Assembly: GCA_011523055.1 (NCBI GenBank)
Contig: WTHQ01000039.1
Span: 1-64,000 of the forward strand
Length of the DNA stretch: 64,000 bases
From: Methanobacteriota archaeon
GTDB lineage: Archaea; Thermoplasmatota; Poseidoniia; Poseidoniales; Thalassarchaeaceae
Reading direction: 5' to 3'
Shown: positions 1-64,000 of the stretch, one piece after another
Layout of the letters: each line of letters starts with the position of its first letter
Position numbering within the stretch: the first letter of the stretch is position 1
Notes under the pieces: generated by a model
Told to the model about the DNA's origin: nothing
Database searches by the model: none
Seen by the model: the letters and a program-made list of their open reading frames with translations, nothing else
Translations under genes and position numbers: made by a program

Positions 1-58
1 GGCCCTGTCCTTGGCCCTGGCCCTGTCCTTGGCCCTGGCCCTGTCCTTGGCCCTGGCC
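1..58. repeat. 18-bp tandem repeat coding for a Gly-Gln tract
   Basis: Three full copies of ggccctgtccttggccct plus a partial copy run in phase with the minus-strand TSP3 gene and encode (GQGQGQ)n. The array reaches the window edge, so its true length is unknown. Copy number is likely to vary by slippage or to be collapsed in assembly. Confidence 0.95.
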
Positions 59-562
59 ATCTTGTTCGGAGCCACCTCCTCCGTCAGTACCGCCATCGCC
101 AGATCCGTCTCCTTGGAAGTCTGGATCGTAAGCGTCGGGGATACCGTCACCGTCTGAGTCACTCATCTCGCCGTTGGCAGGGTCATTCGGATATGGGTCA
201 CTGCCATCATCTTGGCCGTCACCATCCGTATCAGCTGCGTTCGGGTTGGTACCGGTAGCGTACTCCTGGGAGTTCGTGAGTCCGTCTCCATCAGGGTCTG
301 CGTTCGCGTCCGTGGCTGAGTTGGGGTTTAGTCCATAGCCAACTTCCCAACCATCTGGCAATCCGTCGCCATCAGAATCAGGGTTGTTCATATCAGTTCC
401 AGCAGCCTGCTCTTGTGCGTTGGTTAATCCGTCTCCGTCCCAGTCAGCACCTCCGTCGTTTGGATCCAGAGGATCCGAACCATCGGCTGAAACTCCTGCG
501 GCGCCGGCCATTGTCACTAGCAGAAAGGCTGTTAGTATGCTTGCGTTCTTTCTTATCTCCAT
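1..562 (-). CDS. Secreted thrombospondin type-3 repeat protein (N-terminal part; runs off the window)
   Basis: This gene is missing from the ORF track because it has no stop inside the window. Reading the minus strand from the ATG at 562 gives a signal peptide (MEIRKNASILTAFLLVTMAG...) and then several calcium-binding type-3 repeats with the pattern DxDGDGLxN/DGDGxPD. The C-terminal visible part is a low-complexity Gly-Gln tail (GQGQGQ). TSP3 repeats normally bind calcium and form stiff extracellular stalks, so this is probably a cell-surface protein. A purine-rich stretch (AGGAAAG) lies just before the ATG. The C-terminus and any anchor lie outside the window. The overlapping 444..701 minus ORF is a shadow in another frame. 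Confidence 0.85.
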   Translation of the reverse strand, partial: MEIRKNASILTAFLLVTMAGAAGVSADGSDPLDPNDGGADWDGDGLTNAQEQAAGTDMNNPDSDGDGLPDGWEVGYGLNPNSATDANADPDGDGLTNSQEYATGTNPNAADTDGDGQDDGSDPYPNDPANGEMSDSDGDGIPDAYDPDFQGDGSGDGGTDGGGGSEQDGQGQGQGQGQGQGQGQGQG

Positions 563-870
563 TATTCATCACTTTCCTATTTTGTGTGTTTACTTGGTTG
601 TACAGGGAACCCGCCGCTCCCTCTTTCCAGCGTCGCTTCGACAATGTCGAAAACGATGTCTGGGAGGGATGAATTTTCAGTACAGGGAGAGAGAATTGCA
701 TTGAAAGGAGATTTTAGTTTCCTTGCAGCACATCGTTTTTTTATTTTTTTTTCTCTCCTCCTGTATTTTCTTTCATCCGTTGTGGCAGGCAGTCTTAGGA
801 AACCCTCTGTTCCCTCTGTCGGTGTCAACCACTCATTTGGTATATGAATGGCTCGGGAACTGGTGTGCTT
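563..870. other. Intergenic region, no gene seen
   Basis: About 300 bases between two minus-strand genes. It contains a long T-rich run (near 737-765 on the plus strand), which is an A-rich tract on the transcribed strand and probably part of the promoter or leader of the TSP3-repeat gene. The short ORFs here overlap each other in several frames and show no recognisable domain. I see no tRNA-like fold. Confidence 0.5.
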
Positions 871-1233
871 CTAGGGAGTCAGCCTTGCGAGCTCTGATCT
901 GAACTTCGTTCGGGTCATGAAGTGCCTCACTGGGGTAACCACAGTAAGCAGTATCAATGTCGCCAGAAATAGTGTCGACCAAGGGGGTATTCCTTGGCCC
1001 AAATTGAGGAACAGCGTCCATCCGATGACGATCAGTACCCAAGGTCGATATCTTCGAGAGAATAGGGAGAGTCGTGCGGTTGCAACTTCGTCAGAGTACA
1101 ATGGCGAGATCTCGCCGGGAGCAAGCATGTCGTGCTCCACTGCGCATCTTGCGCATACGAGATACCTAGGTCCGTTGCCCTTCGCGAATTGGTCGTTAGG
1201 GTAGTTTTGAGTGCACATCCGACATGTTGGCAT
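871..1233 (-). CDS. Small zinc-finger protein with two membrane segments
   Basis: About 120 residues from the ATG at 1233 (MPTCRMCTQNY). The ORF track starts it at a GTG at 1287 that overlaps the end of pabBA, but the ATG start places the first CxxC at the very N-terminus. Two CxxC pairs (CRMC and CARC, about 25 residues apart) suggest a zinc ribbon. They are followed by two hydrophobic segments (PWVLIVIGWTLFLNLGQ and STLFLATLILLTVVTP). The fold suggests a small membrane protein with a cytoplasmic zinc knuckle. I do not recognise a named family. It lies directly downstream of pabBA and may be cotranscribed with it. Confidence 0.6.
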   Translation of the reverse strand: MPTCRMCTQNYPNDQFAKGNGPRYLVCARCAVEHDMLAPGEISPLYSDEVATARLSLFSRRYRPWVLIVIGWTLFLNLGQGIPPWSTLFLATLILLTVVTPVRHFMTRTKFRSELARLTP

Positions 1234-1277
1234 GGTTCTCGTCACTACCACAACGGGGCTTTTCTTCAACACTGCGG

Positions 1278-3500
1278 TTAATTGCACAGTTTCAGAAAAT
1301 TTTCGATTATTGCCGTTCCATCCGGACTCCCCGCTGACTCGGGGTGGAATTGAATTCCATGAACTGGAAGATAACGGTGCCTAGTTCCCATTATCAACCC
1401 ACTTTTCTTTTCCCATGCATTCGGTATCATGTTGTGACCGGGGGCTGTTACGATAAGACTGTTGTATCTCATCAAACTCTGGGTCTGGGGAAGGTCAGAG
1501 AACAGTCCAGTAGAATCGTTTTCAACTTCGACCGGTGATCCGTGTATTGGTCCATTTGGGGACTTGAGTAGGCTCGATCCATCGGCAAGACAGATTGCTT
1601 GATGGCCGAGGCAAACCCCAAGTGTCGGGATGTGCCCGTTTGACGATCTCAAGTCGCCTTTCAAGACAAGGTCAACAAGTGCCGTGGTTCGATTGTATGA
1701 TTCTGGCCTTGAAGGTCCTGGTCCTATGACTAGCCCCGTAGGCGAGTGTGAATCGATAATCTCGGAAACCCATGCTCTGACATTCTCATCCGGTTCCAAG
1801 CTCCAACCTTTTAGGATGATGACGTCGCTTCCTAATCTGACCAAGGCGTCTCTGATGTTGTGTGTGAAGGAATCCATGTTGTCGATGAGTATGATTTTCC
1901 TAAATTCGGATTTTCTCTCGACGTTACTGGCCCTGCAGCCCTCTGATTTTCTAATTAGTGGCTGATAACTTATTTCCATTCTAGGCAGACTGTCCATTAA
2001 TGTGGACGCGGATATGTCCCATGCAGCCCTCAATATTGCGTCAGCCTTCCACTCTGCTTCTTGAGCCTCAATCTCAGGAATCGAGGAATGTACGATGCCT
2101 CCCCCGGCCATGACTCGCCCAATCTTGATCCCAACCTTGTCTACCACTTCCATAGTCCTAATCATTATGTTGAGGTCAACTAAATTGTTTAGATTGTGGA
2201 TGTGACCGATTGATCCTGTCCAAGCCCCCCTAGGTCTATGCTCTAGGTAATTGATGATAGCCATACTCATGACCTTAGGGCAGCCAGTTATCGATCCTCC
2301 AGGAAATAAGGAGGATATGACCGATGGGGCATCAAATGGAGGTTGAATTGTCCCGCCAATTTCTGAGACAAGGTGATGGACATTTGGATGGGATTCTAGC
2401 CTAAAGTCTCGCCATTCTACAGAACCAGGGATGCAAACTGAAGATAGGTCGTGCTTCTCCAAGTCAACAAGCATCATGTGCTCAGCAAGGTCCTTTTTTG
2501 ATTGCTTGAGATCTTCTTTTGTTCGTTCGTCGTTAGTCACTGAGTCGCCCCGTGGGGCTGTTCCCTTGATTGGAGATGTTGTTATGTCTCCATCTCGAAG
2601 GCAGAGCAGTTGTTCTGGGCTCGAGGAAACTATGGTCCACCCTAGATCGGGGGAACTCATCCAAGCGGAGTAAGGTGCCGGGTTGGAATTCGCCAGGTTT
2701 AGGAAACAATTCCAAGGGTCCTGATCCAAAGAACCAGTCCAGTTCCTGCCGTAATTGACCTGATACACGTGGCCTTCTTCTATTGCGCGGATTATTTCGA
2801 GGATTTTTCGTTTGTGATCCTCCCTATCTTCCGTTTCCAATTCAGAGTGGGTTCCCATCTTGGTGGGTTTTGAGGTCCTCGCAATACAATCACTCACCTG
2901 ATCCTTTGATAATGGGAAGTCGCCCAATGAGGTTATTGAGTGGTGTTCTCTGTCGTGAATGACCCATCCTTTGGTTCTCCATAGTATCCCGAGTACCTCA
3001 TGGTCCCTTGGCGTGTTCTTCAGTCGTATTGGATTTGTCCACTGTCCTAGATCGTATCCCAGAACGCCGGCAAAACCACCTGGCGACAAACCGGAGGACG
3101 GGTCGACTTCTCCCAAAAATTCCAACTCGCTGATTGAGCGTAATGCCAACTCGAGGGTTTCATGGCTCTCCTCGCACTTGGTAGTCCAATTGCCCTCTGA
3201 CCTATGCTGGATTTTCAATTTCAATGGAGGAGTGGGGTGGAGATCGATTTCGCCCCTTAATGGGTTTGCGTCAATCGATTTGGAATCGGATGGAGGTTGG
3301 TGGAAAACCACTCTGAGACCATCCAGGATTGGGATCATCGAGAATCTACTACTTTTTCCGATTGGACCGCCAGAGTGGAAGAGCAACTCATCTTTTTGCC
3401 CGGCAATCGTTCTAAGTCCCTCGAGAATTCCTAACATGGGGTCAGTGGCGGAAATGTCTCCAATTTTGAAGGAATTAATGCTCCCATTCTGCATCAGCAT
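1278..3500 (-). CDS. pabBA: Aminodeoxychorismate synthase, PabB-PabA fusion
   Basis: A 740-residue fusion. Residues ~1-500 are the chorismate-binding synthase domain, with SSSPEQLL, the PIKGT motif and MAGGGIVHSS. Residues ~545-740 are a class I glutamine amidotransferase with GVCLGHQAI (catalytic Cys) and HGIQFHPES (catalytic His and Glu). The lysine in PIKGT is typical of PabB, where it attacks chorismate; anthranilate synthase TrpE usually has PIAGT. This and the upstream pabC argue for 4-amino-4-deoxychorismate synthesis, leading to p-aminobenzoate for folate or a related pterin cofactor. The synthase comes first and the glutaminase second, the reverse of the fungal/plant PabA-PabB order. 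The start overlaps pabC by 26 bases, so the two are translationally coupled. Confidence 0.88.
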   Translation of the reverse strand: MLMQNGSINSFKIGDISATDPMLGILEGLRTIAGQKDELLFHSGGPIGKSSRFSMIPILDGLRVVFHQPPSDSKSIDANPLRGEIDLHPTPPLKLKIQHRSEGNWTTKCEESHETLELALRSISELEFLGEVDPSSGLSPGGFAGVLGYDLGQWTNPIRLKNTPRDHEVLGILWRTKGWVIHDREHHSITSLGDFPLSKDQVSDCIARTSKPTKMGTHSELETEDREDHKRKILEIIRAIEEGHVYQVNYGRNWTGSLDQDPWNCFLNLANSNPAPYSAWMSSPDLGWTIVSSSPEQLLCLRDGDITTSPIKGTAPRGDSVTNDERTKEDLKQSKKDLAEHMMLVDLEKHDLSSVCIPGSVEWRDFRLESHPNVHHLVSEIGGTIQPPFDAPSVISSLFPGGSITGCPKVMSMAIINYLEHRPRGAWTGSIGHIHNLNNLVDLNIMIRTMEVVDKVGIKIGRVMAGGGIVHSSIPEIEAQEAEWKADAILRAAWDISASTLMDSLPRMEISYQPLIRKSEGCRASNVERKSEFRKIILIDNMDSFTHNIRDALVRLGSDVIILKGWSLEPDENVRAWVSEIIDSHSPTGLVIGPGPSRPESYNRTTALVDLVLKGDLRSSNGHIPTLGVCLGHQAICLADGSSLLKSPNGPIHGSPVEVENDSTGLFSDLPQTQSLMRYNSLIVTAPGHNMIPNAWEKKSGLIMGTRHRYLPVHGIQFHPESAGSPDGTAIIENFLKLCN

Positions 3501-4227
3501 GACCCTCCATAAACCCCATGTCCTCAGCCTCGCACAGGATGTATTCTAATCCTGCCTCAAGATCCGTAGGGATCGTGATATCATCGATGGAAGCTATTCT
3601 CCTTATGCCCATTCCAGTGCCAACAGCGATAGCATCCGCACAATTGGATATTTCATACAGTGATATTTTTCTTTGTTTCACTTTGATTCTTTTTCCCAAG
3701 AACTCCAATATTTTGCCCAGAGTTATCGATTCCACGGCCCCCATCATTGGGTCTGGGACCGCAATCTCTCCGCTTTGAAAGGCGAACAGGGGGGTGAATG
3801 TGTCGCCATCGACTATTGAATCATCATGGACGAGCAGTGCCGCATCAGAACCGCTCATTATCGCGTTTTTTCTTGTTTCAAAGTAGGCCTTCCAATCCCC
3901 CTGCTTGTACCTTGGTGAAGCCACGTTACCCTGGGGGAGTGGTTGCGTCGACAGGTTGATCGAGCTCGGATAGATGTCGAGTATTCTCGGCACCATGACT
4001 ATTCCTCCGCCGATGTGTACTTCGATTCTGACCAAGCAGGGCAAGTCAATGTCTTGTGAAATCGACTTGAGCGAAGAGTCCAACTCAACTGGGTCGATCT
4101 TCAAATCTGTGCCGAATGATGCCACATAGGCTCGCTTCAAGCGGTTGACATGCGAGTCCAGGAACAATGGCCCATTTTGATTCAACCTCAAGGTCGAGAA
4201 GACAGGGCTGGGTAACTCCACGGCCAA
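3475..4227 (-). CDS. pabC: Aminodeoxychorismate lyase (class IV PLP enzyme)
   Basis: A 250-residue fold-type IV aminotransferase-like protein. It keeps the family layout: FLDSHVNRLKRAY near the N-terminus, a lysine-containing stretch GDWKAYFETRKNA that should carry the PLP lysine, and a C-terminal AVGTGMGIRRIASID. Members cleave aminodeoxychorismate to p-aminobenzoate and pyruvate, or transaminate branched-chain or D-amino acids. The overlap with pabBA makes the lyase role most likely. The track start is a TTG at 4227; a GTG two codons later is also possible. The gene lies 31 bases after the stop of the giant surface protein gene. Confidence 0.8.
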   Translation of the reverse strand: MAVELPSPVFSTLRLNQNGPLFLDSHVNRLKRAYVASFGTDLKIDPVELDSSLKSISQDIDLPCLVRIEVHIGGGIVMVPRILDIYPSSINLSTQPLPQGNVASPRYKQGDWKAYFETRKNAIMSGSDAALLVHDDSIVDGDTFTPLFAFQSGEIAVPDPMMGAVESITLGKILEFLGKRIKVKQRKISLYEISNCADAIAVGTGMGIRRIASIDDITIPTDLEAGLEYILCEAEDMGFMEGHADAEWEH

Positions 4228-4258
4228 CTAGATGGAGTACGGGTCTTGAAGGACTCTG

Positions 4259-7200
4259 TCAGAAGAAATCTTCCAGATCCTTTGCCAAGTCATCGAGGTA
4301 ATCATCAGATGACGTCATTCCTCCTGGTTTGGGAGCGGGTGTCACAACATCTGGTGATTTTACAGGTTCTCTTTCGGCTTCGTCCAATTTCAAGCCCTCT
4401 TGAATCTCCCGATCGAACATCGCATCGATCTCTACTTCCCGAGTTGAAATGTCCCACAGCTCATCATTGGCCCCTCTGCTCGATCTGAACGTAAATGCCA
4501 CACCCAAAACGGCGACCGCGAAAATGATGCTACCCAACAGGATATTCAGATCGCCACTGACTAGTCTATCGACCAGCGACGATCCTTCTGAGGCCTCTGG
4601 ATCTGTAGTTCCGGTTTGTTCCGTCCAAGGCAATACGAGAATCGGACTTGCTCGATAGGTGAATTTCTCACCATCGAACGAGACGACTTCGACGTAGTGG
4701 TTCGCATCCCTGTCTAGGGCCTGCTCGTCTATCGAGTCGAATCCATACTCATTGTTTGTCCTATCGAGGGCGATCACACTGGCGTCCCTTACATCGCTGA
4801 ATGGGGTTTGAGATGCGAAGACATGGTACCCGATGACGTCCTGATCATCACTCTCCGCCCAACTCAGCAGGATCCTCGAGCCTGATGGGTTCCAGGCAGC
4901 AGTCAGTCCGGCCACATCTGGACAAGCGGGACATGGGTCCAACCCCAACTCGTCCTTCAGGACGATGTCATTGAATTGTAACTCTGTGGTCCATGCATTT
5001 CCATTCGAGTCTCTGGCAACTATTGCCACGAAGTATCTTAGATCTGGAGCTAGCTCAGTCATTCCCCCAGGTCCGGTGGAGAGCTCGACCAAGGCGGGTC
5101 CGACCCAATCCCTGGGCAGGATAAGTGATGGTGTCAGTGAGCCTAGGTTGCTAAGGAGGAATGGCGAGTCGGGGACAGCGTAGAGCTCGTATGTGGACAC
5201 GTCCGCTGACTCGCTTGGATTGAACACCACGAACATTCCATCGCCGTGATCAGGGTCCCTATCAATTAGTTCCGGTGCTGGTAATCGATCTGGGGGGGTA
5301 GTGTCCTCGAGGTTGGATTGAGGTAGAACTAGGGCGGTCACAAGGTCGTTCAAGTGAACGTTGCCTTCGATGTCATGAACGGTTACGGCGACGTAAAGTG
5401 GTATCTCAGGCGTAATTCCCCTGCTGGTCGAGTCCGTTAGTGTCGATCCATAGAGAGCCTCTGATATCTCAATCTCTAAATTTGCCGAGCCCCCGATCTG
5501 TCTCTGTTGGATGGTCCTAAGTCCACAAGACTCAGGCTCTTCTGAGCAAAAAAACCACATTGTTGAGACGTCCTCTAGTGGATGCTCGCTGACCCATATG
5601 GTGTAGAAGGAAAAGTCTGGGGCCTCGCTTCTACCCCAGATCACGTCTATCGATGTGCCGTCATCGGATGGATGGTCAAAAGCAACGACGTCCTGTAGCC
5701 TCGCTGGTTCAGGCCCGTCCTCAGCCAAGTTGTCGAATGGGGTTGCATCGTCTGGGAGAACGTTGTTTGGGTCAGCGTTCCCCCAATCGTCCTGTGCTAC
5801 CACTGCTACCCAGTATCTCACTCCATTCTGGAGCTGGGTGCCACCTACCCCTCCGATGATGGCGGAAGAGTTGTCGCAACCAGGAACAACCTCCACCACG
5901 GGCCAGCCTTCAGCACTCGTGGGAGGGGAGAACCCGGAGGCTGGTAAGGCGTAAATCGTGTAAAGTACGCAGTCCTCCTCATTGTTCGGTGTCCACGTTA
6001 CCTCGAGATACCCCCCATCGTCGAATGGAAGGTCAGCGGCCGCCACCCCACTCACCCTCGCAGGAGGTATTGAGTCATCAAGTCCCCCTGCTGCGACAAC
6101 AGGCCCGAACAGGGCAGGGTTATGTCTCTCATACTGACCTGCCGTGTCTATGCAAGATGCAGCCAACCATATTGGGGTAGACCGAGGCACGTCGACGATG
6201 GTCTGGTTGCCGAGCGAAAGGGGGATGTCGAAGTAAGTCTGGATCGCTTCAACGTCATCGATCTCAACTGTTGAGTACCAAAGCCTTGTTGAGTGCCTGT
6301 CTAGGTCCGTACAAGGTTGCCACTCGACTTGGAGGCTGCCTCCTGAAAACCCGATCGGCTCTGCGTAAAGTGATTCAGGGGGTTCGGGTACATTGTCAAT
6401 GGACATAGCGGATCCGTCGTAGACTGACATTGGGCCGAGTGAGCCGTCTGGGTATCTGATAGCAACAGCAGCGTAGTATTCCTGCCCGGGTTGGATTCTC
6501 CCGATTCCATCACTGAAATATGCTTCTTCGACCGAGGTTCCCAATGACTGCACATCCGAAAGGGAGGCTATTGGGACAGTTAGTGAGAAATCTGAGGTCT
6601 CAACGAATTGTGTGCTCCAACCAGTTGTATTGTGCCATACAAACACGTCATAGGACATGAAGCTCGGGTCGACTGCCATATCCCAGTTCAAAACTAGTCC
6701 ATCACCGCCATCCCTGGGTCGGTCATCGAAGTATGTTATCTGTGTTGGAATCTCTTGCCTCACCCAATCATAGGTGATCCTTATTTTGATGGTACCAGAG
6801 TCAGGGGGAGACAGTGCAAACTCCCAATTGGCCGTGGACGGGGAACCCGCGTTGTCCACGGCCATTTGGAGTAGCTGTTGCAGACCGGCCTGAGTGGTCA
6901 GATTCCACGTTCCTGAGTAGTTCAGGGTTGAAACCACGGACCAGATGGGCTGTGATGATGTTGTGCTTGTAAAGACGGCGGGATGCCAGGAAAACGGTAT
7001 CGAGCCAAAGTTCTGGGCCTGTAGTTGGAGGGGGGAGTCTGTGATTTGGATATTTGATGGTAGCGTTATTTGATTCCCGGGCCTTGCAGCATCAGTTATG
7101 TCGGTAGTCTGCCCTAGGAAAGTTAGGTCCAGATTCTCCGCCCTGGCATATTCATCCTGGTAGATCCTCTCCAAGGCCCAGTAGGGCCTGTAAGCAAGGG

Positions 7201-10200
7201 TTCCACTGTCAGTCGCGAGGATGAGCGTGTCACCATAAAGAGCGATGTCGTTTATCGATGACCCCAATGCAGGTTCATACGCCCTGGACTGATGGTCCAT
7301 CACACCAATAACGTTGAACCCGCTCCCAGCAGCGACCAGTCTGCTTCCATCCGATTCCATGATGCTGATCGGCCAAGATTGTGAAGAGGCTGCTTGGAGG
7401 CCAATTTCCATTGAGTAGGAGCTGAAGTTGTAGTGATGCAAAGGGCCTGTGTCGGTTGCTACATGCACACCCCAGACATCCACGGCTAGTGCCGTGACGC
7501 TGTTGCTCGGGAGCATGTCAAGCGGATAGTCCCTGAAGATTTCCTGATCGTCGATTGACCAAGATGAGACCCAGGGTCTTGATGCTCCAGTACCTGGGTG
7601 TGATGCGATTAGGACTCTTGGTTGGTATAGCTCCTGAGTAGTCCCGTCTGGCAGGGTGATGTTCCTACTCTTGGCTGGGGCGATTAGAATGTCAGCGATG
7701 TTGGACGAGATGAGTCCGTCTGATTGGGACACCACTCGTTCTACCGTGGCATTTCCCGTCATGTTTTGTATGAATGAGAGGCCATTTGGACTTGAGACAA
7801 TGATCTTATCTGCCGTCATGTTGTTCGTTACCAGCTCTATCTGATCGGAGTTGGGGGGCAGCCCGTCAAATGTTGTGATCGGGTCTAACCACTCTTGTGT
7901 TGCTTCATCGAACCTTCCAATTCCGACTGATGTTGAAACAAGCGTAATGTTGCCAATTCTCATGAAATCTCCAATGGTGTTGGATGGAAGAGAAGCCAGC
8001 AACTCCGGTTCTTCCCATATTCTCGAGCTCATGTCGAGTGATTGGAAGCCCGAGGCAGCGTCGAAGACACTGGTTAAGCCGGTGTAAAGATCGCCTCCTT
8101 GGATGTACATCCCGTCCAAAGAGTTGTGCACCGATCCAGGATGAGTCCTGATTTGTTTAGTGGTCACATCAAGGGAGATCAGGCCTCTGTAGGTGGTGGA
8201 AATCCAGAGCGTGTTCCCGTCTAAAACAATGTCTTCGACGATATCGTCATTGAAGTCAAACGAGTCCACCCAACTGACGTTTCCGTTTTGATCGACTGAT
8301 CCCTCTATTATGGTGCGAGCATATCCAGAGCTGCTCTGGAAATTGCCTTGGTTTGAGGTCCCAATTGCTACCCAGACATTTGAGCCATCGGAGGCATACT
8401 CCACTACATCCCCTGATGGTAGGATGAGAAGCTCGTCGAACCCTCCCTCGATCAATCCGGTAGAATCAAGACGATCTACCCTGTTCACGCCGGAGGTCTC
8501 ACCAGACCTTCCGATTGCATAGGCGAAGTCGGATTCCGGGGGGGCCCTGACTATTGAACTGCCGTCCATTCCTACGCCGAATACATTGCCAGTTGAAATT
8601 GATGAGCCTGAGGTTTCTATCCTCGATATTCCTCCTTCGTCAACGTGGCTCATCAATAATATGCCATTGTCATACAGGATTCCACCCGGGAACACGGGCT
8701 CAGCCGAGATTCCATCTGAGGGGGTGATTGGGGTCAATAGAGTATCACTGGAATAATCATAACGTGATGCTCCGACGTTATCGGAGTCATACCCCGTGTA
8801 GAGCATCGGGTGGCTCTCATCACAGGTTACGGCTCTGGGATCGGGGTCATCTAGACCGCTTCCATCCTCCCAGCTGCCTATCCATTCGCCCGTGACGCCG
8901 TTTCCATCTGAGTCAGCATAATCGTATCTGGCGACATAACCACCCTGCCACCATTGAAGACGGCCAAATGCTACATGGACGATGTCCCTGCAGATTTCAA
9001 TATCAGCGGGATAGGCGTAACCCCCAAGATCCGTGTATGGAGTAACATCCCAGGAGTCTTGAGACTGGTTGTATAGTGATATGTCGATGTTGCCACCCTG
9101 AAAGGTCCCAACCCAGAGGTCTTCTCCGATCACGCGCATCGAATATACTCGGCCTGCGACGTTGGAGGGCAATCCAGCTCCAGGAGTCCATGGAGTCAAG
9201 AACGTGGAATTGTTCGCGTCCCATCTCAAGATGCCGTCCATGGATCCGAAGAGATACGTGTTCCCAAGGGACTCAATGCCCCTGATTGGTCCGGGCACGT
9301 TGTCCCAGGATCCCAACAATGTCATGTCAGTTGCATTATACCTTCTAAGGATTGAATCACCATAGGCCACCCAAAGTTCGCACCCGGCTGATGTGCTCGG
9401 GAAACAATCCCCCATGAACTGGGCATTGACCCGTTGTACGCTACCATACGAGCCGATTGAATCTGCCCAGTCTGCTGATGTGGTGTTCCACCTGGCAATG
9501 TCACCTGGCTCTGACCCCCCCCAACCCTGGACCCCCACGACACCGATCCATAGGTGGTCTTGGACTATGTGCATTCCACGGATCTGACCTTGGTAGCCGA
9601 GGCTGTCAGTGGTGTCTATTTGTGCTAGCGTGGTGTTGTTCTGGAGGTCTATCCTCGTGATCGAATCGCGGGTCTGCCAAGGTTGGGAGGGAACGACTTG
9701 CTGGTAGTACAGAACGCCGTTGTGGACTATGACGTCCAGAGGGGGCTCATATGGGAGGGTTGGGCCGCCCGAATTGGGGCCAAGATTCCAGTCTGTGTTC
9801 AGTTGCCCAGTTGTGGTGTCTATGTTGACGAGGCCAAAATATCCCCCTGCCCATATCGTCCCCGGGGCTTCACCCTCTTCCAGGAGTGTAATGAGATCGT
9901 TGCTGATTAGGCCGCTGCTGGCATCCCATGTTGATAGCCACGTCTCTGTGTTAAGGTCGTATCTTGCGATTCCGACTCCTTGCACCCCTAGGTATGCTAC
10001 CGAGCCCACTACAACAATATCGGTTTGATCGGAGTCTGCTGCGGCTGTCCACACATCCACCAAAGTACCTGTAGAGGTATCGATAATACCCACGCCTTCC
10101 GAGGTTCCCGCATACAGTCGATTTGCCTCCAACATGGCTACCGTGTTTACAAATCGAGAAGGGAGTCCGTCATCGGAACTCCAACAGTCGGGCCCATTGA

Positions 10201-12616
10201 GGGACCAGTCCCACATGCATGCGCCCCTGTTCGTACCAATGTAGATTCCATCTGCATCACTAGTGGCCTCATAGAACTGGAATGGATCTGGGCCCGATGT
10301 GCTTCTTGGGAAGACCGTCCACGTTGGCTGAAGGTAGTCAGTCCCATCCCAAGAGGCTGCGGCACCCGGATTCCACCACGCCGGGCCCTCAGTTGAGATG
10401 ATTATGTTTCCGTTCACGTCCAAGTGAATGTCGTTGATGTCGTTGTCAGGGAGGGTTCCATCGGCTTCATCCCAAATATGCAACACCTCACCTGTGAATC
10501 GATCGATGATGATGAGGCCAAACCCTTTGAGTCCCATCAGAATCCTGTCATCATTGTCGATGATTGCTAACGGAGCCTCATCTAAATTGTCTACACCAAG
10601 CGACCTCCAGGATGACAATACAAGATTCGATGAAACCTCAATGCGCATCACGCCGGCATCAATCGTGCCGATGTAGAGAATGTCTGATCTGAATGCCATG
10701 GAGGTGAACTCCAGAGAGTCGAGTCCTGATTCTTCATCGAAGAAGGAGTAGTCTGCAAAATCACTAGTATTCCCAATGGCAACTCCGAATTGGGGCATTG
10801 ATACGAACACATTACCACTTGATCGGTCGTAAAGCAATTCGTCAATCGGTGCGAAGTCAGACCCTGATATTGTGCCCAGAAGCGATCCATCAGAGTGGTC
10901 TAGCTGGATGATTCCATGACCTGTGGTTGATGCTAGAACCCCCAGACCATCGATTTGAATGATATCTGTGATTTCTGAATCTATACCATCATTGGAGTAG
11001 TCTGTTACGCCTAGCCATCGTTTTGATTCTTCATCGAAACGGTCGATTTCGCTTCCAAGAGCAATCCAAGCCTGCTTTCCCGTTGGGGATTCCACGACCG
11101 ACACTACCTCTGGTTCCAGTATTGCTGGGCCACTTGCTAGCAATAGCGAGCCGATGACACTCATGTCTGAGAACTTGACGAGCGTTCCAGATCTGTCGGT
11201 TGTTACGATTCCTTGCGGTAAGCTCGGCCAGGAAAAAACCTTCTCGAATCCAGTCAGATTGGCCTGTGATGAGGTTATGTCCCCAGTGAAGGCAAGGGCG
11301 TTTGAGTCATATCTCTGAATCTTCGATTGGGAGACGACATAAGCGTAGTTGTCAATGACAATTAACTTCGATATCTCATTGGCATCGAGCCAATTTGAGG
11401 ATGTCCATGGGCTTAGCCATGTGCCAGACGGGATATGTAAGCGGTCAACCCCCCCATTTCCCGCTATGAGGATTTGATCACCAAGAATGCCAATAGAGTT
11501 CACAACATCAGAAACCGTCGATTGAGAGGTCGAGGGAGAAAAATAGGTAGCGTTTGTCAAAGCTGATGTTGAGTTCTGGCCATGAAGCCTGTCGATCATA
11601 ACGAAGCCGTCTCCTTGAGTCCCAACTAGGAGGCTTTGGTTAGTGGATTGGACTACTGAAATGATTGGGTCATTCATGCCTGTGCAAATATCACCAAATT
11701 GCCAACTATCCATCGGCGCATTTGGGTCCCTCCATGTGATGTGACAACCGTTTGCGATCCAGGTCCTGTTGTCATCGTCCAAGTGGAGGCTCGTTGGTTT
11801 GTTTTCATCCCATTGGAAGGTTGCAGGGCTATTGATATCTTGATCTAGGATGTGAGATGAAATGTAGCCGAAATTGCTCAGATTATGGTAATTTAGAGTA
11901 CCATTCTTGGTCAATGTGATGATTAGGTCCTCCCCTTGAACGGACTGAACCTTAACCGCTGGGATTGATTCGACGTGCGCTATCGGACTCGAGATGGTTT
12001 CATCGATCACCAACATGTCGTTGTCCGCGAGTATGATTGTTCTCCCAGAGGAGGGGTCATAGTCCGAGTCGTGAATAATGAGATCCGGAGAGGAAGCGGA
12101 TAGCCTTGGTGAGGCTGGTCGCAATGCTTCGATTACCATGTCTGTAAGCATAGCTCCGGTTGGGAGCAGTAGGCCAGACTGAGAATTGGAGTATGGATCG
12201 AGGTGATCGTCAAGAACCCCGTCTGGTGAGTAGCCTTGGTTGCATCCGAACCCACCAATGCCCGTTCCATCGAAGATCTCCTGATTTGCATCGACTAACG
12301 TCAGTATCGGGTCTTGAGCACAGATACCCTCGGCGCCATTGACCCCGATCTCAAAAGTCATGTTTTCGATTGATGCACCAGGGGGATGTTCTACCAATGT
12401 AGTGGGCAGTCCAGTTGATTGGGAAGCAACGGTAAGCCAACCAGTGTCAACGCTACCTGAAGTACCCCAGTTCAAGCTACTAGATTCCATTCTACGGGGC
12501 TCGTCGAATAGATCGGATGTTGTCGACCAAGGCATTGAGAACATCAGAAAAACGATGATTATCGATCGCAATGAGGCTCTCCCCCTCCTCACAGCGTAGA
12601 CCTGGTCCCTACCCAT
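4259..12616 (-). CDS. Giant cell-surface protein: beta-propeller repeats, fibronectin-like domains, C-terminal membrane anchor
   Basis: 2785 residues from an ATG. It begins with a basic stretch and a hydrophobic signal segment (SLRSIIIVFLMFSMPWS). About the first 1750 residues are propeller-like repeats with recurring patterns such as SGLPSN..., LWVGTFQGG, IYIGTNRGA and W..W....G, similar to the two-component-regulator propeller (Reg_prop) family. A set of fibronectin type III-like domains follows, each opening near PARVSGV or PDRLPAPEL and often carrying DxPDDG or DDGG. One transmembrane helix (LNILLGSIIFAVAVLGVAF) and an acidic cytoplasmic tail of about 80 residues end the protein. It is probably anchored in the membrane with a very large outer part for binding or sensing. 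No catalytic motif is visible. Lacking homology searches, its ligand cannot be named. Confidence 0.85.
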   Translation of the reverse strand: MGRDQVYAVRRGRASLRSIIIVFLMFSMPWSTTSDLFDEPRRMESSSLNWGTSGSVDTGWLTVASQSTGLPTTLVEHPPGASIENMTFEIGVNGAEGICAQDPILTLVDANQEIFDGTGIGGFGCNQGYSPDGVLDDHLDPYSNSQSGLLLPTGAMLTDMVIEALRPASPRLSASSPDLIIHDSDYDPSSGRTIILADNDMLVIDETISSPIAHVESIPAVKVQSVQGEDLIITLTKNGTLNYHNLSNFGYISSHILDQDINSPATFQWDENKPTSLHLDDDNRTWIANGCHITWRDPNAPMDSWQFGDICTGMNDPIISVVQSTNQSLLVGTQGDGFVMIDRLHGQNSTSALTNATYFSPSTSQSTVSDVVNSIGILGDQILIAGNGGVDRLHIPSGTWLSPWTSSNWLDANEISKLIVIDNYAYVVSQSKIQRYDSNALAFTGDITSSQANLTGFEKVFSWPSLPQGIVTTDRSGTLVKFSDMSVIGSLLLASGPAILEPEVVSVVESPTGKQAWIALGSEIDRFDEESKRWLGVTDYSNDGIDSEITDIIQIDGLGVLASTTGHGIIQLDHSDGSLLGTISGSDFAPIDELLYDRSSGNVFVSMPQFGVAIGNTSDFADYSFFDEESGLDSLEFTSMAFRSDILYIGTIDAGVMRIEVSSNLVLSSWRSLGVDNLDEAPLAIIDNDDRILMGLKGFGLIIIDRFTGEVLHIWDEADGTLPDNDINDIHLDVNGNIIISTEGPAWWNPGAAASWDGTDYLQPTWTVFPRSTSGPDPFQFYEATSDADGIYIGTNRGACMWDWSLNGPDCWSSDDGLPSRFVNTVAMLEANRLYAGTSEGVGIIDTSTGTLVDVWTAAADSDQTDIVVVGSVAYLGVQGVGIARYDLNTETWLSTWDASSGLISNDLITLLEEGEAPGTIWAGGYFGLVNIDTTTGQLNTDWNLGPNSGGPTLPYEPPLDVIVHNGVLYYQQVVPSQPWQTRDSITRIDLQNNTTLAQIDTTDSLGYQGQIRGMHIVQDHLWIGVVGVQGWGGSEPGDIARWNTTSADWADSIGSYGSVQRVNAQFMGDCFPSTSAGCELWVAYGDSILRRYNATDMTLLGSWDNVPGPIRGIESLGNTYLFGSMDGILRWDANNSTFLTPWTPGAGLPSNVAGRVYSMRVIGEDLWVGTFQGGNIDISLYNQSQDSWDVTPYTDLGGYAYPADIEICRDIVHVAFGRLQWWQGGYVARYDYADSDGNGVTGEWIGSWEDGSGLDDPDPRAVTCDESHPMLYTGYDSDNVGASRYDYSSDTLLTPITPSDGISAEPVFPGGILYDNGILLMSHVDEGGISRIETSGSSISTGNVFGVGMDGSSIVRAPPESDFAYAIGRSGETSGVNRVDRLDSTGLIEGGFDELLILPSGDVVEYASDGSNVWVAIGTSNQGNFQSSSGYARTIIEGSVDQNGNVSWVDSFDFNDDIVEDIVLDGNTLWISTTYRGLISLDVTTKQIRTHPGSVHNSLDGMYIQGGDLYTGLTSVFDAASGFQSLDMSSRIWEEPELLASLPSNTIGDFMRIGNITLVSTSVGIGRFDEATQEWLDPITTFDGLPPNSDQIELVTNNMTADKIIVSSPNGLSFIQNMTGNATVERVVSQSDGLISSNIADILIAPAKSRNITLPDGTTQELYQPRVLIASHPGTGASRPWVSSWSIDDQEIFRDYPLDMLPSNSVTALAVDVWGVHVATDTGPLHHYNFSSYSMEIGLQAASSQSWPISIMESDGSRLVAAGSGFNVIGVMDHQSRAYEPALGSSINDIALYGDTLILATDSGTLAYRPYWALERIYQDEYARAENLDLTFLGQTTDITDAARPGNQITLPSNIQITDSPLQLQAQNFGSIPFSWHPAVFTSTTSSQPIWSVVSTLNYSGTWNLTTQAGLQQLLQMAVDNAGSPSTANWEFALSPPDSGTIKIRITYDWVRQEIPTQITYFDDRPRDGGDGLVLNWDMAVDPSFMSYDVFVWHNTTGWSTQFVETSDFSLTVPIASLSDVQSLGTSVEEAYFSDGIGRIQPGQEYYAAVAIRYPDGSLGPMSVYDGSAMSIDNVPEPPESLYAEPIGFSGGSLQVEWQPCTDLDRHSTRLWYSTVEIDDVEAIQTYFDIPLSLGNQTIVDVPRSTPIWLAASCIDTAGQYERHNPALFGPVVAAGGLDDSIPPARVSGVAAADLPFDDGGYLEVTWTPNNEEDCVLYTIYALPASGFSPPTSAEGWPVVEVVPGCDNSSAIIGGVGGTQLQNGVRYWVAVVAQDDWGNADPNNVLPDDATPFDNLAEDGPEPARLQDVVAFDHPSDDGTSIDVIWGRSEAPDFSFYTIWVSEHPLEDVSTMWFFCSEEPESCGLRTIQQRQIGGSANLEIEISEALYGSTLTDSTSRGITPEIPLYVAVTVHDIEGNVHLNDLVTALVLPQSNLEDTTPPDRLPAPELIDRDPDHGDGMFVVFNPSESADVSTYELYAVPDSPFLLSNLGSLTPSLILPRDWVGPALVELSTGPGGMTELAPDLRYFVAIVARDSNGNAWTTELQFNDIVLKDELGLDPCPACPDVAGLTAAWNPSGSRILLSWAESDDQDVIGYHVFASQTPFSDVRDASVIALDRTNNEYGFDSIDEQALDRDANHYVEVVSFDGEKFTYRASPILVLPWTEQTGTTDPEASEGSSLVDRLVSGDLNILLGSIIFAVAVLGVAFTFRSSRGANDELWDISTREVEIDAMFDREIQEGLKLDEAEREPVKSPDVVTPAPKPGGMTSSDDYLDDLAKDLEDFF

Positions 12617-12730
12617 TGAGGCGGGTTCGATCTAGATTCCATTATTAAGAAGATGTGTTGATGTTCGTGAAGCGTCGTAGGACTGTAATCCGCTGTAAAA
12701 CCGAATGTAGGATAGGATAGCATCATAGCG

Positions 12731-15046
12731 ATGAAGGCGTCAGGTTTCAGTCGGTGGGCTGGGATGACAGACGATCAGTTGCGGAAAGAGGCCTTGGATT
12801 ACCATGAGTTGCCTTCCCCTGGGAAGATGGCCACGAAACCGACTAAACCACACTCTACTGCACATGAGTTGGCGTTGGCATACTCCCCTGGAGTGGCATA
12901 TCCGTGTCTGGAAATAGAGAAAGATCGGAATCTTGCCTTTTCATATACGTCGAAAGGAAATCTGGTTGGGGTTGTAAGTAACGGGACCGCTGTTTTAGGC
13001 CTTGGGAACATTGGCCCCCTCGCTGGCAAGCCTGTAATGGAGGGCAAGGCGCTGTTGTTCAAATCATTCGCGGATATTGATGTGTTCGACATTGAGGTGG
13101 ATAGGACTGGAGTGGAAGGTTTTGTCGAGGCAGTCAAGGCTATTTCTCCCACTTTCGGCGGAATTAATCTCGAAGACATAAAGTCGCCCGAATGCTTTGA
13201 GATTGAAAAAAGACTGAAAGAAGAACTGGACATTCCCGTGATGCATGACGATCAGCATGGAACGGCAATAATAAGCGGTGCTGCACTGATCAATGGGTTA
13301 GAAGTTGTTGACAAGAAAATAGGCGACGTGACCGTGGTGATTTCTGGTGCAGGGGCTTCAGCCATATCTTGTGCGAGGCATTACGTCAGGCTTGGTGTTG
13401 ATAGAAGTCGAATACTCATGTGTGACTCCAAGGGTCTCCTGACCAAGAAAAGGGGGGATGATGGGGAGTTGAATGAGTATAAGATGGAGTTCGCACGGGA
13501 CTTGCCTGAAAGTTCACTTGGAGAATTATTGGAAGGTGCTGATGTATTCCTCGGATTGTCGAAGGGCGGTCTGGTAGATGGAGACATGGTTGCTACAATG
13601 GCAAACAAACCTTTGATCTTCGCTTTGGCAAATCCAGATCCTGAGATTCTCCCTGAGGAGGTTCGAGCCGTTAGGGACGATGCTGTGATAGCGACGGGAA
13701 GAAGCGATTATCCAAATCAGATCAACAACGTCCTCGGTTTCCCCTACATCTTCAGGGGAGCATTGGACGTAAGGGCTACAAGCATCACTGAAAATATGAA
13801 GATGGCCGCCACGATGGCCCTATCGGAACTTGCTAAGGAGACCGTTCCTGATGATGTTGTTGAGGCTTACGACGGTGCCAGGATTCAATACGGCCCGGAT
13901 TACCTAATCCCAAAACCATTCGATGCAAGAGTCCTGATTTGGGAGGCCTCGGCGGTTGCAGAGGCTGCGGTGAATGATGGGGTCGCACGGATTGAAAGTG
14001 GATCATTTGATGTCAAAAAATATAGAGAAGAGCTGGAGAATAGGTTGGGACTTACCAGATCAGTAATGAGGTCAGTAATCAACAGAGCTATCTCTAACCC
14101 ACAGAGAATTGTTTTTTCAGAGGGAGAGGACGAGACAATAATCAAAGCGGCAGCTCAATGTGCCCGAGAGGGCATTTGCAAGCCCATCCTGCTTGGACAA
14201 GTGAGGAGGATCAAAGCTGCAATCAGTGATCTAGCCCTAGATTTTGATTGTGAGATAATTGACCCGAGGTATGATGCAAGAAGGAGGGGCGAATATGCTG
14301 AAGAGTTGCACGAGATAAGGGGAAGAAGGGGAATAAGTAAGTCAGATGCTGTCGAGTTGCTCAAGCAATCGACATGGTTCGCCCCAATGATGGTCCGAAA
14401 GGGAGGCGCAGATGGTTACCTAGGCGGAGTGAGTCACAATTATCCAGACATCGTCAAGCCCTGCTTGAAGATAATCGGAACGTCAGAAGACGCCCATCGA
14501 GTCGTTGGATCGTACATGATGACGGTTGGGGGGCAGGTGATGTTCATTGCTGATGCTACGATCAACATCAATCCCGATGCTCGAACACTTGCGGAGATCG
14601 CAGTTAGGACGGCCAGAGTGGCTAAAAGATTTGGAGTTAAACCCAAGGTTGCAATGCTTTCATTTTCCAACTTTGGCTCCAGTGGGGAGCTAAGGACGAC
14701 GAGGATTGAGGACTCCATAAAAATGGCAAGAGAAATAGACCCTGAAATCATCATTGACGGTCCGATGCAAGCAGACACCGCTTTGGTTCCAGAGCAACAG
14801 AAAGACTATCCATTCATGACCTTCGAAGGGCCCGCAAACGTTCTGATTTGTCCTAGTTTGGCATCTGCAAACATAGCATACAAATTACTCCAGAGGTTAG
14901 CAGGAGCGGAAATGACGGGACCCATACTCGATGGATTAGCTCGTCCAGCTCATGTACTCCAACGCGGTGACAGTGTCAGGGAAGTGGTCCACATGGCTGC
15001 GATATGCTCAGTCGATGCACAGAGAATGGCCACTCAGAGGCTCTGA
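12731..15046 (+). CDS. maeB: NADP-dependent malic enzyme with C-terminal phosphotransacetylase-like domain
   Basis: 771 residues, the usual length of MaeB-type enzymes. Residues ~1-425 are malic enzyme: [12 protein letters not shown], the metal-binding region [10 protein letters not shown] and a Rossmann segment [14 protein letters not shown]. Residues ~440-771 resemble phosphate acetyltransferase ([12 protein letters not shown]..., [16 protein letters not shown]). The reaction is malate + NADP to pyruvate + CO2 + NADPH. In characterised MaeB proteins the C-terminal domain is regulatory, sensing acetyl-CoA, rather than active. The start at 12731 is the first ATG after an AT-rich stretch (ttccattattaag near 12636) that could hold the TATA box. 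Its 3' end overlaps pckA, which faces it. Confidence 0.93.
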
Positions 15047-16662
15047 GTTTCGTGAATCATTGGTGCAGCTGCGATTACTTCGTCACTGCAGCCTTCGATG
15101 AAACTCTCGAAGTTCTCATTGAACATCTGGACGAGCAGGTTGGCCACATTGTCGTATCGATTTACGTCAGACCATGTAGACCGAGGTTGGAGTATTTCTG
15201 ATGGCACTCCATCGCAGGTCACAGGAATTTTGAATCCGAATCTTTCGTCTGTTACGTACACGACGTCATCTAAGGACCCTGAAAGGGCGGCGTTCAACAA
15301 TGCACGTGTCCAGCTTATCCTGATTCGACTGCTCTCTCCATAGCCTCCGGCGATCCATCCAGTGTTGATCAACCAGCATGATGCGTTGTGATCTGCAATC
15401 TTCTTGCTGAGGAGATTAGCGTATTCACTCGGGTGACGTGGCATGAACGGAGCTCCGAAACAGGCGGAGAAGGTTGCCATCGGCTCGGTCACCCCAACCT
15501 CTGTCCCTGCCACCTTAGCAGTGTAGCCAGAGATGAAGTGATAAGCTGCCTGAGCGGGGGACAATCTCGAGATCGGGGGCAGGACCCCAAAGGCATCACA
15601 GGTTAGGAATACCACATTGTCTGGATGTCCAGCCGTTGAGTCATCTGTTCGATTCTCAATCGATTCGATGGGGTAAGAGGCCCTTGTATTCTGAGTGAGG
15701 GTTGAGTCATGGAAGTTGGGTATCCCATCTGCATCAAGAATTACATTCTCAAGAATCGTTGATTCCATCTTAGTCGTTGCATAGATCGCTGGCTCATCTT
15801 CCTCAGAAAGTCCAATCATCTTCGCATAACAACCCCCCTCGAAATTGAATATGCCTTGGTCTGACCAACCATGCTCATCATCACCGACCAATGCCCTTCC
15901 TGGATCCGCGGAGAGTGTGGTCTTCCCTGTTCCTGAAAGACCGAAAAACAGGGCAGACGATTTGTCCGTTGTATTGGCGGAGCAATGCATCGGAAGAAGT
16001 CCGCGTGCAGGTAGGATGTGATTCATAATGGTAAAAATCGACTTCTTTATTTCCCCTGCATACCGAGTTCCACCTATCAGAACTAGCCCCTTCGAAAGGG
16101 AGATAACGACGAAGGCTTCTGAGTTGACACCATATTCCTTCGGGTCAACCGTGAGGGATGGTGCGTGCAGTATTGTGAATTCAGGGATGTGCCCAAACAA
16201 AGAATCTCTGTCGGATCGAACAAACATATTGTGCATGAATGCTGAATGCCAGGCACTCTCACTGACCAGTCTGACGGGCATAGAGTGAGACTTGTCAGCA
16301 CCACAGTGCATGTCCTTGACAAATAGCGTGGCAGAGGAATTCAGATGGCCCTGGATTGTTTGGAGTAAATCTTCGAAGACTGCTTCGGAGATTGGACGGT
16401 TGACTTCGCTCCAGTGGACTTCCGAGGCAAGTCCGGGCTCGTCAACTATAAATCGATCATTTGGTGACCTCCCAGTACGGTTGCCAGTGGTGGCAAGCAG
16501 TGCTCCATGGGCCGTTCTTGTTGCCTCTCCTCGTTGAACCGCAAGTTCCCTGAGCTCCTCTCCTGTCAGGTTCCAGTATACTGATCCACTGGGATCGAGT
16601 CCGTGAGTCCCCAGAGGTGTCTTGTAAACAGTTGCAGCGTTGGACGGGGTCTGTTCGACCAT
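15034..16662 (-). CDS. pckA: Phosphoenolpyruvate carboxykinase (ATP)
   Basis: 542 residues, full length for the ATP-dependent family. The kinase-1a loop GLSGTGKTTLS and the metal-binding GDDEHGWSD are present, and the N-terminal region has TGRSPNDRFIV. It converts oxaloacetate and ATP to PEP, CO2 and ADP, the entry into gluconeogenesis. Most archaea that have PEPCK use the GTP form, so this gene is of bacterial type and probably acquired. Its last codons overlap the end of malic enzyme by 13 bases. The pair would set the direction of flow between C4 and C3 acids. Confidence 0.95.
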   Translation of the reverse strand: MVEQTPSNAATVYKTPLGTHGLDPSGSVYWNLTGEELRELAVQRGEATRTAHGALLATTGNRTGRSPNDRFIVDEPGLASEVHWSEVNRPISEAVFEDLLQTIQGHLNSSATLFVKDMHCGADKSHSMPVRLVSESAWHSAFMHNMFVRSDRDSLFGHIPEFTILHAPSLTVDPKEYGVNSEAFVVISLSKGLVLIGGTRYAGEIKKSIFTIMNHILPARGLLPMHCSANTTDKSSALFFGLSGTGKTTLSADPGRALVGDDEHGWSDQGIFNFEGGCYAKMIGLSEEDEPAIYATTKMESTILENVILDADGIPNFHDSTLTQNTRASYPIESIENRTDDSTAGHPDNVVFLTCDAFGVLPPISRLSPAQAAYHFISGYTAKVAGTEVGVTEPMATFSACFGAPFMPRHPSEYANLLSKKIADHNASCWLINTGWIAGGYGESSRIRISWTRALLNAALSGSLDDVVYVTDERFGFKIPVTCDGVPSEILQPRSTWSDVNRYDNVANLLVQMFNENFESFIEGCSDEVIAAAPMIHETQSL

Positions 16663-16750
16663 GCACTAACGAAATGAAACCGGAATATGAAAGATTGTGA
16701 TGGCCTCACCATAACCGTCATTTGCGAACCTTTCATCTTCTTGTCCAATC

Positions 16751-16758
16751 AGGAGGGG
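16751..16758 (+). promoter_or_regulatory. Shine-Dalgarno that fixes the start of the large membrane protein
   Basis: aggagggg lies three bases before the ATG at 16762. It is one of the clearest ribosome binding sites in the window and rules against the upstream in-frame ATG at 16687, which has none. Confidence 0.75.
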
Positions 16759-16761
16759 ATA

Positions 16762-19700
16762 ATGACGGAGGACGAGGATGCTATCCTTCGAAGAAAAAAA
16801 TTTGACTCCGAAGGCTTGCTGGAACTTCGAAGCGAAGTTGGTTATCAAGCGGTTAAGGATGGTGACGGGGGAATAAAGGCGGGATACGACGAGGCTGTTG
16901 GCTCGTTACCAGAAATCTTCGTAGAAGATGGCGGAGATGGCGATCCCAAATCCATGAGGCTAGTTGAAGATTCTGAGCGAAGGGTAAACTGGATTCTTCT
17001 CTCGGTTATGGTCATAGCCTACAGCGTGCTCAGTCTCCTGGTTGGAATTGAGTTTGAGGCTGAGATTGCAATACCCACACTCCTGGTACTTTCCATTGTC
17101 GGGCTGATCCTGGGGGAGAGGTGGATAAAGAATGGTGATCTGCACCTCCTGGGCATCGCATGGGTCATTATTTCCATGAAGGTGCTTTACGGGGCATCGC
17201 TTGAGTTGGGCAACTGGCATCTTGGGGGTTTGCTCCCCTTGGACGCCGAGGGGGTCGGAATAGTCCTATGTGGGTTGGTTCTGTTCAATGTAATCCTATC
17301 CTACAGGTACGATAGTGATGCGGTCGCCGCTCAGGCCACACTTGTCCTACTCGCAGTGGGCTCAACCGCAGGGTCTGTTGCGGGGGAAGACGGAGTCATC
17401 ATCATGCTCTTGATTTCGATATTCCTTCTTCACGCCATTGCGATTCACAAATCCTCTGGTAACCTAGCATCTCTGGGGATCGCGTCTTCCAACATTTGGT
17501 TTGGAATGCACGTGGTAACGGGGGGCTTTGAGTTGGGGTCATTGAACGTCGTGGCCTTGCAGAATCCCCTCAAGTTGTTCATCGCTATTGCCATGGTAAA
17601 CGTTGCGAATGCATACGTTGCGACAAGATTCGCTACATCGAAAAATTGGTTCTCAGACGGACTAGAGGCGTTGGGGATAGGGAAACCGGGGCTTTGGGGA
17701 GTTTCCGTAATCCTGTCTATGTTGGGGGCTTTATTGGTTATTGGATCGGTTCGAGAAGAGATCTCGTTCGCTTTCTCAATCATTGTCTTGCTAGCAGTAT
17801 GTTATTTCTCGTCATACTTGGTTGTACGGAAATCTCCGAGAACAGAGGTATTCACGATCGCAGGAACGGCCATTACTCTGCTTTTGTTCGGAGTCATTCT
17901 GATTGAAACAGAAATTATTCAGGTCACACTGGATCCTTACTGGATATTTTCTGCCGGTGGTGCTATGTCACTGGGTTTGTTACTGATAAGGCACCAAGGC
18001 ATAGTCAGCGACACAGTCCTTTGGACGGGCTCCATTGGGGCCACGTGTTTGATTCTGGTAATGACCCCATTGGAGGGATCTAACAGCGATAGGGCCCTGC
18101 TCTTGATATTCGCTCTCTCATTTCTGCATCTCCTAGGTGGATACTTCTCGATCAAGAGGAGATCTGCCTCGCTGGCTGGTGTGGCAGTTCTGACCCCATG
18201 GCTCTGGCCATTAGTGTTGATTATATTCAATGAGGTGCTTATGACTCTCTCAGCACGGGGTGGGAGTACAGGTATCACCCGCTTCGATTCGATCGGATTG
18301 GATTTGGAAGGATTCATGATTTATCTTGTCCTAAATTCGATCTTTGGAGCTTGGATGTGCTCGTCTTTCGGTCAAGCATCACTGAACATTTCCTCGGGGT
18401 TAGTCGGATCATCAGAGATGTCCTCCGCACTCAAGCAGGCTGAGGCATTCAATCTCTGGAATCTTGCGTTGTGGATTCCATTGTTGGCCACAATTGTTCT
18501 AACGCTCGATGGGCAACTAAGCGGAGTGGATGGGGCGTTTGTATTTGGTAGCGTCTCTTTGGTACATTCGTCTTCCTCAGTAATTGGAATACGCAAGACT
18601 TCCACAACCTCGGTCCCAATATTGATTGGAGTAGGGGGGGTTCTCCTTCAGTGGGTCGGGGGAGATTCTTCGATCATTGTAATCTTGATCGGGGCCTCAG
18701 TATTCCTCCCGGTCTCGATTGGCAGTTGGAATCCGAAAGAGGATTGGATCAGCGTGGCTATACAAACCGGGCCGGTCTTGATGCTACTCCCCAGAGCAGG
18801 AGGTGGTCTGAGCACCTCGGTACCATGGCTCCCCGATCCAGCACAGTGTGTGATTGCCATCGCCACAATCTCAGTAATTGTGGGGGCGATCAGAACGAAA
18901 TTGCAGCAGAATATCCTCCCCCTGTCGACGGCCTCGATCTCACACTCGACTATTGTTTGCATGCTATCCATTGTTGATGGCAGAAGCGAGATCTTCTGGA
19001 TCTCGATACTACTCTTCGCCTTCAATTCTATTTGGTTCGTGACTAGAGGTGAGATACTCAGAGAGCTACGATCGTCCGCTGAAAAATCCAAACGAAGGCA
19101 AGAAGTGAATGATCTAGAGGTTAGGGGGGTCCAGCAAGGGGTCCACATGCCGGCTGTCGAGAGACACAAAGCCTCGAGTGATTCAACGAGCATCGGAGAG
19201 GCATATGTGGAAGAAGTTAGACATTATCCTGTGCTTGCGATCGTTGTCATTATCATAACGTCAGCTGCGCTGAGCCTGTACTCACTGATTCGTGGACCGG
19301 AGCCACTCTTAGTCATGGCAATCGGTGTGTTTCTGGCAACCATCATTACTCTGGAGGCTGATAGATCCCGTCGAATTGAGGTACGAATTGCTAGCACACT
19401 CGGCTCCGAGATAACTCATTCGTTTGCAGTCGTTGGAGTGTGTTGTGCAGTTGTATTGGGCCACATGAGCCCTTCATCGTCAGTAACTGATCTCACAGAC
19501 TTTGGGATGGCTATTGCCGTTGTGCTCGTCCTTGGTGCCGCCAGGCTTGCTAGTGGCGAGAGGGGGTTTGATTCCAGGAGGTCCCTGGTTAACTGGGTAG
19601 TTTTCCCACTGCTCGCCACAAGATTGGCTGGATTTGTCGTGATTGGGTCTCTACCGGCTCCGCTGAGTGTCGATCCTTTTGACGGCTCACTTGTTACGTG

Positions 19701-20373
19701 GACTTTTCCGTTCGTTTTGCTGGAGGTAGTCTTACTTCTATCGATTGTCATGGATGTGGTACTGGATCGCAAGGCTTCGAGAACCGGGGCAAGTGAGGTT
19801 GGTTTCGCTTGTGCTGTGGTCCTCCTGTCATGGGGGCCGGCTGGCATAATCGCGGTGATCAGGGGCATAGTAAGCTCAGTGCGTGGTGGACGGGGGAGTG
19901 AAGCTGGTGTTATCGCATTGTTTCTCCCAATCTCACTCATCTCTCTGGAGTCGGTACTCCCCGTGGCGGGCCCTCTCTCGGAAACGGCCATCTTGGTTGA
20001 ACTAGCATTGTTCACTTTGATCCTGTTCATGGGGGTTCTAATCGACCTAGATAGTTGGAGTGTCTCCTCGGTCCAGAACGCCCACATACTAGTCGGCGTC
20101 TCCTCATTCTACATCCTCTCTGTGGAGGTTGGAGTGATTGTTCTAATCTGCATATCCACACTAGCGTGGTCACAGGGGATCACTAGGTTGAGGAGAGGTC
20201 TTCGCATCACTGGTTTGATTGATTTCTCGCTTGCAGCTGTAATTGGGATAATGATCTGGCTGTCCACGATGAGCAGTTCCTGGCTACTCGCACTCACTAC
20301 CTTCCTTTCGGCGGAACTGGCTGTGGTCCTATGGCTAAGTCAGAGAAGTATGAAACAAATAGAAATCGATTGA
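16762..20373 (+). CDS. Very large polytopic membrane protein, function unknown
   Basis: About 1203 residues. I start it at the ATG at 16762 rather than the track start at 16687, because a strong Shine-Dalgarno (aggagggg, 16751-16758) precedes it. An acidic soluble N-terminus of ~75 residues is followed by roughly 24 hydrophobic helices. Then comes a charged cytoplasmic-looking linker (residues ~790-850, with KSKRRQEVNDLE), then about 12 more helices. No transporter signature, P-loop or catalytic motif stands out. The size and many unbroken helices are reminiscent of DUF2339-like proteins, but I cannot assign it. The downstream FKBP-like gene overlaps its 3' end by 43 bases, so the two are likely coexpressed. 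Confidence 0.8.
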   Translation: MTEDEDAILRRKKFDSEGLLELRSEVGYQAVKDGDGGIKAGYDEAVGSLPEIFVEDGGDGDPKSMRLVEDSERRVNWILLSVMVIAYSVLSLLVGIEFEAEIAIPTLLVLSIVGLILGERWIKNGDLHLLGIAWVIISMKVLYGASLELGNWHLGGLLPLDAEGVGIVLCGLVLFNVILSYRYDSDAVAAQATLVLLAVGSTAGSVAGEDGVIIMLLISIFLLHAIAIHKSSGNLASLGIASSNIWFGMHVVTGGFELGSLNVVALQNPLKLFIAIAMVNVANAYVATRFATSKNWFSDGLEALGIGKPGLWGVSVILSMLGALLVIGSVREEISFAFSIIVLLAVCYFSSYLVVRKSPRTEVFTIAGTAITLLLFGVILIETEIIQVTLDPYWIFSAGGAMSLGLLLIRHQGIVSDTVLWTGSIGATCLILVMTPLEGSNSDRALLLIFALSFLHLLGGYFSIKRRSASLAGVAVLTPWLWPLVLIIFNEVLMTLSARGGSTGITRFDSIGLDLEGFMIYLVLNSIFGAWMCSSFGQASLNISSGLVGSSEMSSALKQAEAFNLWNLALWIPLLATIVLTLDGQLSGVDGAFVFGSVSLVHSSSSVIGIRKTSTTSVPILIGVGGVLLQWVGGDSSIIVILIGASVFLPVSIGSWNPKEDWISVAIQTGPVLMLLPRAGGGLSTSVPWLPDPAQCVIAIATISVIVGAIRTKLQQNILPLSTASISHSTIVCMLSIVDGRSEIFWISILLFAFNSIWFVTRGEILRELRSSAEKSKRRQEVNDLEVRGVQQGVHMPAVERHKASSDSTSIGEAYVEEVRHYPVLAIVVIIITSAALSLYSLIRGPEPLLVMAIGVFLATIITLEADRSRRIEVRIASTLGSEITHSFAVVGVCCAVVLGHMSPSSSVTDLTDFGMAIAVVLVLGAARLASGERGFDSRRSLVNWVVFPLLATRLAGFVVIGSLPAPLSVDPFDGSLVTWTFPFVLLEVVLLLSIVMDVVLDRKASRTGASEVGFACAVVLLSWGPAGIIAVIRGIVSSVRGGRGSEAGVIALFLPISLISLESVLPVAGPLSETAILVELALFTLILFMGVLIDLDSWSVSSVQNAHILVGVSSFYILSVEVGVIVLICISTLAWSQGITRLRRGLRITGLIDFSLAAVIGIMIWLSTMSSSWLLALTTFLSAELAVVLWLSQRSMKQIEID

Positions 20374-21386
20374 ACGGGGGGTCACGTCGGGCGAATGTTG
20401 ATTGCAGCGGTTGCTCACAAGGTACTGTGGCAGGACCTTGGATCTCGGACACGGCCGAGGAAATCGAGCATCCAACAGTCCCACTTGGTATCAACAGAAT
20501 GGCAATTCCAAGGGCTGCGATTTTTCTCTCCCTTTCGATGGTGGCGCTGATATTCCTCTCCACTGTGATAGTCGGGTACAGTGCTTGGAAATTTTTAGAG
20601 ATGAATCAAGACGCATTCGATGCCACCGATAAATCATTGATTCGGGACCCGGAAACAGATAGGTGGTATTGGGAGGCAACTCTCCTTTACGACACCTGCA
20701 ACCCAAGGCTCGATGATTGGAATTGGCCTGATTCCCTCTCTGATCAGGATGATCTTTTCCTATTGCCGGGAGAAGTCCGTTGTGACTGGGAGCACCAAGG
20801 GGAAGGAGACAGGGCCTCATTGGCGATCCACAACCGCGGGAACCAATCCCTCGATCTGGTCCTCGAGATCATAGGGGGGTCGATTGTATTTGGAGAGAGC
20901 GGAGAGGCTGATCTATCAATCATTGATTTGCAGGGGAATGACTCAATCGTGTTGGAGCTCCAACTCCTTGAGGATGTAACTGAGCACGATGTTCAGATCA
21001 TTGTCTCGCATTTACAGGTGATGGATGCCCGGGTTTTTCTTGACCTCAACGTGTTTGCTGGGGCAGAGCCGAGGGACATCCATGTTGGTGACGGTGACCA
21101 AGTTGAGGTGCAATACACAGTTTGGGATGCAGACACAGATGAGCAACTGGATGATGGCAATCTTGTAGTTACCGCAGGAGAGGACCCGGCGTGGATCGAA
21201 GGATTCGGTTGGTCGGCAATCGGACTGGATATAGACAGCGACAGGGGTTTGATACCGGGGATAAACTCCGGAACTTCCCACATAACCTTGCTTCCACCGT
21301 CGCTGGCATATGGTGAGAGTGATGGGGAGCTGAGGGACCGATGGCTCCGATTTGAGCTGGAAGTCAATCGCGGGCCCTTAACTTGA
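20331..21386 (+). CDS. Membrane-anchored protein with FKBP-like C-terminal domain
   Basis: 351 residues. A soluble N-terminus of ~56 residues precedes one membrane segment (FLSLSMVALIFLSTVIVGY). If translation starts at the in-frame ATG at 20499 the helix is at the N-terminus instead. The outer part has a middle beta-rich region and then, from residue ~255, an FKBP-type peptidyl-prolyl isomerase pattern: VEVQYTVWDADT, GLIPGINSGTSHITLLPPS and LAYGESDG, ending with RFELEVN. In FKBPs these cover the YTG strand, the VI.GW helix and the LAYG loop. The tryptophan of the active site is replaced (LIPGIN), so activity may be weak. Cotranscribed with the large membrane protein, it could help fold or bind it. 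Confidence 0.65.
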   Translation: MAKSEKYETNRNRLNGGSRRANVDCSGCSQGTVAGPWISDTAEEIEHPTVPLGINRMAIPRAAIFLSLSMVALIFLSTVIVGYSAWKFLEMNQDAFDATDKSLIRDPETDRWYWEATLLYDTCNPRLDDWNWPDSLSDQDDLFLLPGEVRCDWEHQGEGDRASLAIHNRGNQSLDLVLEIIGGSIVFGESGEADLSIIDLQGNDSIVLELQLLEDVTEHDVQIIVSHLQVMDARVFLDLNVFAGAEPRDIHVGDGDQVEVQYTVWDADTDEQLDDGNLVVTAGEDPAWIEGFGWSAIGLDIDSDRGLIPGINSGTSHITLLPPSLAYGESDGELRDRWLRFELEVNRGPLT

Positions 21387-21401
21387 TGAGGGGTTTCGCG
21401 G

Positions 21402-22625
21402 ATGTCCACAGAAAGAGGCCACAGTCTGGTGGAAATCTCTGAACTAGGGCTGGACCCTGGCGTTCCAAAGCAGGAATTGCGAAGGCTGATCACCCCCAAA
21501 TCAGTATGCGAATACCGGGCCTTGCTCGCATCCAAGGCAAGTTTGCCAGAGGGGCTCATTTTGGATCCAGCTGCTGGTTCGGGCGGACAGCTCCTCGCCT
21601 ATGGCAAATACATCAGCAAGCACTGTGTAGGGGTAGAATTGTCGCCTGAGCGCGCAAAGTATTGCGGTTATGTTCTATCTCGAGCTAATTCAACGGGATC
21701 GTTCATGACGATATGTGGGGACGGGATTGATGCACATGGTGTAATGGCAGCCGTGAAAACCCAGATTGGAGTCTCTTCTGTCAGCATGTTGCATGTTGAT
21801 CCCGCTCGTCCGATGGATACCCAGAAACACTCGGTGTCTGAGATGCAACCACCACTGGCTAAGTTGCTAGAATCATGGTCAGAATACATCTCTTCGGGGG
21901 AACAAGGGCCTGCTATGGCATTGGATCTCTCCCCAAGGCTGGCCGGACAACAAATGTCCGAGATAGAACACATAGTCACGACCATATTCCCTGGGACAGC
22001 CATGACATGGGAATGGCTCAGTAGGGGCGGGGGTCGAGTTGACAGGTTGTGTCTTCACACCGGGCCCCTTGCACACACTCCTTCAGTGTCGAAATCTGTC
22101 CGTCTTTACAACGACGGTAGTTTTTCAGTATTGCACGCCAGAGAGGAGGAGCTTGACTCGGAAGACTCAGGTTGGCCGAATTATGAGGTCATGGAGGGGG
22201 ACACGGTGGCCTTGGTCGACCCGGTCGTAACCAAATCTCGGTTGAGGGGCGTTTTCGAAGATCGCTTGGGGTACAATCGTGGAGAACTGATCTGGGCGAA
22301 GAAATCTGATAGGCGCCCATTGGTTGTTCTCCGAGAGGAGATCCGACCAGGATCAGAAGCCAGACCATTCGTTATGGCCCAAGGTAAGGCAGTAGGAAGA
22401 TTGGAATCGGATCTGAGCATGATGTCAATCGACTCGTTGGCAGCGTTGGCGATGGAGAATGGGATAAGTAACATTCAGATTCGATGTTCCTGCGAGCCTC
22501 GGCTCCACAAGAGAATTACAAACAGACTGAGTAAAATAATGGGCAGTGTAGATGGGATGTCGGGCTTTTTGATCGAGGATGGAGGGACAAAAGACCTCAT
22601 GCTGTGCAGAGATGTGGAAAAATAG
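21402..22625 (+). CDS. Class I SAM-dependent methyltransferase, possibly THUMP-like type
   Basis: 407 residues. A SAM-binding motif I is clear (LDPAAGSGGQLLAYG), followed by VGVELSPERAKYC, where the acidic residue would bind the ribose of SAM. The N-terminus (KQELRRLITPKSVCEYRALL) and a C-terminal domain ending in KDLMLCRD recall the family of methyltransferases with a THUMP-like C-terminal domain, whose substrate is unknown. An RNA substrate is possible but not shown. It follows the FKBP-like gene by 15 bases and ends 88 bases before rps13. Confidence 0.65.
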   Translation: MSTERGHSLVEISELGLDPGVPKQELRRLITPKSVCEYRALLASKASLPEGLILDPAAGSGGQLLAYGKYISKHCVGVELSPERAKYCGYVLSRANSTGSFMTICGDGIDAHGVMAAVKTQIGVSSVSMLHVDPARPMDTQKHSVSEMQPPLAKLLESWSEYISSGEQGPAMALDLSPRLAGQQMSEIEHIVTTIFPGTAMTWEWLSRGGGRVDRLCLHTGPLAHTPSVSKSVRLYNDGSFSVLHAREEELDSEDSGWPNYEVMEGDTVALVDPVVTKSRLRGVFEDRLGYNRGELIWAKKSDRRPLVVLREEIRPGSEARPFVMAQGKAVGRLESDLSMMSIDSLAALAMENGISNIQIRCSCEPRLHKRITNRLSKIMGSVDGMSGFLIEDGGTKDLMLCRDVEK

Positions 22626-22630
22626 TCGTC

Positions 22631-22694
22631 CGGTCCTTTCATAAATGGTATGTAGGTCGCAGGACCGCTCGAGAGGGCCACTGGGATACCAGTG
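22631..22694 (+). promoter_or_regulatory. Leader of rps13 with TATA-like element and two inverted repeats
   Basis: Between the methyltransferase and rps13 there are two inverted repeats. One is cggtcct (22631-22637) with aggaccg (22661-22667). The other is a tight hairpin, cactgg-gata-ccagtg (22679-22694). A TATA-like cataaatgg sits inside the first. The second hairpin would lie in the mRNA leader about 20 bases before the rps13 ATG and could regulate the ribosomal operon. Confidence 0.4.
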
Positions 22695-22713
22695 AACACG
22701 GGGGAACCGATAA

Positions 22714-23181
22714 ATGGCAAAAATAGACGAAAGCCAACTTGGAGATGATTTCTCCTACATAATCAGAATAGCAGACAGCGATATCGACGGCCTAAAGCAG
22801 GTAAAACAAGGGCTTACTTCGATAAGGGGTATTGGGGAACGCAGTGCGGAACAGATCTGTAAAATTGCTGGAGTTGACCCGGGAATGCTCTCAGGGCATC
22901 TCAGCGACGATGACCAGAACAAACTCAGATCTGCCATAGACGAGTTTGCAACCAAGGTCCCATGGTGGATGGTTAATCGCCAAAGAGACCTGATGACCAA
23001 CGAGGATGCCCACCTCGTATCAATGGACATAAGGCTAACCAAGGATGAGGATGTCGCTAGGCTAGCCGCAACAAAGAGCTATCGAGGAATCAGGCACAGA
23101 TCAGGTCACAAGCTCAGAGGCCAGCGACTCAGATCAAATGGGAGGCGGGGTGCTACACTCGGCGTCGAGAGGAAGAAGTGA
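22714..23181 (+). CDS. rps13: 30S ribosomal protein S13
   Basis: 155 residues. It has the S13 helix-hairpin-helix segment (LTSIRGIGERSAEQIC) and a basic C-terminal tail with YRGIRHRSGHKLRGQR, as in archaeal/eukaryal uS13, which bridges to the 50S subunit and touches the P-site tRNA. It is the first gene of an archaeal S13-S4-S11-RpoD operon. Its end couples to rps4 through a Shine-Dalgarno that overlaps the stop codon. Confidence 0.97.
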   Translation: MAKIDESQLGDDFSYIIRIADSDIDGLKQVKQGLTSIRGIGERSAEQICKIAGVDPGMLSGHLSDDDQNKLRSAIDEFATKVPWWMVNRQRDLMTNEDAHLVSMDIRLTKDEDVARLAATKSYRGIRHRSGHKLRGQRLRSNGRRGATLGVERKK

Positions 23182-23192
23182 GGTGATCAAGT

Positions 23193-23858
23193 ATGGGACA
23201 TCCAAAATTTGCTCGTTCGAAGACTGACCGACCTACTCACCCATGGAAAGAGGCTAGAATCGAAGAAGAGCACAAGTTGAAAGAGCAATTCGGCCTCAAG
23301 AAAGTCGGCGGAATGAAAGAGATATGGAGAGAGAAGTCCGCACTGCGAAGACATAGGAACCAAGCCATGAAGCTAATTGGTCGTGTGGACTCGACCGAGG
23401 GCCATTACGCCAGGGAGAAACAAGACCTTCTTGTCTCCCTGAATAACAAGGGGCTCTTGCAGGAGGACTCAAGTCTGGATGATGTGCTGTCGATAACCGT
23501 CGAACAAATGTTGTCAAGAAGGCTTCAATCAGTTGTCTACTTCAAAGGACTAGCTCCATCCATGCGATCGGCAAGGTCTCTCATTGTTCACGGCCACATT
23601 TCCATCGGAGACCAGAGGATGACTGTGCCTGGTTACAAGATCCTGAGATCCGAGGAAGAGGAACTGGGCTACTCCCCCGGATCACCCTACATAGACCCAC
23701 AGCATGCCTTCCGGAAGGAAATGGAGGAGCGGAGGATGCCAGGATCGTCCACGGATTCAGATCAGGTCGATGACGATGCTGAGTTTGTTGAACAAATCAA
23801 GGCTGATGCCGAGGCAGCCCCCACAGTAGAAGACACCATTCCAAAGGAGGGAGATTGA
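23193..23858 (+). CDS. rps4: 30S ribosomal protein S4
   Basis: 221 residues of archaeal uS4. It has the N-terminal [15 protein letters not shown] and an S4 RNA-binding domain around residues 105-150 ([14 protein letters not shown]...[14 protein letters not shown]). A C-terminal acidic extension of ~35 residues ([20 protein letters not shown]) makes it longer than many homologues. gaggtgatc (23180-23188) overlaps the S13 stop and precedes this ATG by four bases. The stop shares one base with the ATG of rps11 (TGATG). Confidence 0.97.
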
Positions 23859-24238
23859 TGGGAAGGAAAGCCGTTCTCCACATCTTCACAACTTACAACA
23901 ACGTCCTGATGACGGCCACCGACCTCACAGGGGCCGAAACCATCGGAAAGGTGTCAGGTGGTATGATCACAAAGAAAGGGAGCGACAAGAGCAGTCAGTT
24001 CGCTGCAATGAGGTCTGCTGAGAGGATGGCGGAACTGCTCTTTGAGAAAGAATTCGATCAAGTCATCGTAAAGTACCGGGGAGCAGGTGGAAACCGATCC
24101 CCCAACGCGCCTGGTGCAACAGCTGCCATCAGGGCACTAACTCGCGCCGGGGTCCAGGTCTCTAGAATCGAAGACGTTACTCCAATCCCGACAGATGGAA
24201 CGAAGAAGAAAGGAGGACGTCGTGGACGTCGAGTTTGA
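23858..24238 (+). CDS. rps11: 30S ribosomal protein S11
   Basis: 126 residues starting at the ATG at 23858; the track begins one codon earlier at a TTG. uS11 features are [45 protein letters not shown] and the C-terminal [20 protein letters not shown]. It forms the platform of the 30S subunit near the decoding mRNA. The ATG overlaps the rps4 stop by one base, so translation is coupled. Confidence 0.97.
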
Positions 24239-24247
24239 GGTGATAAA

Positions 24248-25237
24248 ATGGTATCAGTTGACGTAATTTCTGAAGAAGATGACATGATGACTGTTCTGTT
24301 CAAGGACTCTGACAGAGCACTCTTGAACGCTGTGAGGCGAAATCTAATGGGGCACATACCCAAAATGGCGATCGATACGGTCAGGTTCCAGATGGGCACT
24401 TATGACCAGTGTACAAAGTGTGAGCACCTAAATCCCGCCGGCGTAGCAAGGCGAACGGCTGGAGGGACTGGATGCATGAAATGCGAAGCTGCGTTTGAGA
24501 AGGAGGGGGATGATTATGTAGTCTGGGAGACCAACTACGCGATTCCAGATGAGATGATTGCTCAAAGGGTCGCAATGATCCCAATTCCAACTGACCCAGA
24601 AGCATATTATTTCGAGGGCGACTGCCCCGACTGCAAAGATCTGGTTGAGGAAGACAGGGGCTGTCCCACATGCAACATGATCTATACCCTACGCGCCTTT
24701 GGGGCAAAGGGCGGAAAAACAATCACTGCCCGTGACCTAACTTTCCTCGGTGATGACTCAGGCAACGTTCCAGAAGCCTACAGGGACATACCCATCACGG
24801 TGCTACACGAAGGTCAGATGATCGAGTTCTGGGCCACGGCTAGGATGGGATACGGCGTCAATCACGCTAAGTGGTCACCAACCGCAGGTGTCACGTTCGA
24901 ACCGAGACAGACGGCATCCATAGCCAATGACAAGAAGGCCAAGACCCTCTTCGATATGGGACTTAGAGTTTCAAAGAAGGACTTCAAAGATGGTAGGCTC
25001 GATGACGTAAGCAAGGTCTCAGCATTGAAGAAAGACCTACACAACGTAGGGGCTGGCACTGGTATGTCTGAAGATTTCGATGATGCGATTACCTTAGAGA
25101 ATGTCGAGGGAGAGTTCCTTTTGAGTTTCGAGACCGATGGATCAATGACTCCCAAAGCCGCTTTAAACGCCTCATTCAGCAAGCTCGAACAGCGTTTCGC
25201 ATCCATCAAAGAAGACATAGAGCATGTAATTGGATGA
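24248..25237 (+). CDS. rpoD: DNA-directed RNA polymerase subunit D (Rpo3) with an extra Cys-rich insertion
   Basis: 329 residues, longer than the ~260 usual for archaeal Rpo3. The alpha-like dimerisation domain is clear: DRALLNAVRRNLMGHIPKMAID, then DEMIAQRVAMIPIPTDP. Between these halves sits an insertion of about 45 residues with two CxxC pairs (CTKC and CMKC), a zinc-ribbon pattern. A second Cys cluster (CPDC...CPTC) follows at the place of the Rpb3 zinc loop or archaeal Fe-S domain. The protein would nucleate polymerase assembly with subunit L. gaggtgat spans the rps11 stop and is its ribosome binding site. Confidence 0.93.
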   Translation: MVSVDVISEEDDMMTVLFKDSDRALLNAVRRNLMGHIPKMAIDTVRFQMGTYDQCTKCEHLNPAGVARRTAGGTGCMKCEAAFEKEGDDYVVWETNYAIPDEMIAQRVAMIPIPTDPEAYYFEGDCPDCKDLVEEDRGCPTCNMIYTLRAFGAKGGKTITARDLTFLGDDSGNVPEAYRDIPITVLHEGQMIEFWATARMGYGVNHAKWSPTAGVTFEPRQTASIANDKKAKTLFDMGLRVSKKDFKDGRLDDVSKVSALKKDLHNVGAGTGMSEDFDDAITLENVEGEFLLSFETDGSMTPKAALNASFSKLEQRFASIKEDIEHVIG

Positions 25238-25267
25238 TGACCTGCTCAGTTCAAAGACTAGTTCTCG

Positions 25268-26254
25268 ATGGTTAGTTCCATGGGCATACCATGCATGGGC
25301 CATGCGACCTGCGGGGGGCACATCACGTTGATGTTCACCGTGGAAGACAGTTCGTCGGAACCGTACCTCCAAGGTAGCAGGGGAGCCGGTCTATGCCTCG
25401 AAACTGGTTGTGAGGTGTCATTAAAGGGGGTCCGGGGGGAATGGGGCATAGACGTGATGTTCAGAGGCTTCGAGGGTTCAAAGGAAATCGTCAATGTTAT
25501 TTTTGACGTTGTTTCAATGGATCTTCCCCAGATAAGAAACATGAGTTGGGCCGTCGTGGTGAACAATCACCTTCCAACCTCACAGGGTTTCGGCATGTCA
25601 GCAGCCCTTGCTATCGCGACATCAAGAGCAATCCAACGAGCAATGGGGGAGGAATATGAACTCTCACTCAGAAGATCCTTGCTACATGCGCACATAGCCG
25701 AGCGTCAAAGCTCCTCTGGTCTAGGGGACGTAACCGGGATATCTGTAGGAGGAGTCGAAATTAGGACTCGACCTGGGTCTCCATTCCATGGAAAAGGAAT
25801 GCAAAAGGGCCCTGGTGTCGCGACAGGATGGTTCGCAGACATGGAAATGACTCTTGTCTGGCCAGAGGAGATTGGGCACCACACTAGTGAGTACATTGAC
25901 GACGACGACTGGAAGAAGAGAATCAGCGATTCCGGTGAATCTTCGATCCACTCCTTATTGGAAGGATGGGGGCCGGGGTGTTGGCCAACTCTTCTTTCAT
26001 CCTCACGAGCGTTTGTGGAAAATAGCGGTTTGTTGGATGATGGGGGACGTGGAAACATACTGAACAAGGTAGAATCTGCGATCTCCAAGACAGGGGAAGG
26101 GGCTATCGCATCCCTATGCCTACTTGGTAACAGTGTAGTAATTACACGGAGAGAGTTAGTGGTACCCGTTGACCTAGATCATATTGAAAAGGCTCTTTCC
26201 GGGTCGGGCCTGAGGGTCAAAAGAGTCAGGTTAGCTGGCCTATCAGGATTCTGA
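25268..26254 (+). CDS. Pantoate kinase (GHMP family)
   Basis: 328 residues of the archaeal pantoate kinase type. Near the N-terminus, GHATCGGHITLMF corresponds to the PGHIT region of the family. The GHMP ATP loop is PTSQGFGMSAALAIA, and AERQSSSGLGDVTGISVGGVEIRTRPG matches the conserved GLGDV/GGV segment. It phosphorylates pantoate to 4-phosphopantoate, the first step of the archaea-specific CoA route; the second enzyme is encoded at 49868-50662. It follows rpoD by 30 bases and may belong to the ribosomal operon. The 3' end overlaps the facing CDIN1-like gene by 12 bases. Confidence 0.87.
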   Translation: MVSSMGIPCMGHATCGGHITLMFTVEDSSSEPYLQGSRGAGLCLETGCEVSLKGVRGEWGIDVMFRGFEGSKEIVNVIFDVVSMDLPQIRNMSWAVVVNNHLPTSQGFGMSAALAIATSRAIQRAMGEEYELSLRRSLLHAHIAERQSSSGLGDVTGISVGGVEIRTRPGSPFHGKGMQKGPGVATGWFADMEMTLVWPEEIGHHTSEYIDDDDWKKRISDSGESSIHSLLEGWGPGCWPTLLSSSRAFVENSGLLDDGGRGNILNKVESAISKTGEGAIASLCLLGNSVVITRRELVVPVDLDHIEKALSGSGLRVKRVRLAGLSGF

Positions 26255-27313
26255 GTCTCGATTCTTCTCGTGAAAGAGATCCAGTTCAGAGAGATCTAGT
26301 GGGGACGAGTCAAGGAGAATTGCCCCTCTAAGCCTCAGGGATCTACAGAATCCATGGCGATAGACTATTGCACCTTGGCCGTATTCTGAAACATAACGAT
26401 CCACTTGTTTCTGAGTCTTCTTTCGTGGGAATCCCAATGCAGCTCCGAAGAAATGCTTTGCGTCAATCCAAGCGCATGGAGTTCCGTTTATCCTCACATC
26501 ATCGAGAAGCAGCAAATCTGGGGTGATAATCGCACGTCCTTCGCTTCTCTTCTGCTCGATTTCCAGGTCACTCTGCTTTCGATAACGGACTCCGAGCTCT
26601 GTGAAGTGCGAGCAAAGTATGTCCTCAAAGACCTCTGCTGCTGATTGGGTTTCGCTTTGATTTACGGAGCTGACTCGATCTGCTTCCTCAGCCATTTGGA
26701 ACTGCTCATAGTCTCTATCTTTCAATTTGGACTTGGGTGATTTCAACGACTCTTTGATTCTGTTTTTCGACCATCCTCTTCCGGTCAAAATTGCCCGGAA
26801 TGTGTTCACGGGGGGTGCGTCGAACCGCTTTGACAGGGACAAAACAGATTCTCCGTCGTCGTACCTCCTTCTGAGCTCATTCGACCTTCGCATTAGTCGG
26901 CTGTGTGAATAGACGCTTTTTTCTTGGTTCAAAGCAGCCCTGAGTGAGAGTGCTTGTTCCAGGGTGATGTTCATTTCTGATATCTGATTGGCAATCTCAT
27001 CGACCCTCTCCTGGGGGAGGTACCCGAACTCGCCCTTTCGAGTGACAATGTCCCCGACTTTGTCCTGTACTGACTTCGACACGCCCTTGACTTGCCAATC
27101 TATCTCTATCTTCATTGGCGGGGGGTCGATAGACTCGGGGATGCCTGTGGGAGGCGGGGAAGAAGAGAATCTATCCAGAGCACGCCGTATGGGCTCAGAG
27201 TCCTCCTTAGGAAGGGTTTTTTCCCTATATGGAGATCTCTGAGTCCGGCCTTTTCTCCCCGGGGATCCGTTCTCTTTCGACTTCAACGACACTCCGTGTG
27301 GGGTACACTCCAT
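26243..27313 (-). CDS. CDIN1/C15orf41-like protein (TPD domain, PD-(D/E)XK nuclease fold)
   Basis: 356 residues. The C-terminal ~130 residues carry the TPD signature: IITPDLLLL, then CAWIDAKHFFGA, then YGQGAIVYRHGF. The human CDIN1 protein (congenital dyserythropoietic anaemia type I) has the same order: TPD, a W-I-D-(S/A)-K stretch and a G-x-V-I-Y-x-x-G-F end. The D of TPD and the D-x-K pair fit the active site of a PD-(D/E)XK nuclease. The middle region (~residues 140-200, SRLMRRSNELRRRYDDGESV...) looks like a helix-turn-helix DNA-binding unit. The N-terminal ~60 residues are basic and Pro-rich, probably disordered. It is the third gene after leuS and a DCC protein. Confidence 0.75.
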   Translation of the reverse strand: MECTPHGVSLKSKENGSPGRKGRTQRSPYREKTLPKEDSEPIRRALDRFSSSPPPTGIPESIDPPPMKIEIDWQVKGVSKSVQDKVGDIVTRKGEFGYLPQERVDEIANQISEMNITLEQALSLRAALNQEKSVYSHSRLMRRSNELRRRYDDGESVLSLSKRFDAPPVNTFRAILTGRGWSKNRIKESLKSPKSKLKDRDYEQFQMAEEADRVSSVNQSETQSAAEVFEDILCSHFTELGVRYRKQSDLEIEQKRSEGRAIITPDLLLLDDVRINGTPCAWIDAKHFFGAALGFPRKKTQKQVDRYVSEYGQGAIVYRHGFCRSLRLRGAILLDSSPLDLSELDLFHEKNRDSES

Positions 27314-27331
27314 GAACCCAACGTATGAATT

Positions 27332-27673
27332 CTACAGAGCAGGACCTCGGAATCTCCTCTTTGCATATGAATCATACACATAATCCCTGATCGGCCTTGG
27401 AATTAGCAGGCCGAGGATGAAAATTGGCCATGGAAAACTAAGCTGCATGGCGATTCTTAGGGCTGCCGTGGACTTAGAGTGCCAATTGCCCTGCTTATCC
27501 ACCAAGAATACGGAATCCACTCCCTCGAGATTTTTCGGTTTGGTGCCTAGAAATCTCCGACCTTCTTCGGTTTCCTGTCCAATGAGTCTGACCTTTCCCT
27601 TGGACCTTTTTTTTATGAATCCAGCCCAGCCTTTGCATGACTCGCAAAGATCATCGTAGAGGATGGCTGGCAT
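27332..27673 (-). CDS. DCC-family thiol-disulfide oxidoreductase-like protein (DUF393)
   Basis: 113 residues. The start MPAILYDDLCESCKGW contains the DxxCxxC motif that names this thioredoxin-like family, and SKSTAALRIA and a C-terminal PIRDYVYDSYAKRR are also typical. The members are thought to be redox-active but no reaction is established. It lies nine bases after leuS and 18 before the CDIN1-like gene, so the three form one minus-strand operon. Confidence 0.82.
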   Translation of the reverse strand: MPAILYDDLCESCKGWAGFIKKRSKGKVRLIGQETEEGRRFLGTKPKNLEGVDSVFLVDKQGNWHSKSTAALRIAMQLSFPWPIFILGLLIPRPIRDYVYDSYAKRRFRGPAL

Positions 27674-27682
27674 CTTTTAACC

Positions 27683-30538
27683 TCAAACAAAAGCTATGCC
27701 TGGCTCTAATGGCATTGCGAACCTTGCCTTGCCACCAACATCTTCTCCCAACCCTGCCTCATATACATCGACTTGTTTGATACCAAGGCTCGTGGCAATA
27801 AAATGGCGGTCTGCATCGAGTATGCTGAGTTCCATCTCTGGAATTGAAATCAAAGCTTTTTCATCCTCTGACCATGTTTGTATTTTTCCACGCTTTTTCT
27901 TTGCCCCAGTCGTGATCATTGACCAGGTTTGCATGACCTTCCCTTTGTCCTCTGAAGTGGTGAAAGTAGGGTGTGACTTTATGTGGTCCAGTCCCGAATT
28001 AGGGAAGTCAAAGCCCACTCTCGAAAGAGAAACTGCTTCTGATGCCAAATCCTGCGCCCATGAGGGGGCTGTTTGGATTACCATTCTCTCTAGTGGTCTG
28101 TCTGAGTGCCTCTGAGCCAATGTCAATAGGTTGCGCGAGGTGTCTATCACTGACTTGAGGTAGGTCTCAGTTGCAAGTAGGACCTTGTCATCCTGCGTTA
28201 CCTCTTCCGGCTTAGCAATCTTGTTCGCTAGCATGCCCTTACCACCGATGCTCATCCAAAGCTCCTCAGCGATATGTGGAGTGGCAGGTGCGATCATCTG
28301 AGCCCATATCGACATGTAACTCAATGCTGCGTTCCTGTCGGAACCGCCCCTTCTCTGATACCACTGCCAATCTGAGAGCATCTCATAGTGGCTGATCATC
28401 ACCCCTTCCCTTAGGCTGACATTCTCCATGGATTGCATCCACCTGATCATATTGTACCTTCCTTTTGCGAGAAGCCAATTGTCAATATTCTGCTTTGAAT
28501 CGCCAAAGGATAGGGGGGCCTGGAAAGCGTCGATAATGCTCACAAGATGACGGTGATTCGAGTCTATTGCCGTGTCAGACCATTCCATTCCAGCCTCTGG
28601 ATTTGCTCCGAAGAGAATGAAGAGTCTGACTGTGTCAGCGCCATATCTATCAATCATCTCAACAGGACTTACTGTGTTGCCTAGTGATTTGCTCATTTTC
28701 GCTGACCTAGTTCCCAGCACATCGCCGCAACTCGGGCATGATTGGCCGTCAAGGTCAACATGATACTCAGCATTACATGACTTACAGTAGGGAGCGGGTG
28801 CGTTTAACATCCCTTGACAGACCAACCTTTCAAAGGGCTCCCCAACTGAATTCATCCCCATGTCACGCGTTGCCTTGGTGAAGAACCTGGCATAGAGTAG
28901 GTGCATGACAGCATGCTCGATACCACCGATGTAAAGGTCGACGCCGTCCCCCATCCAATAGTCGACAGCCTGCCTTGAGAAAGGAGATTCGGAATTCTTG
29001 GCATCGCAAAATCTCATGAAGTACCAGGAGGAATCGTAGAATGTGTCCATGGTATCCGTCTCACGTGTGGCTTCAATTCCGCATTTAGGACAATTCACAC
29101 TGCAAAATTTCTCATGGCTGGCCAGGGGATTTCCTCCTTGATCCTCTGAGAATGTCAAATCCAGTGGCAGTGTGACTGGAAGTTCCTCCTTGGGGACTGG
29201 GACTGTGCCACAAGACGAGCAATGGACCATTGGTATTGGTGTGCCCCAGAATCTTTGTCTGCTCAGAAGCCAGTCTCGAAGCCTATACTGGGTCTTCCCT
29301 GAACCCGAGTTCTCGGATTCCAACAGGGAGATCACAGCGGATTTGGCCTCGTCTCCGGCGAGCCCGTCCAATTCCATCCTTGTCGACCCGAACATGGGAC
29401 CGTATCCGGTGAAAGCCGAACTAGCACTTTCTTCCGAATTTGAATTTGACCCGTCTTCAAGGACTGTGCGAATCTCTAGTCCGTACTTGGTTGCGAATTC
29501 AAAATCCCTTTGATCGTGCCCGGGGACTGCCATGACGGCACCTGTTCCATATCCAGCGACTACGAAGTTCCCTGCATAGATTGGAATTCTCTCTCCGCTT
29601 AGTGGATTCAATGCATAGCGACCGAGGAAGACGCCCTTCTTTTCTTTGAGGAGGTTAATTCGCTCGAATTCTGAAAGCTTCGCGCATTCATCCTTGAGTT
29701 CAAGCCAGCCGTCCTCCCAACTAGACCCGCTGCAGAGGATAGGACATAGCTCATGCTCAGGGGATAGGGTGAGAAATGTGACTCCGAAGATAGTGTCTGG
29801 CCTAGTCGTAAAGCATGCAATCTCGTGATTGGATCCCTCGACGGGGAATCGGATTTCAGCACCTTTCGATCTGCCAATCCAATTCCTCTGCATCGCCTTC
29901 ACGTTCTCCGGGAATCCTATCTGATCGAGGGAGTCGAGAAGCTCGTCTGAGTATTGTGTCATTCGCAGGAACCATTGAGACATGTCTCGTTGGACAACCT
30001 CCAACCCACATCTCCAACACCTATTGTTCTTGACCTGCTCATTCGCAAGTACGGTGTCACAGTCAACGCACCAGTTCACCGGGGCGGACCTTCTTTCCAC
30101 GAGCCCCTTTTCATACAGATCGAGAAACATGGATTGATTCCATTTGTAATAGTCTACCTCTGAGGTGGCGAATTGCCGTCCCCAGTCGTAAGAGTACCCC
30201 ATCCTTTTCTGGTCTGACATGATACTAGAGATATTCCGATTGGTAACATCTGCAGGATGTCCTCGTTCCTTCTTAGCAGCATTCTCAGCTGGCATTCCGA
30301 ATGAGTCGTACCCCATTGGATAGAGTACGTTTTTACCCATCATTCGTTGAAACCTAGCCATTGCATCACCAATTGAGTAGTTTCGTACGTGGCCCATGTG
30401 CATGTTCCCAGAGGGGTAGGGGAACATCTCAAGGCAGTAGAACTTGGGCTTGCTGTGGTCAACCTCTGCCAGAAACACGTTTTTCTTATCCCAGGTATCC
30501 TGCCAACGGAGTTCGATTTCGGTGTGATCGTACTTCAT
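27683..30538 (-). CDS. leuS: Leucyl-tRNA synthetase, bacterial type
   Basis: 951 residues. The class I signature is PYPSGNMHMGHVRNYSIGD at ~40-58, which is the bacterial form; archaeal LeuRS has a different sequence around its HIGH motif. The KMSKS motif (AKMSKSLGNTV) is intact. The editing domain has the TTRPDTIFGVTFL motif. Two zinc-type Cys clusters (CVDC...CWRC and CKSC...CPSC) are present. It charges tRNA-Leu and removes wrongly charged norvaline or isoleucine. The ATG is preceded by aggagg (30545-30550). Replacement of the archaeal enzyme by a bacterial one is inferred from motif type only. Confidence 0.95.
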   Translation of the reverse strand: MKYDHTEIELRWQDTWDKKNVFLAEVDHSKPKFYCLEMFPYPSGNMHMGHVRNYSIGDAMARFQRMMGKNVLYPMGYDSFGMPAENAAKKERGHPADVTNRNISSIMSDQKRMGYSYDWGRQFATSEVDYYKWNQSMFLDLYEKGLVERRSAPVNWCVDCDTVLANEQVKNNRCWRCGLEVVQRDMSQWFLRMTQYSDELLDSLDQIGFPENVKAMQRNWIGRSKGAEIRFPVEGSNHEIACFTTRPDTIFGVTFLTLSPEHELCPILCSGSSWEDGWLELKDECAKLSEFERINLLKEKKGVFLGRYALNPLSGERIPIYAGNFVVAGYGTGAVMAVPGHDQRDFEFATKYGLEIRTVLEDGSNSNSEESASSAFTGYGPMFGSTRMELDGLAGDEAKSAVISLLESENSGSGKTQYRLRDWLLSRQRFWGTPIPMVHCSSCGTVPVPKEELPVTLPLDLTFSEDQGGNPLASHEKFCSVNCPKCGIEATRETDTMDTFYDSSWYFMRFCDAKNSESPFSRQAVDYWMGDGVDLYIGGIEHAVMHLLYARFFTKATRDMGMNSVGEPFERLVCQGMLNAPAPYCKSCNAEYHVDLDGQSCPSCGDVLGTRSAKMSKSLGNTVSPVEMIDRYGADTVRLFILFGANPEAGMEWSDTAIDSNHRHLVSIIDAFQAPLSFGDSKQNIDNWLLAKGRYNMIRWMQSMENVSLREGVMISHYEMLSDWQWYQRRGGSDRNAALSYMSIWAQMIAPATPHIAEELWMSIGGKGMLANKIAKPEEVTQDDKVLLATETYLKSVIDTSRNLLTLAQRHSDRPLERMVIQTAPSWAQDLASEAVSLSRVGFDFPNSGLDHIKSHPTFTTSEDKGKVMQTWSMITTGAKKKRGKIQTWSEDEKALISIPEMELSILDADRHFIATSLGIKQVDVYEAGLGEDVGGKARFAMPLEPGIAFV

Positions 30539-30544
30539 CGCATA

Positions 30545-30550
30545 CCTCCT
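30545..30550 (-). promoter_or_regulatory. Shine-Dalgarno of leuS
   Basis: On the minus strand, AGGAGG lies six bases before the leuS ATG at 30538. This is a full-strength site. Confidence 0.8.
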
Positions 30551-30603
30551 ATGTGCCTCCGATCACAGGTCACCTCTTTGAGGTGCCGTCCGGACGGGGA
30601 GTC

Positions 30604-31308
30604 ATGCTTGGAGATGGAGAGTTCGACAAAACCTTGCTCGACGATGGCATAGAGGTATGGGTGACTTTGATGGGTCCCTATCTAAACATGAACACCGCGT
30701 TCATCGACAGGAATGCGGGCCTCGTTGCGATAGTGGATCCCTACGATGCCTCGCGATGGGAGGAAGGGCTTCGCGAGGAAGGCTTGAAGCCCACACACCT
30801 GCTTTACACTCACACCCACAGAGACCATGTCGCTGGCTACTCCGAAATGTGCATCATGTTCCCAGATCTGGAAGTATGGGGGCATGAAGACGCTCGTGTT
30901 CCACATCTGTTGGGACATCCTGTTTTTGGGAGAGTTGACTTCACCAACACATGGATTCAGCCACCATTAGAGGAGGTAAATTGGAGGGCAGGGGGCATTA
31001 ACCTCACTGTAACGCACACCCCCGGCCATGCCCCCGGTCATGTCACCCTTCATGGGCACGGGGTTTTTCACGCGGGAGACCTGCTTTTCACCAACGGAAT
31101 GGGTAGAGTCGACTTGCCGGGATCAGATCCCGAATCCCAGTTCAAAAGCATCCGAAGGGGAAGGCAGACCCTCGAGAAGCTTCCAGGGAGCTGGAGAATG
31201 ATTCCCGGGCATCGATATGATTGGATAGACGGGACGACCCCGGACTGGGTAAGCGTCAAAGAGGCGCTTGAACACAACTACGCGTTGAATTCTATAGATG
31301 GTATGTGA
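30604..31308 (+). CDS. Metallo-beta-lactamase fold hydrolase, glyoxalase II-like
   Basis: About 234 residues from the ATG at 30604. The track extends upstream through the divergent leuS gene, where the translation has no domain. The metal-binding motif HTHRDHVAG (HxHxDH) is at ~residue 75, followed by a second His (HTPGHAPGH), an Asp (HAGDLLF) and a final His (IPGHRYDW). This is the full dinuclear set of the family. Members hydrolyse thioesters such as hydroxyacylglutathione or persulfides; the substrate here is unknown. It ends exactly where the facing cold-shock gene ends. Confidence 0.85.
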   Translation: MLGDGEFDKTLLDDGIEVWVTLMGPYLNMNTAFIDRNAGLVAIVDPYDASRWEEGLREEGLKPTHLLYTHTHRDHVAGYSEMCIMFPDLEVWGHEDARVPHLLGHPVFGRVDFTNTWIQPPLEEVNWRAGGINLTVTHTPGHAPGHVTLHGHGVFHAGDLLFTNGMGRVDLPGSDPESQFKSIRRGRQTLEKLPGSWRMIPGHRYDWIDGTTPDWVSVKEALEHNYALNSIDGM

Positions 31309-31500
31309 CTACTCTACCTTACTCACCTTGACGGCGTTGAGCCCCTTGGGGCCCTCAGCGACCTCAAATTCAACTGAGTCGCCGTCACGAATTGTGCCGT
31401 CCACCTCTGAGATGTGCACGAATAGGTCCTCCGCCCCTTCTCTCTCTATGAATCCATACCCCTTTTTTTGATTGAACCACTTTACAGTCCCTTGCTCCAT
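31309..31500 (-). CDS. Cold-shock domain protein
   Basis: 63 residues from the ATG at 31500 (MEQGTVKWFNQKKGYGFI). Both RNP motifs are visible (KGYGFIE and LFVHISEV). It is a single cold-shock domain, a small five-stranded barrel that binds single-stranded RNA or DNA and melts mRNA structure. Such proteins are typical of bacteria and occur only in some archaea. It would act at low temperature or as a general RNA chaperone. The track's upstream start adds five residues and is less likely. Confidence 0.93.
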   Translation of the reverse strand: MEQGTVKWFNQKKGYGFIEREGAEDLFVHISEVDGTIRDGDSVEFEVAEGPKGLNAVKVSKVE

Positions 31501-31614
31501 GATATCGACCGGCAATCCCTAGTTATTCATCTTGGCCATTCAAAGATCGAAAAAGGGTCGGGTTAATTGCAATGGACGGCAGGGTTCACTAGGTGCAGAA
31601 AAACGAGATTCTCC

Positions 31615-32103
31615 TTAATCTCCACGGGTTTTGACTTTTTTTGTCACATACCATATCCCAATAACTCCAACGGCGAGTATCGTAGCAGCACCATAGCCGG
31701 GATCAGCGCCATTCCAACTTGAGAGGTCGAATAAGTTCCCGTCGCCCTTCGTTGATACAGCCCAAACGGCATATGATGACAATAAAGTCATGGAGGCGAT
31801 CATGAGTGCTATTCCTACTTTGGCGTGCCCTGGAATGGTCTTTCCGGTAGCATAATACTGAAGCAATGCTGCTCCAAAAAACCTGTTTGTTAGGCTCCAT
31901 CTGAACAGTCTCGGGCTTGACAGAGAGAATAAGAAAGCGGCTGGGACAGCCCAAGACACCGTGGGCCAGCCTGGAATCCAAATCCCTGCTATGGCAAAGC
32001 CAACGAACATACTACCGAGACCAATGTAGATCTTGCTTTTGAGGGGGGAGTTCTGAACCGAATACCGATTGACTATCTCGTCAATGGAATCTGAGTAGTC
32101 CAT
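31615..32103 (-). CDS. DUF454 (YbaN-like) inner-membrane protein
   Basis: 162 residues with four or five hydrophobic segments. The first half matches the DUF454 pattern: GLGSMFVGFAIAGIWIPGWPT (usually G..LP.LPTTPF), FSLSSPRLFRW, and LQYYATGKTIPGHAKVGIA. The function of the family is not known. About 100 bases downstream lies the cold-shock gene on the same strand. Confidence 0.72.
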   Translation of the reverse strand: MDYSDSIDEIVNRYSVQNSPLKSKIYIGLGSMFVGFAIAGIWIPGWPTVSWAVPAAFLFSLSSPRLFRWSLTNRFFGAALLQYYATGKTIPGHAKVGIALMIASMTLLSSYAVWAVSTKGDGNLFDLSSWNGADPGYGAATILAVGVIGIWYVTKKVKTRGD

Positions 32104-32137
32104 GATAGTCCGCGCAATTATTTGGTCATAAAATAGA

Positions 32138-32836
32138 ATGTTTCAACCATGGATATTTTTTGGTCGACCATTTCGGATGCGCATGGAAGGCTCATTCGTC
32201 CTCCCACGAAAGGGTTCCATTAGCGATCCTCTTAGGATAGCTGTGTTGATTTCTGGAGGGGGTTCTGGCCTTGCGTCGATCATTGCCCATGAGAAGTCTG
32301 GTTCTCGATTTTTCCGAACTGTCCTTGTCTTGGCTGATTCAAACGAGGCAGGTGGCTTGAAACATGGGGAGATGGCAGGGGTTGAATCCGTGGGCGTACC
32401 GTTGCCTGACATAGAGAGCAAACGGGAACAGCGTCTGTTTCATGAGAAATTAATTCAGACTTTTCTAGAAAGGCGCGATGTCGAGTTTATCGCACTTGCA
32501 GGTTACATGCGAATTCTCACACCAGGTTTTGTAGCCAAATGGAATGGTCGATTGGTCAACATTCACCCATCATTGCTCCCCAAGTATCCCGGGGCCCATG
32601 CGCACAGAGACGCTCTCGCGGATGGGGCGATGATTTCAGGATGTACGGTTCACTTTGTCGACGAAGGCGTGGACACAGGTCGAATAATCGACCAAGCCGA
32701 GGTACCTGTCTTGTCCGGAGATAGAATAGAGGATCTTCAAGAAAGAGTGAAGAATGCCGAGCACAAATTGTACCCTAGGGTCATCGACGGGCTTGCTATG
32801 AATCCGAGCTCATTCTTAGGTCGCTCGGGGAATTGA
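32138..32836 (+). CDS. purN: Phosphoribosylglycinamide formyltransferase
   Basis: 232 residues; the catalytic domain begins at RIAVLISGGGSGLASII, about residue 33. The active-site set is intact: NIHPSLLPKYPG (Asn and His) and CTVHFVDEGVDTG (Asp). It transfers a formyl group from 10-formyl-tetrahydrofolate to GAR in purine synthesis, which implies folate-type one-carbon carriers. The start is uncertain: ATG codons at 32138, 32177 and 32183 are all in frame, and none has a ribosome binding site. The 3' end overlaps mobA by 41 bases. Confidence 0.92.
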   Translation: MFQPWIFFGRPFRMRMEGSFVLPRKGSISDPLRIAVLISGGGSGLASIIAHEKSGSRFFRTVLVLADSNEAGGLKHGEMAGVESVGVPLPDIESKREQRLFHEKLIQTFLERRDVEFIALAGYMRILTPGFVAKWNGRLVNIHPSLLPKYPGAHAHRDALADGAMISGCTVHFVDEGVDTGRIIDQAEVPVLSGDRIEDLQERVKNAEHKLYPRVIDGLAMNPSSFLGRSGN

Positions 32837-33374
32837 CGTTCTGTAATCCCTGCCCGGTGCAATCTACGGCTTTCCACCTCATTGCTTTGATTTGATTCTT
32901 GAGAGGTCCATCTCCTGGGTTGATGGCTTCATTCAGGGGATCTACTCTGACTAACGAATGCAATGGATGCGGGGTTTTGCAATAAGGAACCACGATATCG
33001 ATATTTTTGCCCATACTCATCCGCAATTTGGAGTACAGCTTACTTTGGAGCCATGGTGAATCAACCGAAGAAATCTGGAGGGGCTTGGTAGCATCTATGG
33101 CCCCATCCCTGATGCCAGTAAGGAGTGCCTCGATCATTCCAGAATGGGGCTTATCGTCCCTTCGCCAGACCGCGGCCTTGGCCAACTCCCCGACGCTCGA
33201 CTTCTGTCTGAATTCTTGAGCCTCATCAGAGGCCATAACCAAAATCACAGAGTGACCAGAATCAATTAGTCTCTCCAGTGTGATTCTGATTAGGGATTTT
33301 CCGTCAATCTGCATCAGAGATTTATCCCTGCCCATCCTGGATGAGCGACCACCAGCAAGGACCAGTGCCTGCAT
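32796..33374 (-). CDS. mobA: Molybdenum cofactor guanylyltransferase-like protein
   Basis: About 192 residues from the ATG at 33374 (MQALVLAGGRSSRMGRDKSLM), the classic nucleotidyltransferase loop LAGGxSxRMGxDK. The Asp of the metal site should be in ISSVDSPWL. MobA attaches GMP to molybdopterin; related enzymes act on sugars or pterins, so the substrate is inferred from the motif. It is the last gene of a four-gene minus-strand operon, four bases after the previous stop. Confidence 0.8.
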   Translation of the reverse strand: MQALVLAGGRSSRMGRDKSLMQIDGKSLIRITLERLIDSGHSVILVMASDEAQEFRQKSSVGELAKAAVWRRDDKPHSGMIEALLTGIRDGAIDATKPLQISSVDSPWLQSKLYSKLRMSMGKNIDIVVPYCKTPHPLHSLVRVDPLNEAINPGDGPLKNQIKAMRWKAVDCTGQGLQNVNSPSDLRMSSDS

Positions 33375-33378
33375 GTCC

Positions 33379-33588
33379 TCACCGAAGCTCGTCAAGTCTT
33401 CCTATTGCATGGAGCATCTCGTCAATGAGGTCTTTTGCCCTCGACATCAGGAGCAACCTGTCCCTCCTTCCATTGGTTTGTTCGAGCCAATGCATGATCT
33501 GAGCAATGTCACGGGCGTCCTTGGCAATCGTCCATTCAAGTACCTCCTCTGCAACAGGATCATCTGATGGTAGTAGTCTGTCAGACAC
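33379..33588 (-). CDS. Small hypothetical helical protein
   Basis: 69 residues, charged, predicted mostly helical (EEVLEWTIAKDARDIAQIMHWLEQ). I do not recognise a family. It sits between two genes of the mobA operon with very short gaps, which supports it being a real gene. Confidence 0.55.
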   Translation of the reverse strand: MSDRLLPSDDPVAEEVLEWTIAKDARDIAQIMHWLEQTNGRRDRLLLMSRAKDLIDEMLHAIGRLDELR

Positions 33589-33614
33589 AATACTCTGCTG
33601 GTGACACTCGGTGA

Positions 33615-34256
33615 TTAGACTTGATCCCTGTTTAGTATTCGGTGCCTAACTCTCCTCACAAAATCTGGAGCCTTGCTGTAATCTCCCTCGACGATGAGTT
33701 GTAATTCGGCCTCCTTGGGAGATCTTCCTCTGGACATCGATGCGTGAATGCAGAGCAGGGAAAGGGTCTCAGCCACCCCACCTTGATGGAGCCAACTACA
33801 GAGAATAACCTCATTTGGGCATGGACGCCCAGCCCTCAGGATTTCCTCGACGCATAACAACAGTCCCTCGATGGGCTCCTCTGGTTTGAGGAGCCCTTCA
33901 AGGAGGAGCCATGGATCTGTGCCCATCCTGGCATGGTCCATGTTTGCAAGAAGCAAAGCCGCTATTGCCAAATCCTCACGTCCATGTCTGCTCCAAAGCG
34001 GAATTAGGACGGATGCCAAAACTTCCGGTGTCCCAGAGTTTTTGGTTATCATCCAAGATGCTATTCTTCTCAGAGAAGCATCTGGCGTCCCCAGGAAAAA
34101 GGAGTATGTTCCATCGGCACTAAGTCTGTCTGTGTTCGACTTCATGATAAGTGCGGGGACGTCATAGGTGTAGGCTTCCCGGAGAATCCTGGGCAGGACT
34201 CTGACAGACCTTGACTTCCTCTCAGATATCGAAAAAAGATATTCATCAAGGCCCAT
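33615..34256 (-). CDS. Hypothetical helical (HEAT-like) protein
   Basis: 213 residues rich in Leu, Ala and Arg with repeated helix pairs (SLRRIASWMITKNSGTPEVLASVL, REDLAIAALLLANMDHARMG), as in alpha-solenoid proteins. No membrane segment or catalytic motif is seen. It follows the TerB-like gene by nine bases and precedes the 69-residue ORF by 26. A scaffold role is only a guess. Confidence 0.55.
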   Translation of the reverse strand: MGLDEYLFSISERKSRSVRVLPRILREAYTYDVPALIMKSNTDRLSADGTYSFFLGTPDASLRRIASWMITKNSGTPEVLASVLIPLWSRHGREDLAIAALLLANMDHARMGTDPWLLLEGLLKPEEPIEGLLLCVEEILRAGRPCPNEVILCSWLHQGGVAETLSLLCIHASMSRGRSPKEAELQLIVEGDYSKAPDFVRRVRHRILNRDQV

Positions 34257-34265
34257 GGCGGAACC

Positions 34266-34730
34266 TCATTTCCTTATCCTCAGCTTTTGGAGTGGGTTCG
34301 AAACGAGTTCTATTGCGTCATCGATTGTAGTTCGTAGTTGGGCTGCGACATTGCGATGAACCACCTGCTCTAGGTGCCGGTCTACGCTCCTCACAAACTC
34401 ACGATGCTCAGTCTCATTGATATCAAAGACTGTGCGCATATAAGACAGCAGCAGTGCTGTTTCTGGGGTGGGTTCGGAAATCGTGCAATATGCTTCTAAT
34501 ACCTGACCGTAAACGATCATTGCCTCGGATCTTGATAGTTTTCTCCCGGGGTCACTCTCCCCCTCGTTGAGAATATCGTCGTAAATTTTCACAGGGACAG
34601 CCTCAGGCAGCCTCAGTGCGTGGGATAGGCGTGCTAGAATCCTCATCTCCTGGTCGTCTAAGTGGCCGTCCTTCAATGCGAGTGTTGTCGCCCCGCGAAA
34701 AACAGCCACAGCATCAATAGTGTCTTCCAC
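34266..34730 (-). CDS. TerB/DjlA-like helical protein
   Basis: 154 residues. The stretch TTLALKDGHLDDQEMRILARLSHALRLP matches the first helices of the TerB-like domain, in which an acidic DGxLDxxE loop can bind metal. The rest is helical and ends with a basic tail. TerB-like domains are found in tellurite resistance and stress proteins, but nothing here shows such a role. It is the first gene of the mobA operon. A TATA-like tttatg on the minus strand near 34770 would fit its promoter. Confidence 0.55.
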   Translation of the reverse strand: MEDTIDAVAVFRGATTLALKDGHLDDQEMRILARLSHALRLPEAVPVKIYDDILNEGESDPGRKLSRSEAMIVYGQVLEAYCTISEPTPETALLLSYMRTVFDINETEHREFVRSVDRHLEQVVHRNVAAQLRTTIDDAIELVSNPLQKLRIRK

Positions 34731-34810
34731 GATGCCCTTTGAGATACAATAAGATATGGATTTGACCCATAAATGGACTTTGAATTCGTTATGAATTCCC
34801 CGAATTACCC

Positions 34811-34954
34811 TTGCAAAGCGTTCAAATGCAAGACGGGTTAGGCCTAGATGAACAGGTCACTGTCCCACTCGCGGGTGCAATGCGCCCATCCAAGCCTAAA
34901 TTGGCGACCATGAGTCGCAATCCCCCGTTTGAGGGACATGTGATAGTTCGGAGG
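34811..34954 (+). promoter_or_regulatory. Upstream region of dnaG: hairpin and Shine-Dalgarno
   Basis: An inverted repeat (ttgca...tgcaa, 34811-34831) is followed by ~120 bases without any ORF, and then ggagg (34950-34954) eight bases before the dnaG ATG. The leader seems long for this compact genome. No conserved RNA family is recognised. Confidence 0.35.
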
Positions 34955-34962
34955 AAAACTAC

Positions 34963-36132
34963 ATGTCAAAAAATGAAGGAAAATACATAATTCACGCTAC
35001 GATAAGAATAGATGGTACTGTCCAAAGGAAGGACGTTGTTGGGGCAATATTTGGCCAGACTGAGGGACTTCTAGGAGAGGATTTGCAGCTCAGAGATCTG
35101 CAAAGAAATGGCCGAATTGGTCATGTCGATGTTTCGCTCAACCAAAGAAAGGGCAGTGTAAATGGAGAGATATCGCTCACAACCTCAATGGATCAAGTCT
35201 CCACATCGGTAATTGGCGCATCGCTCGAGACCATTGATAGAATCGGTCCTTGCAAGGCTTCGATACGAGTGCAGAAAATCGAAAATGTGGTATCTGCGAA
35301 AAGAGACGTAGTCATTGATCGAGCAAAGAGGTTGCTAATGGAACTGATTGGCTCGGGAGCTGATGAATCCAAGAACATCCTAGATGAGGTTCGATCCGTC
35401 CTGACCGTTGACACCGAAGTCAATTTCAGTGGAATGACAGCAGGACCCAACGTAAAAAAGAGTGATGGCATAATCATCGTCGAGGGTAGGAATGATGTTA
35501 GAAACCTACTGAAGTACGGAATCAAAAACGGAATTGCGATGATGGGGTCGGGTGTTCCCGACGAACTTGTTGAGCTGGCTTCCACAAAAAAGAACGTCAC
35601 TGCTTTCTTAGATGGTGACAGAGGTGGTAGCCTATTGTTGATGGAACTAGCGGGATCGTTGGAAAAATCCCTGACCCATGTCGCGTTCGCGCCCAAGAGC
35701 CTCGAAGTTGAGCATCTTGAGGGTAAAACGATAACAAAATGCCTTAATCAGAAGGAAAGCGCAACAAAGGTTGTACAGAGGATTAGAAAGCAAATGGAAG
35801 ATGACGACAATGCGATTCTAGGCCACGAGAAGACTGACGTTCAGGCCCCAGAGGTCATGGCGAATTGGGGACAGCACCTAGATGGGCTCAAGAGGAACCA
35901 AGCGGTAATCATTCTAGAAGATGGTTCGGGGACTGACCCATTGGGCGCCGCTGCTCTAGGAAAAGCCTTGGAAGACGTAGAAGGTGCTGTAGGCCTAGTC
36001 TTTGCAGGGAAGATGAGTGATCGGATTTTTGATCTCGCCAATAAAGCCGGCATCGATAATGTACTCGCCAGTTCCATTGGGGAAACGGCCAGGAAAGGCA
36101 GCGTCTCTGCATATGCTCCCTCAGACCTGTGA
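34963..36132 (+). CDS. dnaG: Archaeal DnaG-like primase (TOPRIM protein)
   Basis: 389 residues. The TOPRIM domain has SDGIIIVEGRNDVRNLLKYG and FLDGDRGGSLLL, giving the catalytic Glu and DxD set. The N-terminal part (KYIIHATIRIDGTVQRKDVVGAIFGQTEGLL) is the archaeal-specific domain. In archaea this protein has been linked both to priming activity and to the exosome, where it binds Csl4 and poly(A) RNA. It lacks the zinc-binding and helicase-binding parts of bacterial DnaG. Confidence 0.93.
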   Translation: MSKNEGKYIIHATIRIDGTVQRKDVVGAIFGQTEGLLGEDLQLRDLQRNGRIGHVDVSLNQRKGSVNGEISLTTSMDQVSTSVIGASLETIDRIGPCKASIRVQKIENVVSAKRDVVIDRAKRLLMELIGSGADESKNILDEVRSVLTVDTEVNFSGMTAGPNVKKSDGIIIVEGRNDVRNLLKYGIKNGIAMMGSGVPDELVELASTKKNVTAFLDGDRGGSLLLMELAGSLEKSLTHVAFAPKSLEVEHLEGKTITKCLNQKESATKVVQRIRKQMEDDDNAILGHEKTDVQAPEVMANWGQHLDGLKRNQAVIILEDGSGTDPLGAAALGKALEDVEGAVGLVFAGKMSDRIFDLANKAGIDNVLASSIGETARKGSVSAYAPSDL

Positions 36133-36220
36133 TCGAAGCACAAAAGAGGGTTCCATAATCACCTCTTGGTAACCAAATTTCACAGAAGGCATCAAAGCCT
36201 CAGAGAGTTCGATCACCCTC

Positions 36221-38476
36221 ATGGTTGAGGCTTCGCATGCTGTCATAGGGGCATACGCTCTGTTGATTCTGGCCTATGCCTCAGCGTACATGCGCCAAAG
36301 ATACAACAAGAGGAGAGCGCTTGAGATTAAATCAGAACTTGAGACAATGTCATTTGCATTTACCGATATCCAAAGAGAATTAACATATGTTAATGATGGC
36401 TTAGATTCTGTTCTAGATAAGGAGGACCCTGTTCATGATAGGCTTGCGGCGCACTCAGCAATTGACTCGGCTGAGAGGATGCTCGATAGGCTTGAGGGGG
36501 AGGGCGCAAGTAGGCTGTGTGACGTAGTCTCACACCCTGCAGCGCTGCTTGCAGCAGCCTTGGAGAATGATGAGGCTGACCCAAAGGATTCTCTGATCGC
36601 AATGGGGAGCCTTACCAAAAGACTCAGTGCTATGTTGGACTCGATTGGTATCAGGCCTGACGATCTTTCTCTGAGTTCTTCGCAATTCGAGCGGCTCGGA
36701 TCCTTGTTTGAAGAGCATGACAGGCATAAACATGCTCGTGATGCCTATGAGGCATCTCTTCGACATGGACATAGGTTGGATTCGATGTCCGGACTCTTGA
36801 GAATCGTTAGAGCATTCGGTACCCGGAGTGAGTTGATTGAAACCCTGGAAGTGCACTTGAGCACTGATCCTGATGACATGGCGGCTCTCATCGAACAGCT
36901 TTCTCTACTGCCGGAGAGCGACTCAAGATCTTCTCGGAATCGACGCAGATTAGACTCATTAGATTGGGACGGAGAAATGGAAGTTGAGGTTGTTGGCTCG
37001 ATTCGCAACCTAAGATCAAGAGCGATGGGCCCGGATATCGTTGAGATGTCGCCTGAGGTCAAGGTCAAACGGGCTCGTCATAAGATATCCTCGGGGAAGT
37101 TAGATGAGGGACTCGAGTTATTGGATGGGTTGGCTCTGGAGGATAGGAATTCAGACGAGGTCCTTCTACTCAGGGCTGATGCCGCACAGCAGAAGGGGCA
37201 GTACGAGTTGGCTCTAAAGCTGATTAGGGACTCGAAGTCTGTTTCCAAAGATGCAATTCTAATGGAGGTATCCTTGTTGGTGTCAATGGGCTTGGCTGAC
37301 CAAGCAATGACTTACCTCAACTCGCAGGTAAGTCTCCATGGGGGGGCTGCCCTTCACGAGGCTGCAATGAAGCTCGCGATTGCCCTAGGTGACCTGAATA
37401 ACGCCCGGAGAACACTAGGACAATCATCCGGAATAGAGCCGACTCTCGGATTACTTGAGGCAGAGGTCATGGTTCTGATGGAGGAAAGTAAGCTAGAGAA
37501 GGACGCTTCTGGGTTGGTGGTAGAGGAGCGGATCGATCGTTTGAGAGAGTGCAGTTCGGATATGAAGAGCTTGGACAGAGAAGATCACCGAGGCTGGCTA
37601 TCATCGTCCTATTGGAATAGGCTGACAGGAGAGTTGGAAGAGGCCTTGACTTGTGTAATTCGGGCTAGGAGAATTGCTGAGAGAGATCCTGTAGTATTGC
37701 TGGAGGAAGCGCGTGTCAGAATCGAGATCATGGATTTCGATGAGGCTAGGTCGATTCTCAGAGAATGTGACAAGCTTCGCGCAGACAAGGTCGACTTGAA
37801 TTTCCTGAATGGGCTAGCATTCGCCAGAGAGGGTCGAATTGAAGAAGCAGAGAAGCGATTTTTGAACGTCTTGGAGCTTGACCCAGATCACGTCTCCAGT
37901 CGTTTGAACCTGTCAATGTTATATCTTCTACAGGACAAGTATGACTTGGCGATCCAGCAATCTTTGAGGGTGATGGAAACCCGCCCCAACAACCCCACTG
38001 CAATAAAACACAGTGGCAAGGCCATGATAGGCCTATCAATGTGGGATGAGGCTATAGATATGCTTGAGAGGGCTCTGTGCTTACAAAAAAATGATGTCGA
38101 AACCATGGCCATTCTGGCATCCTGCCTCTTGAGGACCGGGAGGGGTGAACAAGCTGAGTCACTCCTAAACGAGGCTATCAGAATAGATTCGATTTCAAGT
38201 GAACCCTGGGCATGCAGGGCTAAGTTGTACATCGAGTTCAGTCGAATCGAGGAGGCCATATCTGACCTGGAAAAGGCATTGGAATGTGATCCTAAGAGAA
38301 GTGACGTGTTAATGATGCTTGCAGAATTGGAGGAGCGAACAGGGGACTTCAGAGCCGCATCCCGAAGATGGCGTCAAGTCTTGGATATTGATCCTGGTGA
38401 CCAGCATGCTAGATCTCGACTGCGGTTGATGAAGTCCATGGCGGGCATATCGACAGAAAGGGTTCATGTCAGGTGA
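36221..38476 (+). CDS. Membrane-anchored TPR-repeat protein
   Basis: 751 residues. One N-terminal membrane helix (AVIGAYALLILAYASAYM) is followed by a charged coiled-coil-like region and then many helical pairs. From residue ~480 these are clear tetratricopeptide repeats (e.g. GRIEEAEKRFLNVLELDPDHVSSRLNL; RIEEAISDLEKALECDPKR). TPR proteins serve as docking scaffolds, so this would assemble partners on the cytoplasmic or outer membrane face. The next gene, a redoxin, follows after 15 bases. Confidence 0.82.
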   Translation: MVEASHAVIGAYALLILAYASAYMRQRYNKRRALEIKSELETMSFAFTDIQRELTYVNDGLDSVLDKEDPVHDRLAAHSAIDSAERMLDRLEGEGASRLCDVVSHPAALLAAALENDEADPKDSLIAMGSLTKRLSAMLDSIGIRPDDLSLSSSQFERLGSLFEEHDRHKHARDAYEASLRHGHRLDSMSGLLRIVRAFGTRSELIETLEVHLSTDPDDMAALIEQLSLLPESDSRSSRNRRRLDSLDWDGEMEVEVVGSIRNLRSRAMGPDIVEMSPEVKVKRARHKISSGKLDEGLELLDGLALEDRNSDEVLLLRADAAQQKGQYELALKLIRDSKSVSKDAILMEVSLLVSMGLADQAMTYLNSQVSLHGGAALHEAAMKLAIALGDLNNARRTLGQSSGIEPTLGLLEAEVMVLMEESKLEKDASGLVVEERIDRLRECSSDMKSLDREDHRGWLSSSYWNRLTGELEEALTCVIRARRIAERDPVVLLEEARVRIEIMDFDEARSILRECDKLRADKVDLNFLNGLAFAREGRIEEAEKRFLNVLELDPDHVSSRLNLSMLYLLQDKYDLAIQQSLRVMETRPNNPTAIKHSGKAMIGLSMWDEAIDMLERALCLQKNDVETMAILASCLLRTGRGEQAESLLNEAIRIDSISSEPWACRAKLYIEFSRIEEAISDLEKALECDPKRSDVLMMLAELEERTGDFRAASRRWRQVLDIDPGDQHARSRLRLMKSMAGISTERVHVR

Positions 38477-38491
38477 TGGCTTCGGGTAATC

Positions 38492-39046
38492 ATGCGAACA
38501 GTCAATGGTATTGAACCGGGCAATAAGGCTCCGTCATTCAACTTGCCGAATGCTAATGAAGAGCATGGTGATTCTCAAGTAAGCCTGACCGAAGCCATTG
38601 GAGAAAAGGGGGGGATTGTTATGTTCACCTGCAATCACTGCCCATATGTTGTAGCATCAGAGAGCAGGATAGAGGCCATGGCAACAATGGCGAGGGAGCT
38701 TGGATTTGGATTCGTGGGGATCAACTCAAACGACCCCGTAAGGTACACATCGGATGACTGGGAGCACATGGTAGAAAGGGCCTCCAAGGGCATGTCTTAC
38801 CCATATCTTCATGATTCCACTCAAGAGGTAGCCATAGCCTATGGAGCTGAGCGGACCCCGGAGTTCTATCTGATTTCAGGGGATCTGGACGTATTATATC
38901 GCGGCCGTCTCGATGATTCCCCCAGAGATCCGTCCAATGTCACGACCTCGGACCTAGAAGTTGCGTTGAGTCAATACGTCGCAGGGGAGAGGATTAAGAT
39001 TCCAAGAACTGAAAGCATTGGATGCTCAGTCAAGTGGATAGAGTGA
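38492..39046 (+). CDS. AhpC/TSA-type thioredoxin-fold protein
   Basis: 184 residues. It starts like redoxins (GNKAPSFNLPNANEEHG), has the active-site motif CNHCPYV at ~residue 47, and ends with SIGCSVKWIE, a pattern shared by a common family of thioredoxin-like proteins in heterotrophic bacteria. The CxxC suggests a thiol-disulfide exchange or peroxide-reducing role; the true electron donor is unknown. It follows the TPR gene. Confidence 0.82.
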   Translation: MRTVNGIEPGNKAPSFNLPNANEEHGDSQVSLTEAIGEKGGIVMFTCNHCPYVVASESRIEAMATMARELGFGFVGINSNDPVRYTSDDWEHMVERASKGMSYPYLHDSTQEVAIAYGAERTPEFYLISGDLDVLYRGRLDDSPRDPSNVTTSDLEVALSQYVAGERIKIPRTESIGCSVKWIE

Positions 39047-39089
39047 CAGTCCTGAGTCGATTTGGTGAATTAATTTCAGCAACAACATT

Positions 39090-39512
39090 TCAGTATTGCT
39101 CCAAGACGAGTTCTGTCCTTGTTGAAATTATGCTTCCGGGGGCACTTAACCAAATTCTATCCAAGAGTTCACGGAGAGCGACTGTGTCATCGACATGGGC
39201 CAATACTATCAAGTCTGCATCTCCGCTGATCTCGTAAACTGACTCAATCCCATCCCAGGAAGCGTACTCACCTGCCAAGGTTCCAATCTCGATGCCAGGA
39301 CCGACGCTCAGTCGAACCAATGCGGATAGTCCAATTCCGGTCTCCCTGATTGTGTAGCCTCTGATTATTCCAGCGTCCTCTAACCTTCTCATTCTTGCCC
39401 TTACAGTCCTCTCAGTTACACCGGTCATTGTCGCAATCTGGACAAAAGACGATCTCCCTTGATCTCTCAATACGGAGAGTATGGCTCTGTCAAGTGAGTC
39501 AACCTTGGTCAT
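39090..39512 (-). CDS. Lrp/AsnC-family transcriptional regulator
   Basis: 140 residues. The N-terminal winged helix-turn-helix is clear (LDRAILSVLRDQGRSSFVQIATMTGVTERTVRARMRRLEDAGIIRGYT) and the C-terminal half is a RAM ligand-binding domain (VYEISGDADLIVLAHVDD). Such regulators sense amino acids or other small ligands and often control their own gene. A palindrome in the AT-rich gap upstream could be its operator. It is transcribed away from the gene at 39634. Confidence 0.93.
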   Translation of the reverse strand: MTKVDSLDRAILSVLRDQGRSSFVQIATMTGVTERTVRARMRRLEDAGIIRGYTIRETGIGLSALVRLSVGPGIEIGTLAGEYASWDGIESVYEISGDADLIVLAHVDDTVALRELLDRIWLSAPGSIISTRTELVLEQY

Positions 39513-39552
39513 GATATTGACTTAATACGTTCTCTTTTTATTATATTGTTTC

Positions 39553-39568
39553 ATTATTATGTAATAAT
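39553..39568. promoter_or_regulatory. Palindrome between divergent lrp-like gene and 39634 ORF, possible operator
   Basis: attatta-tg-taataat is a perfect 7+7 inverted repeat with a two-base spacer, 41 bases upstream of the regulator's start codon and in the most AT-rich stretch of the region. It fits the site type bound by Lrp family dimers and overlaps probable TATA elements of both divergent genes. Binding by this regulator is an inference. Confidence 0.5.
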
Positions 39569-39633
39569 AATTAAAATTATAGATGTTTTATGATGTTTTT
39601 TTTTACCTTATTCGACTGGTTGGCTTCATATGA

Positions 39634-40089
39634 GTGCGTGAACATGAGTTCCCGATGCGAGGCGTCGATGGATCCAGTCAGGGTAAAATCCAAGAGTATC
39701 TTGACGATTTATCGAATTTGCAGCTCTCAAGGGAGGAGTTTGATTGGTACAACATAGACGTCGCTTCCATGCTTAGCCACATTCAACTCCTGGGACATGA
39801 GATCAATGAGTCTGATGGCTCTTCCTTACTATTCTTGGAGAAGAGTGCCATTCTATGTTCCCCAGAAGAATCTGCGATACACCATTTTCCCAAGAATATG
39901 CTCCATTGTTTCGTCGATGATTTCCGTAGGCTAGGCTCACAGGACGATGGGATTCTCTTCAAGGCCGAATTGTTCTCAATCTCTCCCTCTCAAGAACAAC
40001 TTTGCTGGGAAAGGTGCTGTCGATCAGAGTTGGAGGTTCCTTCGCTCCAGTCCGCAGTTTCAAAATGGCTTTGGTGGTTGAACTCCTAA
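39634..40089 (+). CDS. Hypothetical protein upstream of enolase
   Basis: 151 residues from a GTG at 39634, or 144 from an ATG at 39655. It is acidic and helical, with no membrane segment; no family is recognised. It ends 41 bases before the enolase ATG, so they may be cotranscribed under the AT-rich promoter shared with the regulator. The presence of a promoter region right before it supports it being expressed. Confidence 0.5.
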   Translation: MREHEFPMRGVDGSSQGKIQEYLDDLSNLQLSREEFDWYNIDVASMLSHIQLLGHEINESDGSSLLFLEKSAILCSPEESAIHHFPKNMLHCFVDDFRRLGSQDDGILFKAELFSISPSQEQLCWERCCRSELEVPSLQSAVSKWLWWLNS

Positions 40090-40130
40090 TTCTCGGGAAA
40101 CTTGACAGGTCGCGCCCTTTACAAGGCTTC

Positions 40131-41384
40131 ATGGGAAGTAGGATCACTGACCTCCATGCTCGTATGATACTCGATTCAAGAGGGCGTCCGACAGTTGAGG
40201 TTGATTGCTTCGTGGAGGGGGCTTTCTCAGCGAGAGCTTCAGTTCCTTCCGGTGCGAGCACAGGGTCGCATGAAGCAATGGAGATTAGGGATGGGGGGCC
40301 CATGTGGATGGGGTCAGGTGTTGAAAAATCCGTAGAGAATGTGAATACAATCCTCAAGGGCGAACTTGTGGGAATGAGTGTGCATGATCAGGCACTCATC
40401 GACGAGAGGTTGTTATCAATAGATGGTACATCGAACAAAAGTCGACTCGGAGCCAACTCGACCTTAGGTTGCTCACTGGCGATTCTTAAGGCATCAGCCA
40501 ATGAAAAAGGGCTTCCGTTGTGGAAGTCGATCCCAGGGGATTGGGCGAACGCGACAATGCCTGTCCCTCTGATGAACATTCTGAATGGCGGGGCTCATGC
40601 GGCCACGGATGTCGACGTACAGGAATTCATGGTAGTCCCATATGGATTTCCAGACTTCAAAACCGCTCTCAGAGCAGGAGCCGAAACATATCACTGGCTG
40701 AAGATAGCTCTGAAGGAGAGGGGCTTGCTATCCGGTATCGGCGATGAAGGAGGGTTTGCTCCGGCCCTGGAAAAAAATGTGCACGGATTGGAGTTATTGG
40801 TCGAGGCGATTGAAAAGGCCGGTTATTCAATTTCAAATCAGATCGGGATAGCCCTGGATGTTGCCGCCACAGAATTCTTCCGCTCAGACAAATATCTATT
40901 CGACGGAAGAGAAATTGCAGGTGAGGAGCTTTCATCGATATACTCTTCCTGGATTGAGAAATTTCCGATAGTGTCCATTGAAGATCCCTTCTCGGAGGAC
41001 GATTGGGATTCATGGATATCCTTCACTGACAAAGGCCATGACGTGCTTGTTATTGGCGATGATCTCTATGTTACGAACAAAGTTAGGTTGAATCGGGGTA
41101 TCTCTGATCGAGCATCCAACTCAATATTGATCAAGCCGAATCAAATTGGCACCGTCACCGAGACTCTAGAGGTGATGCAGGTTGCGAAGGAGGCTGGTTT
41201 TGATTGCATCATATCCCATAGATCCGGGGAGACCTCAGACAGCTCTATCTCTGATCTGGCAACAGGAACTGGTTGTGGTTGGATAAAGACGGGCGCTCCG
41301 GCTAGATCCGATAGGACCTCCAAATACAATCAATTGCTCAGGATCAATGAACATGGACTCCGATACTCAGGCCTGGATCATTGA
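40131..41384 (+). CDS. eno: Enolase
   Basis: 417 residues from the ATG at 40131 (MGSRITDLHARMILDSRGRPTVEVD). The track start at 40002 adds 43 residues that overlap the preceding ORF and is not enolase. Motifs include SGASTGSHEA, GDEGGFAP, SIEDPFSEDDW, GDDLYVTN, and LIKPNQIGTVTETLE; metal ligands (Asp, Glu, Asp) and the catalytic Lys (LIKPNQ) are present. It interconverts 2-phosphoglycerate and PEP. The stop abuts the end of the facing deoxyhypusine-synthase-like gene. Confidence 0.97.
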   Translation: MGSRITDLHARMILDSRGRPTVEVDCFVEGAFSARASVPSGASTGSHEAMEIRDGGPMWMGSGVEKSVENVNTILKGELVGMSVHDQALIDERLLSIDGTSNKSRLGANSTLGCSLAILKASANEKGLPLWKSIPGDWANATMPVPLMNILNGGAHAATDVDVQEFMVVPYGFPDFKTALRAGAETYHWLKIALKERGLLSGIGDEGGFAPALEKNVHGLELLVEAIEKAGYSISNQIGIALDVAATEFFRSDKYLFDGREIAGEELSSIYSSWIEKFPIVSIEDPFSEDDWDSWISFTDKGHDVLVIGDDLYVTNKVRLNRGISDRASNSILIKPNQIGTVTETLEVMQVAKEAGFDCIISHRSGETSDSSISDLATGTGCGWIKTGAPARSDRTSKYNQLLRINEHGLRYSGLDH

Positions 41385-42353
41385 TCAGCTTTCGACCAAT
41401 GACTGAAGAATCAGAGGCAGGACTATTGTAGCATCAGACTCAATGACGAATCTTGGCGTATCTATACTGATCTTACCCCAACTGATTTTCTCATTTGGAG
41501 GAGCCCCTGAATAGCCCCCGTATGACGGCTTGGATTCTGAAATCTGTGCGAACCAGGACCACAGTGGTACATTTATTCCAACATCTTGCCTAAGCATTGG
41601 GACCACGCACATCGGAAAATCACCTGCGATTCCTCCGCCTACCTGTAGGAGTCCCGTGGGAGAGTCGTCCTCTCTATACCAATCAGCTAGTTCTTGCATT
41701 GAATGAAGTCCACTCAACACGATATCTTGTGATGAGATTGATAGATCGATCACTCGGGCAACTAGAATATTGCCCAGCGTAGAGTCCTCCCATCCAGGAG
41801 TAAAGATTGGAAGATTGGCGTCTGCAGCGGCCATTAGCCAGGAATCCCTGGGATCCCCGTCGAGCTCTATGTCGCCATGCATCAATAGATCGTAGATGTA
41901 CTCGTGGGGGAATCTCCTGTCTCCTGCAGCCTCCGCATCTTTCCATAGGGGGAATATTTTCTCCTCCACGTATCTTATCGCTCTCTCTTCTGGTATTCCG
42001 ACGTCCGTGACACGATTCAGCCCTCGATCATGGAGATCGAGATCATCATGGGGCCCCAGCTCTCTCCAATTTGTTATCTTCTCGTAATCTGAGTATGCAA
42101 CTAGATTGAACAGGTCCTCCTCTAAATTGGCGCCTGTACAGCATATTGCATGTATTTTCTGGGCTCTGATAGCTGGTGCGAGGGTCTTTCCAATCTCCGC
42201 CGTGGACATAGCCCCAGCGAGGGTTATCATCAAACGGCCACCATTATCCAAGAATTTACTAAGTGAGTCTATGCACCTCGATAGCTCTCCGGCATTGAAG
42301 TGATTGTAGTTCCGTGCTATGAATTCCCTCATTGGAATAGGCTCTCTTCTCAA
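41385..42353 (-). CDS. dys: Deoxyhypusine synthase family protein
   Basis: 322 residues. The family's NAD-binding core is visible (MITLAGAMSTAEIGKTLAP, ICCTGANLEED), and the C-terminal ISWGKI contains the catalytic lysine seen in eukaryotic enzymes (VSWGKI). Such enzymes move the aminobutyl group of spermidine to a lysine of initiation factor 5A; close relatives make homospermidine or act on other amines. Its ATG overlaps the stop of speD by four bases. This ties it directly to polyamine supply and leaves open whether its substrate is the aIF5A lysine or a free amine. Confidence 0.85.
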   Translation of the reverse strand: MRREPIPMREFIARNYNHFNAGELSRCIDSLSKFLDNGGRLMITLAGAMSTAEIGKTLAPAIRAQKIHAICCTGANLEEDLFNLVAYSDYEKITNWRELGPHDDLDLHDRGLNRVTDVGIPEERAIRYVEEKIFPLWKDAEAAGDRRFPHEYIYDLLMHGDIELDGDPRDSWLMAAADANLPIFTPGWEDSTLGNILVARVIDLSISSQDIVLSGLHSMQELADWYREDDSPTGLLQVGGGIAGDFPMCVVPMLRQDVGINVPLWSWFAQISESKPSYGGYSGAPPNEKISWGKISIDTPRFVIESDATIVLPLILQSLVES

Positions 42354-42751
42354 GTGATCACAGCTCCATCGATGTCGTTGTGAAGGAACCTCGGGACTGT
42401 GTCCCTGCGCATTTGTTGGAGACCTGGCATCTTTGTTCTCAGATTTTCGACAATGTAGTCAGCAATTATGTCGGGATTTCCAACACCACATGTAAATGCA
42501 TCAAATGCCAACCAACCCTGGTTATAATAGCAATGTGCTGTGATGTGGGACTCGTCCAAAAGAACCACAGCAGCGAATCCTGGTGGTGATTTGTGACCAT
42601 CAAATTCCTCAACATGAGAAAAAACAGGCCGTATGTTGGCAAGCTCAGTGGATTGAATCATGATCTCCAGCATTTCTTTCCCGTCATTTGATCCATCATA
42701 TTGGTATCCGATGTAGTCGACATATACGTGTTTTCCGTGGGCATTGACCAT
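42350..42751 (-). CDS. speD: S-adenosylmethionine decarboxylase proenzyme (SpeD type)
   Basis: 133 residues, the size of prokaryotic SpeD. LLDESHITAH holds the Glu-Ser cleavage site, where the serine becomes the pyruvoyl group, and the following His. DAFTCG carries the proton-donating Cys. It makes decarboxylated SAM, the aminopropyl donor for spermidine or related amines. No spermidine synthase is encoded in this window. It starts a two-gene operon with the deoxyhypusine-synthase-like gene. Confidence 0.9.
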   Translation of the reverse strand: MVNAHGKHVYVDYIGYQYDGSNDGKEMLEIMIQSTELANIRPVFSHVEEFDGHKSPPGFAAVVLLDESHITAHCYYNQGWLAFDAFTCGVGNPDIIADYIVENLRTKMPGLQQMRRDTVPRFLHNDIDGAVIT

Positions 42752-42877
42752 TCAATCGACTCCAAAATCGGGCCCCTAAGCGTTGAATTTTGTTTATGAA
42801 CCATTCTAATCTCGAGTAATTATTGAGACACGAATTGTTGACGAGGATTGAATGTCTGAATTACCCCTTTTTGTTGA

Positions 42878-44035
42878 TCACAAGAGCCACGATTTCAATC
42901 TCCTAATTCCTTCGATAATGTCCTCCTCAGATGCGGCATAAGATACTCGAATGAAGCCCTCCCCCCCTGTGATAAGAGAAGCCGGAATAAGTTGCACTCC
43001 AGCCTCCATTGCCCCCTCTGCAAACTCGACATCCGATAACCCTGTTTCAGTTACGTCAATGAACAAGTAAAATGCTCCCTCAGGATTCACAATTCTCAAG
43101 CCAGGTATATCGCCGAGCCCTCGTAGCATCAAGTCTCTTCTATGCCTGTAAGCATCAGAAAATCGCTCCACGTGATCATCACAATCGAGTGCAACCCTAG
43201 CTGCTTCCATCATAAATGTAGGAATGTGGGATGCCGAGTTCGCCTGGCATTTAACAGCCGCTCGGACTATAGGGTCCGGACCAGTGAGGAAACCTATCCT
43301 CATGCCAGTCATTGCCCATGTTTTTGACCATCCGCTTACAACAATAGTACGGCCCTCCCCTCCATCCACGGTTGCTGGCGAAACGTGTTCAGTGCCATTC
43401 CAGATGAGCCTAGAATAAATCTCATCAGAAATTATCCAAAGATCATGTTGAATTGCGATTGAGACAATTTCCTCGATCTCCTCACGGGTATAAACGGCGC
43501 CTGTCGGGTTGCACGGAGAGTTGACCATGATCACACGTGTACGATCCGTAATCGAGGATCGAAGGGCATCCATGTCTGGATGAAAATTCGTTCGATTAAC
43601 TGGGACATTGACTGGAATGCCCCCAATAATGGAGATCATTGGTTCGTATGACGCCCAGGCAGGGGAGAGTAAGATTGCTTCGTCACCCGGATTGAGAGTT
43701 GACATATACGAATACAGGAGGGCTTGTTTGGCACCTGGTGTAATCAGGACATTCTCCGATTTGGCCTTTATTTTGCTAGTTTTCAAAAGATGATTAGCAA
43801 CTGCTTCGCATAGTTTCGGCGACCCTTGGCCCCGTGTATATTTCGTCTTCCCTGCCATCAACTCTGAAACCGCCGTGGAAATCACTGGTTCGGGAGTCGG
43901 GAACCCTGGTTCACCCACGGTCCATCTGATCACACCATCCGGAGGTGGTTGGAGGTAGGGGGCAAATCCGACTCCGAGGTTGTCAAATCTGTTTGCGACT
44001 GCCGGCATGTTTGCTTGCTTTGGCTTGGCGTCCAT
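42878..44035 (-). CDS. Class I/II PLP-dependent aminotransferase, aspartate aminotransferase-like
   Basis: 385 residues. The PLP lysine is in SGWSKTWAMTGMRIGFL. The Asn and Asp/Tyr cofactor contacts are in NSPCNPTGAVY and IISDEIYSRL, and the C-terminal substrate-binding Arg is in FIRVSYA. It is closest in motif to the group of aspartate, aromatic or alanine aminotransferases of subgroup I-gamma, so the exact amino acid is uncertain. It reads away from the tRNA-Cys gene. Confidence 0.9.
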   Translation of the reverse strand: MDAKPKQANMPAVANRFDNLGVGFAPYLQPPPDGVIRWTVGEPGFPTPEPVISTAVSELMAGKTKYTRGQGSPKLCEAVANHLLKTSKIKAKSENVLITPGAKQALLYSYMSTLNPGDEAILLSPAWASYEPMISIIGGIPVNVPVNRTNFHPDMDALRSSITDRTRVIMVNSPCNPTGAVYTREEIEEIVSIAIQHDLWIISDEIYSRLIWNGTEHVSPATVDGGEGRTIVVSGWSKTWAMTGMRIGFLTGPDPIVRAAVKCQANSASHIPTFMMEAARVALDCDDHVERFSDAYRHRRDLMLRGLGDIPGLRIVNPEGAFYLFIDVTETGLSDVEFAEGAMEAGVQLIPASLITGGEGFIRVSYAASEEDIIEGIRRLKSWLL

Positions 44036-44109
44036 GAAGGTATTCTAGGATATTATCAAAATCATGACTCGGGAAGCGTTGAAATCGAAATGTTGGGTGG
44101 GAGGTACAA

Positions 44110-44183
44110 GCACGAGTGGCAGAGTAGCTATGCAACGGACTGCAGATCCGTGTACCCGGGTGCAAATCCCGGCTCGTGCTCCA
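44110..44183 (+). tRNA. tRNA-Cys (anticodon GCA), CCA encoded
   Basis: The acceptor stem gcacgag pairs with ctcgtgc, followed by discriminator T and an encoded CCA. The D-stem is gca/tgc. The anticodon arm is acgga-ctgcaga-tccgt, giving GCA. The T-arm is ccggg-tgcaaat-cccgg. Discriminator U73 is the key cysteine identity base. The T-loop has G instead of T at position 55, and the D-loop (gagtagcta) lacks the usual GG pair. No intron is seen. Confidence 0.93.
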
Positions 44184-44227
44184 CAATGACCCCAAGGTTT
44201 GCATTTAGAGCTGCACTATTATTGGGA

Positions 44228-44629
44228 TCATATTCTAGCATAGGTTGCCTGAGCCACTGCCACCTTCCTACCTTGTTCATCCAGAAGATCTGCCTCGGCT
44301 ACACACAGTCGATTACCGATTTTTATGACCCTGGCCTTACAGGTCGCATCTGTCAGGCAGGGCCTCAGAAATCTGATGTTGAAATCCGTGGTGGCCACCT
44401 GCTCATCCGCTCCGATGAGAGTTAGAATTGCCCAGCATGTAACGGAATCTGCGATTGTTCCCAATATTCCGCCGTGCATCGTTTTGTAGATGCCATCCCA
44501 CTTTTCTTCCCTTGGGACGATCGCGTCACACTCTCCATGATCCAGCCTCAAGATCTCGAGTCGAAGTGTGTCCATCATCGGAACACTATTCACCCTCGAC
44601 ATCATGTTTTTGATTTCTAAATCTTTCAT
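44228..44629 (-). CDS. PaaI-like hotdog thioesterase
   Basis: About 133 residues from the ATG at 44629; the track's TTG start adds six. The hotdog signature HGGILGTIADSVTCWAI has the conserved His-Gly-Gly and the catalytic Asp on the helix, and FNIRFLRPC is the following strand. Members hydrolyse acyl-CoA thioesters, often of aromatic or phenylacetyl type. It starts 20 bases after the GNAT gene. Confidence 0.87.
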   Translation of the reverse strand: MKDLEIKNMMSRVNSVPMMDTLRLEILRLDHGECDAIVPREEKWDGIYKTMHGGILGTIADSVTCWAILTLIGADEQVATTDFNIRFLRPCLTDATCKARVIKIGNRLCVAEADLLDEQGRKVAVAQATYARI

Positions 44630-44649
44630 TGTACTTGTTTCTACCAAAA

Positions 44650-45108
44650 TTAGGCCTCCTCGATTGTCTGTTGGTCAGGATTCCATTGAACTCTGTAATG
44701 CAGTCCAACTTCCTCAATCTCAAACAGATCTGATTGAATTGTGAAGCCTGACCTTTGGTACATTGAGATTGCCTTTATCCTTGCATTACACCATATGCCT
44801 GTATTCATCTCAGATGCAAAGTCTTGGAGTATTTTTACCAGATCGCTTCCAATTCCCTTCCCTCTGAAATCTGAGTCTACTGCCATGCCCCTAATCCTTA
44901 GTTTGGCTGATCCTTTTTGATCGAACTGAAGGGTCGAACAACCAACGAGCCTGTCACCGGAGAATGCTCCAAGGAACTTGGTCCGGGGATCATCATCCAC
45001 GCCAGGGTAATTTGCGGTTTCCCGTGGCCGTCCAACTCTTAGGACCCTATGTCGTAGGTCCAAATGTTCAGAATCCATTTTGTCCAGCCATCTGAAATCT
45101 ACCATCAT
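44650..45108 (-). CDS. GNAT-family N-acetyltransferase
   Basis: 152 residues. The acetyl-CoA binding motif is RGMAVDSDFRGKGIGSDLV (V-x-x-x-x-R-G-x-G-x-G), and AISMYQRSGFTI is the conserved last helix-strand. The acceptor cannot be told from sequence. It lies between the 92-residue membrane protein and the thioesterase in a compact operon. Confidence 0.88.
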   Translation of the reverse strand: MMVDFRWLDKMDSEHLDLRHRVLRVGRPRETANYPGVDDDPRTKFLGAFSGDRLVGCSTLQFDQKGSAKLRIRGMAVDSDFRGKGIGSDLVKILQDFASEMNTGIWCNARIKAISMYQRSGFTIQSDLFEIEEVGLHYRVQWNPDQQTIEEA

Positions 45109-45114
45109 GTCGGT

Positions 45115-45393
45115 TCACTCCGATTCATCGGTTTCAGACATCCGGATTATGGCCGATGTTAGGGCTATGGGTGCTCTATTTTCCCCCACCGTGTTCAGGA
45201 TCAGCCAACCTATGTTGAGCAGTATTGTGGCAATAGTCAATCCGCACGCGGCTCCAATCACAATATTACCCGCTGCATAAGCCTGCCCACCCGCTAAACT
45301 GGCGATTATAACCAACAAGAACCATGCTCGAGATGCCTCACTTGGCGTCCTGCGACCCTTATGATCATGCAGTGGTGCCAACAGGTCTCGCAT
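45115..45393 (-). CDS. Small membrane protein with two helices
   Basis: 92 residues. Two hydrophobic stretches (AWFLLVIIASLAGGQAYAAGNIVIGAACGL and TIATILLNIGWLIL) sit between a basic N-terminus and an acidic C-terminus. No family recognised. It ends six bases before the GNAT gene. Confidence 0.55.
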   Translation of the reverse strand: MRDLLAPLHDHKGRRTPSEASRAWFLLVIIASLAGGQAYAAGNIVIGAACGLTIATILLNIGWLILNTVGENRAPIALTSAIIRMSETDESE

Positions 45394-45479
45394 AACTGCG
45401 GTTCCGAACAGTGACCTATGAATGTCCGTTAAGGCTCTTTGACCCGTATTCTCATCTAGTGAGACTACTACCGGACCCT

Positions 45480-45884
45480 ATGGGCCTAACTGTGCCAGCA
45501 TGGGCTGCTCCCATTAGCATTGGCTCAATCATAACCATCGATGTTCTATTCATCGGTTGGGCTCCATCTGGTCCTTGGGAGGACCGTTCCTTTTCACTGG
45601 GTATTCTGGGTATTTTTGGCCTATTTTTGATCTATCTAGGATGGTTTAGATGGAAGTTCGGAGACACTGGGTTCGTACCCTGGATAAGCCTATGGAGCGA
45701 TGTTCCCCGTAGTGGGAGGTTGTTGTTGATGTCTGGTCTGATGACCATCTTGATAACCTGGTCTGTCATTGCTGATTCGGCTTTTCCACCTGCAGGTGGG
45801 CTCATTCTGAATCTGATTGGGTCTTTGCTCATGCTTCAAGGTGCATATGCTATTTTGACTACAAGTTGGCTCAGTGAGGCTTGA
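45480..45884 (+). CDS. Small four-helix membrane protein
   Basis: About 134 residues from the ATG at 45480. The track's GTG start at 45411 would leave only 17 bases to the divergent gene, so I prefer the ATG. Four hydrophobic segments are visible (IGSIITIDVLFIGW, GILGIFGLFLIYLGW, LLLMSGLMTILITWSV, LILNLIGSLLMLQGAYAIL). No family recognised. Its stop abuts the end of rnhA. Confidence 0.6.
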   Translation: MGLTVPAWAAPISIGSIITIDVLFIGWAPSGPWEDRSFSLGILGIFGLFLIYLGWFRWKFGDTGFVPWISLWSDVPRSGRLLLMSGLMTILITWSVIADSAFPPAGGLILNLIGSLLMLQGAYAILTTSWLSEA

Positions 45885-46415
45885 CTAACGGATACCAGGC
45901 TTCCAAAATTGCAATGGTTCTGGGTTCCTACCCTCCATGGCCCTGTACGCCAAATGATCAGCTCTCTCGTTCCAGCGGTGTCCCCTGTGTGCTCTTACGT
46001 GTTCTACACTTACGTCCCTGTTCAACTGGCATTCCAACCAAAGCGACCTGATACGTCGTACTAGCTCTTTGTTTGCCTTTGGTTTCCAATTTCCGTTTGC
46101 AAGATTAGAGGCATATAGCGAGTCTGATCTGATTGTGAGTGGGTCATCCCCCCCTTCTATGAGGGCCCATCTGAGAGCATGTCCTATTGCGGTCAATTCG
46201 GCTGTGTTATTCGATCCCACAGTTGCTCCAAGATAATCTGCCGATTCGGGGTTTGTCATGACTCGCCCACTTATCTCTTGCACTACTTCACCTTGGCCCC
46301 GGCCAGTTCCAGAGTCTCCTCTGACTATGCAGACGCCCCATCCAGCAATTGTCTCACTTCCGACATTACGGTTATCTCCACATGAGCCATCCACGTACAG
46401 ATGAAGAGGGGGCAT
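45885..46415 (-). CDS. rnhA: Ribonuclease HI
   Basis: 176 residues. The type 1 RNase H active-site residues are in LYVDGSCGDN (Asp), NNTAELTAIGHAL (Glu), RSDSLYA (Asp) and NERADHLA (last Asp). It cuts the RNA strand of RNA-DNA hybrids. An inserted loop (residues ~35-55) lengthens it compared with E. coli RNase HI. gcvH lies immediately upstream on the same strand. Confidence 0.93.
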   Translation of the reverse strand: MPPLHLYVDGSCGDNRNVGSETIAGWGVCIVRGDSGTGRGQGEVVQEISGRVMTNPESADYLGATVGSNNTAELTAIGHALRWALIEGGDDPLTIRSDSLYASNLANGNWKPKANKELVRRIRSLWLECQLNRDVSVEHVRAHRGHRWNERADHLAYRAMEGRNPEPLQFWKPGIR

Positions 46416-46418
46416 TAG

Positions 46419-46808
46419 TCACTCACCGAGCAAGGATCTGTATCCCTGATGGGTCAATAATTCTGAGAGATCCTCGGTATCCAACTTAATTTTGCATATC
46501 CATCCTTCACCGTAGGGGTCGCTGTTTACAGTCTCCGGCGCGGCTTCAAGGTCTTCATTGACCTCTACAATCTCCCCCGACAAAGGAGCGTATATCTCAG
46601 AAACGGACTTCACTGATTCCACACTTGCAAATGGCTCCATTGACTCTACTTTGTCACCAATCATTGGCAGTTCAACCCATACCACGTCTGTCAGGGCATC
46701 TTGAGCATAATCTGTAATCCCGATTGTGGCTATGCCGTTTTCGATGCTGACCCACTCGTGTTCAGCAGTATAACTGAGGTCCTCTGGTATGGATGACATG
46801 ATTACCAT
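46419..46808 (-). CDS. gcvH: Glycine cleavage system H protein
   Basis: About 129 residues from the ATG at 46808, or 126 from the second ATG at 46799. The track extends 49 residues upstream into the neighbouring ORF. The lipoylated lysine is in ASVESVKSVSEIYAP, and the N-terminal YTAEHEWVSIENGIATIGITDYAQ and C-terminal NSDPYGEGWICKIK are typical. It carries the aminomethyl group between the P and T proteins in glycine cleavage, feeding one-carbon units to folate. The other Gcv proteins are not in this window. Confidence 0.93.
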   Translation of the reverse strand: MVIMSSIPEDLSYTAEHEWVSIENGIATIGITDYAQDALTDVVWVELPMIGDKVESMEPFASVESVKSVSEIYAPLSGEIVEVNEDLEAAPETVNSDPYGEGWICKIKLDTEDLSELLTHQGYRSLLGE

Positions 46809-46842
46809 GCGGGAGTAGACGGAGGGTGAAGGTTTCGCTTTT

Positions 46843-47217
46843 TCATTTCGTTTCGTCTTCGATGATTCCAACTTCCAATTTCGCCCAAGCATCGGATATT
46901 CGTTCCACATCATTCGATTCCAGTCTCTCTTGTTCGAGCTTGCTCCACAGCTCATCCTCGGTGAGATTATCGAAAATCTCCGATATCTTGTCTGAAAAGG
47001 GGGCTTTTGGCGACCTGGTCAGTATCCACCAAGAATAGAATGAGAGGGCGCATAAGGATCCCAGCAAAACAAGCTCTGTTGACGCATAGCCACAGCCGAG
47101 TCGGTTACATTCAGTAATCTGTACCCAATCACCACGAATGCCAAGAGCAAGCACAATCAACAAGGCGATAGTAAACCCGATGAGGACCCTTGAGGCACGT
47201 TGCGCAGGACTCGTCAT
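46843..47217 (-). CDS. Small membrane protein with C-terminal acidic helix
   Basis: 124 residues from the ATG at 47217; a TTG at 47259 that overlaps the stop of the NTPase gene is the alternative. Two hydrophobic helices (VLIGFTIALLIVLALGI and LVLLGSLCALSFYSWWIL) are followed by a charged helical tail (DKISEIFDNLTEDELWSKLEQERLE). No family recognised. Confidence 0.6.
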   Translation of the reverse strand: MTSPAQRASRVLIGFTIALLIVLALGIRGDWVQITECNRLGCGYASTELVLLGSLCALSFYSWWILTRSPKAPFSDKISEIFDNLTEDELWSKLEQERLESNDVERISDAWAKLEVGIIEDETK

Positions 47218-47255
47218 GTAGAGTTCGAGGTGGAGGAGGTTCTCAATTGATGAGG

Positions 47256-47840
47256 TCAATATGTCTCCCTTACCAGCTTGTGGACCTTGTATGGCAGCAA
47301 TGCACGATTGACTGGTGTGACTTCAAGTATCCTTGCATCGTCTCTTCTCCTTATGTCTTGTAGCAGTGGGTGCCTGGATTTCTTGTGGAGCGTCAAAACT
47401 GTCGGCATGTCGAACTCAAGTGCTGCGCGCACTGACTTGACAAATGCCTCTGATTCCACTGAGAATTTTCCTATTTCGTCGATCACCAGCATCTCGCAAG
47501 TCTCAATGGTGCGTTCGATTGCTGGAACGGCTACTCTATCCAGTCCAGTGGGGTCGATTCCCAAGCCCAAAATCGTGGTTCTGGAGTCTATGTCCCTGTG
47601 TGCAATGACAGCGCGATCTCCTGTGATGATGTCGACGCACTCGAAGCCGATCCTTGCCCCGTCCTCAAGTATCGGTTCGGTCCTCATTCCTCCAATAATC
47701 GGCATACCCTGAGAACGATCATTACGCGATTTTCTCTCATTTTTCCGCTCATTAGTTATCATATCTACGACTTTTTCCATGACCGCGGATTTTCCTGATT
47801 TCGGCAAACCTGTAATGCCAATTTTTGGATGAATGCCCAT
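47256..47840 (-). CDS. THEP1-like nucleoside-triphosphatase
   Basis: 194 residues. The Walker A motif is GLPKSGKSA near the N-terminus and Walker B is MLVIDEIGKF; PIIGGMRTEPI and RDDARILEVTPVNR also fit the THEP1/NTPase family. These enzymes hydrolyse NTPs in vitro and their cellular role is not settled. It leads a run with the small membrane protein, gcvH and rnhA. Confidence 0.88.
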   Translation of the reverse strand: MGIHPKIGITGLPKSGKSAVMEKVVDMITNERKNERKSRNDRSQGMPIIGGMRTEPILEDGARIGFECVDIITGDRAVIAHRDIDSRTTILGLGIDPTGLDRVAVPAIERTIETCEMLVIDEIGKFSVESEAFVKSVRAALEFDMPTVLTLHKKSRHPLLQDIRRRDDARILEVTPVNRALLPYKVHKLVRETY

Positions 47841-47978
47841 CTTCTTTACTCCTCGTGCCTATGCCAAACTATGCGTTATAGGTGCCACTGGAGGAAGTTA
47901 TAGATCATAACATCTTCCATCAAATCAAATATCTATTTTCCTTATCCTAGACATTTGGTTCCGGTTTCAGTATTGGGT

Positions 47979-48581
47979 TTAATCCATAGCTAAACAAAAT
48001 TGTCCATACTTAAACTCAATTATTTTGGCCCTCTGAACAAGGTGTGCGATCGCCTCGTCTACCTCTTCTTCCTGAAGTCCAGAAGGAATCAATTCGCTAA
48101 GGATAGCTTCCCAAGTAATGAATTCTGAACCCTCTGCATCTGCCATCTCTGCCATCTCTAGTATTCTTGCAGAAATCATCGCAAGCATCGGATCATCATC
48201 TGATAGGCGGACGTCATTGCCTCCTACGAATTCAACTGGCGGCATAGGGTTGCTTTCCACCACAACATTTTCTTCATCATAAACATCGAAAAGATTCCTC
48301 TGGGATGGGTCCTGTCTGTGCAATGCATTGGCCTCGTTCAATCTATCCATGTATCTGGCTATGTCATCGATTCTGGATAGTCTCTGTTCCAATCTCAGCT
48401 TCTCTCTTCCCAAATGAGACGCAGTCAGCTCGAGTTCTTCTGTGGCGCATTTGTCCAACCATTGCATTAGGCTCCAATTTGGATTCATTTTCATCATGGC
48501 GTCGCACAATGTTGTAACTGAGTCTGGTAACCCTGTTACATCCATTGGATTCTCCCTACCTGTTGATTCATCACCACTCAT
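47979..48581 (-). CDS. Hypothetical protein with C-terminal winged-helix-like domain
   Basis: 200 residues, acidic. The middle (residues ~55-95, EELELTASHLGREKLRLEQRLSRIDD) looks like a coiled coil. The last ~65 residues (FITWEAILSELIPSGLQEEEVDEAIAHLVQRAKIIEFKYG) have the helix-helix-strand layout of a winged helix. No family recognised; a DNA-binding or replication-linked role is possible but unproven. The ~140 bases between its neighbour (THEP1) and its 3' end hold nothing I recognise. Confidence 0.6.
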   Translation of the reverse strand: MSGDESTGRENPMDVTGLPDSVTTLCDAMMKMNPNWSLMQWLDKCATEELELTASHLGREKLRLEQRLSRIDDIARYMDRLNEANALHRQDPSQRNLFDVYDEENVVVESNPMPPVEFVGGNDVRLSDDDPMLAMISARILEMAEMADAEGSEFITWEAILSELIPSGLQEEEVDEAIAHLVQRAKIIEFKYGQFCLAMD

Positions 48582-48680
48582 GGCTGATGATTTTCGTATG
48601 GACGTCTATGAACAATGCGCCTCACGAGGTTAAAGTCAATTGGGGTTTGCTTGATGTAGGATTCCATTCTGCGAAGTACG

Positions 48681-49877
48681 ATGGCCGCATATCGCATTAT
48701 CGCTCTTCCTGGAGATGGGACTGGCCGAGAAGTGATGAATGAGGCCCTGAAAGTACTGGGGGTCTTCCAAGAAAATGGTCCCATTGACTTCGAAATCAAG
48801 GTTATTCCATGTGGTGGACAACACTACCTAGAAACCGGCGAACAATGGCCGGAAGGTTCTTTCGAGATCTGCAGGGATGAAAGTGACGCGATTCTCCTTG
48901 GTGCGATTGGATGGCCAGAGGCCAGGCTGCCAAACGGTGATGTGGCAGGTGGCGAGGTGATTCTCGGCTTGAGGTCTGGACTTGACCTGTACGCCAATGT
49001 AAGGCCTGTGAAACTCTACAAAGGTGTTAATCACAAGGTCCATGGTGTGCACAAGGAGATTTGGGACTCCTCGTTGGTTGACTTGGTTATGGTGAGAGAG
49101 AATACTGAAGGCCTGTACCATTCTCTTCTCAGGAGAATGGCCCAATCCGCAGTCGGGAAGAAGGACGAGAAGTTGGTTATCGAGAAATTTCCTGGCTTGG
49201 AGGGGGAGTTCCGATGGGATCCGCGGCCGATTTCAAGGAACGGAAGCGAGCGTATTCACAAGTTCTGTTTTGAGCTGGCTGAACGAAGATCGATTAAATT
49301 GGGAGTGCCGCAAAGTGTGACTTGCGTGGACAAATCCAATGTCCTCAGAGGCTGTCAACTGTTCCGTTCCATTTTCCGTGAAGTCGCAGAATCATACCCG
49401 GGAATAGAGGCCAAGGAGGCTTACATTGACGCTTTCACTATGTGGCTGGTGAGGGATCCGGAGGATCTTGACGTAGTGGTTCTCCCTAATATGTTCGGAG
49501 ACATAGCTACTGACCTTGCCTCGGTACTGCAAGGGGGGATGGGCATGGCTGCATCTGCGAACCTCGGAGACCACCACATGATGTTCGAGCCCGTGCATGG
49601 TTCGTCGCCCAAGCACGCCGGGAAAAACAGGGTAAATCCAATCGCAATGCTGTCTTCGCTTCAACTGATGTTGGAAAATCTCGCAATCCGGCATAATGAC
49701 TCTGTTCTGGAAGAATTTGGCAACGTCCTTCAAGAGTCAATCTCCCAACATCTTTCCTCGAACGGGCCGAAGACCTACGACATTGGCGGTCAGGGTACCA
49801 CCTCAGAAGTCGGGGATGCAATTGCGTCGAGGGTTGCACATCTATTGACCGCGGACGAGAAAGGCTCTCAACGTTGA
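48681..49877 (+). CDS. Isopropylmalate/isocitrate dehydrogenase family enzyme
   Basis: 398 residues. It has the decarboxylating dehydrogenase pattern: IIALPGDGTGREVM, LLGAIGWPEARLP, LYANVRPVKLY, MVRENTEGLY, DKSNVLRGCQLFR and NMFGDIATDLAS (metal-binding Asp), then EPVHGSSPKHAGKNRVNPIA. The YANVRP and DKSNVL motifs are closer to 3-isopropylmalate or tartrate dehydrogenase than to isocitrate dehydrogenase. No leu genes are near, so the substrate is not assigned. Its 3' end overlaps the facing gene by ten bases. Confidence 0.85.
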   Translation: MAAYRIIALPGDGTGREVMNEALKVLGVFQENGPIDFEIKVIPCGGQHYLETGEQWPEGSFEICRDESDAILLGAIGWPEARLPNGDVAGGEVILGLRSGLDLYANVRPVKLYKGVNHKVHGVHKEIWDSSLVDLVMVRENTEGLYHSLLRRMAQSAVGKKDEKLVIEKFPGLEGEFRWDPRPISRNGSERIHKFCFELAERRSIKLGVPQSVTCVDKSNVLRGCQLFRSIFREVAESYPGIEAKEAYIDAFTMWLVRDPEDLDVVVLPNMFGDIATDLASVLQGGMGMAASANLGDHHMMFEPVHGSSPKHAGKNRVNPIAMLSSLQLMLENLAIRHNDSVLEEFGNVLQESISQHLSSNGPKTYDIGGQGTTSEVGDAIASRVAHLLTADEKGSQR

Positions 49878-50662
49878 AGTTGCTTTACTGCTGTTGCTAT
49901 CTCACTTAGAGCATCCTCTAGAATTGTTCGGTTGTTCCAATCTGATAGGTCATGTGATGGACCATGCAGTGCCATCCTAACCATTTGTCGGATTGCTCGA
50001 CTGACTTCATCAACGATTGTGACAGAGGCCCTCATCGAAGTCCTTGAGAGTGGATTTAGGTCTATGACGAGGACTTGTTTGCCCATAGCGACCAGTGCCT
50101 CGCATCTATCTCCGTCCTCCAATGGCACCATGACAACGTCTGCTTGAAAAATCCCCAATGAGGAGCATGAAGCTCTTGGTCCGTGAAGACCGGGTATCTC
50201 TGCATCGGGATTCTCGCCGTAGATCCTTACCGATTCCACCATTTCCCTCCATGTCTTGATTGCTATTTTGGGGGAAGGTGGGGTTTCAATGACCTTGTTC
50301 CTCTTCTTTTGGATGTCAGCCAGCAATAAGCGCATTCTATCGTCCGTTCTGTAAAATATGTTGACCTCGATGTTACTCTTGGTCAATGCTGCGAGGCAAA
50401 TGGCCTCCTCACCAGCGAGTACTGTGGAGTTTCCATTGAGAGAGATGACTGGTGATTTGGCATGAAAAAGGCGGTTCAATGCCTCTCGTTGAGCTGCCTT
50501 TGCGGAATCCGTTGTCCTTTCGCCAATGAGGTAGTCGAATGCCTCTCCCCTTCCATGGGCGATTAGAGCTGAATCGGCCAGTAGCCCTGCTGCTTGCGCG
50601 TCCACTATTCTCTGTCTGGACAGCAAAGAGTCTCTTCTTGGATGGTCGTCTGGAATTGTCAC
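49868..50662 (-). CDS. 4-phosphopantoate--beta-alanine ligase (archaeal phosphopantothenate synthetase)
   Basis: 264 residues. The COG1701-type pattern is visible: GEAFDYLIGERTTDSAKAA, SPVISLNGNSTVLAGEEA and IEVNIFYRTDDRM. It joins 4-phosphopantoate and beta-alanine, the second step of the archaeal CoA route; the first step is the pantoate kinase at 25268-26254. It begins with a GTG that overlaps the stop of nadC by four bases, so these two cofactor genes are coupled. Confidence 0.85.
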   Translation of the reverse strand: MTIPDDHPRRDSLLSRQRIVDAQAAGLLADSALIAHGRGEAFDYLIGERTTDSAKAAQREALNRLFHAKSPVISLNGNSTVLAGEEAICLAALTKSNIEVNIFYRTDDRMRLLLADIQKKRNKVIETPPSPKIAIKTWREMVESVRIYGENPDAEIPGLHGPRASCSSLGIFQADVVMVPLEDGDRCEALVAMGKQVLVIDLNPLSRTSMRASVTIVDEVSRAIRQMVRMALHGPSHDLSDWNNRTILEDALSEIATAVKQLQR

Positions 50663-51564
50663 TGTAGGGCCTCCACAAGCATTGTCATGTCTACAATGTC
50701 AGGCTGCATGGTGATGGATCCTGATGAAACCAAGTCTGCGCCTGAGAGTGCCCAGTGCTCCAGGTTTTCCTGTCTAACTCTGCCCGAGCCCTCCAGAATG
50801 AAGAGTTTCCTAACTCCCATCTCTATGAGTTTATCCGAGAATTTTCGACATACAGAGGGCCCTAGATTATCCAACATCAGAGTGATTCGTCCATCTCCAG
50901 ATGAGTCTCTCTGCAAGTCGATCCACGCGTTGGCTACTTGGAGTGCGTGATCCATCGAAACCACTTCAACTACCGGAAAATCAGTTGATTCACCACAAAT
51001 CAAAAGGATTTCTCTCAATGTTAATTTTGACGATGAAAAATCATTTTCCTTTATCATCAGCCCATCAGATCGATCTAGACGATGTGTTAGTCCGCCGCCA
51101 ACATGTACCGCCCACTTGTCAAGGACACCCCAATTTGTTTTCCTTGTTGCTGCGAGAGAGACATTGCCCAATTCCTCGCACCACCTTGACGTCGTAGATG
51201 CTATTCCACTCATTCTAGTGATTAGATTCATACAAATTCTTTCGATTTGTAAAATCTCTATTGAGTTGGCGTCTATTGTCACTATTTCCTGACCTTGATC
51301 AAATCTATGGCCTTCTGAAAAGAACCATTGCATTGTCCAATTTTTGCAGTGTTTTTGTATTAGGTACTCTAGGACAGGCCTCCCTGAAAGGATTCCACTT
51401 TCTTTGGCAATTATCCTAGATCGGGATCGACCGTGTGAAATCATATCCGAGGATGTTTGGTCATCAAGGTACATAGCCGTGGCCCAATTATTGATCGAGC
51501 TGGCGAACCTTTCGGTGGGGCCCTGGTTCCACAACAAGTGAGATCTGTCATGGGGCAGGTCCAT
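50659..51564 (-). CDS. nadC: Nicotinate-nucleotide pyrophosphorylase (quinolinate phosphoribosyltransferase)
   Basis: 301 residues. The family stretch NLITRMSGIASTTSRW, AATRKTNWGVLDKWAVHVGGGLTHRLDRSDGLMIKEND and a C-terminal ALSGADLVSSGSIT are conserved. It converts quinolinate and PRPP to nicotinate mononucleotide in NAD synthesis. NadA and NadB are not in the window. Confidence 0.9.
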   Translation of the reverse strand: MDLPHDRSHLLWNQGPTERFASSINNWATAMYLDDQTSSDMISHGRSRSRIIAKESGILSGRPVLEYLIQKHCKNWTMQWFFSEGHRFDQGQEIVTIDANSIEILQIERICMNLITRMSGIASTTSRWCEELGNVSLAATRKTNWGVLDKWAVHVGGGLTHRLDRSDGLMIKENDFSSSKLTLREILLICGESTDFPVVEVVSMDHALQVANAWIDLQRDSSGDGRITLMLDNLGPSVCRKFSDKLIEMGVRKLFILEGSGRVRQENLEHWALSGADLVSSGSITMQPDIVDMTMLVEALQ

Positions 51565-51624
51565 GCATTAGCCTCTGCAGAGCCGGATATAACCGTCGCT
51601 GATGTATCATCTGAATTTACATTT

Positions 51625-51726
51625 TCACGCTACCAAAGGCGTGACAGCCATGACGGCGATAGCAAATGACGCATATGTCCCAATCAGGAATGCTAGTATC
51701 GTTCCAATATTCATAACATGGTCCAT
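51625..51726 (-). CDS. Candidate 33-residue single-helix membrane peptide
   Basis: Too short for the ORF track. The minus strand from the ATG at 51726 reads MDHVMNIGTILAFLIGTYA... and ends in MAVTPLVA before a TGA. Almost the whole peptide is one hydrophobic helix with only one acidic residue. It lies 64 bases after pcc1 in an otherwise empty 226-base gap between pcc1 and nadC, on the same strand as both. Without conservation data it remains a candidate. In archaea such peptides can be small subunits of membrane complexes. Confidence 0.4.
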   Translation of the reverse strand: MDHVMNIGTILAFLIGTYASFAIAVMAVTPLVA

Positions 51727-51790
51727 CAACGTGTGTAATATGAAGGAGTGTATTTCGAATTCCTTCCAAAAACATCCCCACTCGCGGCCA

Positions 51791-52027
51791 TTACTGGAGT
51801 ATGTCTAGCGCCATGGAAGCCGCACCAAGGCAAGCGAGGATGTCATCTGCAGTTTCCTTGGCTGAAGAGAGTGATCTTGAATTGATCGTGATGGATGCGA
51901 GAAATTCGGTTCCTTGGGTGATGTATTCGATAGTGAAAGATTCAGTATCATCTGGCATGATGGATTCAATAGTCCTTGTAATCTGATCTTGGTCCCCCTT
52001 CAATTGAATCACTATAGTTGATTCCAT
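51791..52027 (-). CDS. pcc1: KEOPS complex subunit Pcc1-like
   Basis: 78 residues, the size of archaeal Pcc1. The pattern of two strands and two helices is kept (STIVIQLKGDQDQITRTIESIMPDD, FLASITINSRSLSSAKETADDILACLGAASMAL). Pcc1 dimerises the KEOPS complex that adds threonylcarbamoyl to A37 of tRNAs reading ANN codons. The assignment rests on fold pattern and size; other KEOPS genes are outside the window. Confidence 0.7.
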   Translation of the reverse strand: MESTIVIQLKGDQDQITRTIESIMPDDTESFTIEYITQGTEFLASITINSRSLSSAKETADDILACLGAASMALDILQ

Positions 52028-52110
52028 GTCCTCACGATGATGTTTTCATTCTTTGACTCATCGGACATCTAGACCGATGGCCACATCAACCCCATTGCCC
52101 TCGGAGTGTT

Positions 52111-53766
52111 GTGGCCAGAGAATTAATTCGATTGGAAGGGGTGCACAGGTCCTTCGGCCCAACAACAGTTCTTGAAGGTGTAAACGTTAGGATAGAGGAA
52201 GGAGATAGGATTGGAATTGTCGGTCACAATGGTGCGGGAAAAACAACCTTACTGAGGACCATCTCACAGCAGGATCAAGATTTGGGAGAGATCTCACTTG
52301 CGCCCGGATTGAGGATTGCATTCCTAACTCAAGTAAGGGATATTGCCGAAGGTGCGACATTACAGGAAGAATTGAGTCGAAAGGGGCGGCAATTTGAGGA
52401 AATAGACGTAGAGCTAGCCAATATTGAGGAGAGGATGGCAGACCCGTCCTTCTACGAAGGAGATTGGCAAGCAGATATCGATCGTTACCAGGAGTTGCAA
52501 AGCATGAATGCTAAATCGGGCGGCGCGAACGTCGCGAGTAGGGCCCAGGAAATTCTCCGGGCTCTCGATCTGTCGCAACATCCAATGGACACACAACTCG
52601 ACCTCCTCTCTGGTGGGGAGAGGGCTAAAGTAGCACTCGCTAGGCAGCTGGTTGGTCTGTCTGAGATCGAAGTTTTCTTCCTGGACGAGCCAACCAATCA
52701 CCTGGACCTTGAAACACTAGACTGGCTTGAGCAATTTTTACTCGAATTTGACGGAGCAATCGTCGTTGTCAGTCATGATAGATATTTTCTGGATAGGATA
52801 TGCAACGCGATACTCGAAGTACAGGACGCCCATGTGAAGGGATACGTGGGTGATTATTCCTCCTACCTAAGGCAAAAGGCCCTTTTCCTTCAGACCCTTG
52901 ACGATCGTATCGAGAAGACGCAGAAGGAGCTTCGCCGGCTTAAAGGGGCGGTTCAATCGATGAAGTCAGCCAATAAGTACGACAAGTCCATCTCTCAGAA
53001 GCATGTGATGATCAATCGCGCGCAGCGCGAATTGAAGTGGCTTAGGTCACTGAAACCAAAGTCTCGACGTGGCCTGAAGTTCTCACTAGAGTCGAGTGAG
53101 AAGTCCAGTCTTGAGGTTCTTGACATCAAGAATGGAAAGTTGACTTTCAGTGAGTTGGATCGCCCTATTTTTGACTCGATTGAGATCGGAGTTAGGAGAG
53201 GTCAGAAAATAGGGGTTGTAGGTGGGAATGGAGCGGGTAAAACCACGCTTCTGAGGACTATAATGGGGGAATTGAAGTTGGACGAGGGAAGTGTCGATGT
53301 GAGGCCGGGTGTGAAGGTCGGTTACTTCCACCAAGATCACAGATCATTAGATTTCAATCTAACACCAATCGAACAGATTAGGTTTTTGAAGCCGAGGATG
53401 GAATATGGGGAAATTAGGGCATTATTGGGGCAATTCCAATTTACAAAGGACATGGTGGAAACGAAACTCAGTTCCTTGAGCGGAGGAGAGAGGGCGCGCA
53501 TTGCTTTGCTCAAATTGTTGCTGGAGGAAAATAATCTACTACTGCTGGACGAGCCCACTAACCACCTCGACACGGATGCAAAAGAGGCTTTGGAGGAGGC
53601 CTTGGTCGGATACGATGGGAGTATTATCACGGTTAGTCACGACCGGTGGTTCCTCGACAAAGTGTGTGATACCATTTGGGAAGTTCCCGGAGACGGTCGT
53701 GTGGTTGTGTGGCCCGGAAACTACAGTAGATACATGGAGAGGGTTCGCAGAAGAAAAATCGGTTAG
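52111..53766 (+). CDS. ABC-F family ATPase
   Basis: 551 residues with a GTG start. Two ABC domains are present: Walker A VGHNGAGKTTLL and VGGNGAGKTTLL, signatures LSGGERAKVALA and LSGGERARIALL, and Walker B FFLDEPTNHLDL and LLLDEPTNHLDT. No membrane segment. A charged linker of about 80 residues (KTQKELRRLKGAVQSMKSANKY) joins them. This matches ABC-F proteins, which act on ribosomes as translation factors rather than as transporters. Confidence 0.92.
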   Translation: MARELIRLEGVHRSFGPTTVLEGVNVRIEEGDRIGIVGHNGAGKTTLLRTISQQDQDLGEISLAPGLRIAFLTQVRDIAEGATLQEELSRKGRQFEEIDVELANIEERMADPSFYEGDWQADIDRYQELQSMNAKSGGANVASRAQEILRALDLSQHPMDTQLDLLSGGERAKVALARQLVGLSEIEVFFLDEPTNHLDLETLDWLEQFLLEFDGAIVVVSHDRYFLDRICNAILEVQDAHVKGYVGDYSSYLRQKALFLQTLDDRIEKTQKELRRLKGAVQSMKSANKYDKSISQKHVMINRAQRELKWLRSLKPKSRRGLKFSLESSEKSSLEVLDIKNGKLTFSELDRPIFDSIEIGVRRGQKIGVVGGNGAGKTTLLRTIMGELKLDEGSVDVRPGVKVGYFHQDHRSLDFNLTPIEQIRFLKPRMEYGEIRALLGQFQFTKDMVETKLSSLSGGERARIALLKLLLEENNLLLLDEPTNHLDTDAKEALEEALVGYDGSIITVSHDRWFLDKVCDTIWEVPGDGRVVVWPGNYSRYMERVRRRKIG

Positions 53767-53804
53767 AGAAGAAGATGGTTGAATCCATTTGTTGGGCCAT
53801 CTAC

Positions 53805-54923
53805 TCATATGCCCCAATGACGATTTGCATTGGGATCATCTTCCTCATTCCGGAGAGAGTCGACTACGACCCTCAAAAGGTAGTAGAAGACCACCGACAT
53901 GAAGGGCAAGCCCCAGTCATCAACTACGGTTGAAACCGAGGGCTGATAATCCGGCCACTCTTGAAAAAGTTTGACTGTCGCATTGATGAATGCGTAGGCC
54001 ACCAGTCCAAGTCCTATCATGAGTATTGACTGGCCACGGAATGTCCCCTCCTTCCAGCGTAATACCCCTAAGGATAGTGAGAAGCATACGCCTGCAATTA
54101 CAAGCCACTGCAAAGCCTCATCTATTGCACGTGCCCAAATCCATAGGTTTGATTTGTTGCCATAAGCTGCGTTGTCGGTAAATATATCGAAGGCCGCAAG
54201 TATGCTGAAAAGGACAGATACTACGGATACCGCCCAGAGAAGGGAGGAGAATAGACCTCCAGAGGCACTGCTACGCATATCGTCAAACAATCGTTCCAAT
54301 TGTTGTTCCCATCCTAGTCCCTTCGCTAGAATCCATCCTCCGATAATTAGTGGGAGTGAGCCAATTAGGATATTTCCATACTTCGGCATGATCAGACCGA
54401 GGCCAAGAATAAGCAGGAATGTCGCTATGGGAACCAGTAACCTTGCTCTCCATCTTGGGTCCTCTATTGCCTTGGCGATGTAATAGTAGGTGCTTTCAAT
54501 TCCCTTTGATTGTCTTACAATGATCTTCTCTATGTGATCAATTCTTACTCGTGATGATATGATTGGTATCGAAGCTTCATCCTCCGCGCCATCTGTAACA
54601 AGAACGGCTGTATCTGGTTGGAAGAGGCGTATAACTTCGTCTAATTGGCTCGCTATCGCTCGATCGCTCCTTGGACCCACGCGGACATCCCCTGTGAGAA
54701 TCGCCACTTCTACCCCGTCACTGGTGTCGGATTTCTCTACCAGCCTGTCATGGTGGTGCAATGCTCCCATAATTGCATTGGTGTCGCTTTCCTCAGGATC
54801 GGCAATTCCCAGTCTCAGAGCGGCAGTTAACGTTGCCTTGCGCCCGATTACGGGCCCCCGGACTCCAGCTTTCACGCCGAGGTCATTATCTCGGTCGACC
54901 GTGATGACAAGTGTCCTGACCAT
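53805..54923 (-). CDS. DUF373 family membrane protein
   Basis: 372 residues. The soluble N-terminal domain (LVITVDRDNDLGVKAGVRGPVIGRKA, AILTGDVRVGPRSDRAIASQ, AVLVTDGAEDEASIPII) is typical of the archaeal DUF373 family, and the C-terminal half has about six membrane helices. Function is unknown; the N-terminal domain contains several conserved Asp residues. The gene faces the ABC-F gene with a 38-base gap. Confidence 0.88.
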   Translation of the reverse strand: MVRTLVITVDRDNDLGVKAGVRGPVIGRKATLTAALRLGIADPEESDTNAIMGALHHHDRLVEKSDTSDGVEVAILTGDVRVGPRSDRAIASQLDEVIRLFQPDTAVLVTDGAEDEASIPIISSRVRIDHIEKIIVRQSKGIESTYYYIAKAIEDPRWRARLLVPIATFLLILGLGLIMPKYGNILIGSLPLIIGGWILAKGLGWEQQLERLFDDMRSSASGGLFSSLLWAVSVVSVLFSILAAFDIFTDNAAYGNKSNLWIWARAIDEALQWLVIAGVCFSLSLGVLRWKEGTFRGQSILMIGLGLVAYAFINATVKLFQEWPDYQPSVSTVVDDWGLPFMSVVFYYLLRVVVDSLRNEEDDPNANRHWGI

Positions 54924-54997
54924 GTCGCCTCGTTTTACAGAAGTTGGATCGAGGATTTGAACTGTTTGTTCGTACGATTATCACCACTATGTTCGAT

Positions 54998-56119
54998 CTA
55001 TGTGGTGACTGGCCCAATCTTCGATCGAGAACGCTGCTTGGCCCTCATATACTTGAGTGGGTGAGTCAGCCACTCCTGATCACACAGGCGGTCATCACCA
55101 GGTCCAACAGGGCATCTAGCCGCTGCCTTGAGAGCCGCGCAACCATGGGGAGTGTATTCGCGCTCATACACATGACCGACTTGGTACGAGGTTGTCTGGG
55201 GATCATAATCTGGCGCACCCTCAAAAAAGGAACATGTCATTTCGACCGGGATACCCATGCTCTTCCCCATAGCTGCAACGAAAACCCGACCAACATGATT
55301 CACGTTTACGCCAGAGGCGAGCTCCTCTATCGAGGAAGAAAAGCAGGGGGGCCAGTCTTCTCTCGTGGCGGCAGAGATCGGAACCTCAGATCTAATTTGT
55401 GATCCGAAGAGGTCCATTATGCGAGTGACCTCTTCTCCCAACCTATCTGCTAACTCTTCTGATATCTTCATCATGCTCTCCCTACTCCTTGAAATCAAAT
55501 CTTCTCTGATTCTTTCCTTCACCAATCTCGCAACACGTTGGGCACTAGTTTCTCCAGAGGCAGGATCTAGGGTGACCCAACCCCCAATCACCGGTCTGTT
55601 TACAAGTCTCCAGTACGAACCAGAGATTCTTGGGCATAGCTCCAAGAAATCGCTAAGTGGGACCGAATAGACCTGACGGCCATCTCGAATTTCCCTCTTC
55701 AAGGAGGAGATATATGTCATCACAATATCCTCGAAAAATGTCTCATCTAATCCTATGTTCTTATCCGCTAGGCTCGATTCGCCCTCCGCCCACCTGGAGA
55801 TTAGCCTCTCATCATGGGATGCGCACACAACCAAGAATGCATACTGATAGGCTGCGAGCGAGAAGAGTCTTGATGCCTCGTTGGCAAGGTCTACGGTTGC
55901 CATGGGCTCGGCTTCTGACTTGTGTAAGATTGACTCCACTAGCCTCAAGCGACCCAGTGACCTGGCCTCCTCCAACCATCCCTGTTCTAGAATCGCATCA
56001 ATATCGATACCGTTCTCATCGAATATGGTCCGCATATGAGATCTGGCTTGGGGAAGGAATGGATATCTTGCCAGAGCACTGTGGTTCGAAAGTTCCGGAG
56101 GGACTCCAGGCATGGGCAT
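54998..56119 (-). CDS. priL: DNA primase large subunit
   Basis: 373 residues. It has the N-terminal helical domain (ALARYPFLPQARSHM) and a C-terminal Fe-S domain with Cys residues in WPPCFSSSIEEL, GCAALKAAARCPV and LCDQEWLTHPLKYMR. PriL supports the catalytic PriS subunit in primer synthesis; PriS is not in the window. It is transcribed away from mptE and near the DNA polymerase D large subunit gene. Confidence 0.85.
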   Translation of the reverse strand: MPMPGVPPELSNHSALARYPFLPQARSHMRTIFDENGIDIDAILEQGWLEEARSLGRLRLVESILHKSEAEPMATVDLANEASRLFSLAAYQYAFLVVCASHDERLISRWAEGESSLADKNIGLDETFFEDIVMTYISSLKREIRDGRQVYSVPLSDFLELCPRISGSYWRLVNRPVIGGWVTLDPASGETSAQRVARLVKERIREDLISRSRESMMKISEELADRLGEEVTRIMDLFGSQIRSEVPISAATREDWPPCFSSSIEELASGVNVNHVGRVFVAAMGKSMGIPVEMTCSFFEGAPDYDPQTTSYQVGHVYEREYTPHGCAALKAAARCPVGPGDDRLCDQEWLTHPLKYMRAKQRSRSKIGPVTT

Positions 56120-56172
56120 GGTGCCTTACGATACCCGGCAGGGTTCTTGAACGCTCATGGCGACCATGCATC

Positions 56173-56913
56173 ATGATCAGGGACGGTAATCTGTTGGTAG
56201 ATGAGAAACTGATCCAGTTTCAAGATGATATAAGGGCTGAATTTAGATGGTCCTTGGATCGAGACTTTAATGTTGCTAACTGGCTAATAACCGAATTGAC
56301 TTCTAATGTTCCTAAAAGGCGAACTGTCGATGACTTGTACAGCACATGGGCCAGCATAAAAAATGAAATCTGCTCGCATGAGGGCACCATTGCGATCGTT
56401 GGAGCAGCGGTAGAGATTGCTGAGATTGAAATTGCCATGGGCCAAGGATGTAAATTTATTCTCGCAGATGGATCTGGTGAAATCTTCAGTGAGCTTGAAC
56501 ACCCCCAAGAGGGATGGGGATCTGTGGCTGGGGTTGTATCTGACGGAGATGGAGGCAGAGGTCTCTCAATGTCCATACAGAATGGGATTCCGATGATTAT
56601 TCACGCTCATGGTGACAATCGGAAAGCATTGGAGGAATTGATCCCCAGAGTGGGCAATCTACCCATTGCAATTACCCACCAAACACCATTTTCAATTGAT
56701 GGCATGATGAATCCCGGGGGTTTCACCGACGGAGATAGGGCCGTTTGCATTGCTGTCTCGATGGGGGTCGATGTAGGGAACATCATTCTTTTAGGGACGA
56801 GGTCCGATATTGTTGGGCGGTTCTCAGGAGTTACTGATCCCGAAAGAAAAATTAGGAAGCTAAGGTGGATGAAGAAAATTCTGAATGAGCTTGGGTTTTC
56901 GAAAGTCAGATGA
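56173..56913 (+). CDS. mptE: 6-hydroxymethyl-7,8-dihydropterin pyrophosphokinase, MptE-like
   Basis: About 246 residues from the ATG at 56173; the track's longer start runs through the antisense of priL. The pattern IAIVGAAVEIAEIE, FILADGSG, VVSDGDGG, IIHAHGDN, ITHQTPF and NPGGFTDGDRAVCIA matches the archaeal DUF115/MptE type. The usual TDLDG is SDGDG here. It adds diphosphate to 6-hydroxymethyl-dihydropterin in pterin cofactor synthesis, and together with pabBA/pabC it supports folate-like synthesis in this organism. The stop overlaps the polC gene end by eight bases. Confidence 0.8.
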   Translation: MIRDGNLLVDEKLIQFQDDIRAEFRWSLDRDFNVANWLITELTSNVPKRRTVDDLYSTWASIKNEICSHEGTIAIVGAAVEIAEIEIAMGQGCKFILADGSGEIFSELEHPQEGWGSVAGVVSDGDGGRGLSMSIQNGIPMIIHAHGDNRKALEELIPRVGNLPIAITHQTPFSIDGMMNPGGFTDGDRAVCIAVSMGVDVGNIILLGTRSDIVGRFSGVTDPERKIRKLRWMKKILNELGFSKVR

Positions 56914-59900
56914 AGTCTCCCAATGTCATTACCGTGACCTTGTCATTTTCTAGCAAGGATTCGACACTTTCTTCCATCCACTTGACCCTTTGCTCTGTGT
57001 ATAGGTCGATTCCGTACTTCTCCATGACCCTGTTTGTGACACCAATGTACTTCGTGACCGCACCTGGTGAAACGGTCAATGTGAGGTTTCCTCCACAGAA
57101 CATTCCATTGTCATGGTCGGATGAGCCTCCCAATCGTCGCGTGGAGGCATGCCTAGCTACCTTGGCCATACAGGAGCCACTCAATGGTATCCTCCTGTAA
57201 GAGGCATTGCACTTCACACATCGTATCTTTTGTCTTGTAAATGCTACAAGATTGCCCCGTATATCCCTCAGGAAATGAGATTCAATCACTTGTTTTGCTA
57301 CCCTCTTAACAGAGACTGCCCTGAGTTTGGATGCCAATGTAAGTTGGGCGTCCATCTTCTCTTCCATTGTTGGTAGTAGCTTGTATTGTGAGTTAGTTGG
57401 GCCAGAGCTCAATCCAGCTGAGTCATGAGTCCACCCGTATCCTCGGACATCTCCAATGCCACCAAGGCGATTTTCTACAATGTCGATCAGTTGTTTCACC
57501 TCAGATGAGTGAGGCTGAGTAAGGCTGGCATTATAGAATTCTGGGGGGTATGCCCAGGAGCAATCAACATTGAGAGCTTCCTTGTCTATCTGATTGGGTA
57601 GCAGGCAAGTCGTCAATACCAACGGGGCGTCCATCTGGCCGCCCCGATTAGCTGGTAGTATGTCCCTTGAAAAATTCAACAACCCCTCCAACAACAACAT
57701 CACACAGTCTTCGTCTCCATCGCAATTACGTCTCTTCGCTGCATGGAAGAGTGGATGAGCATACCCCGCGGAGGCGTCAGTCCATCCGATTATTCTACAG
57801 AGTACACCACCTGAGGTATGTGGTGCAAGCCCTATACCAAGGTGTCCAACCAGGTCTTTCTTCGATTTGTAATTGAAGAAGGGTTCCATACCGTAAATCT
57901 TAGTCAGCTCGTCGTCAACGAACTTACATGTTCTGGAGAGGTGTGATTCTGCATTTGATGACAGAATGATGTCTTGGGGGAAGATTTCCACAACTTGCTC
58001 GTCTGAGTTCAGTGCATTTCCATCCATATCCGTTTTGTACCCCATCTCAACTAATTCTCTCCAGGGCGTGCCTATCTCGATTGGTCGGAAATGAGTCAAT
58101 GGCACATCAATCATGTCGAATCTCGAAGTTCCGTCTTTGTTCACTGAAACGTCATGTAATGCTCTCAGAATCCCCTTTTCCAACGGCTCGGGGGTCTGCA
58201 GCCTTGACTCCAGTTGCCTCGTCGCCTTGATTGGGCGTGGCAGGGAATTGAGGTTCAGGTTTCTTCTGGCAGACTCCAGAAGGCTGGTAAATTGAACGCT
58301 TCTTTTCTCCCCCAGCCTTCTATCTGTGCTTTTTTTCCTCCTGATTTCTGTCCTTCCATTGCATGTAGGGGAGCCGTCACCGTAATCGTGACGACAGCGT
58401 ATTTCGTGTGTATCTCTACCGCAAATTGTGCAACGTCTGATACTTACGTCGACGCTTAATGCCCCTTTTCCTATCTGATCTAGCAATCTTTGGGGGCCGC
58501 CATTGTTGCCTATTGGGTAGAGTGCATGTGTGTATTGTTTCATTTCTCTTCTCTCGGCCTTCTCCGGCCTTCCCATCCTAGCGCCGATTCTAGTTGGAAC
58601 AGCATCCTCCCATCGATGTTTTGAAACACTTCTAACTATGTACAGTGATTTCTCGACCTTGTCATCATCCAGGGTTTTCTTCGCATTCTCTAGTTCTGTA
58701 TTGTTTTTTGGACCGGGGTCATGTATCTCGGACGCCGCGGCGACCCCAATGGCCTCAGTCTCCTCGACGCCAAGATTTCTTTGCCTGGCCTCAGTTTCGG
58801 CCCTAATTCTTCTTTCCGTCCTCAAGTTCTCTATCTTCGCGAGTCGGTTGTCCTCTGAAAGCACAATCGCCTTTGCTGCATCTATCTTTTGCAATCTCAG
58901 TTCTGTTTGCTTCAAGATCAATGGGTTCCCAGTGTGCCCATGGCCAGGGATGAAAACCTCGCACAAAGGTTCCCAATACCTTTCAATTACAATGTTGTTG
59001 CCCTCTAGTTTATGCTCGACGCCCAACAACATCAAGCAGTATCTAACTGCCCCGTATTCTCTGATTTGCTCGTCTTGATCTTTTTCAATGCCTTCGATAG
59101 CCTCATCAGCATCCTCTATGGGTATTATCATCTTCCCGTGCTTTCTGACGGAGTTTTGTACTGCGTGGAACAACATGGGAAGCAGGGGAACTGGCAGGTC
59201 CGACCACCATAGATTCCAGGGGGGAGGGATTGCCGTGCCAAATTCCTCGGTTATCTCAATTGCTTGCTCCCAAGATAGTTCCAGGTTCCTCAGCCTCCAG
59301 TTCCAGTCTCTCTTTCGAGTTTGTCGTTCATACCTTGGTTCTCCTCCCCTAGTGATCGCACCATTAAACGGGAGTCCTTCTGGGAATGAGGAAGAGTCGG
59401 CCTCGAGTATTTTGAAAAGCAATTCCAACTTTTCTGGCATGTCGATTTTGGAAGCTAACTCGCTAGCCCACCAATCACGATTATACCCTGACGGCACTAG
59501 ATTCTTGTTGTTTTCAAGGAACTCTCCAAAACCAATGAGTATCTCGCCCGCATCCCAGATCTGGTGGATTTGACTGCTCAATTCATTCCATTGATCCTCA
59601 TCATTGATCCTGATGAAGTCTCCATTTTCTAACAGAACGAGGGGGCCATCTATCCCAGAGGTCGGTGTCACGGCACATGCCTTTCCTGGGCGCTCGATCT
59701 TCATCTGGGTGCCCACCGAGAGGAAGCCCCCCATGGCATGCATACTTGCAGGGTTGAGTCCTGCAGCGGCAAGCCCTGTTGTTCTACTTCTGCCGTACCT
59801 GAGTCTGAATCCACCTGGTTTCGAGGGTTCCCCGAAAACAGGTCTACCTGCAATTATGTCCCCCATATATCGAGAGTCTGGTTTTACATATCTCTGTTTC

Positions 59901-60835
59901 AACTTCGATTCTTTCTGATCTTCGTTCTTGCCTTTTGAGGCTAGTGTGTCGATGAATTCCCAGCCCTGGACACCCAATCTGTCAGTGTGTTTCTTTATCT
60001 TCGGGGCTTTCAAACATAGGCCCTCTGCAATGACCAGCAGAACACCCTGTCTGATTCTGGAGCCCTCTATGTTGGGAACCTCGCGATATCCTGCTACCTC
60101 AATCCTTTCCGTTCCCTCGCCATTGACCATTACCGGACATGCACGGACTATCATGTCCACCTCCTCGGGAGGGGGCTTGTATTGCAGGCCACCTCTGTAC
60201 AATCCAAATTCTTCTTTGACGCGTTCCACTTCTCCCTCACTTGGTTTGTACCTATCTATACCGAGTTCTCGACGTATCACGTCACCGATCAGAACTCCCA
60301 TCGCTTGTGCCGTGCCGCCTGCTGCCCTAATCGGGCCACAGAAATCGATTGAAAGAAAGGAGGAGCCGTCTTCTTGATTGGTCAGGATTCTTACTTCACC
60401 GATCCCCTCCAACGGAGCAACTAGAACTGCCTCGGTCAGGACGGCTAAGCCTACCCTTAGGCCTGTGTCTATGGACTTCTGTAATTCTCCCGTTAGTTCA
60501 TGCATCACCTTCGCAGATTCTGTTGCTATTGTGATGGATGCTGATTCTCGATCTACTGAATCTAATAGGCTCCGTAACCGCTCTTCAATTTGGATCGGGC
60601 TACTATCTGGTTCTGGCCTGAGGTACCTATCCAACAACCTAACTGTTCTGCTTGCGAGATCTTTCGCCCTTGGAATTTCTACCTCTGTCTTGAAATCCAT
60701 TCCCTTCGACCTTGCTTCATTCGCTATGTTGTAGATTGTCTCCGTTTTGGCTTCGATTAGGTCCAAATAAGCCTCATACTCGTCTGATAAAAGACCAACA
60801 TCTCTCGTCGACTCGAATTCGTTCACCGCATCCAC
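56906..60835 (-). CDS. polC: DNA polymerase II (PolD) large subunit DP2
   Basis: 1309 residues with a GTG start at 60835. Typical segments are the N-terminal EYEAYLDLIEAKTETIYNIA and GGTAQAMGVLIGDVIRRELGID. The catalytic loop KRRNCDGDEDC with its acidic residues is intact. C-terminal zinc clusters are present (IRCVKCNASYRR and others). No intein interrupts the gene. DP2 holds the polymerase activity of PolD, the likely replicative polymerase; the small subunit DP1 is not in this window. The divergent pyrE starts about 110 bases away. Confidence 0.96.
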   Translation of the reverse strand: MDAVNEFESTRDVGLLSDEYEAYLDLIEAKTETIYNIANEARSKGMDFKTEVEIPRAKDLASRTVRLLDRYLRPEPDSSPIQIEERLRSLLDSVDRESASITIATESAKVMHELTGELQKSIDTGLRVGLAVLTEAVLVAPLEGIGEVRILTNQEDGSSFLSIDFCGPIRAAGGTAQAMGVLIGDVIRRELGIDRYKPSEGEVERVKEEFGLYRGGLQYKPPPEEVDMIVRACPVMVNGEGTERIEVAGYREVPNIEGSRIRQGVLLVIAEGLCLKAPKIKKHTDRLGVQGWEFIDTLASKGKNEDQKESKLKQRYVKPDSRYMGDIIAGRPVFGEPSKPGGFRLRYGRSRTTGLAAAGLNPASMHAMGGFLSVGTQMKIERPGKACAVTPTSGIDGPLVLLENGDFIRINDEDQWNELSSQIHQIWDAGEILIGFGEFLENNKNLVPSGYNRDWWASELASKIDMPEKLELLFKILEADSSSFPEGLPFNGAITRGGEPRYERQTRKRDWNWRLRNLELSWEQAIEITEEFGTAIPPPWNLWWSDLPVPLLPMLFHAVQNSVRKHGKMIIPIEDADEAIEGIEKDQDEQIREYGAVRYCLMLLGVEHKLEGNNIVIERYWEPLCEVFIPGHGHTGNPLILKQTELRLQKIDAAKAIVLSEDNRLAKIENLRTERRIRAETEARQRNLGVEETEAIGVAAASEIHDPGPKNNTELENAKKTLDDDKVEKSLYIVRSVSKHRWEDAVPTRIGARMGRPEKAERREMKQYTHALYPIGNNGGPQRLLDQIGKGALSVDVSIRRCTICGRDTHEIRCRHDYGDGSPTCNGRTEIRRKKSTDRRLGEKRSVQFTSLLESARRNLNLNSLPRPIKATRQLESRLQTPEPLEKGILRALHDVSVNKDGTSRFDMIDVPLTHFRPIEIGTPWRELVEMGYKTDMDGNALNSDEQVVEIFPQDIILSSNAESHLSRTCKFVDDELTKIYGMEPFFNYKSKKDLVGHLGIGLAPHTSGGVLCRIIGWTDASAGYAHPLFHAAKRRNCDGDEDCVMLLLEGLLNFSRDILPANRGGQMDAPLVLTTCLLPNQIDKEALNVDCSWAYPPEFYNASLTQPHSSEVKQLIDIVENRLGGIGDVRGYGWTHDSAGLSSGPTNSQYKLLPTMEEKMDAQLTLASKLRAVSVKRVAKQVIESHFLRDIRGNLVAFTRQKIRCVKCNASYRRIPLSGSCMAKVARHASTRRLGGSSDHDNGMFCGGNLTLTVSPGAVTKYIGVTNRVMEKYGIDLYTEQRVKWMEESVESLLENDKVTVMTLGDFI

Positions 60836-60943
60836 CAGCCCTTAGGTATCTCGGACACGAACAAGACGACAAAAGAACATTCGGAATTAGTTTCCATAAA
60901 TTGCTGCCAAGGTTCATTGATCAGTCTCTGTCAGTGCGTGCTG

Positions 60944-61528
60944 ATGGCGCACAACCCGAGTGAGGTCAAACTTCAGCTTTCGGAAAATGTGAAGCGGCTA
61001 GCCTACCTTTATTCGCCAGATGATCAATTCACACTTGCCAGTGGCAGGAGAAGCTCACATTTTTTCGATATGAAACCGGTGATGATGGATCCTGAATCAG
61101 CTCATCTGATTGGAATAATGGCCCATGAGATACTGAAAGGCTTGGGTGAGGTAAATGCAGTGGGCGGATTGGAGTTGGGGGCTGTACCTCTGACTGGAAT
61201 TGTGATTGCAAAGTCCGGTAAAGGTAGCAAACTAAGAGGATTTATTGTCAGAAAGGAGCCTAAGGGGAGAGGGGGGAGGAAAACAGGCAATCCCCCTGGA
61301 ATAGAGGGCTCAACCGTGCAAGAGGGAGATCGAGTGGTTCTCTTGGAAGATGTCACAACAACAGGTGGTTCTGCGATAAAATGTGCTGACGTTTTGGAGG
61401 AGGTTGGCTGCCATGTGATTGGTTGCATAACCATACTGGACAGAGAGGAAGGTGGAGTCACCGCTTTTAGAGAAAGGGGCATACCCCTCTTCCCGCTGCT
61501 TAGGAAGTCAGATATCGCAGGTAATTGA
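60944..61528 (+). CDS. pyrE: Orotate phosphoribosyltransferase
   Basis: 194 residues from the ATG at 60944 (MAHNPSEVKLQLSENVKRLAYL); the track adds nine residues. The PRPP-binding motif VVLLEDVTTTGGSA and the substrate loop IVRKEPKGRGGRKTG are clear. It makes OMP in pyrimidine synthesis. A TATA-like ccataaatt lies near 60894. Its TGA is directly followed by the ATG of the csaA-like gene. Confidence 0.92.
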   Translation: MAHNPSEVKLQLSENVKRLAYLYSPDDQFTLASGRRSSHFFDMKPVMMDPESAHLIGIMAHEILKGLGEVNAVGGLELGAVPLTGIVIAKSGKGSKLRGFIVRKEPKGRGGRKTGNPPGIEGSTVQEGDRVVLLEDVTTTGGSAIKCADVLEEVGCHVIGCITILDREEGGVTAFRERGIPLFPLLRKSDIAGN

Positions 61529-61924
61529 ATGTCCGAAGACTTGATTCGTCGAAGTGAACCCTTCCATCCGAAGAAACTCAGAAGAAAAGCGAACGTTAGT
61601 CCTGAGTCTTTTTTCGAATTGGACCTTAGGTCGGGTGTTATAACAAGTGTAGAGTCGTTTCCAGAAATGAATAAGCCCTCATACAAAATTGAGGTTGACT
61701 TTGGGCCTGTAACCGGGCGTCTCTGGAGCTCTGCTCAGATCTGCAATTATGAGCCAGAAGAGTTGATTGGAAAAAGTGTAGTTGGAGTTTTGAACATAGG
61801 TCAGAAGTCCCTCCCAACGGGCTTCTTGAGCCATTTTTTAATCTTAGCAGCACTGGACCCAGATGGAACAGCGCGCCTTTTGGAAGTACCTGATGGGATT
61901 GAATGCGGCTCCAAAATTGCTTGA
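61529..61924 (+). CDS. csaA: CsaA-like tRNA-binding domain protein
   Basis: 131 residues. A ~25-residue basic N-terminus precedes an OB-fold tRNA-binding domain: FFELDLRSGVITSVESFPEMNKPSYKIEVDFG and SSAQICNYEPEELIGKSVVGVLN. CsaA proteins are dimers linked to tRNA binding and chaperone-like activity; the exact role is not settled. It abuts pyrE, so the two are cotranscribed. Confidence 0.85.
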   Translation: MSEDLIRRSEPFHPKKLRRKANVSPESFFELDLRSGVITSVESFPEMNKPSYKIEVDFGPVTGRLWSSAQICNYEPEELIGKSVVGVLNIGQKSLPTGFLSHFLILAALDPDGTARLLEVPDGIECGSKIA

Positions 61925-61968
61925 GGGGCAGCGTTACCATATTGGACTAGTTCATCCTCGTGAGATGC

Positions 61969-62454
61969 ATGCCAACCACTGTGAGGATGACGACAAGCGC
62001 TGGAGATATCGATATCGCATTGTATACTGAGGACTGTCCTGAAACAGCAGGAAATTTCCTGAAACTAGTGGATGATGGATTTTACAATGGTTTGCACTTC
62101 CACCGGGTAATCAAGGGTTTCATGATTCAAGGAGGATGCCCAAGGTCGAAGGACCCCTTCGACGGCAGGGCTGGCACCGGTGGCCCTGGATGGAAGATTC
62201 CCTGTGAAACATCTGCTCTGGCTAAAAAGCACGATCGAGCTGGGTTATTTTCCATGGCCAATGCTGGGCCAAATACTGGTGGTTCCCAATTCTTCCTTAC
62301 GACGGTACCAACGCCATGGTTGGATGGAAATCATGCAATTTTCGGGGAGGTCGTATCAGGCATGGAAGCCGTGTACAAGATTGAGGGCGCTGAAACTCGA
62401 CCCGGGGACCGTCCAATAGACCCTCAAAAAATCGTGAGCGTGCAACGTTTGTAG
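61969..62454 (+). CDS. Cyclophilin-type peptidyl-prolyl isomerase
   Basis: 161 residues from the ATG at 61969; the track's GTG adds three. The cyclophilin core is present: FHRVIKGFMIQGGCP (catalytic Arg), AGPNTGGSQFFLTT (Gln and Phe) and HAIFGEVVSGMEAV. There is no signal peptide, so it acts in the cytoplasm. It follows the csaA-like gene by 44 bases. Confidence 0.93.
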   Translation: MPTTVRMTTSAGDIDIALYTEDCPETAGNFLKLVDDGFYNGLHFHRVIKGFMIQGGCPRSKDPFDGRAGTGGPGWKIPCETSALAKKHDRAGLFSMANAGPNTGGSQFFLTTVPTPWLDGNHAIFGEVVSGMEAVYKIEGAETRPGDRPIDPQKIVSVQRL

Positions 62455-62482
62455 TAGCGGCTCGGAAGTTAGATGCATTTGA

Positions 62483-62502
62483 TTAATTTTATTAATAATT
62501 AA
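62483..62502 (+). promoter_or_regulatory. AT-rich promoter with inverted repeat before the RHH-fumarase
   Basis: ttaatt-ttattaat-aattaa is a perfect 6+6 inverted repeat with an 8-base spacer. It lies in the short gap before the fumarase start (ATG at 62517) and overlaps a TATA-like tttatta. Ribbon-helix-helix repressors bind such repeats, so autoregulation is possible; this is an inference. Confidence 0.45.
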
Positions 62503-62516
62503 ATGAGTTTAGCCAC

Positions 62517-64000
62517 ATGGCAAAGCATAGAGCAGGGGACCGTAGGATAATTAGCATCAGTATACCTGAAGATCTCGCATTGAAACTTGACAGGAAAGTC
62601 GGCAGAGGACGTAATGATGGTAGATCGGCCACCATAAGCAAGCTAATCGAACAAGGCCTGAACAATACTCCTCCAAAGCCGGTTTCATCTCCACCTAAAC
62701 CCGTGAATGATAATGGGCACAAGGGACTCCGAGAAGAGGTTGACTCCATCGGCATAGTAAGTGTGCCAGAGAATGCATACTATGGTGCACAAACTGCTAG
62801 GTCCCTTGAAAATTTCAATATCGGAAGGGACATCATGCCAAGATCCATGATCAGGGCTTTTGGAATCTTGAAAAAATCCACTGCACAAGCTAATGTGAAA
62901 CTGGGAAATCTAGAGGAGGGTATCGGTGCGTTGATCTGTACAGCGAGTGAGGAGGTTGTTTCTGGGTCATTGGACTCTCATTTCCCCTTGCGGATCTGGC
63001 AAACTGGTTCCGGAACGCAAACGAATATGAATGTAAATGAAGTGATTTCGAACCGTTCAATTGAAATCGCGGGTGGAATCATTGGAAGTAAGGATCCTGT
63101 GCACCCAAACGACCATGTGAACAAGTCACAATCAAGCAACGACACATTCCCCACCGCTATGCATATTTCAGCAGCAGAGGAAATTCATCATGACCTATTG
63201 CCATCTTTGGCATTACTTCGAAATGAGTTACAAAATAAGCGACAGGAGTTCGATGGGATAGTCAAAATTGGGAGGACTCATCTCATGGATGCAGTGCCCC
63301 TAACTTTGGGCCAGGAATTTTCAGGATACGTGGCTATGTTGGACGCGGATATCTCACGGATTGAGCGTGCACGAGATGGTTTGTTTGCGCTCGCCATCGG
63401 GGGCACGGCAGTTGGCACTGGCCTGAATGCCAAAGTGGGTTTTTCGGATCTGGTATGCGATTATATAGCCGAGCATACAGGATTGCCCTTCTATTCAGCT
63501 GAGAACAAATTCTCTGCTTTGGCCGGTCATGACGCATTATTGGAGGCTTCAAGCTCGATGAATGGATTGGCAACAAGTCTGATGAAGATAGCGAATGATA
63601 TCAGATGGATGGGTTCTGGACCGAGATCTGGGTTGGGGGAGCTTTCATTGCCAGAAAATGAGCCAGGTTCTAGCATAATGCCAGGAAAGGTGAATCCGAC
63701 TCAAGCCGAGGCCATAACCATGGTTGCTTGTCAAATCATGGGCAACCACACCGCGGTCACAATAGGGGCTAGCCAAGGCAATTTTGAACTAAATGTGTAC
63801 AAGCCCATGATCGTACACAATGTCCTACATTCGATTGGTCTGTTGTCAGACTCATGCAGATCCTTCTCGAAAAGGTGCGTATCTGGTTTGAAGGCTAATG
63901 AGAGCAGGATTTCTGATCTAGTGAGTAGATCATTGATGTTGGTGACGGCTCTAAACCCTCACATAGGTTATGACCTGGCTGCCAAAGTTGCGAAACACGC
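62517..64000 (+). CDS. fumC: Class II fumarase fused to an N-terminal ribbon-helix-helix domain (3' end outside window)
   Basis: Not in the ORF track because it has no stop before the edge. I read 494 codons in one open frame. Residues ~9-50 ([18 protein letters not shown]...[12 protein letters not shown]) match the CopG-type ribbon-helix-helix fold: one strand and two helices, with an S/T-rich helix start. Residues ~51-70 are a Pro-rich linker ([13 protein letters not shown]). From ~72 the protein is fumarase class [67 protein letters not shown] and the signature [11 protein letters not shown]. The GSGTQTNMN and class II signature support fumarate hydratase over aspartase or argininosuccinate lyase. 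It hydrates fumarate to malate. Confidence 0.9.

Follow-up and report, generated by a model that had tools for sequence, protein, structure and literature searches.

The nearest described system to the locus analysed here is a pair of membrane proteins from Pseudomonas aeruginosa. Arc3A belongs to DUF2339 and has 35 predicted helices. It stably associates with Arc3B, the auxiliary product of the adjoining gene, and keeps lysophospholipids from accumulating when phospholipases attack, through a mechanism other than the LplT/Aas route (PMC8926400). The role of Arc3A against lipase effectors has been confirmed (PMC12663445). In three bacterial plasmid records a DUF3999 gene was found directly after the DUF2339 gene, a gene position which suggests that Arc3B may be a DUF3999 protein. 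The literature searched contained no paper mentioning DUF3999 and none linking the order Poseidoniales with FKBP proteins.

No planktonic archaea of the surface oceans are more abundant than the Poseidoniales, which are uncultured. The sequence examined here, referred to as the window, is a stretch of 64,000 nucleotides from a genome of the family Thalassarchaeaceae (Marine Group IIb; order Poseidoniales), in which a gene for a large polytopic membrane protein (hereafter the giant) had been predicted to form a membrane module with an anchored FKBP-like protein and a methyltransferase.

Genomic context

The gene order at the locus is a malic enzyme-phosphotransacetylase (PTA) fusion (+), ATP-type PEP carboxykinase (PEPCK; -), the giant (+), the FKBP-like protein (+), the methyltransferase (+), rpsM and rpsD, with more RNA-polymerase and ribosomal genes on the 3' side (Table 1). 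The coordinates originally given for the three central genes are correct as open reading frames. Two further genes of the window were recorded in their own right: the malic enzyme-PTA fusion (12731-15046, +), a layout familiar in bacteria, adjoins the PEPCK gene, and the frame at 4259-12616 (-) encodes a secreted protein of 2785 residues that contains Reg_prop-like propeller repeats and has a membrane helix at its C-terminus.

Table 1. Coordinates of the genes and protein regions of the locus within the window
Feature	Position	Strand	Basis or remark
ATP-type PEPCK	15034..16662	-	PF01293, 1.4e-202; divergent neighbour of the giant gene across the order
Giant polytopic membrane protein, 1203 aa, DUF2339-like	16762..20373	+	Homologues start at or near Met 16762
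DUF2339-aligned region, helices 1 to ~14, from the GERRxNW motif	16951..18174	+	hhalign 96.2, E 2.5e-9
Membrane block 1, 24 predicted helices	16993..19044	+	Alignment-averaged hydropathy
Charged cytoplasmic linker, 63 residues	19045..19233	+	Alignment-averaged hydropathy
Membrane block 2, 13 predicted helices	19234..20340	+	Alignment-averaged hydropathy
Membrane-anchored FKBP-like protein, 319 aa	20427..21386	+	Start corrected to GTG 20427
Transmembrane anchor helix of the FKBP-like protein	20502..20603	+	AF2 helix 26-59
Ig/PapD-like beta-sandwich, invariant C91 and C119	20670..21059	+	AF2; Foldseek PapD/MSP/Ig-like chains; invariance
FKBP domain	21075..21371	+	Pfam in homologues; PDB FKBP matches; AF2
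Class I SAM methyltransferase	21402..22625	+	Member of the rpsM-rpsD cluster, not part of the membrane pair

Structure and distribution of the giant membrane protein

The longest open reading frame of the giant spans 16687-20373 (1228 aa), and in the alignment of its relatives 16762 is the preferred start (1203 aa). A protein of about 1200 residues, with about 35 hydrophobic helices in two blocks around a charged linker, had been predicted, and alignment-averaged hydropathy bore this out: it predicts 37 membrane helices, 24 in the first block and 13 in the second, separated by a 63-residue linker containing 11 positive and 11 negative residues. In the loops of block 1, 20 K/R residues follow even-numbered helices and five follow odd-numbered helices, and this bias to one side places both the N-terminus and the linker in the cytoplasm. 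There was no signal over reversed controls for a duplication between blocks 1 and 2 or within block 1, and there is no recognisable enzyme domain. The AF2 model of the giant was good (pLDDT 83.1, pTM 0.69), and its comparison with solved structures (Foldseek, PDB) matched no transporter fold, returning mainly TPR/alpha-solenoid proteins (best E 6e-4, query-normalised TM-scores below 0.2) that are read only as 'stacked helix hairpins', with no homology claimed. No Pfam or NCBIfam model passed for the window protein, nor any Pfam model for 38 homologues, and a known transporter family was found neither in Pfam or NCBIfam nor among PDB folds.

The giant is a Poseidoniales-specific, order-wide protein, present in 115/116 Poseidoniales genomes, including all 30 of those at least 90% complete, and ~25-35% identical between genera. 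It was not found in any of 21 relatives of the same class outside the order (the sister family, Marine Group III), and across 145 genomes of the phylum there was just one match outside the order, weak and partial (3.8e-4). A protein of this size without annotation in all sufficiently complete genomes of the order represents a conspicuous blank. As a separate observation, the STT3/AglB oligosaccharyltransferase domain lies, in most Poseidoniales, within a single open frame of ~3,100-3,200 residues, about three-fold larger than is usual (G000:C9:50398-51435 and 56 further genomes of the order).

Remote relationship to DUF2339

The Pfam model for DUF2339 (PF10101) has a curated score of 33.6 bits, which was reached neither by the giant of the window nor by the 38 homologues, and a DUF2339 search of the window's genome was also negative. 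Pfam DUF2339 was found in a few other Thermoplasmatota, with one protein (L144) at 7.7e-15; a plasmid search with this archaeal protein as the query gave no match, and bacterial DUF2339 proteins were reached via L143 and a Peptoclostridium gene. Another archaeal protein, of 1673 residues (L162, 2462-7480), has a zinc-ribbon-like N-terminus and a DUF2339/DUF2157-like membrane region.

Profile-profile comparison (hhalign) of 55 giants (profile A4) with 11 DUF2339-type proteins, seven bacterial and four archaeal (profile A10), resulted in a probability of 96.2 (E 2.5e-9, score 92.6, 351 columns). Among the A10 controls, the STT3 family (unrelated polytopic proteins, 30 sequences) scored 31.9, the reversed giant 32.2, and 30 block shuffles a mean of 33 and a maximum of 59; a Pfam-accepted archaeal DUF2339 protein alone scored 74 against the bacterial set. 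When A4 was compared with six archaeal DUF2339-type proteins, the probability was 91.7% and the score 70.8, with a reversed control at 45 and 60 block shuffles at no more than 47. Against bacterial DUF2339 alone (one MAFFT alignment) the score of 30 was not significant, so the signal needs archaeal intermediates. A collinear second match to the DUF2339 C-terminal signature (score 38) was not significant and is a weak echo. The giant also fits the DUF2339 layout, with a charged N-terminus, an ExRxGxN/W-type motif (GERRxNW) before helix 1, and its 37 helices.

These comparisons point to the giant being a strongly diverged, remote relative within the DUF2339 superfamily and not a member of PF10101, and the original view that the locus could be linked to no described system is superseded by this probable kinship with DUF2339/Arc3A. 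An alternative explanation is that the giant has no kinship with DUF2339 and is a transporter or lipid flippase particular to the order, its likeness to DUF2339 having arisen by convergence of hydrophobic repeats, as might be suggested by the absence of a Pfam, NCBIfam or PDB family match and by the inflation of profile scores in membrane proteins. However, this appears unlikely, given that the shuffled, reversed and unrelated-membrane-family controls scored far lower, that the DUF2339 match runs collinearly over ~14 helices, starting at the GERRxNW motif, and that solved transporter folds were unmatched where alpha-hairpin repeat proteins predominated at TM-scores below 0.2.

The anchored FKBP-like protein

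All distinct relatives whose N-terminus bears the W-I/M-S/A-D motif have a GTG (rarely ATG) precisely four codons ahead of the conserved Trp, and upstream of this start the relatives' genes often have just 1-15 open codons before an in-frame stop is reached. The conserved position and the upstream stops place the start of the window's gene at GTG 20427, 53 nt after the giant, and the 43-base overlap first described is a start-call artefact of the longest open reading frame (351 aa). The distance from the giant stop to this start in relatives is mostly 45-162 nt, extending to 1.2 kb with an inserted MscS-like gene; this channel gene (L034, 6890-7942) was observed in several genomes of one genus.

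The AF2 model of the protein (pLDDT 82.6) consists of a helix (residues 26-59), a beta-sandwich (82-211) and an FKBP-like domain (~217-315), and the two invariant cysteines would be fitting for an extracytoplasmic disulfide. Membrane anchoring with an FKBP-like outer domain, as originally predicted, is supported by this model, by matches of Pfam FKBP_C (PF00254) to 11 of 18 homologues (best E 3e-4; the protein of the window has no Pfam match) and by alignment to PDB FKBPs at E 0.02. Ig-like domains dominate the Foldseek results, with no FKBP among the matches listed. The suggestion of an altered active site holds for part of the pocket: in FKBP12 numbering, Leu occupies the W59 position and the R42 loop is lost, but the equivalents of Y26, D37, Y82 and F99 are invariant. 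The protein was found in 116/118 Thalassarchaeaceae genomes and was absent from 21 of the 22 genomes searched in the family Poseidoniaceae, where the sole homologue (genome G164) lies directly before a cyclophilin gene and not beside the giant.

Conservation of gene order

PEPCK and the giant are arranged head-to-head in 42/42 loci across both families, Thalassarchaeaceae and Poseidoniaceae. The giant is followed by the FKBP-like gene in all 26 Thalassarchaeaceae loci, a conservation far beyond the strain level, and stands alone in all 16 Poseidoniaceae loci. The conserved unit is therefore the giant with PEPCK throughout the order, and the giant with the FKBP-like gene in one family.

The methyltransferase follows a different pattern. 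It is a class I SAM enzyme with a DPAAGSGGQ motif, separated by 15 bases from the FKBP-like gene as first reported, for which no Pfam or NCBIfam model passes; its DPAAGSG motif I, 'DPARPxDAQxH' and 'DLSPRL' presumably liken it to the DPAR(R/P)-motif class I SAM methyltransferases (PG_1098/THUMP-like). It was present in 22/22 Poseidoniaceae genomes searched, and in the 21 loci inspected from that family it was in every case directly upstream of rpsM-rpsD, preceded by pyrE and apart from the giant, whereas in Thalassarchaeaceae methyltransferase-rpsM is preceded by the FKBP-like gene. Given its position beside rpsM in both families, its constant partner is the ribosomal cluster, and its substrate is most likely RNA or a ribosomal protein. 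The pyrE gene, 5' of the methyltransferase-rpsM cluster in Poseidoniaceae (L104-L124), is located with cyclophilin at 60917-62454 in the window, and this difference in placement indicates a rearrangement breakpoint between the two families. A three-gene module is ruled out by the Poseidoniaceae synteny (giant alone, methyltransferase with rpsM, FKBP-like protein absent from 21/22), and of the membrane complex originally proposed there remains the invariant giant-FKBP pairing, but not the methyltransferase.

This pairing could mean that the giant has the FKBP-like protein as its own dedicated outer subunit, the two forming an obligate envelope complex in Thalassarchaeaceae without the methyltransferase. 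The genes share a strand with mostly short gaps, their pairing is unbroken despite the divergence of the giants between genera, and bacterial DUF2339 genes likewise pair with envelope-protein genes. However, the retention of the giant in Poseidoniaceae without the FKBP-like protein, the separate location of the G164 homologue and the MscS-like gene lying between the two in some Thalassarchaeaceae genomes make such an obligate complex a possible but somewhat doubtful outcome; further, synteny is conserved here in general, as PEPCK and the giant demonstrate, and adjacency alone is consequently weak evidence. The FKBP-like protein might instead be a general extracytoplasmic folding helper (a surface PPIase or chaperone) whose place beside the giant is a by-product of rearrangement, which would be consistent with its position before the cyclophilin gene in G164, with the pyrE/cyclophilin evidence of rearrangement between the families at the methyltransferase-rpsM cluster, and with the retention of key FKBP pocket residues. 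Its invariant pairing with the giant within Thalassarchaeaceae argues against this explanation, which is likewise tentative.

Proposed function and the lipid divide

We consider it moderately probable, from the resemblance to DUF2339, that the giant is a lineage-specific DUF2339-like protein of lipid or envelope maintenance with an optional outer PPIase-like partner. The giant would form a chain of membrane-helix hairpins with a cytoplasmic N-terminus and linker and, by analogy with Arc3A, would most likely act in membrane-lipid and envelope homeostasis; polar lipids that are damaged or have a single chain might, for instance, be shielded, sequestered or moved by it. In Thalassarchaeaceae, a partner anchored with its N-terminus inside would display the Ig-like domain and FKBP fold outside the cell, probably serving the giant, or other envelope proteins, as an outer auxiliary subunit or as an aid to folding, comparable to Arc3B with Arc3A, while Poseidoniaceae would manage without it. 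The isoprenoid ether lipids of archaea are not regular targets of phospholipase A, and the Arc3A phenotype may therefore not carry over to the giant. The link to DUF2339/Arc3A provides a first testable function for the giant, namely lipid damage control.

The archaeal lipid backbone is made by glycerol-1-phosphate (G1P) dehydrogenase. Two of the three genomes sampled from Marine Group III contained this enzyme (Fe-ADH_2, PF13685), as did most other Thermoplasmatota, and it was not found in Poseidoniales, one match at 1.1e-4 apart; the distribution of the giant within Thermoplasmatota is approximately its mirror image. The absence of G1P dehydrogenase from Poseidoniales agrees with published work, and a bacterial backbone has been proposed for the archaeal lipids of the order (PMC6461757). 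It is conceivable, though improbable, that the giant is an order-defining part of the Poseidoniales membrane which could handle or protect such putative mixed membranes, in which archaeal ether lipids would have the G3P backbone of bacteria. The contrast between giant and dehydrogenase represents a single evolutionary event, and it is therefore only suggestive and carries little weight. If true, a lipid link of the giant would bear on the lipid divide.

Comparison with known systems

The giant resembles DUF2339/Arc3A in being a very large polytopic protein with a charged cytoplasmic N-terminus, an E-R-x-x-N/W motif before helix 1, a variable number of helix hairpins, no enzyme motif and, often, an envelope partner encoded by a neighbouring gene. 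It differs in falling below the Pfam threshold, in its division into two blocks around a charged linker, in its archaeal and exclusively Poseidoniales distribution, and in its partner, which is an FKBP protein in Thalassarchaeaceae and missing in Poseidoniaceae, as opposed to the DUF3999/Arc3B partner of DUF2339/Arc3A. The FKBP-like protein shares with DUF3999/Arc3B a predicted membrane-linked extracytoplasmic beta-sandwich and a gene adjoining that of a DUF2339-type giant; however, it has an FKBP domain, an Ig-like domain instead of the F5/8-type C domain, and an N-terminal anchor, and with no sequence similarity found between them the two are analogous at most. Compared with the FKBP isomerases (PF00254), it has the FKBP fold, the invariant Tyr/Asp/Tyr/Phe pocket positions and an 'LLPPxxAYG' loop, but is set apart by the Leu substitution and lost loop noted above, by a conserved GFGWSxxGLD motif, and by the membrane anchor and Ig-like domain in front. 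If the kinship proposed here is correct, the barely characterised DUF2339 family would gain a new branch in archaea, one whose outer partner is of another kind.

Follow-up and report, generated by a model that had tools for sequence, protein, structure and literature searches.

Mutations in CDIN1 (C15orf41) lead to congenital dyserythropoietic anaemia type I, and the human protein carries the TPD domain (PF14811). The literature contains no report of nuclease activity for human CDIN1, although assays with a fragment of codanin covered a broad range of substrates (PMC7261414, PMC13370696). Homologues have already been published from archaea (PMC7092493; PMC6519365), among them Euryarchaeota (PMC7092493), and viruses have also been said to hold the family (PMC6519365). 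Codanin, the partner of CDIN1, is known from no archaeon, and Codanin-1 is younger than C15orf41 (PMC7092493). The existence of archaeal CDIN1-type genes is prior knowledge, and the gene described in our study, from a 64 000-nucleotide stretch of a Poseidoniales contig (the window), is a much diverged further member. Its product shares with CDIN1 the TPD domain, the motif order and a helical N-terminal region followed by a nuclease-type fold, but differs in an additional tail at the N-terminus, in an insert that ends in GR and precedes the TPD motif, and in DAK rather than ESK. Other Thermoplasmatota TPD proteins (e.g. L100 and L092) have the same catalytic residues and the same order of secondary structure; they differ in length (mostly 250–310 aa), in carrying KTPD and WIESKA, and in their neighbouring genes.

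The gene occupies positions 26243–27313 on the minus strand, which are filled exactly by one open frame of 356 aa starting at ATG. The real start may be a TTG at 27286 (codon 10), which would give 347 aa, as the codons preceding it vary among relatives, a TTG-AGY-GAA start is common to five of them and a GGAG lies 5 nt 5′ of the TTG. PF14811 was the sole Pfam match of the protein (residues 205–329, positions 26327–26701, minus strand; E 8e-19), its 68.3 bits passing the curated cut-off of 27 bits, and the NCBIfam profile search returned no match. The same domain was matched by 17 of 17 aligned members of the order and by 56 of 56 other archaeal relatives. The first-pass annotation had assigned the gene to the CDIN1 family from three motifs in CDIN1 order, and these were indeed found, at residues 264–266 (TPD), 282–286 (WIDAK) and 314–322 (GAIVYRHGF, for GxIVYxxGF). 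TPD followed by W-[IV]-[DE]-x-K was kept across relatives as well. On these sequence comparisons, the product is confirmed as a genuine, strongly diverged TPD/CDIN1-family protein.

The conserved E, D and (D/E)xK of PD-(D/E)XK phosphodiesterases are present in the protein. Across an alignment of 57 sequences, E230, T264, P265, D266, K286, Q303 and Y307 were invariant and position 284 was D or E, the D284 of the window protein being E in other archaea. Alignment of 19 order-type with 20 other archaeal sequences likewise found E230, TPD, D/E-x-K, Q303 and Y307 to be kept. As the window protein is 20–28 % identical to its other archaeal relatives, motifs that are invariant or nearly so at this distance are not there by chance. 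Lack of a TPD match, or variability of the putative catalytic residues (E230, D266, D284/E and K286) in orthologues, would have spoken against the earlier nuclease reading; both were looked for and neither was seen. The copies of this order nevertheless carry substitutions of their own, namely DAK for ESK, loss of the K before TPD, E160 to Q247, S191 to A and W224 to R (R319), of which the Lys of KTPD, E160, S191 and W224 are invariant elsewhere; the GR-ending insert (259–260) is also specific to the order. Between the window and a same-genus species, nonsynonymous differences per site were 0.065 in residues 212–340 and 0.229 in residues 1–80, and synonymous differences were saturated at 0.6–0.9. 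The low nonsynonymous change, set against saturated synonymous change, indicates strong purifying selection on the TPD core.

The predicted model of the window protein had a mean pLDDT of 70.5 with a confident core, and that of a relative a pLDDT of 92.5, with helices and strands in the same order. In the window model this order is a helix (224–239, with E230), a strand, a helix, a strand (267–275, directly after D266), a strand (278–288, with D284 and K286), a helix (296–311, with Q303 and Y307) and a strand. By order of secondary structure, both models display the alpha-beta-beta-beta-alpha-beta core of the PD-(D/E)XK type, and in both the key residues sit in the expected elements. A Foldseek comparison of the two models with the PDB gave no match below E 0.5 (best E 0.56–0.61); the weak matches include the PD-(D/E)XK-type nucleases DdmD, AgeI, SfsA, Hef/XPF, EcoT38I and I-Ssp6803I. 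Sequence search of the PDB found no relative of the TPD protein, and profile searches of 56 relatives gave weak matches to RmuC in 15 and to Hjc in 2.

Two descriptions of the N-terminal half in the first-pass annotation stood in part. The proposed helix-turn-helix-like middle region (residues 144–211, positions 26681–26884, minus strand) was modelled with confident helices over residues 140–210 (block pLDDT 93–98), but the Pfam search of the window protein found no HTH family, and Myb/HTH matches among the relatives were weak only. The disordered basic N-terminus corresponds to an order-specific, fast-evolving extension of about 80 residues (positions 27074–27313, minus strand). It is mildly basic, its first 60 residues containing 12 K/R and 8 D/E, and more strongly Arg-rich in relatives; its pLDDT is below 50 over most of residues 1–76, but this is where the alignment had few counterparts.

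The genome of the window contains one TPD copy. Within its family the gene was found in 113 of 118 genomes and in all 11 genera, nearly always once, and it was present in 144 of the 245 genomes of a wider Thermoplasmatota sample. Across the order as a whole, almost every genome has it as a single copy. Members from Poseidoniales scored 65–82 bits, compared with 126–168 bits in the rest of the phylum. In the phylogeny, the Poseidoniales copies grouped as a single clade with 100/100 support, subtended by a very long stem. The same-class group f3 was the first branch among the other archaeal copies, which fits vertical descent, subject to the program's warning that these two long branches may be falsely joined. 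Giant viruses also carry the family by structure match: against predicted viral proteins, the model of the relative matched an unnamed protein (E 8e-14, TM 0.77), a megavirus TPD-domain protein (E 8e-10) and, from a mimivirus, a protein that bears the name CDAN1-interacting nuclease 1 (E 4e-8). A mobile origin was rejected, as the related archaeal query found no relative in phage and plasmid records, and neither it nor the window protein found one by sequence in viral contigs.

Upstream of the TPD gene, on the same strand, lie a gene for a DCC1-like thiol-disulphide oxidoreductase (PF04134; 27332–27673, minus strand) and leuS (27683–30538, minus strand). The arrangement looks like an operon, with gaps of 18 bp from the TPD gene to DCC and 9 bp from DCC to leuS, and to this extent the operon named in the first-pass annotation stands; it is not, however, a conserved unit across loci. 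These locus comparisons rest on stop positions, matches and spacings, gene starts being approximate. Only 3 of the 11 genera of the family have DCC in this position (loci: the window and L072, L062, L067). Wherever the contig reaches, leuS in this family lies directly upstream of the TPD gene or past only DCC or a small frame, and in the sister family (f2) it is also upstream, separated from the TPD gene by one to three others. At 20 sampled loci outside the order, all from Thermoplasmatota, no member of the leuS cluster was found near the TPD gene. The suggestion that operon context would inform on function was not supported, as DCC occurs in few genera and the leuS linkage was seen in one order only; the neighbouring genes say little about what the TPD protein does.

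On the other side, a GHMP-kinase gene and, at most loci, a block of rpo3-rps11-rps4-rps13 run convergently to the TPD gene. In the window the GHMP-kinase gene (25268–26254, plus strand) and the TPD gene overlap at their 3′ ends by 12 bp. The kinase is pantoate-kinase-like, at 75.6 bits against a family cut-off of 380, and is fixed beside the ribosomal block in the order. Also beside this block is a conserved 407-aa gene (21402–22625, plus strand) with a sub-threshold methyltransferase match. The leuS gene is of bacterial type (TIGR00396, 872 bits, against 250 bits for the archaeal TIGR00395). Genes of the same leuS cluster stand at the order's remaining loci, a pattern suggestive of an old transfer. 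In the sister family (L073–L079), a gene of approximately 900 aa lies between leuS and the TPD gene, usually on the opposite strand, and in L077 it contains thrombospondin type-3 repeats.

In other lineages, the most repeated co-directional neighbour of the TPD gene is a Cas4-like gene of DNA-nuclease type, matching both the PDDEXK_1 and Cas4 models. Relative to the stop codon of the TPD gene, it starts at −37 to +93 bp in 41 of the 80 best-scoring relatives, and a wider gene order is also common to many of these loci. The Cas4-like PD-(D/E)XK protein (L092:6889–7878, plus strand, and 40 further loci) has hydrophobic, membrane-like stretches and conserved cysteines. Relatives of it were found in 163 of 245 Thermoplasmatota genomes, both with and without a TPD gene, and none was detected in the genome of the window; the linkage to TPD is therefore suggestive only. 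A role in anti-phage defence was rejected, as a PADLOC search gave no match for the TPD proteins; the Cas4-like neighbour matched Cas4 models.

Taken together, the TPD protein is probably a divalent-metal-dependent endonuclease that recognizes nucleic-acid structure rather than sequence, and an orthologue of CDIN1. A helical and probably nucleic-acid-binding N-terminal region would be joined to a PD-(D/E)XK phosphodiesterase domain in which E230, D266 and D284 would hold the metal and K286 would activate water, and the helical region together with the basic tail would grip the substrate. Branched or damaged DNA would be a likelier substrate than RNA. Several points count against a nuclease: the absence of any published CDIN1 activity, PDB matches that all lie above E 0.5, the failure of sequence searches to find a relative in the PDB, the loss in this order of residues that are invariant elsewhere, and the Cas4-like partner that was undetected here. 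The lack of a published activity (PMC7261414, PMC13370696), together with the tight CDIN1-codanin complex (PMC7261414), would also suit a protein that retains a nuclease fold but binds nucleic acid or serves as a scaffold without catalysis. An enzyme that had become inactive should have lost some of its metal-site residues, whereas all of these were kept through very large divergence and the D/E exchange is a conservative one at the (D/E)XK position, so we regard a scaffold as distinctly improbable. An RNA-processing nuclease acting on tRNA, rRNA or mRNA, with the human complex working like a CNOT1-nuclease module, seems unlikely, albeit with several observations in its favour. CDAN1 is similar to CNOT1, around which a deadenylase complex is built (PMC11911400), the genes next to TPD in this order serve translation and transcription (leuS and rps13-rps4-rps11-rpo3), and in a few cases elsewhere a CCA-adding enzyme or ABCE1-like gene adjoins the TPD gene. 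However, these neighbours are housekeeping genes that vary by lineage, the ribosomal block is convergent to the TPD gene, the most repeated co-directional neighbour elsewhere is the DNA-nuclease-type one, and the domain search of TPD proteins found no RNA-binding domain.

That the protein is a Holliday-junction resolvase equivalent to Hjc is very unlikely, even though C15orf41 has been likened to archaeal Hjc (PMC7261414), the two share a fold superfamily by motif and topology, and Hjc was undetected in some TPD lineages, including all sampled f29 genomes and the control Methanosarcina acetivorans. A separate Hjc gene is present in the genome of the window (L182). Among the 245 genomes, 123 carried both genes, 21 TPD only, 91 Hjc only and 10 neither, and the two were not complementary (Fisher P 0.33, for genomes that are not independent). 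The window protein had no match to PF01870, profile alignment against 21 Hjc proteins (hhalign) was not significant (E about 0.1–0.2), and human CDIN1 left junctions uncut (PMC7261414). Replacement of Hjc in the window's own genome was rejected on the grounds of its own Hjc and the lack of a complementary distribution. As a separate observation, no Hjc match was found in the whole of the sampled TPD-carrying families f29, f35 and f3, nor in the single f36 genome.

The genome of the window gave no match to canonical histones (PF00808) at E 0.001, with a sub-threshold fragment at E 0.006. Poseidoniales have been reported with acidic four-fold histone-like proteins that possibly do not bind DNA (PMC13260811), and for this reason the label ‘histone-less’ is not used here without that caveat. 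With its own Hjc and no canonical histone detected, neither sole responsibility for Holliday-junction resolution nor a role in histone work is likely for the TPD protein of this genome.

In summary, six residues that survive the largest divergence (E230, D266, D/E284, K286, Q303 and Y307) are those worth testing. The earlier advice to study the protein in a simple genome is weak for the window's lineage, from which we know of no genetically tractable isolate. Methanosarcina acetivorans is a laboratory archaeon with established genetics. It carries the TPD family and so offers the practical model, and since it also lacks an Hjc match the question is directly testable there. The TPD gene is retained in a genome in which canonical histones went undetected, and the Cas4-like gene is a possible partner in other archaea. 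A more speculative extension, which we hold to be doubtful, is that CDIN1 derives from an ancient archaeal genome-maintenance nuclease unrelated to histones or codanin, made in many archaea with a Cas4-like nuclease bearing membrane stretches, its active site kept through strong remodelling in one marine order. If this were true, a human disease protein would have an ancestral activity that can be assayed.
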